Below, one piece after another: positions 1-23,708 of a DNA stretch of 23,708 nucleotides (positions within the stretch are counted from its first letter, which is position 1; each line of letters begins with the position of its first letter). The notes below the pieces were generated by a model, which was given only the letters and a program-made list of their open reading frames with translations, was not told the origin of the DNA and ran no database searches. The stretch is from a virus. Location: positions 1 to 23,708 of the IMG/VR virus record IMGVR_UViG_3300012036_000025. One strand, written 5' to 3'. The translations under genes and the position numbers were made by a program.

Positions 1-584
1 AGACACTAAGGGACATCCGAGACCTGGACAAGAAGTCCAAGATCAACCTTGTCCGAGCCTTGAACAAGACCACCCGCGATGCTCGCGTTGAAGCGGCGCG
101 CCGGATCGGTGAAGAGATCAACCTCCCGAAGCGATCCCTCGGCCCAGCGGCGGGGAACCTCACGGTCTCGAAGATGGCCCAGCGCGCGAGCCTGGAGTCT
201 CGGATCAAGGCCAAGGGCCGACCGACTTCTCTCGCCAAGTTCTCCAAGGGAACCCCAGGCCGAGGGGCGGGGGTCATGGTCGAAGTGAAGCCTGGACAGG
301 CGTCCTTCTTGCGGAAGGCTTTCCTCATCAAGCTCCCCCAGGGCAACACCCTGACCGACACGCGGTTCAACCTGGGTCTTGCGATCCGGCTGGCACCAGG
401 CGAGCGGATGGCGAACAAGTTCCAGCAAGTCCAAATCTCGAAGGGCCTCTACCTCTTGTATGGCCCCTCGATCCAACAGGTATTCTTGAACAACGCTGGC
501 AAGGGCGTAGCGACGGACATCTCCGATCCGTCGGCGGATGCCCTGGAGCGCGAGTTCATCCGGCTTATGGGGCTCAATAAATGA
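1..584 (+). CDS. Minor tail protein Z-like (head-tail joining), 5' end missing
   Basis: The reading frame (codons starting at base 3) is open from the window edge to the stop at 582-584, so the true start lies upstream; the TTG at 60 is an internal Leu codon. The visible product has the sequence style of prophage minor tail protein Z (gpZ, Pfam Minor_tail_Z): a basic helical N-terminal part with 'RALNKTTRDARVEAARRI', then 'GRPTSLAKF', then a beta-rich C-terminal part. In lambda, gpZ acts when the finished tail is prepared for joining to the head. The position directly before a tail-terminator-like gene and the tube gene fits this. The stop overlaps the next start (ATGA at 581-584), suggesting translational coupling. 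The assignment rests on motif recall and gene order, not on a search. Confidence 0.72.
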   Translation, partial: TLRDIRDLDKKSKINLVRALNKTTRDARVEAARRIGEEINLPKRSLGPAAGNLTVSKMAQRASLESRIKAKGRPTSLAKFSKGTPGRGAGVMVEVKPGQASFLRKAFLIKLPQGNTLTDTRFNLGLAIRLAPGERMANKFQQVQISKGLYLLYGPSIQQVFLNNAGKGVATDISDPSADALEREFIRLMGLNK

Positions 585-1138
585 CCATCACATCACCACT
601 CAATGACGCGATCTTCCCGATAGCAGCGGTCGTCCCAGGCGATCCGTTCCGGCTCCGAGTCCAGAAGGCTCTCACGGAAGCGTTTCAACAGATCACGGTC
701 GCCAACGGGTTCCGCACGGACCTCGGAGGCAGCGTGTATCGCGGCCGGACTCTCTTCGGAGATGACGATCCGCTACCAATGGTCTCCATGCTGGAAGAAC
801 CCATCGCACCGGAGGCGAACTTGTCGCCGGACGTAGGGACCTCGGCCAGCGGCGACTACGTTCTCATGGTCCAGGGCTTTGTCGTGGACGATAAGGACAA
901 CCCCACCGATCCGGCTCACGTCCTCTTGGCCGACGTGAAGAAGCGACTGGTCGAACTCAAGCTCGATGAACGGTTGGGTGATAGAGTCTTCCGTTTTGGC
1001 CCGAAAGCGAATACTGTCGTAAGTGTTTCGTGGGACGGCGGCGTCGTTCGACCTGCGGATGAGGTTAGTGCGGTTGCCTACTTCTGGCTCCGCGTGACCC
1101 TCGACCTGGCCGAAGACCAACTAAACCCGTTCGAATGA
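581..1138 (+). CDS. Tail terminator-like protein (gpU-type)
   Basis: This 185-residue protein sits between a gpZ-like gene and the major tail protein gene, the slot of the tail terminator (lambda gpU) that caps the growing tube and later contacts the head connector. The sequence fits loosely: an N-terminal helix ('FRLRVQKALTEAFQQI'), a segment 'NGFRTDLGGSVYRGRT', a central beta region ending in a 'HVLLADVKKRLVEL' helix, and a beta C-terminus. The alternating pattern suits the small alpha/beta fold of terminators. The start ATG at 581 overlaps the upstream stop by four bases, and no strong ribosome binding site is seen, so it is probably translated by coupling. I recognise it by position and general pattern only; a head-tail connector or completion protein is the main alternative. 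Confidence 0.6.
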   Translation: MTITSPLNDAIFPIAAVVPGDPFRLRVQKALTEAFQQITVANGFRTDLGGSVYRGRTLFGDDDPLPMVSMLEEPIAPEANLSPDVGTSASGDYVLMVQGFVVDDKDNPTDPAHVLLADVKKRLVELKLDERLGDRVFRFGPKANTVVSVSWDGGVVRPADEVSAVAYFWLRVTLDLAEDQLNPFE

Positions 1139-1160
1139 ACACCGAGAGAAAGGAAATACG

Positions 1161-1949
1161 ATGACACTTGTATCCCAACGCACCCCTGAATACGTCCTTG
1201 GGCGTGGCAAGGTCTACTTCGCGCGCTTCACATCTGGGCAAGTCCCAGGCCCGTTCAAATACATGGGCAACACCCCTGAGTTCAACCTGACCATCGAGTC
1301 CGAGACGCTGGACCACTACTCCAGTGACGAAGGCATCCGTGAGAAGGACGACTCTGTTGCTCTGGAAGTGACCCGTTCCGGTTCAATGATCTGTGACGAC
1401 ATCAACGCCGACAACGTGTCCTTGTTCTTCTTCGGTTCGACCCTCAACGTGAACACCATCGCGGCGGCCGGACAGAGCGAAGACTTCGCGGGCATGAACC
1501 AGGGCGACATCGGGCAGCTTGGCCTGACCATCCAGAACCGCGTCGGCACACGGGGCATCGAGAACTTCGTCCTCAACGGCACGGGCGGCACTCCCACCTA
1601 TGTCCTGGGCACGGACTACTCGGTTGACCTGGATCGCGGCATGTTCTCGGTCCTCGAAGGCGGCGGCATCGCCGATGGCACCGACCTCGAAGCGGCGTTC
1701 GACATTCGCGCGTCCACTCAGTCTCAGGTGCTTTCCGGCTCCGAGCCCGTGGAAGGTGCGATGCGTCTTCTGGAGAACAACCCCAAGGGTGCGGATCGCG
1801 ACATCTTCCTGCCCTATGTCAAGATCACCCCGAACGGCGACCTCGCCATCAAGGGCGACGAATGGCGTCAGATTCCCTTCTCCCTGGAAGCTCTCAAGCC
1901 TTCCTCCGGCGAAGCGATCTACATCAACGGCAAGCCCGTTTACGCCTAA
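1161..1949 (+). CDS. Major tail protein (tail tube subunit)
   Basis: This 262-residue protein is very likely the subunit that stacks in rings to form the tail tube. It follows the terminator-like gene and precedes the frameshifted chaperone pair, the conserved place for a tube gene in siphophages. The N-terminal part ('YVLGRGKVYFARF', then 'YMGNTPEFNLTIESETLDHY') is beta-rich with an 'ESETLDHYSS' stretch like that seen in many tube proteins, where spikes or residues of a reference value are compared with a helper loop. The start at 1161 has an AGGA element at 1151-1154 with good spacing. It is one of few genes here with a real gap after it; that gap carries a strong hairpin (1964-1987), consistent with independent control of an abundant virion protein. 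No Ig-like decoration domain is visible. Confidence 0.78.
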   Translation: MTLVSQRTPEYVLGRGKVYFARFTSGQVPGPFKYMGNTPEFNLTIESETLDHYSSDEGIREKDDSVALEVTRSGSMICDDINADNVSLFFFGSTLNVNTIAAAGQSEDFAGMNQGDIGQLGLTIQNRVGTRGIENFVLNGTGGTPTYVLGTDYSVDLDRGMFSVLEGGGIADGTDLEAAFDIRASTQSQVLSGSEPVEGAMRLLENNPKGADRDIFLPYVKITPNGDLAIKGDEWRQIPFSLEALKPSSGEAIYINGKPVYA

Positions 1950-1963
1950 GACCGAAACGATTT

Positions 1964-1987
1964 CGGCGGGGGCTTCGGTCCCCGTCG
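1964..1987 (+). terminator. Strong UUCG-capped hairpin after the tail tube gene
   Basis: Bases 1964-1973 pair with 1978-1987 to form a ten-pair stem (two G-U pairs) closed by the extra-stable C(UUCG)G tetraloop at 1973-1978. It begins 14 bases after the tube gene stop. Only a weak T-rich run (TTCCCTTG) follows, so it may be a partial terminator or an mRNA 3'-end stabiliser rather than a full stop. An alternative pairing, 1950-1956 with 1974-1980 (GACCGAA/TTCGGTC), and a smaller stem at 1952-1966 compete with it. Placement after the most abundant tail transcript suggests lower expression of the downstream genes. Confidence 0.6.
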
Positions 1988-2032
1988 TTCCCTTGACCCG
2001 CAAGTCAATCGCACAAACCTGGAGAAGAGCAC

Positions 2033-2479
2033 ATGAGCAAGCTGTCCACCTATACCCCATTTACGAAAGAGGTCGAAGTGTCGGGCGGTCAGTCCGTCAC
2101 GATACGCGGCCTGTCTGTGACCGATGTCGGCCGGATCATCCATGAACACGCGGACACGCTGGACGAACTGTATCAGCAATACGTCGTGGACGACACGGAA
2201 GGCTCGCCAGAGGTCGATAAGCTGGTGAAGGCCCTCATGACTGAGGCACCCGCAGCGGTGGCTTCCATGATCGCCTCGGCGAACGATGAGCCGGACTCGG
2301 CCGCAGTCGTCATGACCATGCCAGGTATGGACCAGATCAAGCTCTTGATCGCCGTCGCCGAGCTTACCTTCCACTCGGAGGAAGAGCTAAAAAAAGTAGC
2401 GGAGACCCTGATACGGGGGATGCAAGCGGTGACGAACGTGGTGACACCGAAGGCAGATCAGGAACTCCCCGCAACTTAA
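2033..2479 (+). CDS. Tail assembly chaperone (gpG-like, zero-frame product)
   Basis: This 148-residue protein lies between the tube gene and the tape measure gene and carries a slippery site near its 3' end, the hallmark of lambda gpG-type tail assembly chaperones. These are not in the finished virion; they coat the tape measure protein and help recruit tube subunits. The body is helical and acidic ('SVTDVGRIIHEHADTLDELYQQY', 'MDQIKLLIAVAELTFHSEEELKKVAETL'), with an alanine-rich middle. The start ATG at 2033 follows GGAGAAG at 2021-2027. Most ribosomes should stop at 2477-2479, while a fraction slip back at 2389-2395 to make the longer fusion. The last 27 residues after the slip site differ from those in the fusion product. 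Confidence 0.85.
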   Translation: MSKLSTYTPFTKEVEVSGGQSVTIRGLSVTDVGRIIHEHADTLDELYQQYVVDDTEGSPEVDKLVKALMTEAPAAVASMIASANDEPDSAAVVMTMPGMDQIKLLIAVAELTFHSEEELKKVAETLIRGMQAVTNVVTPKADQELPAT

Positions 2480-2715
2480 AAGGCTGGGCCTGGGAGTATC
2501 GGAAAGCCGTGAGCCAATGTATGGCCCACGGCCACTTCGAGGCCCGCTACTACCCCCTCGGTATGCTGACAAGCGAAGCCAACCTAATCGTCCGTAGGGA
2601 GAATAATGGACATGTAACCAATGCAACCCTTCTACAACAGGCCGTTTCAGGTGTATTGTCCAAGAAGGCAAACAAGGCTTTCGAGAAGACTATCAGGAAG
2701 CTCCTGGAGGACTAG
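2033..2715 (+). CDS. Tail assembly chaperone fusion made by -1 frameshift (gpGT-like)
   Basis: Reading zero frame from 2033 to 2395, slipping back one base on A AAA AAA, and continuing from codon 2395-2397 in frame 1 gives an uninterrupted product to the stop TAG at 2713-2715: 121 gpG residues plus 106 new residues, 227 in all. The new part begins with a Gly/Asp/Arg-rich linker ('SSGDPDTGDASGDERGD') and then a T domain with 'GWAWEYRKAV', 'YYPLGMLTSEANLI' and a helical basic tail. In lambda the T part binds tube protein while the G part binds the tape measure. The stop is immediately followed by the tape measure ATG at 2716. The second frame has no good independent start of its own before 2509, and open continuity across the slip site supports the fusion. 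Confidence 0.85.
2389..2395 (+). promoter_or_regulatory. Programmed -1 ribosomal frameshift site (A AAA AAA)
   Basis: Seven adenines sit with zero-frame codon boundaries A|AAA|AAA, which is a valid X XXY YYZ slippery heptamer decoded by two lysine tRNAs. A Shine-Dalgarno-like GGAGGAAG lies at 2377-2384, just upstream, like the internal stimulator in E. coli dnaX. Downstream structure is weaker: a short CCC/GGG stem (2406-2408 with 2415-2417) and a five-pair stem CGGTG/CACCG (2427-2431 with 2445-2449). I see no clear pseudoknot. Confidence 0.85.
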
Positions 2716-5700
2716 ATGGCTAGACGCGACGTAGAACTGGTATTTAAGGCCCGCGACGAAGCGAAGGGTGCTCTTACCGCGATCAACAAAGCTCTTAACG
2801 AGTTCACGGTAAACACCAAGGACGTTCGGGACGAAGCATCGAAAACCGATGTGCGCCTCGCCTCTCTAGGCGGGGCTTTTCGCGATCTGAAACAGGCGGT
2901 CGGCCAGCTTGGTGCGACGGGCCAGGTCGAGCGCCAGCTACGGAACATCTCCGAAGAGATCACGCGCCAGGAAGCGGCGATCACCAGGACCGAGGCGGCC
3001 CTGGCCGACTATTCCTCGCGCTTCAACCAGACACGGCAACAGACCCAGGCGCTTACCCAGACCCAGGCCCAGCTTTCGGCCCAGCTTGAAAAAGCTCGTG
3101 CGTCTGTCGCGCAATCGGCCACGTCACAGAAGGCGCTGGCCTCGGCGACCAATGACGCACGGAAAGCCCAGCAAGCCTACGCGGATCGCCAACGCAAGCT
3201 GACCACCCAGATCACCGAGCAAAACGGCAAGCTCGCCGAGTATGAGACTCGCCTTGCTTCGCTCCGCTCCGAGATCGCGTCCACCGCACAACCGACGGCG
3301 CAACTGACCAGGAACTTCGAACGGACGGCAACGTCCATCGAGCGGACCCAGATCAAGATCGCCGATCTGGTCCAGACCCAGAACTTGGTCCAGGCGTCCT
3401 CGGATCGAGCGGCGGCCTCCGTGCAGCGCGCGAACGACATCTACGGACGGCAAGCGGCCAACCTGGATCGGAACAAGGCGGCCCTGGAGCGCGTCACTCA
3501 GGCATACAACACGGCGGCGACCGCGACTGCGGCGTCGGCTAGAGAACAAGCTCGCCTGGAAGGTGCCGCCAAGAAGTCGGCGGCCTCCCTGGAAGCGCAG
3601 AAAAAGAGCCTGGATAAAGCACGAGCGGCCTATGAGGCGGTCCAGGGCACGGTCGCGGAGACTGCGACGGCCCTCGACAAACTCGACAAGCGGACCCGCG
3701 CCGGACTGTTACAAAACCTGCGGGAGCAAATCACGCGGCTCTCCGAGACGAAGGCGCAATACAAGGCCCTCTCGGCCGAAGCCTCTCGCCTTGGCGCGGC
3801 TCTCGCCAAGACCACCAAGCCGACCAACGCCCAGGTCACGGCCTTCGAACGGTTTCGGGAAGCCGCCGCACAGGCGCGCCAGGAGTTCCGCGCGCAAGGG
3901 CAAGCCTTGTCCAACCTGCGGGGCATCCTTCGAGAGTCTGGTGGCGATGTCGAAGCCCTGTCCAATCGTGTCCAACGGTTCGGCCAGGTCCTCGCCACAG
4001 CACGATCCGGTTACTCCGGCCTCCAGTCGGCATCCAGCACCGCAGCGAACGCGGCGCGTAGGCTCACGTCAGAGCTTGAGAGAGGGGCCAACGCCTCGGA
4101 GCGCCAGAATAGGGCAACCCGCAGACTGGCGGGCTCCATGCGCGCTGGAGCACAAGCCACGGGGCTCTTCGCCAACGCGATCCGCCGCTTCTACGGAGAG
4201 AGCCGGACGGCCCTGTCCTTCACCCAGCGTCTACGCGGTGAAGTCCTGGCCCTGGTCGCGGCATACGGTGGCTTCTTCGCGGCTATCGAAGGCATCCGTG
4301 GCGTGGTCAACGCGCAGCAACAGCTAGAAGCCTCGACCAACCGCTTGAACGTGGTCTTCAACCAGGACCAGACAGCGGTCGCGGGCGAACTGGACTTCAT
4401 CCGCCGTAACGCGCGCCGCCTGGGCGTCGAGTTCGGCTCCCTCGCGAACGAATACACCAAGTTCGCCATCGCCACCCAGGGCACCAACCTGGAGGGGCAG
4501 GAAACCCGTAGAATCTTCCAGTCGGTCGCTGAGTCCGCAAGGGTCAACGGCGCGTCTCTCGACCAGCTACAGGGCACTTTTGTTGCATTAACTCAGATAG
4601 TTAGCAAGGGAACGCTCTCGATGGAAGAGCTTCGCCAACAGCTAGGCGATAGGATTCCAGGCGCGATTAACATCTTCGCGGACGCCCTCGGATTGGGCAC
4701 CGCAGAGTTCATCAAAATGGTGGAGAACGGCGAGATTTCGTCTGACTCCCTGTCGGCGTTCGCGGACGAACTGGACCGCCGCTTTGGCGACCAGCTTCCC
4801 GCAGCGTTGAAAACCACGACCGCCGCCATCGGCCGGTTCCAGAACTCCGTGTTCGAGGCGTTCCTGACCATCGGTAAGGGCGGCGCTATCGAGGGCTTCA
4901 CCGATCTGTTGAACGATCTGATCGAGACCCTGGACTCTGCGGCGGCCGAGGACTTCCTGGCCAAAGTAGGCGGGGCGCTCCAGAGCTTCTTCAACGTGAT
5001 CGGCTCGGTCGTTCGGAATTGGGACCTTCTGATCGTCGCGATCACCACCTTCACGGCCTTCAAGCTCGCGCCCATCATCATCGGCATCGTCGCCACGATG
5101 GGCCGCTGGCAAGCCATCATCCGTCTGACTCGTATCAGGACCGCCGCTCTGACGGCCACCCTGGGCGGCCTGGGCGCGGGAGCGCGCGGCGCGGCCGCAG
5201 GGATCGTGGGGATGCGGGTTGCCCTCCAGGCGCTCCTGTCTTCCACGGGCATTGGGCTCCTGGTCACATTGATCGGCACGGGCATCGGCATCTGGGTGAC
5301 CAGAGGGGCCGAGGCGACCAAGATCATGCGGGCCCACCGAGACATTGTGGATGAGGTCAAGAACGCTTACGACCAGGTGGGCGTCTCTGTGGAAGACGTG
5401 CGTGATCGGCTCCAGAACATCACGACCATCCAGGCCGAGAACAACCTTCGCTCTCTCCAGCGGGCCTATGAGAACACCCTGGACGCTTTCGAGGCGGCCT
5501 TGCCGCGCGACATCTTCGGGAACGTGCTGTCTGCGGGCGGCGGGTTCTTCCAGGAAGTCGAGACCTTGTTCCAGGCTTTCCGCAACGGCGATCGCACGAC
5601 CTACGAGTTCCGCCAGGAGCTTGACGAACTGAGCCAACGCTACGAAGACCTCTTCCCCGTAAACCGTGACTTCGCGGAGACCTTCGATACCCTCGCCGCG

Positions 5701-7710
5701 AACGTCGTGGCAGCGGGCGACGAGCTTGTGGATGCCAATGACATCCTGACGATCCTCACGGGCACCGAGGAAGAGGCCGAGGCCGCTCTCCGGCGCTTGA
5801 ACGATGTGGTCGAAGAGACAGGCGACACGGTAGAGGAAGAAAAAGATCGGCTTGCGGCTTACACCGAGGCCCTGGGCGAGCTTCAATCTCTGGTGCCTTC
5901 GCTTACAGACGAACTCAAGAAGTTCGAGGAAGCGGCGAAGCTCCAGGAAGCCTTCGCGTCGGCCCTGGCACTCGCCAACACATACGAAGAGATGCTGGCC
6001 GTCTTCACGGCGTTCGGCCAAGCCACGCGAGACCTGGAGATCGGAGACATCTTCGACGGCGCGGCTTCTGGTGGGGGCGGGGCTTCCGCTGCATTGCTGA
6101 GACAGTTCGAAGGCTACCGCGAGAACCCGTATAACGATCCTCGCACCGATGCGAACGGCAACCAAGTCGGGCCGAACATCTATCGAGCGGGCTACGGCTC
6201 GGACACGGTGACGCTCTCTGACGGCACGATCCGCCAGGTCACGGAAGGGATGCGAGTCTCTGTGGCCGACGCCAACCGCGATCTCATCCGTCGGATCGGG
6301 GAGTTCCAGGATACCGTCCGTGGGCAGGTCGGGGGTACTCGCTTCGAGTCCTTTACGGATGAGCAACAGGCGGCCCTGACCTCCATCGCCTACAACTACG
6401 GGAGCTTGCCTGACCGGATCGTGGCGGCGGTCCAGTCTGGAACCGTGCCAGAGATCGCCAGCGCCATCCGCAACCTTGGGAGCGACAACGGCGGCGTCAA
6501 CCGTGATCGCCGGAACCTGGAAGCGGACATCTTCTCTGGTGGCGGCGCGCCGAGCGATCAGGCATACCTGGACGCCGAGCGCGAACGGACGCGGGAGCTT
6601 GAGCGTCAAGCGGAACTGCGGGCCGATGAGGCACAAGCCACGGCTGATCGGATCGGCAGCACCGAGTTCGAGATCACCCAGCAAGAACTGGTCAACCAGG
6701 GTCGGGAGCGTGAAGCCGCTATCGAGGCAGCGATCCGTCAAGCGCGTCAAGAGAACTCCGAGATCACGGCCGCCGAGATCGAGCAAATCCGTCGCCTGGA
6801 AGGGCAGAAGTTCGATCTGGAGCAACAGGAGAGAAACGCCAACACCGAGCGCGAGCGCGCCCAGGAGATCGAAGCGAACATCAATGAGCTTGTCCAGCAA
6901 CGGACGGCGCTCCAGTCGCTCCTGGACGAACAACTCGCCAGCGGTGCGGCGGCCTCGGCCATCCAAGAGACACAGACGGCGCTCGTAGGGGTCAACTCCC
7001 AACTGTCCGAAGCCATCGAGAACGCTCTGTCCCTGTTGGAGACCTTCGCCCAGACGGACCCAGCGGTCGCGGCCATCGTGGCGCGGATGCGGGAACTCCA
7101 GATTTCGTCTCAGGCGGCGGGGCAGTCCACACTCATCACGTTCAAACAGGTGTCGGACGCTTTCGCCAACACCTTCACGAACGCGGTCCTGGGTTTCGCG
7201 GAAGCCATCGCCAACGGCGAGAAGGCCACCGTCGCCCTGGGCAACGCCTTCCGCCAGTTTGCCTCGGACTTCCTGTTGCAGATTGCCCAGATGATTATCC
7301 AACAGCTTGCCCTCAATGCGGCGAAAGCGATTGGACGGGCGTTTGGGTTTAGTGTTGCCCACCAGGGCGGCGTGATCGGGGCCAGCGGCATAAGCCGGAA
7401 GGTCTCGCCTTCCGTGTTCGCGGGGGCCACGCGCTACCACAGTGGCGGCGTAGCAGGGCTCCGGCCTGGGGAGGTCCCCACGATCCTCCAGCGGGGCGAA
7501 GAGGTCCTGACACGCGGCGACCCACGGCACATCTTCAACGGCGGCGGCCAGACGGCCGGAGGCACCACGGAGGTCACTCCGAGGATCGTCAACGCCATCG
7601 ACGGCGCGAGCTTCATGGAAGAGGCGTTGAAGGACAAGCGGGGCCAGGAGACGGTCTTGAACTACATCCAGGCCAACCGATCCACGGTTCGCGGCGCTTT
7701 GGGGGTTTGA
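2716..7710 (+). CDS. Tape measure protein with internal lysozyme-like domain
   Basis: This 1664-residue protein sets tail length and is ejected ahead of the DNA. Residues about 50-470 are coiled-coil rich in Gln, Ala and Arg. Residues about 500-720 match the conserved tape measure N-terminal domain ('LSMEELRQQLGDRIPGA' from about 635). Hydrophobic segments occur near 505-525, 768-790 and 840-863 and could cross the host inner membrane. A lysozyme-like (GH24/pesticin-type) domain spans about 1125-1272, with Glu1132 and Asp1141 spaced as in T4 lysozyme, but Arg1157 stands where the catalytic Thr is expected. A second coiled coil covers about 1285-1410. The C-terminus carries the typical 'AHQGGVIG', 'YHSGGVAGLRPGEVP' and 'QRGEEVLTRGDPRH' signatures. 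GGAGG at 2706-2710 precedes the ATG. At roughly 1.5 angstrom per residue, a tail of about 250 nm is expected (rule-of-thumb inference). Confidence 0.93.
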   Translation: MARRDVELVFKARDEAKGALTAINKALNEFTVNTKDVRDEASKTDVRLASLGGAFRDLKQAVGQLGATGQVERQLRNISEEITRQEAAITRTEAALADYSSRFNQTRQQTQALTQTQAQLSAQLEKARASVAQSATSQKALASATNDARKAQQAYADRQRKLTTQITEQNGKLAEYETRLASLRSEIASTAQPTAQLTRNFERTATSIERTQIKIADLVQTQNLVQASSDRAAASVQRANDIYGRQAANLDRNKAALERVTQAYNTAATATAASAREQARLEGAAKKSAASLEAQKKSLDKARAAYEAVQGTVAETATALDKLDKRTRAGLLQNLREQITRLSETKAQYKALSAEASRLGAALAKTTKPTNAQVTAFERFREAAAQARQEFRAQGQALSNLRGILRESGGDVEALSNRVQRFGQVLATARSGYSGLQSASSTAANAARRLTSELERGANASERQNRATRRLAGSMRAGAQATGLFANAIRRFYGESRTALSFTQRLRGEVLALVAAYGGFFAAIEGIRGVVNAQQQLEASTNRLNVVFNQDQTAVAGELDFIRRNARRLGVEFGSLANEYTKFAIATQGTNLEGQETRRIFQSVAESARVNGASLDQLQGTFVALTQIVSKGTLSMEELRQQLGDRIPGAINIFADALGLGTAEFIKMVENGEISSDSLSAFADELDRRFGDQLPAALKTTTAAIGRFQNSVFEAFLTIGKGGAIEGFTDLLNDLIETLDSAAAEDFLAKVGGALQSFFNVIGSVVRNWDLLIVAITTFTAFKLAPIIIGIVATMGRWQAIIRLTRIRTAALTATLGGLGAGARGAAAGIVGMRVALQALLSSTGIGLLVTLIGTGIGIWVTRGAEATKIMRAHRDIVDEVKNAYDQVGVSVEDVRDRLQNITTIQAENNLRSLQRAYENTLDAFEAALPRDIFGNVLSAGGGFFQEVETLFQAFRNGDRTTYEFRQELDELSQRYEDLFPVNRDFAETFDTLAANVVAAGDELVDANDILTILTGTEEEAEAALRRLNDVVEETGDTVEEEKDRLAAYTEALGELQSLVPSLTDELKKFEEAAKLQEAFASALALANTYEEMLAVFTAFGQATRDLEIGDIFDGAASGGGGASAALLRQFEGYRENPYNDPRTDANGNQVGPNIYRAGYGSDTVTLSDGTIRQVTEGMRVSVADANRDLIRRIGEFQDTVRGQVGGTRFESFTDEQQAALTSIAYNYGSLPDRIVAAVQSGTVPEIASAIRNLGSDNGGVNRDRRNLEADIFSGGGAPSDQAYLDAERERTRELERQAELRADEAQATADRIGSTEFEITQQELVNQGREREAAIEAAIRQARQENSEITAAEIEQIRRLEGQKFDLEQQERNANTERERAQEIEANINELVQQRTALQSLLDEQLASGAAASAIQETQTALVGVNSQLSEAIENALSLLETFAQTDPAVAAIVARMRELQISSQAAGQSTLITFKQVSDAFANTFTNAVLGFAEAIANGEKATVALGNAFRQFASDFLLQIAQMIIQQLALNAAKAIGRAFGFSVAHQGGVIGASGISRKVSPSVFAGATRYHSGGVAGLRPGEVPTILQRGEEVLTRGDPRHIFNGGGQTAGGTTEVTPRIVNAIDGASFMEEALKDKRGQETVLNYIQANRSTVRGALGV

Positions 7711-7711
7711 T

Positions 7712-9502
7712 ATGGCAGACCAGAACAAAGCATGGGGTTTTCCGATCCAATGGGCCAGGTCCTACGGGGAAGAGATCAGGTTCCGCACGGAGATCATCAC
7801 CAGTCGGAACGGCAAAGAGCAACGGATCGCCCAGCGGGCTAAGCCGCGCCTTGCCTACGACTTCGAGAGCTTCCTGAATTTCAAGGACTTTCAGAAGGCG
7901 GCGCGGCTCCTGGCCGAAAACCAAGGCAGGGAGATCGCGGTCCCCCATCCTCGGCGGCGAGCGGAACTCACGGCCAAAACCGTTCGGGATGTGACAACCA
8001 CGCGCGCCGTGAGCTTCACGATAGATGACTCCGGCTCGATGGGCGTCGACGGCAAGATCAACACGATGAAGACGGCCATGAACGCGGTCTTCGATGAACT
8101 GAGTCTGGCGCTCACGGACGGCCGCCTCTCGCGCCTCGATCTCCAGGTGTGCGGCTGGGGCGACCTCGCCACACAACAGACCTATCCGAACGCGAGCCCT
8201 GCGGACATCGAACTGGCGCGGACCTACATCAACGGACTGGCGGCGACCAGCGGAGGCACGAACTTCAACGCCGCCGCCCAGCAAGCCGCGACCTTCTTCG
8301 ACACGACCCTCGCCACCAGCTTTGCTCGGCGATGCTGGTTCTTCGTCACCGACGGCCAGCCAACAGGGGGCACCCTGGGCTCGGCGCTTACCACGTCTTC
8401 GGACCTTCGGGATCGTAGCAGCGGGGACTTCAATCTGACCGACGGGACGGATGTGGACATCTACGGGATCAACATCCAGGACGCCTCCACAGGCGCTACG
8501 GGCTCCCTGGACAACACGCCGGAGGATGGGGTGCCAGTGGTGGACGCCCTGGACCCAGACGCCTTGCTCTACGCCCTCCTGTCCGGCGTGTTCGGCCAGG
8601 TGATCGAGATCGACGGCACCCAGGACTGGATGCAACCGAACACTCCTGCCTTCCTGGAGAACGACACCGCGCGGGAACTGGTCAACATCACCCGCGCCAC
8701 GGGCAATGTGATCTACACCGACGGCGCGCTCTTGAACACGTTCGACGCGGGCACCAAGGTCTACGGCGCGGTCTACGGGACGTTCTCCAACGACTCCTCC
8801 TTGCGGGCGGCGACCACTCGTGTCGGCCTGTCGCGCGTGGAGTTCGATGCGAACGTCCTGGGCACCTATCACGAGGACTGGTCTACCGCTCCTGCGGACA
8901 CCTTGAACGGCCTGGAGCTTCTTCGTATCCCGCACCAGTGGGCCACGGATTTCACCATGACCTTCGAGCAACCGTTCGAGGGGCGCGACATGAACCGAGG
9001 CCCCACGGAACGCTATTTCCCCGTGGACTTCACGACACGGATCATGTCCGTCCGGCACGTCATCCGAAACGAGGACCACATGAGCCGAGTCATCGGTCTC
9101 TTCTACCGGAGCCGTGGCAAACAGAAACCGTTCTACTGCCCGACCTTCATTGACGAATGGCGGCCTGTCGGCAACCTGCCCAGCGTCTCCCAGACGATGA
9201 CGATCCCTGGCCGTGAGTTCTACGACCAGTTCAACGGGAGCGCGATGTATCGCTACTTCCAGGTGGTCACGCCAGCCTTCACCTACATCCGTGGGATCAC
9301 GTCGATGACGGTTGACGGCGCGGGGAACACCCAGATTACTCTCGACTCCATCTGGTCCACGGACATCGACTTTGACGACATCCAGTCGATCTCCTGGGTG
9401 GTGAAGTGTCGGTTCGAGACAGACACGCTCTCCCTGGAATGGTTGACAGACGGGGTGGCGGAGACGACTATGAAAATTCGAACCCTGGAGGACGTTGCAT
9501 GA
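7712..9502 (+). CDS. Distal tail-like minor tail protein with inserted VWA domain
   Basis: This 596-residue protein directly follows the tape measure, the place of the distal tail/M-like protein that joins tube to tip. Residues 1-90 look like an ordinary minor tail N-terminus ('TEIITSRNGKEQRIAQRAKPR'). Residues about 96-295 are a von Willebrand A domain: 'FTIDDSGSMG' gives DxSxS (D105, S107, S109), 'SGGTNF' gives T183 and 'FVTDGQPTGG' gives D214, a complete MIDAS metal site. Residues about 300-596 return to tail-protein sequence ('IPHQWATDFTMTFEQPFEGR', 'RYFPVDFTTRIMSVRHVIRN'). The start at 7712 lies one base after the upstream stop, and the stop overlaps the next gene (ATGA, 9499-9502). VWA domains with intact MIDAS usually bind protein partners through Mg2+ or similar ions, so an adhesion role is inferred. 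A close paralogue of the domain lies in the J-like protein. Confidence 0.82.
   Translation: MADQNKAWGFPIQWARSYGEEIRFRTEIITSRNGKEQRIAQRAKPRLAYDFESFLNFKDFQKAARLLAENQGREIAVPHPRRRAELTAKTVRDVTTTRAVSFTIDDSGSMGVDGKINTMKTAMNAVFDELSLALTDGRLSRLDLQVCGWGDLATQQTYPNASPADIELARTYINGLAATSGGTNFNAAAQQAATFFDTTLATSFARRCWFFVTDGQPTGGTLGSALTTSSDLRDRSSGDFNLTDGTDVDIYGINIQDASTGATGSLDNTPEDGVPVVDALDPDALLYALLSGVFGQVIEIDGTQDWMQPNTPAFLENDTARELVNITRATGNVIYTDGALLNTFDAGTKVYGAVYGTFSNDSSLRAATTRVGLSRVEFDANVLGTYHEDWSTAPADTLNGLELLRIPHQWATDFTMTFEQPFEGRDMNRGPTERYFPVDFTTRIMSVRHVIRNEDHMSRVIGLFYRSRGKQKPFYCPTFIDEWRPVGNLPSVSQTMTIPGREFYDQFNGSAMYRYFQVVTPAFTYIRGITSMTVDGAGNTQITLDSIWSTDIDFDDIQSISWVVKCRFETDTLSLEWLTDGVAETTMKIRTLEDVA
8000..8599 (+). 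repeat. VWA domain coding region, copy 1 (paralogue of 11294-11896)
   Basis: This part of the distal tail-like gene encodes a VWA domain clearly homologous to that in the J-like gene. The two share 'TIDDSGSMG', 'NTMKTAMN', 'TYPNA', 'ATSGGT', 'TDGQPTGG' and 'SSGDFN', with about half of residues identical by eye. Some DNA blocks are exactly shared: 17 bases at 8027-8043 and 11324-11340, and 19 bases at 8058-8076 and 11355-11373. The flanking protein sequences are unrelated, so this is a duplicated or twice-acquired domain, not a gene duplication. Confidence 0.85.
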
Positions 9503-10359
9503 CCTACGAGAACTACGAGAGTAGTCTCGATGAGGGACTCCAGGCTTCCCTTTTCTTGATCCAGTATGGCTCCGAGGATGCCAACTACTTCGCCTACACG
9601 GACATAGGTGTCCCCGTGACTTTCGACGGTGTGGAATACGCGCCAACAGTCATCGGTCGCGAGAAGATCGAGTCCAGCGGGGGCCTGGATAACAAGACCC
9701 TGGAGATCGACATCACGCCGTCGGCCTCTGTGGTCAAGTTCTACCAGAACCGCCAACCATCCCAGGTGGTGACGATCACGATCCGCCAGGGCCATGTGGA
9801 CGATCCAGCGAACGATTTCGTAGTCGTGTGGACGGGGCGGATCATCGGCATCGAGCAAAAGAGCCGCTATGCGAAGATCAGCGCGGAGCCTGTCGCCACG
9901 TCGATGAAGCGGCCAGGTCTCCGTCGGCACTATCAGTATGGGTGCCCCTGGGCGCTCTACTCGGATGACTGTGGGGCCAACCGCGCAGCGGGCTCTGTGG
10001 TCGCCGCAGTCTTCACCGTGGGCTTGAACGTGATCGAGTTCACCCCAGGCTGGGAGGGTGCGAAGCCCGCAGGAAAGTTTGCTGGGGGATACATCCAGTG
10101 GGCGGACGCGGACGACAACTCCCTCCAGACACGAACGATCCTGAGTGTGCAACTTGGGGCGGGGGCCGACGGTCGGGATCGACTGGCGCTTAACGGTTCG
10201 ACCGACGGCCTGGAAGAACTGGCCGTCATGACTCTCTTCGTAGGGTGCAACCACGGCATGAGCGATTGTGCCGGACTGCACAACAACATCCAGAACTTCG
10301 GTGGCCAACCTTGGATTCCCCAAGAGAACCCCGTCGGCTTTGTGAATAGGTTCTATTGA
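9499..10359 (+). CDS. Four-cysteine tail hub protein (DUF2163/BR0599-like, lambda gpL-like)
   Basis: This 286-residue protein resembles the DUF2163/phage BR0599 family, whose gene transfer agent member is a hub protein under the tail tube and which parallels lambda gpL. The C-terminal half has exactly four cysteines in two pairs: C149 and C158 ('YGCPWALYSDDCGAN'), then C250 and C257 ('VGCNHGMSDCAGL'), followed by 'NFGGQPWIPQENP'. Lambda gpL binds an iron-sulfur cluster through conserved cysteines, and these four are the natural candidates here. The N-terminal half ('VTFDGVEYAPTVIGREKIE', 'IRQGHVDDPANDFVVVWTG') is beta-rich. I chose the ATG at 9499, which overlaps the upstream stop in ATGA; the upstream in-frame start at 9406 would extend it into an unlikely Arg/Gly-rich leader lying wholly inside the previous gene. 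Confidence 0.85.
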   Translation: MTYENYESSLDEGLQASLFLIQYGSEDANYFAYTDIGVPVTFDGVEYAPTVIGREKIESSGGLDNKTLEIDITPSASVVKFYQNRQPSQVVTITIRQGHVDDPANDFVVVWTGRIIGIEQKSRYAKISAEPVATSMKRPGLRRHYQYGCPWALYSDDCGANRAAGSVVAAVFTVGLNVIEFTPGWEGAKPAGKFAGGYIQWADADDNSLQTRTILSVQLGAGADGRDRLALNGSTDGLEELAVMTLFVGCNHGMSDCAGLHNNIQNFGGQPWIPQENPVGFVNRFY

Positions 10360-10360
10360 C

Positions 10361-10594
10361 ATGCCTTGGTGGTGGCTCATTCAACTTGTCGTCGCGGTGG
10401 CCCTTGCGGTCATCGCCTATGCTCTTGCGCCGAAGCCTAAGAAGGTGAAGCCCGCAGCTACGAAAGACCTGGACAATCCCACGGCCGACGCGGGACGACC
10501 GATCCCCGTGGTCTTCGGCTCGATCAACGTGTCCGGCGTGAACGTCCTGTGGTTCGGTGACAAGCACAAGAGAGAATACGAGGTCAATGCATGA
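10361..10594 (+). CDS. Small membrane-anchored tail assembly protein (like the gpI C-terminus)
   Basis: This 77-residue protein has an N-terminal hydrophobic segment (residues about 4-22, 'WWLIQLVVAVALAVIAYAL') followed by 'APKPKKVKP' and then 'DAGRPIPVVFGSINVSGVNV'. Lambda tail assembly protein I ends with a similar plan: a glycine/alanine-rich hydrophobic helix, 'LAPKAR', and a final segment with a 'LPVLYGEMRVGS' motif. The gene occupies the I-like slot between the L-like hub and the J-like tip protein. I infer a role in assembling or anchoring the J-like protein rather than an enzymatic function. The start is two bases after the upstream stop, and its stop overlaps the next ATG (10591-10594). 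Confidence 0.6.
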   Translation: MPWWWLIQLVVAVALAVIAYALAPKPKKVKPAATKDLDNPTADAGRPIPVVFGSINVSGVNVLWFGDKHKREYEVNA

Positions 10595-10824
10595 CCGAAA
10601 GACTCACACTCACGGAAGAGACCGACTTCATCCTCACGATGGACGACTGTCGCCGTGCGGGGCATTGCCCCCAGGGGGTCCGCAGATGGTTCGAAGGCAT
10701 GGGCCTGGACTTCCGCGACTTCTTGAAGAACGGGCGGTCGGCAAAGGAGCTCCTGGACACTGGCGATGGGCTTGCCCTCCAGGTCATAACGAGAGCCCGG
10801 GAACACCGGAAAGGGGACCTCTGA
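10591..10824 (+). CDS. Small conserved phage protein of unknown function in the tail-tip cluster
   Basis: This 77-residue soluble protein starts at an ATGA overlap. Its core reads 'MDDCRRAGHCPQGVRRWFE', then 'GLDFRDFLKNGRSAKELL' and 'GDGLALQVITRAREHRK'. I recall this layout, in which two cysteines (C20, C26) precede a tryptophan helix and a 'GLD..FL.NG' stretch, from small genes beside tail-tip genes in other phages, but I know no function. It has no membrane segment or signal peptide. Small size and conserved place suggest a chaperone or connector needed to assemble the J-like protein encoded next, whose start is two bases downstream; this is inference. The peptidase gene (NlpC/P60, lambda gpK-like) usually found in this stretch is absent. 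Confidence 0.6.
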   Translation: MTERLTLTEETDFILTMDDCRRAGHCPQGVRRWFEGMGLDFRDFLKNGRSAKELLDTGDGLALQVITRAREHRKGDL

Positions 10825-10825
10825 T

Positions 10826-13699
10826 ATGGGTAAGGGCGGCGGTTCACCGAAGCAAAGAGTCACCGAATACAACATGAGCATCCACTACGGCATCTGTCAG
10901 GGGCCAGTGGATACTCTGTCGCGTATTCGCGTCAATGAGAAGGTGGCTTGGCTCGGCGCACGGCGCTCGAACGGGGACTTTCGGATCGACAACAAAGGGC
11001 TCTTCGGGGGCATCAAGAAAGAGGGCGGTGTCCAGGGCCAGGTCTATTGGCGCAAGGGGGACTTCTCCCAGACGCTACCGGAGAAACTGGCCCAGAAGCT
11101 CGGACTTACCTCGGCGACCGCGCCCGGGATGCGGGGGATCGCCCACGCCTTCTTCACCGATAACTCCGTGTCATCGCAACCAGGTTTCTACTGGTCCGCG
11201 AACCAGCCTTTCATCGCGCCCCTGGACTTCCTGGTCACGCGGATTGCGGACTCCTGGAACCCAGACCAAGCCCTGATCGCGGGCATCCCGCCCTTCCCTC
11301 TCGCGGCCAGCCTCACGATTGACGACTCCGGCTCGATGGGTGACGACGGCAAGGTCAACACGATGAAGACGGCGATGAACCTCGCTCTGGATCGTATCCG
11401 AGGGGCCATCTCTTTCAACGATCTAAAGATCGACATCCACATCGCGAAGTGGGGGGACAGTGGGGCGGTCTCGGAGCGAACGTATCCGAACGCCACGGCG
11501 GCGAACATCAACAGCGCCAAGAGCTTCATCAACGGCTTCAACGCGACCTCTGGGGGCACGGACTTCAATGAGGCGGCCACACGGGCCGATACCTTCATGC
11601 GATCCACCCTCGGCAAAGACCTGGGCGCGCGCGTGTGGCTCTTCCTCACAGACGGGCAACCCACAGGGGGCTCTCTGGCGGCGGCAACAGCTACGGCCGC
11701 AGACATGTTGAGTCCGTCTTCCGGCGACTTCAACTCGGCGGCGGGCACGGCTGTCGGCGCTTACGGGGTCAACATCCAAGACCTCGACATCAACGCGACG
11801 GCGGCCCTGGACAACACGGGGATCGACGGGATTCCTGTGATCGCGCAAGACGATCCCGCAGGTCTTTTGAACGTGATCCAGCGCGCGATCTTCGGCGGTT
11901 CGAACCCCGACGTGAACCCTGCCCACATCATCTACGAGTGCCTTACGAACACGAAGTATGGCATGGGCGCGCCGATCAGTCAGATTGACGACACGGCGTT
12001 CCGTGCTGCGGCCGAAACCCTCTTCTTCGAAGGCTTCGGTCTCTCGATGATCTGGGTCGAGCAAACCGAGATCGAGAACTTCGTCCAAGAGGTCCTGGAC
12101 CATATCGAGGCCAACCTCTACGTCGATCCCGCGACGGGCAAGTTCGTCCTCAAGCTCATCCGTAACGACTATGACGAAGCCACCTTGCCTGTCTTCGATG
12201 AGAGCAACAGCGTCGTCACGTCCTACTCGCGGCGCTCCCCTGCGGAGATCATTAACGAGATCAACGTCACCTGGACAAACCCAGATAACGAGAAGGAAGA
12301 GGTCGTCACGATTCAGGACCTCGGCGGGATCGTCCAGTCCAACGGCCAGATCATCTCGGACAACCGGAACTATTATGGTGTCCGCCGCAAGGACCTGGCC
12401 TGGGCCATCGCGCAGCGAGACATCTCGGCGGCAACGGCACGTCTTGCCACGGTGCAGATGGACGTGAACCGTCAAGCGTATAACCTAGCCCCAGGGGCGG
12501 TCTTCAAGCTGACCAGCACCGAGCACGGCGCGACCGATGAGGTCATGCGCGTGGTCAAGGTGGACTACGGCAAGCCTGGTGACTCCACAGTCCAGGTCAA
12601 CGCCACCCAGGACATTTTCAGCTTCGAGCGACCTGTCTACGAAATCCCACCAGATGGGGAGTTCGACGGCGGCGGCCAGGAGCCCGAACTGTTCGACACG
12701 ACCCTCGCCTTCACCTTGCCGTATTCCCTCACGGGCTACTTCGTGACCGCGACCTCCCTCCAGACAGCGGCGTATCCCGACGTGTGGGTGGGTGTCCTCG
12801 CCAGCACGACGAACACGGACGCCATCGAAGCCGAGTTCGTGGGGCCTGTGCTCGATCCCGCAGGTAACGTGATCCAGGAGCCCCTGGGCACCCGTAGCGT
12901 GGTCTCTCGCGGCTTGATGCCCCAGGAGATGGTGCAAGAGGCCGAGACCATCTTCCCCGGCTTCTCTGACCTTACCGTGGGCTCTGGGCCTACCCAGGGC
13001 GGGTTCGGCCTTATCGCGGACCCAGGGACGCCAGAGGAAGAAGCCGAGCTTGTCATGTTCCGCACCTTCGACGGCACGAACTGGACCATCGCGCGGGGCA
13101 TCCTCGACACGGTGCCGAGGGCATGGCCTTCGGGGACTCGAGTCCACTTCTTCGGGGTGGACACGAGCTTCGTGGACCAGGATGTCAGATCGGCGATGGA
13201 GACCCTGACCTACAAGGTCTTGATGCGGACAAGCCTCGGCCAGTTCAATGAGACCAGCGCGCCGGACATCAACTACACCACGAACGAACGGCCGCACCAA
13301 CCCTCGCGCCCAGCGAACGTAGAGATCGAGGGCGTGGCCTTCGCCGACGTGGACGCTTCTACAGGGGGTGGCGACATCACCGTCACCTGGTCGAACCGGA
13401 ACCGGATCACAGAGGACTCCCAGGTTATGGCCTGGGACGATCCAGGGATCACGCCGGAGGTCGGCCAGACGGTCAAGATCACGATCCGAGACGCCAGCAC
13501 GAACTTGGTGGAGACCGAGATCACGGGGATCACGGGGGAGACCTACGACATCCCAAGGGCTTCCTTTGGATCACTCTCTCGTGCTATCGTTATCGTGACC
13601 GCAGAAAGGGATGGCTTCGAGTCCTTCCAGGGAATTGAGCAATTCATCACACTAGCAGCGGGCTACGGCTTCGGCTACGGCCTGTCTTATGGAGGGTAA
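10826..13699 (+). CDS. J-like central tail tip protein with inserted VWA domain
   Basis: This 957-residue protein fits the lambda gpJ/phage-tail-3 family that forms the end of the tail and contacts the receptor. The N-terminus ('SIHYGICQGPVDTLSRIRVNEKVAW') and the stretch after residue 360 ('NPAHIIYECLTNTKYGMG', 'LSMIWVEQTEIENFVQEVLD', 'NYYGVRRKDLAWAIAQRD') are typical. Between them, residues about 157-357 form a VWA domain with a complete MIDAS: 'LTIDDSGSMG' (D166, S168, S170), 'SGGTDF' (T245) and 'FLTDGQPTGG' (D276). Uninserted relatives would run directly from 'RIADSWNPDQALI' into 'NPAHIIYEC'. The C-terminus has a fibronectin-like strand region ('PSRPANVEIEG', 'GDITVTWSNRNRITEDSQ') and ends in a Gly/Tyr-rich tail ('GYGFGYGLSYGG'). 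The ATG follows AAGGGGA by a usable spacing. Confidence 0.87.
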   Translation: MGKGGGSPKQRVTEYNMSIHYGICQGPVDTLSRIRVNEKVAWLGARRSNGDFRIDNKGLFGGIKKEGGVQGQVYWRKGDFSQTLPEKLAQKLGLTSATAPGMRGIAHAFFTDNSVSSQPGFYWSANQPFIAPLDFLVTRIADSWNPDQALIAGIPPFPLAASLTIDDSGSMGDDGKVNTMKTAMNLALDRIRGAISFNDLKIDIHIAKWGDSGAVSERTYPNATAANINSAKSFINGFNATSGGTDFNEAATRADTFMRSTLGKDLGARVWLFLTDGQPTGGSLAAATATAADMLSPSSGDFNSAAGTAVGAYGVNIQDLDINATAALDNTGIDGIPVIAQDDPAGLLNVIQRAIFGGSNPDVNPAHIIYECLTNTKYGMGAPISQIDDTAFRAAAETLFFEGFGLSMIWVEQTEIENFVQEVLDHIEANLYVDPATGKFVLKLIRNDYDEATLPVFDESNSVVTSYSRRSPAEIINEINVTWTNPDNEKEEVVTIQDLGGIVQSNGQIISDNRNYYGVRRKDLAWAIAQRDISAATARLATVQMDVNRQAYNLAPGAVFKLTSTEHGATDEVMRVVKVDYGKPGDSTVQVNATQDIFSFERPVYEIPPDGEFDGGGQEPELFDTTLAFTLPYSLTGYFVTATSLQTAAYPDVWVGVLASTTNTDAIEAEFVGPVLDPAGNVIQEPLGTRSVVSRGLMPQEMVQEAETIFPGFSDLTVGSGPTQGGFGLIADPGTPEEEAELVMFRTFDGTNWTIARGILDTVPRAWPSGTRVHFFGVDTSFVDQDVRSAMETLTYKVLMRTSLGQFNETSAPDINYTTNERPHQPSRPANVEIEGVAFADVDASTGGGDITVTWSNRNRITEDSQVMAWDDPGITPEVGQTVKITIRDASTNLVETEITGITGETYDIPRASFGSLSRAIVIVTAERDGFESFQGIEQFITLAAGYGFGYGLSYGG
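11294..11896 (+). repeat. VWA domain coding region, copy 2 (paralogue of 8000-8599)
   Basis: This is the second VWA copy, inside the J-like protein. Both copies begin just before the first strand of the VWA fold and end at a matching 'FG' ('GVFG' in copy 1, 'AIFG' in copy 2), which puts the inserted unit at about 200 residues in each host protein. Differences are spread along the length, so the two have diverged for some time or were acquired from different relatives. Confidence 0.85.
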
Positions 13700-13701
13700 C
13701 T

Positions 13702-16359
13702 ATGCCTGATAGATCACTTCCAGGACTAGGGCTTTCGGGCTATTGGGACCTGGGCTCCGACACCTGGAAACCAGGCATGGACACCAACTTGCGGCTCCTG
13801 TCCGCAGTAGCAGGGGCGAGGGTGACTTCGCGCACGGCCGCGCTCCCAGATTCTCCTGGCGCTCTTTCGATCCAGATCGCGCCTCTTGGGGATGCCCAGG
13901 AGAACAAGCTCGCCATCTGGGACGGAGAGTCCGGCGCGGAAGCGTGGGTCTACCTGACCGCGCAACCTGGGTGGCACTTCTACGTCATTGACGAAGGCAT
14001 CAACATCCAATGGACGGGCCTTGCCTGGGTCGAGTTCGCGGGAGCCGGAGGCGGCACCAGCGGCGGTGGAGCAACCAGCGGCCCCCAGATCATCCTGACC
14101 GCAGAGCAATCCGTCGGGCAGCTTATCGACACGACCACGGAGACCGTGGATTTCGACACGGTGACAGAGGACTCTAACTCCCTGTGGAACGCCGTAGACG
14201 CCACGATCCGTATGCCCGCAGATGCGGCTGGCCGGACTGTCGTCATCGTCGCCCAGACGAAGCACTCGGCCGACGGCGCGGGCGCACTCGAAACGGTTTT
14301 GGAAAGATCGGAAGACAGCGGTTCGACGTGGGATGTGATCGGTTCGTCCGGCACGTCCGAGGACTACTTCGGCATCTCCAGGCTTACGGCTCTCGTGGTC
14401 CTCCTGGGCAATGAATGGTATCGCGTCCGGCAAACGACTGTCGCGACGAAAACCACGTCCGGCGACAACCAGACGGCTCTCAGCTTGACCACCATCGGCG
14501 ACGGCCAGGTCGGGCGGATCATCAAGCGAACGCAAACCGTTCCGCTCTTGAACCCGCAATTCAACGCGGGCGATTTCACAAGCTGGACGAACTCGACGGG
14601 CTCCGGCACCCTCAAAATCTACATTCCACCGGACAAGGAATATGATCACGTCCTCCATCCCAGCGGCTTCAACTACATGGGCTTGGCCGGATCGACTGGT
14701 GGTCCGTGGTTCATCGAACAAAAGATCACGATCCCCTCCGAGTCGGGCACTTTGACGGTCCAGTGGGACCAGCACACCCGTCTCGTGGACGATCAGATGC
14801 GACTGGAGATCGACTGGTTGGACCTCGGCGATAGTGTGCTTAGCACCTACCTCGGCCCGTCTTACGTCAACTCGGCGAACCAGCTTTGGGAGAGGTTCGG
14901 AGATACCGTAGGTTCGATTCCTGCGGGAGCCGTGGCCGCGATGGTCAGGTTCCGCACTGTCGTCACGGGCGGCAGCCAACAGATCAACATCACGAACTTT
15001 TCTTGTCAGGTGGGCATCCTGGGCGTGTCAGGCATGTTGCCAGGGTCGGTCTACGCCTACCTCCCAGAACTGGCGACGAACCAGGACAAGGTGCTCACGG
15101 TCAACGCTACGGGCGACGGCGTGGAGTGGGGCTTCGTTCCTCTCCGTATCCAGGCGGGCGGGATCGACCAGGCCAAGCCGCAGGGCATCGAGTTCCTGGG
15201 CACGGACTTCTCGGCGACCCTTGACGGGGACACCGTGCAGATCGAGTTCCAGGGCAAGGTTGCCGTTGACGGCGCGGGCGGCGAAGTCACCGCAGGGCTT
15301 ACCAGGCTGACCTTCACAGGGGCGGGCGTGGGCCTGTCGTCACCTATTGCCGGAGAGATCGACATCACGATCCCTGGGCCTGGGGAAGCGGTCCCACCCG
15401 CTACCGCGATTGAAGAGATCGACGGCTTCGAGGTTGTGCGCTCGAACCTGGGAGGCTTCGACCGAGGCCGCCCTCTGGTATGGGACGGCCCAGCGAACGC
15501 TTTCGTTCCTTTGCCTCCGGACCTGGGGACAATCGCTTATGGGGGCGGGAGTCAAGTTCTTGTCGATCAGGATATGACAGGGCTCTCCGACTTCACGCTC
15601 ACGGAAGCGGACCACAATCTCTCCAATTTCGATGAGCTTCACTTCTTCCTTTTCCAGACGGACATCCGCGCGGACATCTTCATCTCCAGCGACGGGGGCT
15701 CCACAGTCGAGACCGTCAACCGAGCATATTCTGGTGATGGCGGAACTTCCGAGGGCACGGAGGGAGACGATGAGTTCTACCTCGGCGGATGGGATGCGGT
15801 GGAAGCGGGGCAACTTGGTTACGGCGTCATGACGTTTGCTTCGAACCCAGACTCCTACACGTTCTGGAACATGTTCGGTGCAACCTCTGGAGTAAGATCG
15901 GAACGCAAAGAGTTCTCGCACACCATAGCGAGATCGACCATCAACCATATCCTGGTTGACGGGAGTTCGGGGAACTTCACGGCGGGGCGCTTGATGGTCA
16001 TCGGCGTCAAGAAGGGAACGCAACCTGTGGACCTGTCGGCGCGCGTCGAGAACGGAGCGGCCTTCACGTCGGACCAGGAACTCTTGTTCCAGGAGACGAT
16101 GGGCGTTCGGTTCCTTCCAGGGGTTCGAGGCAGGGTCCGCGTCGATCCTGCGGCCAATGCCGATGCCGAGTTCCAGCTTACCTCCGGCGACGGGACGGTG
16201 ATCGGGACGGCCACGGTGCTCGCCTCAGAGACCGAGGCGGACTTCGTTTTGGTCTCTTCGGCCACTGTCTCGGACGCGGTGAAGGTGCTGGCCCCTACCA
16301 TTGTGGATAGCGCGATCCAGAGCGCCTACATCGCTCTTCGGGGGGAGGCGAACCGATGA
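13702..16359 (+). CDS. DUF2793-like tail fibre / surface protein
   Basis: This 885-residue protein probably forms a fibre or side spike. Residues 1-115 resemble the DUF2793 domain of phage fibres ('SGYWDLGSDTWKPGMDTNL', 'NKLAIWDGESGAEAWVYL', 'GWHFYVIDEGINIQWTGLAW'). A Gly/Thr-rich linker ('GGGTSGGGATSG') follows. The middle holds a probable beta-sandwich ('LNPQFNAGDFTSWT' to about residue 440, like carbohydrate-binding galactose-binding folds), then repeated short beta modules, and the C-terminus has the recurring fibre ending 'GVRGRVRVDPAANADAEFQL' ... 'KVLAPTIVDSAIQSAYIALR'. GGAGG at 13691-13695 and ATG at 13702 support the start. Its stop overlaps the protease gene start (ATGA, 16356-16359), so the two are likely made in matched amounts. 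Receptor target is unknown. Confidence 0.72.
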   Translation: MPDRSLPGLGLSGYWDLGSDTWKPGMDTNLRLLSAVAGARVTSRTAALPDSPGALSIQIAPLGDAQENKLAIWDGESGAEAWVYLTAQPGWHFYVIDEGINIQWTGLAWVEFAGAGGGTSGGGATSGPQIILTAEQSVGQLIDTTTETVDFDTVTEDSNSLWNAVDATIRMPADAAGRTVVIVAQTKHSADGAGALETVLERSEDSGSTWDVIGSSGTSEDYFGISRLTALVVLLGNEWYRVRQTTVATKTTSGDNQTALSLTTIGDGQVGRIIKRTQTVPLLNPQFNAGDFTSWTNSTGSGTLKIYIPPDKEYDHVLHPSGFNYMGLAGSTGGPWFIEQKITIPSESGTLTVQWDQHTRLVDDQMRLEIDWLDLGDSVLSTYLGPSYVNSANQLWERFGDTVGSIPAGAVAAMVRFRTVVTGGSQQINITNFSCQVGILGVSGMLPGSVYAYLPELATNQDKVLTVNATGDGVEWGFVPLRIQAGGIDQAKPQGIEFLGTDFSATLDGDTVQIEFQGKVAVDGAGGEVTAGLTRLTFTGAGVGLSSPIAGEIDITIPGPGEAVPPATAIEEIDGFEVVRSNLGGFDRGRPLVWDGPANAFVPLPPDLGTIAYGGGSQVLVDQDMTGLSDFTLTEADHNLSNFDELHFFLFQTDIRADIFISSDGGSTVETVNRAYSGDGGTSEGTEGDDEFYLGGWDAVEAGQLGYGVMTFASNPDSYTFWNMFGATSGVRSERKEFSHTIARSTINHILVDGSSGNFTAGRLMVIGVKKGTQPVDLSARVENGAAFTSDQELLFQETMGVRFLPGVRGRVRVDPAANADAEFQLTSGDGTVIGTATVLASETEADFVLVSSATVSDAVKVLAPTIVDSAIQSAYIALRGEANR

Positions 16360-18911
16360 CCACGATTATCGTCAGCGTTCGGAGAGTCGAAGACCTGGAG
16401 CCCACGAAAGCGGCGCTCGCGGAGTTCGGCGACATCCAGAACTTCACCGCCTTGAAGAAGGTCTTCATCCTCGACATCGGGGGTGGGGACGAAGCGATGG
16501 CGATGTTGGCTCTCTCTGCCCTCCCAGGGGTGACTGGAGCGATCAACGGCGAGCAAACCATGAAGCCGGGGGCCTTGGAAACCGAGTTCATCTTCGAGGG
16601 CAGGGACGCGAAGGAAAAGGCGGGGGCTCTTCGATTGAAGGCCACGATGGACACGGACAAGCCGACGTTCAACAACTGGTGGGAGCAACCCAACTTCTTC
16701 AAATGGCGAAAGGATTCAGAACGGCTCGGCCAGGATGTCATGATCGCCATTGTGGACGGGGGTATCCGCACAGGGCACCCAGAGTTCGCCAAGAACCCCT
16801 CCAGGATCACTCGTGTTCACAACGCCTACACGGCCGACTTCGGGGCGTCGAACCACGGGACCGCCTGTGCGAGTTTTGCCGCTGGAGACACGATTGGGAT
16901 CGCGCCGCTGGCGGAACTTCTGGACGTGAAAATCTTCAACTCGGCGGGCGATCCAGTAACCGTCACAACTATCGTAGCAGGGCTCGACGCCCTTATGGCC
17001 TGGGTCACAACTCCAGGGAACAACCCAGACGACAAATTCGTCATCGTGAACATCTCTCTGGGCTCTGGCGGCGTAGGGCTCGCCAACAGCTACGGCACGA
17101 TCATCCAGGAGATGGAAGATATAGGGATGATCCCCATCATTGCTGCGGGGAACGATGGCAGCGATCTCGGCACTACGTTCGATGCTTGGCCCGCCGAAAA
17201 CTCGGACTACGCCATCGGGGCCATCCAGCTTGACGGTAGGCGCGCCGAGTTCTCCAACTACGGCGGGCGCGTGAAGTTCTACGGGTTCGGATCGAGGGTG
17301 GTCGGGGCAGGGTATCCGGGCGCAAACGGCTATGATGTCGTCAACGGCACGAGCTTTGCGACTCCCTACTTCTGTGGGTGTCTCGCAACATGGTTGTCCG
17401 GCAAGTATCGGCCAACGAACGCGGCGGCCATCAAGATTCTCATGACGGACTACGAGGCGTTCTGCCAAGAAGGCATTTTCGGGAACTCGGTCAGAGGTTT
17501 CGCGGGGTCGGACACGCTACCTGGCACAGTCATCGGGCGGGCCTCCTACTTCCCTGTGCTCCCTGGCAACGTGATCGTGCCGAACACGTCGATCATCACG
17601 AGCTTCGGGACCGCAGACCAGGGCGTCCTCGCCTGGAAGACCAGGTTGTTTGCCCAGGTGGGCGGCGCTCCTGTGGGATCGGGCGGCATCGTGGCTTCAA
17701 CTGTCGCGTTCTTCGAAGGCCCGTTCTTTGCGGACGCGGATGAAGGGCCGTGGCTCGATCCTCTCTACGTCCCCACAGGATGGTCCATCGGCAATGACAG
17801 GGTGAAGCACGATGGAGGGTCCACCGTGGCGAACAAATTCGTGGTCAGCAAATCCAACCTCATCGCGAAAGAGTATTGGGAGGTCCAGGCCAAAAGCGCG
17901 ACCACCGGACTTTCTGTTGGCGTGACGCTGGCCTCGAACCTGGCGAACTACGACGAAGCGACGACGGGCATCGGGGACGCTGGGTTCGAATGGTTCGCAG
18001 ATGGGTCTCTGACCGTGGACGGCGTGGCCCAGACGGCGATCTCCACCTACGCGGACGGCGACATCCTCATGCTTTCCTACGACGTTTCCACCGGAGACTT
18101 CTGGGTCGGGAAGAATGGAATCTGGGAGGACGATCCAGAGGTCGATCCGGCCACAGGCTCGATGACTTCGGGGGCTTCGAGGGCCGCTATCGGCATGGCT
18201 GACGATGGGTGTCGAGCCCAGATGCTCGGTGCGGGCAGGTTCCATGCCTATAACGACACGACCGATTACACAGGGTTTGACATCGGAGCCGTAACTCAGT
18301 GGGTCTTGGACACCGCGACCTTTAACTATGCAGGGCACGTTTACGCGGAAGGCGACACCAGGCTCACGAACGCAACTGGAGGGACCAACTACAGAGTGTT
18401 TGTTCCTACAATTCGGTCGATGCCAGACAGCTATGCTGGCAAGATTTATTGGGAGTTCCACTGTAACACGCTGGGAGGATCGTTCTACACCGGCTATCAT
18501 TCTGTGTTGTCCGCCGAAGCGAGGACGGCACTGCTCGCGAACATAGATGCTAACGTGAACCCCGTCGGGTTGGGCTCTTTGGCTCGAAGGGGGACCGGAA
18601 CTTTGTGGGACGGTAACTTAGGTTTTGGTTCCGGCACAAAAGATGTCATTAGCCTCACCCCCTTCGGAGCCAATGACGTTTTGATGATGTGCTTCGACCC
18701 ATCGACCGCAGAGATATGGACAGGCGTCAACGGAGTCTGGGACGACGATCCAGATACCGATCCGCCGACCTACACGGGGCCTGTGGCCTCGGCCGAGTTC
18801 TACATCTGTTTGCAAGGCCGCAATGCCGACCAGGGGGGTCGCCTGGTTTCCCTGTCAAACGAGATGACATATACCCTGCCAACGGGGGCCACCCCCCTCG
18901 GCTTGATTTAA
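16356..18911 (+). CDS. Virion-associated subtilisin-like protease fused to two SPRY-type lectin-like repeats
   Basis: This 851-residue protein carries a peptidase S8 (subtilase) domain, unusual in a phage tail region. Residues about 1-75 resemble an inhibitor I9-type propeptide. The catalytic triad is visible as D134 ('IAIVDGGIRTGHPEF'), H167 ('NHGTACAS') and S333 ('NGTSFATPYFCG'), with N266 ('IIAAGNDGS') for the oxyanion hole. The spacings (33, 99 and 67) are close to those of subtilisin (32, 91, 66), so an active enzyme is expected. Residues about 495-640 and 650-830 are two tandem SPRY/concanavalin-like repeats, each with 'YWE' and a 'W(V/T)G(K/V)NG(I/V)W(E/D)DDP' motif (about 506 and 583; about 698 and 788). 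I infer degradation of a host surface protein after glycan or protein binding, or maturation of a neighbouring virion protein. GGGGGAGG precedes the start. Confidence 0.9.
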   Translation: MTTIIVSVRRVEDLEPTKAALAEFGDIQNFTALKKVFILDIGGGDEAMAMLALSALPGVTGAINGEQTMKPGALETEFIFEGRDAKEKAGALRLKATMDTDKPTFNNWWEQPNFFKWRKDSERLGQDVMIAIVDGGIRTGHPEFAKNPSRITRVHNAYTADFGASNHGTACASFAAGDTIGIAPLAELLDVKIFNSAGDPVTVTTIVAGLDALMAWVTTPGNNPDDKFVIVNISLGSGGVGLANSYGTIIQEMEDIGMIPIIAAGNDGSDLGTTFDAWPAENSDYAIGAIQLDGRRAEFSNYGGRVKFYGFGSRVVGAGYPGANGYDVVNGTSFATPYFCGCLATWLSGKYRPTNAAAIKILMTDYEAFCQEGIFGNSVRGFAGSDTLPGTVIGRASYFPVLPGNVIVPNTSIITSFGTADQGVLAWKTRLFAQVGGAPVGSGGIVASTVAFFEGPFFADADEGPWLDPLYVPTGWSIGNDRVKHDGGSTVANKFVVSKSNLIAKEYWEVQAKSATTGLSVGVTLASNLANYDEATTGIGDAGFEWFADGSLTVDGVAQTAISTYADGDILMLSYDVSTGDFWVGKNGIWEDDPEVDPATGSMTSGASRAAIGMADDGCRAQMLGAGRFHAYNDTTDYTGFDIGAVTQWVLDTATFNYAGHVYAEGDTRLTNATGGTNYRVFVPTIRSMPDSYAGKIYWEFHCNTLGGSFYTGYHSVLSAEARTALLANIDANVNPVGLGSLARRGTGTLWDGNLGFGSGTKDVISLTPFGANDVLMMCFDPSTAEIWTGVNGVWDDDPDTDPPTYTGPVASAEFYICLQGRNADQGGRLVSLSNEMTYTLPTGATPLGLI

Positions 18912-18926
18912 GAAGAGGACCACAAC

Positions 18927-19886
18927 ATGACCGACTATCTTCTCACAAACGATCCCTTCGACCTGGGGGGCACCTTCGATGACACGGCGGGCAAGTTCGA
19001 CGCGGACTTCGCCGATCACGCGATCTTCCTGGACAACAACGTGGCGCACGGCGTCAAGCTCCCTGAGACTGATTCCATCTGGATCAGCTTCGATTGCTGG
19101 ATCGGGGACACTGGCGCGGACGAAGACGGCTACATGTGGCGGTGCTACTCCCAGGACAACGCGCTCCTGGGCTACTTCGATATGGTGAACGGCACCTACA
19201 ATTGGATCGCAACAACGGGAGGGACCCCGCAATCCTTCTCTGTCGGCATCCCGAAGAACCAGGTGGCCCGCATAGACATCAATTTCGTGACGAACATCGC
19301 GGCCAACCCGAACGACCACCAGAGCACAGTCTACTTGAACGGCGCTATCGCCGCGCAGACTTCGGTCAATGGCGGTGGGGGCGGCGCACCCTCGCGGTTC
19401 GAGTTCGGGGGGAGTGACGCCTTCCAGGTGTCCGATCAAGGGTATTGGATTTCGAACGTCCGTGTCACCGATGTCAACCCCATCGGGACCAAGTTCAAGG
19501 TCCTGGGACCTACCGGAGCCGGAAACTATTCGGACTTCATCGGCGGGCATGTCCAGCTTGGCGACTTCCTGGCGACCACGGTCGCGTATGCCACGGCAGG
19601 AGGCGACCGCGTGTCGTGCTCGATCACCCCAGGCACGGAACCTCCAGGCACGTTGACGAAGGTCGCTCTGTCCGCGACGACACGATCCAGCGGAGCGGGG
19701 GCAAACCCCTCCCAGATCGGCTTGTTCGCACGGATCGGGGGCACGGACTACGACGGCGCACTGGAGACCCCAGGAGCCGCGATCTTGCCCTTGGTAGAGA
19801 CATACCTCACAAATCCTGATACTTTGGCCGAATGGGCCTGGAGTGACCTGGCCGGAGTCGAAGTGGGTCTCCGTGCCGTAACATAA
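18927..19886 (+). CDS. LamG/concanavalin-like minor structural protein, likely receptor-binding
   Basis: This 319-residue protein follows the protease gene after a 15-base gap with an AGAAGAGGA ribosome site. Residues about 10-190 look like a beta jelly-roll of the concanavalin/LamG type: 'ISFDCWIGDTGADEDGYMW', 'VARIDINFVTN', 'QSTVYLNGAIAAQT' and 'YWISNVRVTDVNP' follow the strand order of LamG-like domains. Such domains bind sugars or proteins in phage surface proteins. The C-terminal 120 residues ('GPTGAGNYSDFIGG', 'SQIGLFARIGGTDYDGALET', 'NPDTLAEWAWSDLAGVEVGL') recall phage structural proteins that ornament tail fibres. It has no signal peptide or membrane segment. Its place at the end of the tail genes and before the lysis cassette suggests an accessory virion protein. 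Function is inferred from fold only. Confidence 0.62.
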   Translation: MTDYLLTNDPFDLGGTFDDTAGKFDADFADHAIFLDNNVAHGVKLPETDSIWISFDCWIGDTGADEDGYMWRCYSQDNALLGYFDMVNGTYNWIATTGGTPQSFSVGIPKNQVARIDINFVTNIAANPNDHQSTVYLNGAIAAQTSVNGGGGGAPSRFEFGGSDAFQVSDQGYWISNVRVTDVNPIGTKFKVLGPTGAGNYSDFIGGHVQLGDFLATTVAYATAGGDRVSCSITPGTEPPGTLTKVALSATTRSSGAGANPSQIGLFARIGGTDYDGALETPGAAILPLVETYLTNPDTLAEWAWSDLAGVEVGLRAVT

Positions 19887-19898
19887 CTGGAGACTGCG

Positions 19899-21089
19899 AT
19901 GAACACGGAGCTATTCATCGGCGCGGCAAAGCGACTGGACGACATCGACATCCCACGGATCGGATCGCGGATCGGTGTAGGCGAGGACGAAATCCACGCC
20001 TTCATGGAAGTGGAGGCCGGAAGCTCCGGCTTCGACTCCAAGAACCGCCCCAAGATGCTTTTCGAGCCTCACATCTTCTACCGGAACCTCTCTGGTCAGG
20101 AGCGCCTGGACGCCATCGAAGCGGGCCTCGCCTACCGTCGCTGGGGGGAAGAAGCGTATCCCTCTGACTCCTACCCACGGCTCGTAGAGGCCATCGAGAT
20201 CAATGAGGACGCGGCGCTCATGGCGGCCTCCTGGGGCCTGGGTCAAATCCTCGGCACGAACTACAGGTCCGCAGGATACAACACGATCCAGGACATGATC
20301 CAGTCGTTCATGGACGACGAAGAGAACCACTTGAACGCGATGGTCAGCTTCATCATTGCCAACGGCATTGACGACGACATCCGCGAGCACCGCTGGGAGA
20401 TTGTGGCCCGCATCTACAACGGCCCAGCCTACGCGAAGCACGGCTACCACACACGGCTTGCCGCAGCTTACCGGAAGTGGGCACGGATCGCGGACACGCC
20501 CTGGGAAGGGGCTCCCGATCCCGTGGACCAGGCTCTCGACTATCCCACGGTGCGGATGGGCTCGAAAGGCTGGGTGGTCGAACATCTCCAGGAAGAACTC
20601 AAGCGCCTGGGCTATCACCTTGGGGGGATCGACGGGAACTTCGGGACCGCAACGCGCGCCTCGATCCTGGCCTTCCAGGCCGATCACGGTTTGAAGACAG
20701 ACGGCATTGCCGGACCTCGGACCTGGGATGTCATGGAGAACTCGGCTCGGCCGAAACCTGTCGGCGAGAGTCGGGCAACCGCGACCACCGCGACTCTTCG
20801 CGAGAAGGGTTCCCAGACTGTGGCGGATGCTGATCGAGGCGGCATCGGTGCGGGCATCGTGGCGGGCACAGGGGCTCTCGCGGGGGCCGACGTGTTGCTC
20901 GACCAGGCAGAACGCGCCGAGGGTATCCTGGGCCGCGTCCAGGGCGTCCTGGGCAGCTTCGGGGGCATGATGGATACCATGTGGCCTCTGATCTTCATTG
21001 GCGGCGGTGTCGCGGCTCTCTGGTATTTCCAGAAGGTGAAGAAGGATCGCGTCGAGGACCACAAGTCCGGCGCGAACATGAGCCGATGA
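19899..21089 (+). CDS. Endolysin: N-acetylmuramidase with peptidoglycan-binding domain and C-terminal membrane segment
   Basis: This 396-residue enzyme should cut the host cell wall at the end of infection. Residues about 15-195 match the DUF3380 N-acetylmuramidase domain: 'HAFMEVEAGSSGFD' with E37 and E39 as candidate acids, then 'RPKMLFEPHIFYR' and 'SWGLGQILG'. Residues about 215-280 are a peptidoglycan-binding type 1 domain ('RMGSKGWVVEHLQEELKRLG', 'GNFGTATRASILAFQ', 'TDGIAGPRTWDVM'). A Thr/Gly-rich linker leads to a hydrophobic segment at about 362-377 ('WPLIFIGGGVAALWYF') followed by a basic tail. No N-terminal signal is present. The membrane tail is unusual for a Gram-negative phage endolysin and may tether or time the enzyme. 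GGAG upstream supports the start; the stop overlaps the i-spanin start. Confidence 0.87.
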   Translation: MNTELFIGAAKRLDDIDIPRIGSRIGVGEDEIHAFMEVEAGSSGFDSKNRPKMLFEPHIFYRNLSGQERLDAIEAGLAYRRWGEEAYPSDSYPRLVEAIEINEDAALMAASWGLGQILGTNYRSAGYNTIQDMIQSFMDDEENHLNAMVSFIIANGIDDDIREHRWEIVARIYNGPAYAKHGYHTRLAAAYRKWARIADTPWEGAPDPVDQALDYPTVRMGSKGWVVEHLQEELKRLGYHLGGIDGNFGTATRASILAFQADHGLKTDGIAGPRTWDVMENSARPKPVGESRATATTATLREKGSQTVADADRGGIGAGIVAGTGALAGADVLLDQAERAEGILGRVQGVLGSFGGMMDTMWPLIFIGGGVAALWYFQKVKKDRVEDHKSGANMSR

Positions 21090-21445
21090 TCGCGGCGCTC
21101 GCCTTCCTCCGATCTCCGGTCACAAAGTATGTGGCCCTGGCCCTTGCCGTCATGGCAGGGGTCGCATGGATTCAGAAGGGCGCGGCGGACAAGGCCACGA
21201 TGGTTGCCGAGGCGCAATGCCAGGAGACCTTCACCGAGCGCGTGGCGGTAGAGGTCACACGGCAAGCCCAGGTGGCCGAAACAGTTTTGGAAGAAGCACG
21301 GGAACGCGCGGTGCTATCAGAGAATGAGGTCGCGGAGCTACAGGAGAGAGCCGATGAACTACTTTCACAACTCAGGGAGCAAGGGGCGAGCGGGACTTGT
21401 CCTCTCGATGCTGATACTGTTAGGCGGTTGCGCGACATTAACTGA
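21086..21445 (+). CDS. Inner membrane spanin (Rz-like)
   Basis: This 119-residue protein has one N-terminal membrane segment (about residues 14-29, 'KYVALALAVMAGVAWI') followed by a long, charged, helical periplasmic part ('QVAETVLEEARERAVLSENE', 'LQERADELLSQLREQG'), the usual design of an i-spanin. It lies just after the endolysin and overlaps a lipoprotein gene in another frame, which is the classic spanin arrangement. Spanins fuse the inner and outer membranes in the last step of Gram-negative lysis. The true start is the ATG at 21086, overlapping the endolysin stop (ATGA); an in-frame upstream start would run inside the endolysin. Two cysteines (in 'EAQCQE' and 'GTCPL') could link dimers. 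Confidence 0.85.
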   Translation: MIAALAFLRSPVTKYVALALAVMAGVAWIQKGAADKATMVAEAQCQETFTERVAVEVTRQAQVAETVLEEARERAVLSENEVAELQERADELLSQLREQGASGTCPLDADTVRRLRDIN

Positions 21446-21650
21446 CCCTGGCCCTGTCGCGGTCGCACCTGATCTCCCCGATCTACCGGAACAAATGGAG
21501 CAAGGATGCTACGATCCTGGGGTTGACCAGGACGCCATCGTGGCTCTGACCGAAAATCGTGTTGCATTGGCAACATGTCGCAGATTGCAAAGGGACACGG
21601 TTGCCGTGTATAACGGTTTGAAACGCGACCTAAGTGGGCAACCACAGTAA
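21354..21650 (+). CDS. Outer membrane spanin lipoprotein (Rz1-like), overlapping the i-spanin
   Basis: This 98-residue lipoprotein starts inside the inner spanin gene in the +1 frame; the overlap is 92 bases and the rest continues beyond it. I chose the ATG at 21354 because AGGAG at 21342-21346 has good spacing and the product then begins with a normal signal peptide ('MNYFHNSGSKGRAGLVLSML') ending in a lipobox 'LLGGC' with Cys26 as lipid site; the upstream start at 21324 would add an Arg-rich leader. The mature part is proline-rich near the Cys ('DPGPVAVAPDLPDLP') and short, as expected of an outer spanin that spans the periplasm with the inner one. It may form disulfides through its two further cysteines. 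Confidence 0.83.
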   Translation: MNYFHNSGSKGRAGLVLSMLILLGGCATLTDPGPVAVAPDLPDLPEQMEQGCYDPGVDQDAIVALTENRVALATCRRLQRDTVAVYNGLKRDLSGQPQ

Positions 21651-21661
21651 GGACCCCTAGC

Positions 21662-21973
21662 ATGGATTTCGGAACGCTACCACAGTTACTAACCGGATTT
21701 ACGGCGCTCGTTATTGCGTTCGGCTCCGGCCTGAGATGGATGATCTCGTGGTCAGACAAGAGGTTGACCGCAGTCCAGACTCAACTGGAGAAGCAATACT
21801 CCGAACGGTTCGCTATGCTGGAAGAGCGAGTGGACAACCAGGAACGCGAAATTCAACAGAACCGAGAGGACCTTGCACGTTACCTCCGGCACGTTGGAAA
21901 ACTAGAAGGGCTCCTGTCCGCTAATGGTATCGAGCCCCCGCCAATGGAGGTTGGTAGATATGGGTCCAGATGA
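21662..21973 (+). CDS. Small membrane/coiled-coil protein, holin candidate
   Basis: This 103-residue protein has one hydrophobic segment near the N-terminus (about residues 7-30, 'PQLLTGFTALVIAFGSGLRW'), then a charged coiled coil ('SERFAMLEERVDNQEREIQQ'), ending in 'PPPMEVGRYGSR'. It stands 11 bases after the outer spanin, and no other obvious holin gene is seen in the lysis region. A single membrane segment with a soluble tail could make a class III-type holin or pinholin, but known holins in this layout vary, and a structural or antiholin role is equally possible. Base composition from about 21540 onward is less GC-rich than the tail genes, hinting at different origin. Confidence 0.6.
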   Translation: MDFGTLPQLLTGFTALVIAFGSGLRWMISWSDKRLTAVQTQLEKQYSERFAMLEERVDNQEREIQQNREDLARYLRHVGKLEGLLSANGIEPPPMEVGRYGSR

Positions 21974-22535
21974 TCGCGAATCGGTGATGATGAAAAAGCT
22001 CGTAAACCTCATACTGATTTTCGCCTTTCTGGGGTTTGGTACATCCGTCGCCATGCTGGCAAACCAATACATCTCATTCAATAAGCAAGGTATCGAGGCG
22101 CGGTGGTTCCCGCCGACCACGGACTGGACTTTCAGGAATTGGGAGCAAGACGAAGCCGGACACTGGACGGCCGAGGTCTACTACCTCAAGCATCGCTCCG
22201 AGTGCATCTTCGTCTCTGACCAAATTCTCACGGCGACATACGTCAACCCTGTAGGGGACATCGGAGAGTCCGGCATCTTCTTCGTAGGCGATGAGACAGA
22301 GGGCAACACCAGGCCCACGGGGTGGCAGCGCATTGACGACCGCGTGGGGTTCTCCAACGGCAACATAAGCCCAGGGGCGATCCTCCGAGGCACCGTGCTC
22401 CACCAGTGTCACGAGGGGCTTCCCACGGTCTCAGGCTTCACCCAGGTAGTGGTCGGCCAGGACATGCCCTGGCCGGACTTCGTGCAAGATTGGCATGACG
22501 CGGGCAGGATAGGGCTCGCCTCGGACTACCGTTGA
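21960..22535 (+). CDS. Membrane-anchored protein of unknown function, end of the lysis region
   Basis: I do not recognise this 191-residue protein. It has a short N-terminal part with a basic 'MMKKLVNL' before one membrane segment (about residues 12-35, 'LILIFAFLGFGTSVAMLA'), then a soluble, probably periplasmic domain of about 150 residues with tryptophans ('WFPPTTDWTFRNWEQDEAGHW') and a beta pattern, two cysteines ('SECIF', 'HQCHEG') and an acidic C-terminus. I chose the ATG at 21960, which has GGAGG at 21946-21950 and overlaps the upstream gene by 14 bases; starts at 21924 and 21987 are possible. Its position after spanins suggests a lysis-linked or superinfection-exclusion role, but this is only a guess. 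Its stop overlaps the convergent kinase gene. Confidence 0.7.
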   Translation: MGPDDRESVMMKKLVNLILIFAFLGFGTSVAMLANQYISFNKQGIEARWFPPTTDWTFRNWEQDEAGHWTAEVYYLKHRSECIFVSDQILTATYVNPVGDIGESGIFFVGDETEGNTRPTGWQRIDDRVGFSNGNISPGAILRGTVLHQCHEGLPTVSGFTQVVVGQDMPWPDFVQDWHDAGRIGLASDYR

Positions 22536-23035
22536 CGCTCGTGCGACAGCCCCGAGTGGAAGGCTCTGACGTTCCGTTTCAGGTCTTCCAGCGAGCCATT
22601 GTTATCCAGGATCACATCGGCCATCGACGGATCGAGATCGGTGCTTCCGACCTCGCGCGGTAGGTGCTCGGAGCGATCCACCCAGACGACCTTGTGGAAG
22701 ATTCCCTGGCGGCGGCACTCGGCAAGCTCATCGGCCCGCCTCATCCCGACATACATATCGGCGCCGCGCTCGATCATGGTCCTGGCCGTTTTCGCCTTGT
22801 CCGGCGTGTTGTAGGCCGAGATCATCTGCATCCACAGGACGCGGTGGTTCACGCGGTCCTCGAACATCTCGTGGATGCTCCCGTAGACGGCGCACCCCCA
22901 ATTCGGCCAGATCGTCTCCTGGGCACAGAACCACGAGGACGATGAGAACTTGTAGTCGTATTCTTCCTGGAGGATCGTCCCCACGGTGTCCTTGCCGTGG
23001 CGAGCGTCCCCCAGGATCAAGAGCTTGTGTCTCAT
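22526..23035 (-). CDS. Deoxynucleoside monophosphate kinase-like P-loop protein
   Basis: This 169-residue minus-strand protein has a P-loop at its start ('LILGDARHGKDTVG', Walker A with GxxxxGKD), and further 'VLWMQMISAYN', 'MYVGMRRADELAECR' and 'FHKVVWVDRSEHLP', in the style of phage T4 gp1-type dNMP kinases that raise dNMPs to dNDPs. It starts at 23035 (ATG, read in reverse), overlapping the stop of the ThyX gene in ATGA. Coupling with ThyX makes sense: ThyX makes dTMP, the kinase would start its conversion to dTTP. I excluded an upstream in-frame start at 23224 because it lies in ThyX coding sequence and adds an Arg/Pro-rich, non-conserved leader. It converges with and overlaps the last plus-strand gene by ten bases. 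Confidence 0.78.
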   Translation of the reverse strand: MRHKLLILGDARHGKDTVGTILQEEYDYKFSSSSWFCAQETIWPNWGCAVYGSIHEMFEDRVNHRVLWMQMISAYNTPDKAKTARTMIERGADMYVGMRRADELAECRRQGIFHKVVWVDRSEHLPREVGSTDLDPSMADVILDNNGSLEDLKRNVRAFHSGLSHERQR

Positions 23036-23708
23036 GTGGGCGTCTCCAGCTTGGACAGAAGCTCGCCTTGCTCCCGCTTGGACAGGTCGGTCAGGCCCAC
23101 CAGGTACTTGAGGAAGTTCGGGGCGGTCCCTTGCTCGGCCTTCGCGATCAGGGCGTGGAGGACTTCCATCTCCTGGCGCGAGAACCTTTGGGCGCACAGG
23201 GTATAGTCCTCGAAGGCTTCCCACACGTCCGGCACCCAGGCCCGCACGATGTCACAGATGGCGTCGGCGTAGACCCTGATCTCCATCTGGGCGTGAGGGT
23301 CGGCCCGCAGCGATAGGAAGTGCAGGAGGTTGTGGAGATCGACCTTCCAATACCATTGGGTGTAGACGTTGACGGGCAGGTTGATCCGCGCCAGTTCACG
23401 CGCGAGCCCGTAGCCCTCATCGTCGGTCATCTCTTCGTAGCTGTCATAGGCGCGGTTGGAGTCGGCGATCAGGATCGCACGGATTTCCTCGGCCGAGAGA
23501 TCATCGACACCTTCCTCACGGCCTTGCATGTTCACGGTGGACTGTTTCGCGATGTCGCCCACGGCGGGGATGTAGAACTCCCGATCCAGGATCGAGTAGC
23601 GCGCGGAGTATTCGTTCACGTTCGCGGTGCGATGCCGAATCCACTGGCGAGCGACGAAGACGGGCAGCTTCACATGGAGCTTGATCTCGCACATCTCGAA
23701 GGGCGTGG
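23032..23708 (-). CDS. thyX: Flavin-dependent thymidylate synthase ThyX, 5' end missing
   Basis: This minus-strand frame is open to the window edge and is cut there. Before the Met at 23694 it continues as 'TPFEM', a part of the conserved internal 'TPFEH'-like motif of ThyX, so the true start lies outside. The ThyX signature RHRx7S is present ('RHRTANVNEYS', at about 23605-23637), followed by 'SARY', and the C-terminal part has 'DLHNLLHFLSLRADPHAQ' and 'EIRVYADAI'. ThyX makes dTMP from dUMP with FAD, NADPH and methylene-tetrahydrofolate. About 225 residues are visible of a usual 230-300. It is the first gene of an operon with the dNMP kinase and marks the start of a nucleotide-metabolism module. 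Confidence 0.95.
   Translation of the reverse strand, partial: TPFEMCEIKLHVKLPVFVARQWIRHRTANVNEYSARYSILDREFYIPAVGDIAKQSTVNMQGREEGVDDLSAEEIRAILIADSNRAYDSYEEMTDDEGYGLARELARINLPVNVYTQWYWKVDLHNLLHFLSLRADPHAQMEIRVYADAICDIVRAWVPDVWEAFEDYTLCAQRFSRQEMEVLHALIAKAEQGTAPNFLKYLVGLTDLSKREQGELLSKLETPT

Follow-up and report, generated by a model that had tools for sequence, protein, structure and literature searches.

Two baseplate proteins of a siphophage tail module, a Dit-like distal tail protein and a J-like protein, each carry an inserted VWA domain, and the two domains are homologous and retain all of their MIDAS residues. The DNA analyzed here (the window) comprises 23,708 bases of virus record IMGVR_UViG_3300012036_000025, positions 1 to 23,708. 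We give a probability of roughly 0.6 to the reading that these domains constitute a MIDAS-dependent adhesion module in two baseplate copies, the second copied from J, that would engage a host ligand through a metal ion. On this reading, a metal-dependent adhesion fold known from integrins and pilus tips would have been copied repeatedly between adjoining baseplate parts with its metal-site residues kept.

The window has a G+C content of 61% and encodes a siphophage tail module. The tape measure gene (2716-7710) is marked by a TMP_3 domain, and residues 1130-1230 of its product form a phage lysozyme domain. An antisense open frame of 1028 aa lies over this gene on the minus strand (4642-7728) and is probably a by-product of the G+C content. 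Directly 3' of the tape measure gene, a complete plus-strand ORF encodes the Dit-like protein (7712..9502, 596 aa). The plus-strand gene that follows (9490..10359) encodes a hub or upper baseplate protein without a VWA domain (phrog_778, phrog_15205, and Pfam Phage_phiJL001_Gp84_N); its frame was read from 9490, and the first ATG in frame is at 9499. Hub cysteines 152, 161, 253, and 260 (numbering begins at the frame start, 9490) are spaced by 9 and 7, as are the metal-binding cysteines 147, 156, 238, and 245 given for gp50 in the JBD30 baseplate account (PMC11445458). Two small plus-strand genes (10361..10594 and 10591..10824), each encoding 77 aa, match phrog_1180 and phrog_1196, both with the PHROG description tail assembly chaperone, and precede the complete plus-strand ORF of the J-like protein (10826..13699, 957 aa; phrog_1101, E 4e-202). 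The J-like protein ends in a Gly/Tyr-rich C-terminal tail encoded at 13661-13696 (GYGFGYGLSYGG). Further genes 3' of J include one for an N-acetylmuramidase, and the tail module also encodes a subtilisin-like S8 protease of 851 aa (16356-18911; Pfam E 2e-22); in Xanthomonas phage Mallos (L006), an S8/S53 protease is annotated at a similar place. In a J tree the clade of the window groups with four Casjensviridae rows (L008, L009, L010, and L012; support 98), the window being represented there as a fragment and by one protein.

Both carrier proteins were identified by structure. Outside its VWA domain, the Dit-like protein matches JBD30 gp49 (8rk3_D) with Z 34.4 over 389 residues at 3.2 A and Chi 8vjh_B with Z 33.7, and it combines this Dit fold with a gene place 3' of the tape measure gene. 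The J-like protein has a Phage-tail_3 domain (PF13550, E 1e-13), and as a whole it matches JBD30 gp53 (8rk3_b; Z 31.6, 690 residues) and the Chi tail-tip chain 8vjh_A (Z 31.1, 705 residues), in each case with an overall rmsd near 28 A. Given these identities, the placement of the two proteins at adjacent levels of the tail tip, as the preliminary description had it, seems fair. Both the Dit-like and the J-like baseplate proteins are trimers in the JBD30 baseplate account (PMC11445458), and by analogy the baseplate of the window phage would hold three VWA copies per protein; the Dit proteins of RcGTA and R4C are described as hexamers (PMC7296036, PMC10276861). According to the account of JBD30 (PMC11445458), gp49 has an N-terminal arm that reaches around the tail fibres as well as two OB domains; by residue count, the insert in the Dit-like protein would lie close to where gp49 domain III meets the first OB domain.

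The VWA domain of the Dit-like protein spans residues 98-295 (8003..8596, plus strand) and that of the J-like protein residues 159-357 (11300..11896, plus strand). They are paralogous domains of about 200 residues, as first described, with 51% identity (101/199 residues, E 4e-55), and among the matches listed no second significant similarity connects the two proteins (next E 3.2), in agreement with the earlier statement that the flanks are unrelated. The Dit copy scores 28.0 bits against Pfam VWA_2, above the cut-off of 27. The J copy alone stays below both curated Pfam cut-offs (VWA, 21.6 vs 23.8 bits; VWA_2, 19.7 vs 27), and it is called VWA by sequence because it is 51% identical to the Dit copy. 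A PDB sequence search with the J domain gave two weak matches (E 0.0015 and 0.0016), and NCBIfam held no phage VWA family for the five proteins tried, both window proteins weakly matching part of a sortase-target model. Two other origins of the resemblance were considered and rejected, namely chance similarity, which the E value rules out, and whole-gene duplication, which is ruled out by the unrelated flanks.

Structure prediction of the J-like protein alone produced the VWA fold. The AF2 model has a mean pLDDT of 85 with high confidence in the VWA part, which matches 6fpy_A (Z 21.0, 184 residues, 2.2 A) and the VWA domain of ITIH4 (9c4f_I; Z 20.8, 176 residues, 2.2 A). Among its best solved neighbours are a vWFA domain from a large adhesin of Aeromonas (9das), the pilus-tip protein Mfa5 (6tnj), and human VWA proteins; integrin I domains appear as fold neighbours only, and we claim no integrin membership. 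The outcome for the Dit-like protein was divided. Its model (mean pLDDT 71) fits the Dit fold outside the VWA domain, while pLDDT falls below 50 over residues 94-112 and 141-282, which is most of the VWA part and was modelled from a shallow alignment. The VWA fold of the Dit copy is assigned by homology to the J copy, and not from its own model.

Judged by alignment to relatives, both VWA copies are insertions. Residues 96|298 of the Dit-like protein join to 118|119 in the uninserted Ruegeria phage V18 (L010), and 86|288 join to 187|186 in the uninserted locus L014. For the J-like protein, 151|362 join to 295|298 in the uninserted Achromobacter phage AchV4 (L012), and 139|358 join to 163|175 in the uninserted phiAxp-2 (L008). 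The expectation that uninserted relatives would be continuous at these points therefore holds for several of them, exactly or nearly so, at each site. Two relatives, L010 (J 8962-11868) and L013 (J 2786-6151), hold other inserts at the J site, of about 200 and 350 residues, which do not resemble the VWA profile (hhalign gave probabilities of 0.3 and 0.2%). In addition, the Dit-like protein of L008 contains a TIM barrel and the hub of L009 a GTA TIM barrel. These unrelated inserts and TIM barrels suggest that Dit, hub, and J are open to accessory domains.

VWA domains of the MIDAS type are defined by a DxSxS motif followed by a threonine and an aspartate. All ten MIDAS residues named in the preliminary description are present at their exact positions, D105, S107, S109, T183, and D214 in the Dit-like protein and D166, S168, S170, T245, and D276 in the J-like protein. 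The same residues are kept across the family, with all five intact in 64 of 68 non-redundant domains. Conservation of D, S, S, T, and D in this set is 100, 100, 100, 94, and 100%, whereas the commonest residue of a column reaches 48% on average over 180 columns, and the four exceptions have E (three domains) or G (one domain) at the threonine position. The set was drawn from 110 domains (E <1e-20) of the window and loci up to L103, and within each kind of carrier protein redundancy was reduced at 90% identity. Hand curation removed six loci: L001 and L002, which are the window itself, L015 and L018, which share a contig with L019, and L103, which is Bordetella phage MW2, and L048, an IMG/VR contig with the make-up of L005 (FP1). 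The partial domains of L024 Dit and L077 J were excluded, and the 56 loci from the scan of bacterial and archaeal contigs described below stand outside the set. A degenerate J copy in L053 (J 5989-9153; E 4e-11) fell below the cut, so that this known MIDAS loss is not counted in the 64 of 68; it is without the DxSxS motif, and the Dit copy on the same contig has the full MIDAS set. A second conserved motif, DNTPxDG, lies outside the MIDAS; in the J-like protein it comprises D329, N330, T331, D334, and G335 (11810-11830), and these positions are 92-98% conserved.

Profile searches placed the domain in three kinds of carrier protein across the window and 159 further loci, namely J, the hub N-terminus, or Dit. 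All three genes were complete in 102 of these 160 sources (J 72, hub and J 13, Dit and J 9, Dit 4, none 4), which were reduced to 52 clusters at 90% J identity and labelled by their first member. The 52 non-redundant loci divide into 31 with the domain in J only, nine in hub and J, six in Dit and J, two in Dit only, and four without it. These proportions should not be read as unbiased frequencies, as the four VWA-free loci belong to five named uninserted relatives chosen by hand (L008-L012) and the other loci counted were fetched with VWA-bearing queries. Of the five, L011 is incomplete and stands outside the counts, as do the likewise incomplete J relatives L013 and L014, which have no VWA. 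L053 was counted as Dit and J despite its degenerate J copy, and the J copy of L130 is partial. A single cluster, the L047 group, is mixed, two of its nine loci carrying Dit and J copies and seven a J copy only. The check on co-occurrence thus found two inserts together in 15 of 48 non-redundant VWA-bearing loci (J and Dit 6, J and hub 9) and a single copy in the other 33; carriage by Dit and hub, or by all three proteins, was absent among these 48.

Among 50,697 phage records, a search with the VWA domain of QH3 J found 42 places in 27 records at E 1e-3. Fifteen of the 27 have two places (QH3, BAPIC_0004, V45iii, two PaMx28, two Mallos, and eight Bordetella phage records), and 12 have one (seven Rhodobacter phage records, RcTitan and RcSpartan among them, Bhz59, two Elanor, and two Erythrobacter phages). 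The scan of bacterial and archaeal genome contigs yielded 56 loci, of which 41 are, by their record titles, from what we take to be Rhodobacterales; the others include Gilliamella, Luteimonas, and a metagenome assembly named for Anaerolinea. We infer that the loci on such contigs are prophages. Bordetella phage CN1 has a protein with a VWA domain upstream of J (KY000221.1, 53713-54246), where the related FP1 has its hub; the record labels it an FAD/FMN-containing dehydrogenase, probably a misannotation.

This distribution bears on how the two copies might work together. The preliminary description had proposed that the domains of the two rings could bind each other as a latch, Dit VWA to J VWA, that opens on receptor contact. 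The copies do lie in adjacent baseplate proteins, and the two-copy loci among the 48 always combine J with one neighbour (hub 9, Dit 6). However, 33 of the 48 have no second copy for a latch to engage, L053 has lost the MIDAS motif from its J copy while the Dit copy keeps it, and Dit copies occupy several different places in Dit across loci and would not keep one geometry. A latch is thus disfavored as a general function, and we consider it very improbable. Independent adhesion modules fit better than a two-part latch, because the domain is optional, occurs in any of three baseplate proteins, and is in this sample more commonly present as a single copy. Three loci (L087, L099, and L100) carry the domain in Dit only; together with the MIDAS loss in J of L053 they indicate that the domain can change protein, as would be expected if the copies work singly.

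The origin of the second copy was addressed with a tree of the 68 VWA domains. The Dit and J copies of the window and L029 form one clade (100/97), the sisters of which are the J copies of L021 and L024 (99/92). Carrier labels change seven times for Dit, twice for hub, and nine times for J on this tree, and starred branches force seven, two, and eight of these changes. A single clade of all 12 Dit copies was rejected (p-AU 1e-50), as was one of all 45 J copies (p-AU 4e-10), in tests whose groups were set by carrier protein and which were run after the tree had been seen. The rejection for J is what one would expect of Dit and hub copies that arose from J copies more than once. A quick tree built from J minus its VWA domain has five changes for Dit copies, three for hub copies, and five for J copies; both trees have long branches, and some placements are uncertain. 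The window, L029, L021, and L025 form one clade of this second tree, all with Dit and J copies. The window's Dit copy was most likely made from the J copy within its own lineage, because the window and L029 copies form one clade and the Dit copies of L021 and L025 differ in site, being N-terminal, and stand on a separate branch of the VWA tree. The same outcome appears to have been reached several times in other lineages.

From the unrelated flanks it had been argued earlier that a domain, not a gene, was duplicated or acquired twice. Duplication of a domain stands, and the alternative of two outside acquisitions is ruled out by the single clade with L029. Ongoing gene conversion in the window lineage was also considered and is ruled out, as the window and L029 Dit copies group together and the J copies do likewise. 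Elsewhere, the Dit VWA of L047 (Dit 4186-5877) is 71% identical to the J VWA of its own locus and 48-54% identical to the same-site Dit VWAs of L073, L086, and L087; by these identities it looks like a Dit copy overwritten from J.

Domains that arise this often could be passive decoration, copied by recombination and nearly neutral. The frequent gains on both trees would suit that explanation, as would the decay of one copy in L053 and the L047 group, in which J proteins are at least 90% identical and the presence of a Dit copy in two of nine loci suggests that it is readily gained or lost. Comparison of the window with the near-identical L016 gave dN 0.007 and dS 0.007 for the Dit VWA and dN 0.011 and dS 0.004 for the Dit flanks, and these very few changes carry no mark of purifying selection. 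Against neutrality stand the five intact MIDAS residues in 64 of 68 domains and the more distant comparison with L029, in which dN/dS is about 0.22 for the Dit copy (dN 0.22, dS 1.02) and about 0.45 for the J copy (dN 0.38, dS 0.84) by NG86, rough estimates with dS near saturation. The J VWA is 58% identical between the window and L029, below the 73% of the J C-terminal part, a greater divergence that counts in favor of adhesion, and the Dit VWA is 72% identical, equal to the Dit flanks (72%). On balance, we regard near-neutral decoration as quite improbable.

If the MIDAS residues are kept for a function, the partner of the metal site could lie within the virion. Each MIDAS would then hold an acidic residue of a conserved phage protein, such as the tail fibre or the hub, and stabilize or gate the baseplate with no host ligand involved. 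Such a role would explain why the MIDAS and DNTPxDG residues are retained in phages whose hosts differ widely, and the N-terminal Dit domain of JBD30 is described as wrapping the tail fibres (PMC11445458). Yet many related baseplates do without the domain, 749 phage records matching the window's J at E 1e-5 and 27 matching the VWA at E 1e-3, and both its carrier protein and its position vary. A family count found no partner gene restricted to VWA bearers, in a weak test for which single linkage merged families and just four loci were VWA-free. We consider this internal role unlikely.

In integrin I domains, the MIDAS metal coordinates an acidic group of the ligand. For the baseplate domains we favor an adhesion module working along similar lines. 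The VWA domain would fill accessory slots of baseplate proteins that hold other domains in relatives, during adsorption its MIDAS metal ion would most likely bind a ligand on the host surface by an acidic group, and the second copy, in Dit, could add avidity or a second binding level. The integrin-like, metal-dependent adhesion first proposed for the VWA pair is plausible. A host-facing role also suits the position of the domains, because the authors of work on RcGTA and R4C see the binding of host sugars as the task of accessory domains in Dit, hub, and megatron (PMC7296036, PMC10276861). A more elaborate version, in which VWA copying between adjacent rings repeatedly built a two-level MIDAS adhesin that is sensitive to force or metal and whose dual engagement helps trigger baseplate opening, is speculative, and we doubt it.

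Several observations weigh against the adhesion reading. First, phages whose hosts differ widely have the MIDAS and DNTPxDG residues in common, whereas surfaces that bind receptors usually vary, and such conservation also fits an internal phage partner. Second, similarity of fold is no proof of function, and the MIDAS residues may also serve folding. Finally, the comparison with L016 gives no indication of purifying selection from its few changes, four of the 68 domains are without the MIDAS threonine, and the Dit model is of low confidence. If the MIDAS works as we propose, dependence of adsorption on divalent cations would, in these phages, trace to a concrete and mutable cause, and the VWA copies would be a clear case of baseplates gaining binding parts through domain copying within a genome.

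The preliminary description knew of no phage system of this kind. We likewise found no description of a paired or roaming VWA arrangement in searches of openly licensed papers, and the main text of the Lydia/Mesyanzhinovviridae paper contains neither "Willebrand" nor "VWA" (PMC11946847). The earlier claim is too broad as it stands, as 15 of 50,697 phage records have two copies and a VWA in gp164 of Bacillus thuringiensis phage 0305phi8-36 was described in 2007 (PMC2147016); the paired pattern is not unique to the window. In gp164 the domain is reported as swapped into a protein of the baseplate/fibre region, and its authors suggest that virion proteins have gained domains by transfer within the genome (PMC2147016). 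Unlike the window phage, 0305phi8-36 has a long contractile tail, and one VWA is reported, in another protein; the two are likened by description only. Other reports mention phage VWA proteins in passages that give no baseplate role, in Hardycor1 (PMC7911831), Rpl1 (PMC9960720), Vi01-like phages (PMC10892097), and RsoM2USA (PMC8504454), and VWA is listed among the fibre domains of contractile injection systems (PMC12923769).

Outside phages, the pilus-tip adhesins PilY1, as described in PMC9210963, and Mfa5 place a VWA domain at the tip of a surface organelle, and Mfa5 is among the best fold matches of the J domain; these are bacterial pili, linked to the phage domains by fold only. JBD30 (gp49 and gp53) and Chi (8vjh) share the Dit and J-like folds of the window (Z 34.4 and 33.7 for Dit, 31.6 and 31.1 for J), but their J-like chains have 727 and 769 residues, some 190-230 fewer than that of the window, and the baseplate description of JBD30 names OB domains in gp49 and mentions no VWA there (PMC11445458). 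RcGTA and R4C carry extra domains with a putative role in host-surface binding on Dit, hub, and megatron, the same kinds of protein as in the window, although those described are of OB type or other carbohydrate-binding domains, and Dit is hexameric there (PMC7296036, PMC10276861). With the window's Dit VWA as query, 12 phage records were found, the best place in each being 27-32% identical. Titanvirus RcTitan and RcSpartan have a VWA domain in a Dit-like protein 3' of the tape measure gene, as in the window, but at another position in Dit, and none was found in their J. Like the window, Septimatrevirus QH3, Variovorax phages BAPIC_0004 and V45iii, Vojvodinavirus FP1 and MW2, Pamexvirus PaMx28, and Xanthomonas phage Mallos have two baseplate VWA domains from this family, with J carrying one; unlike the window's Dit copy, the second domain of the QH3/FP1/PaMx28 type stands at the hub N-terminus, with the phrog_15205 make-up.

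Follow-up and report, generated by a model that had tools for sequence, protein, structure and literature searches.

A subtilisin-type protease gene overlapping a tail fibre gene in a siphophage: a candidate tail-tip enzyme

The stretch of DNA analysed here, hereafter the window, is an entire virus record of 23,708 bases, and it carries a gene for a predicted subtilisin-type (proteinase-K-like) serine protease directly behind a tail fibre gene. We consider it very probable that this protease is active. Our best reading, favoured with some reserve, is that it is a fibre-coupled, prodomain-controlled protease of the tail tip or virion aimed at a host surface protein. Within this reading, the gene product is likely to be a virion component, and its substrate lies somewhat more probably on the host surface than among the proteins of the phage. 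The protease gene and its catalytic features are as follows:

16356..18911, plus strand: S8 subtilase gene, 851 residues, from the ATG at 16356 to the stop at 18911 (Pfam PF00082 and PHROG_3677)
16713..17453, plus strand: S8 catalytic domain, residues 120-366 (Pfam, sequence search, model, Foldseek)
16755..16757, plus strand: codon of catalytic Asp134, motif VDGG
16854..16856, plus strand: codon of catalytic His167, motif HGT
17151..17153, plus strand: codon of oxyanion-hole Asn266, motif AAGN
17352..17354, plus strand: codon of catalytic Ser333, motif GTSFATP

Peptidase_S8 (PF00082), the sole Pfam domain in the ORF, spans residues 125-360 with a score of 80 bits (E=1.8e-22; cut-off 21.8 bits). 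Residues 120-366 match PHROG_3677, named 'protease' (E=4.6e-35), and the closest solved relative by plain sequence search is proteinase K (E=2.6e-22). Judged on its sequence, the S8 assignment is far above chance. The AlphaFold2 model has the subtilisin alpha/beta fold (Foldseek 1sh7, E=1.2e-17, TM(target) 0.75). The initial annotation had described D134, H167, N266 and S333 with a subtilisin-like spacing, and all four residues are present where it placed them, 33/99/67 apart. The equivalent residues of subtilisin BPN' are spaced 32/91/66. The protein thus has the D, H, S order and the oxyanion Asn by which family S8 is recognized. The four residues are invariant among 30 aligned viral S8 proteins; homologs lacking the triad, which the annotation had held to speak against it, were looked for in this alignment, and the homologs keep the triad. 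Its call of a probably active enzyme agrees with the intact triad and the normal S8 domain, as a prediction of activity.

The gene belongs to a siphophage tail module that has tail completion, terminator, major tail protein and tape measure genes, followed by a DUF2460/VWA protein, and continues with the hub, a Phage-tail_3/VWA protein, the fibre, the subtilase, a 319-residue protein, the endolysin and a spanin-like gene. The features surrounding the protease are:

10826..13699, plus strand: Phage-tail_3 / central tail protein with a VWA insertion, 957 residues (Pfam, PHROGs)
13702..16359, plus strand: upstream tail fibre, 885 residues, its N-terminal 100-130 residues common to the fibres of Mallos, V45iii, L039 and L024
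16356..16359, plus strand: ATGA overlap, the fibre stop sharing bases with the protease start (read from the sequence)
18927..19886, plus strand: 319-residue protein directly downstream, PHROG_6368, conserved in L024 (59%)
19899..21089, plus strand: endolysin, muramidase with a peptidoglycan-binding domain, where the lysis region begins

The lysis region is close by: in the window a single gene lies between the protease gene and the endolysin, and in Mallos the lysis cassette comes just after the S8 gene. The protease could be an accessory to lysis or release, freed late with the endolysin and helping to break the envelope or to free progeny from surface proteins; the lack of a signal peptide, as in a holin-dependent endolysin, would agree with this. 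However, the S8 gene overlaps the fibre gene and not the lysis genes, the 319-residue gene separates it from the endolysin in the window, and the S8 genes of S-H38 and Atu_ph07 sit among baseplate or fibre genes. We regard such a role in lysis as improbable.

The overlap with the preceding gene is conserved. In all seven loci in which an S8 gene of the window type follows a fibre or tail-like gene (the window, L024, L039, L074, L085, Mallos and V45iii), the S8 start overlaps the upstream stop, the loci being related and so not independent events. The overlap is ATGA in six of them and GTGA in V45iii; in L086, an 11-base gap precedes the S8 gene. The fibres share domains at both ends: an N-terminal segment is common to the window, L024, L039, Mallos and V45iii, and a C-terminal domain upstream of S8 is common to L039, Mallos, V45iii and L074. 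Elanor, which is related to Mallos, lacks both the fibre and the protease at a site with orthologous flanking genes, and because of this joint absence the two genes behave as a cassette. It is possible, and we propose it only tentatively, that a fibre-plus-protease cassette with interchangeable binding domains is lost and gained by siphophages as a unit, its prodomain-controlled subtilisin shaving a host surface protein during adsorption and thereby widening the host range. In its study, Mallos, which has the cassette, showed the broadest host range, a single and anecdotal comparison.

The initial annotation had suggested a search for S8 domains beside tail genes in related phages, and such genes were found in L024/L025, L039, Mallos and V45iii. 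L024/L025 encode a full-length ortholog of 838 residues, 48-49% identical over the protein (63% in the protease domain between the window and L024), in the same gene order of hub, central tail protein, fibre, S8, 319-residue protein and endolysin. L039 shares the tail module and has a triad-intact S8. The protease of Xanthomonas phage Mallos (URA07153.1) and its homolog in Variovorax phage V45iii resemble the window protein in their full triad, in a small signal-less N-terminal domain and in their place directly behind a fibre with a related N-terminus, with a start/stop overlap and in the same tail-module family. They differ from it in length (397-400 residues), in having no C-terminal repeats and in an identity of about 29-30% in the S8 domain. 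L074 and L085 encode triad-intact S8 proteins of 420-430 residues, the former among tail-like genes and the latter with neighbours of no informative family.

The central tail protein has matches in 749 phage records, and those that cover most of it are mainly phages of Stenotrophomonas, Xanthomonas, Bordetella, Pseudomonas and Variovorax. Among the 749, S8 was found only in Mallos (two records) and V45iii. Elanor, QH3 and L004 keep the same tail without S8, which makes the protease an accessory. This bears on the alternative of a morphogenetic protease that would cut phage tail proteins (the fibre, the VWA-bearing proteins or the 319-residue protein) inside the cell to mature the tail. The overlap, and with it a probable translational coupling to the fibre, would suit such an enzyme, as would cytoplasmic synthesis with no signal, and in jumbo phages structural peptidases are believed to process proteins of the virion (PMC7824862). 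Nevertheless, phages with the same tail module and a VWA-region protein do without S8, so it is dispensable for that tail, and a processing enzyme has no need of exchangeable adhesin-type C-termini. Elanor also lacks the coupled fibre, so the enzyme might yet process the fibre specifically. On balance, we consider morphogenesis unlikely, though the strongest of the competing explanations. The suggestion in the initial annotation that the VWA-bearing tail proteins are processed finds little support: QH3, Elanor and others carry the VWA-region tail protein (98% coverage) and no S8, and we set these proteins aside as the substrate. For the tail-tip protease that we prefer, a part in adsorption accounts better than one in assembling the common tail for the accessory distribution, the changing adhesin-type C-termini and the coupling with the fibre.

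Other S8 proteins, most of them larger, were found in L086/L088, in the cyanophages P-HM1, P-HM2, MED4-213, S-BM3 and S-H38 and in the jumbo phages Atu_ph07 (of Agrobacterium) and Phosso (of Sinorhizobium). In the four whose annotation was consulted (P-HM2, S-H38, Atu_ph07 and Phosso), the S8 genes have neck, baseplate, fibre or minor tail genes nearby. A motif scan located the Asp, His and Ser motifs in P-HM2, Atu_ph07 and Phosso, and the His and Ser motifs, without the Asp motif, in S-H38. PHROG_3677, which includes P-HM1, P-HM2 and MED4-213, is also matched by the S8 proteins of L039, L074 and L086; its profile is 1125 long, and the window protein covers positions 589-827 only. The cyanophage proteins share the S8 domain with the window protein and differ from it in length (550-1827 residues) and in their C-termini. 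Atu_ph07 gp329 and the Phosso S8 are likewise signal-less, close to tail-fibre or minor tail genes and with the triad kept, but they have about 1250-1290 residues, belong to jumbo phages and are distant in the tree. Among the matches in a viral structure library are proteins that bear the names baseplate wedge and proximal tail fibre. The view that subtilases are rare in tail clusters thus applies to the phage group of the window, whereas among cyanophages and jumbo phages S8 turns up repeatedly in tail or baseplate regions. A close-homolog scan of viral contigs with the window protein alone found none. Queries from an early alignment or from Mallos only recovered no homologs, whereas a broader S8 alignment succeeded. 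The DNA motif AAYGGNACNWSNTTYGCNACNCC gave nine matches, and the three ORFs recovered with the peptide were dismissed as chance.

Upstream of the catalytic domain, the protein has two further parts:

16356..16565, plus strand: N-terminal domain, residues 1-70, I9-like predicted fold (AlphaFold2 model, Foldseek)
16566..16712, plus strand: linker, residues 71-119, partly conserved in the ortholog (GALRLKAT...FN.WW.QP.FFKWR)

No signal peptide is evident in the window protein, whose N-terminus begins in the model directly with the first strand of the N-terminal domain. This N-terminus is not strongly hydrophobic: its highest-scoring hydrophobic stretch reaches 1.27, other tail-group S8 proteins score 0.28-1.02 and secreted-type S8 proteins from other viral contigs 1.06-2.25, overlapping ranges that are not decisive by themselves. 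Residues 1-69 are modelled as beta-alpha-beta-beta-alpha-beta (strands 2-8, 25-29, 36-41 and 59-64; helices 11-24 and 46-54), with block pLDDT values of about 60-90. With Foldseek, the 375-residue model can be aligned from end to end to unprocessed pro-subtilisin E (3whi; E=2.3e-15 over 371 columns) and also with the Thermococcus pro-subtilisin 3afg; the relative placement of N-terminal domain and protease is not reproduced in the pro-subtilisin alignment (rmsd 19). By sequence, residues 1-125 have no Pfam match, I9 included, and a profile of little depth, built from the window and L024 N-terminal domains, had no detectable match to cellular I9; the corresponding domains of P-HM2, Atu_ph07, Phosso, S-H38, L026 and L086, taken as a set, matched cellular I9 with an hhalign probability of 93.6. 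The I9-like propeptide of the initial annotation therefore holds as a predicted fold, alignable with pro-subtilisin E, and has no I9 match in the sequence of the window protein. The N-terminal domain is the fastest-evolving part of the protein, with 31% identity to the L024 ortholog; set against the much higher identity of the protease domain, this fits a catalytic domain with a fast-evolving propeptide. The linker is 55% identical, with residues 83-119 well conserved, and pLDDT is low over residues 70-116. As the linker is conserved and modelled at low confidence, the site of maturation and the length lost are uncertain. An S8 protein with the same kind of N-terminal domain is encoded at L026:7701-9134, beside genes for a tRNA-His guanylyltransferase and a UDP-glucose dehydrogenase and not in an obvious tail cluster.

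Downstream of the catalytic domain lie:

17454..17780, plus strand: region 367-475 between protease and repeats, without known family, 52% identical to the ortholog
17781..18275, plus strand: repeat 1, SPRY-like and diverged, 51% identical to the ortholog
18315..18893, plus strand: repeat 2, SPRY-like and diverged, 41% identical to the ortholog

The tandem SPRY-type repeats that had been proposed here are real as repeats: the two match each other (BLASTP, E=5e-7) and share the pattern YWE ... GD.LM ... W.G.NG.W. Their SPRY nature is less clear. SPRY (PF00622) has no Pfam match in the window protein and appears below threshold in repeat 2 of the L024 ortholog (19.2 bits against a cut-off of 26.3, E=0.0014). 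A profile of the repeats found no match in the PDB, and the structure model of the C-terminus (pLDDT 36) is unusable for judging a B30.2/SPRY beta-sandwich. We therefore call the repeats SPRY-like, a weak lead and not a family membership. A tblastn search of phage records with the window C-terminus gave no match, and repeat-based scans of viral contigs recovered only the ortholog contigs L024/L025. In L039, the S8 C-terminus holds a clear pair of F5/8 type C matches (E=7.6e-15), and the adjacent fibre has a stretch related to this region (28% identity, E=2e-4). The L039 fibre (4000-7776) and S8 (7773-9851) share this adhesin-type stretch (F5/8C / phrog_10304, phrog_17517), which looks like a swap of binding domains between neighbouring genes. 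As predicted from these domains, the S8 C-terminus is an exchangeable module: absent in Mallos and V45iii, F5/8C in L039 and SPRY-like in the window. The proposed binding by the repeats agrees with a C-terminus that resembles a binding module and varies between relatives, and is weakened by the sub-threshold SPRY score; the faint SPRY similarity and the F5/8C domains of L039 hint at a binding role.

The ancestry of the catalytic domain was examined in a maximum-likelihood tree of 45 domains, from which P-HM2 was left out as its Ser motif did not fit the trimming pattern. The S8 proteins from a tail context group together (two label changes; 0 of 500 shuffles were as low), and nine of them, including that of the window, form one supported clade (98/87). 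The tree thus supports a phage lineage (PHROG_3677) that unites the window type with cyanophage-type contigs. Bacillus-phage S8 genes, which are intracellular-subtilisin-like and not in evident tail clusters, fall elsewhere in the tree and were set aside. Subtilases are common in bacteria, and some viral contigs do contain S8 genes of a secreted, host-like kind that have signal peptides, so that one could imagine a host protease gene, newly acquired or in decay, with no role in the phage. We give this very little credence: the triad is intact in distant homologs, L024 keeps the orthologous gene order and the full-length protein, the tree has a phage-specific clade, and no close homolog of the window S8 came to light when bacterial genomes were searched with targeted patterns.

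For a protease of the tail tip, the following sequence of events can be proposed. The enzyme would be made together with the fibre by translational coupling, and its N-terminal domain would hold it inactive in the cytoplasm. It would then be built into or onto the fibre or tail tip, mature by self-cleavage and, during adsorption, cut a host surface protein, for example one of the outer membrane, an S-layer or a pilus, while the C-terminal repeats keep it at the target. The only pointer to presence in the virion comes from Atu_ph07, in which the S8 gene is gp329. According to its authors, three gene clusters, among them CDS 284-329, encode most of the Atu_ph07 virion proteins that ESI-MS/MS detected (PMC6102473). 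The S8 gene would carry the boundary number of this cluster, assuming that RefSeq numbering matches that of the paper.

Proteinase K and subtilisin with its I9 propeptide (MEROPS S8) resemble the window protein in the catalytic domain, by sequence and fold, and in the N-terminal domain, by predicted fold. Unlike it, they carry signal peptides for secretion and lack a phage-tail adhesin region. Most of the phage tail enzymes that have been described break down sugars or peptidoglycan. Tail depolymerases, such as tailspike polysaccharide lyases and hydrolases, act on polysaccharide and typically have beta-helix folds; they would share with the window protease the proposed mode of a tail-tip enzyme clearing a surface barrier in adsorption, but have no homology to it. 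Tail-region S8 proteins are already in databases as 'protease' (PHROG_3677 and the annotations of Mallos, S-H38 and Atu_ph07). What is new here is the signal-less prodomain-like domain, the start/stop overlap and its conservation, the behaviour of fibre and protease as a cassette, and the variant with SPRY-like repeats together with its ortholog. In the part of the literature covered, we found no functional study of phage tail subtilases; a paper on Mesyanzhinovviridae mentions S8 only as a resemblance of an Ig domain (PMC11946847). If our reading is correct, a lineage of propeptide-controlled tail-tip subtilisins in proteobacterial and cyanobacterial phages would represent a distinct way through a protein barrier and would point to protein surface structures as obstacles to infection. 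As the cultivated phages Mallos, V45iii and Atu_ph07 carry such S8 genes, the idea is testable now.

Several other observations concern the rest of the tail module. ORFs 21924-22535 and 22942-23316, downstream of the lysis genes, have no PHROGs or Pfam match. The tape measure (2716-7710) has a phage-lysozyme domain at residues 1130-1230, and the tail thus seems to carry a predicted peptidoglycan-cutting enzyme as well. VWA-type insertions occur in the tail proteins at 7712-9502 and 10826-13699 and are about 50% identical over 199 residues, which suggests a duplication within the module; VWA-type segments are also present in tail proteins of Mallos, V45iii and L024. Finally, the contigs L006, L007 and L008 are 97-100% identical to the window at the protein level from the tape measure to the hub (in L006 already from the terminator), and all three end before the fibre and the protease.
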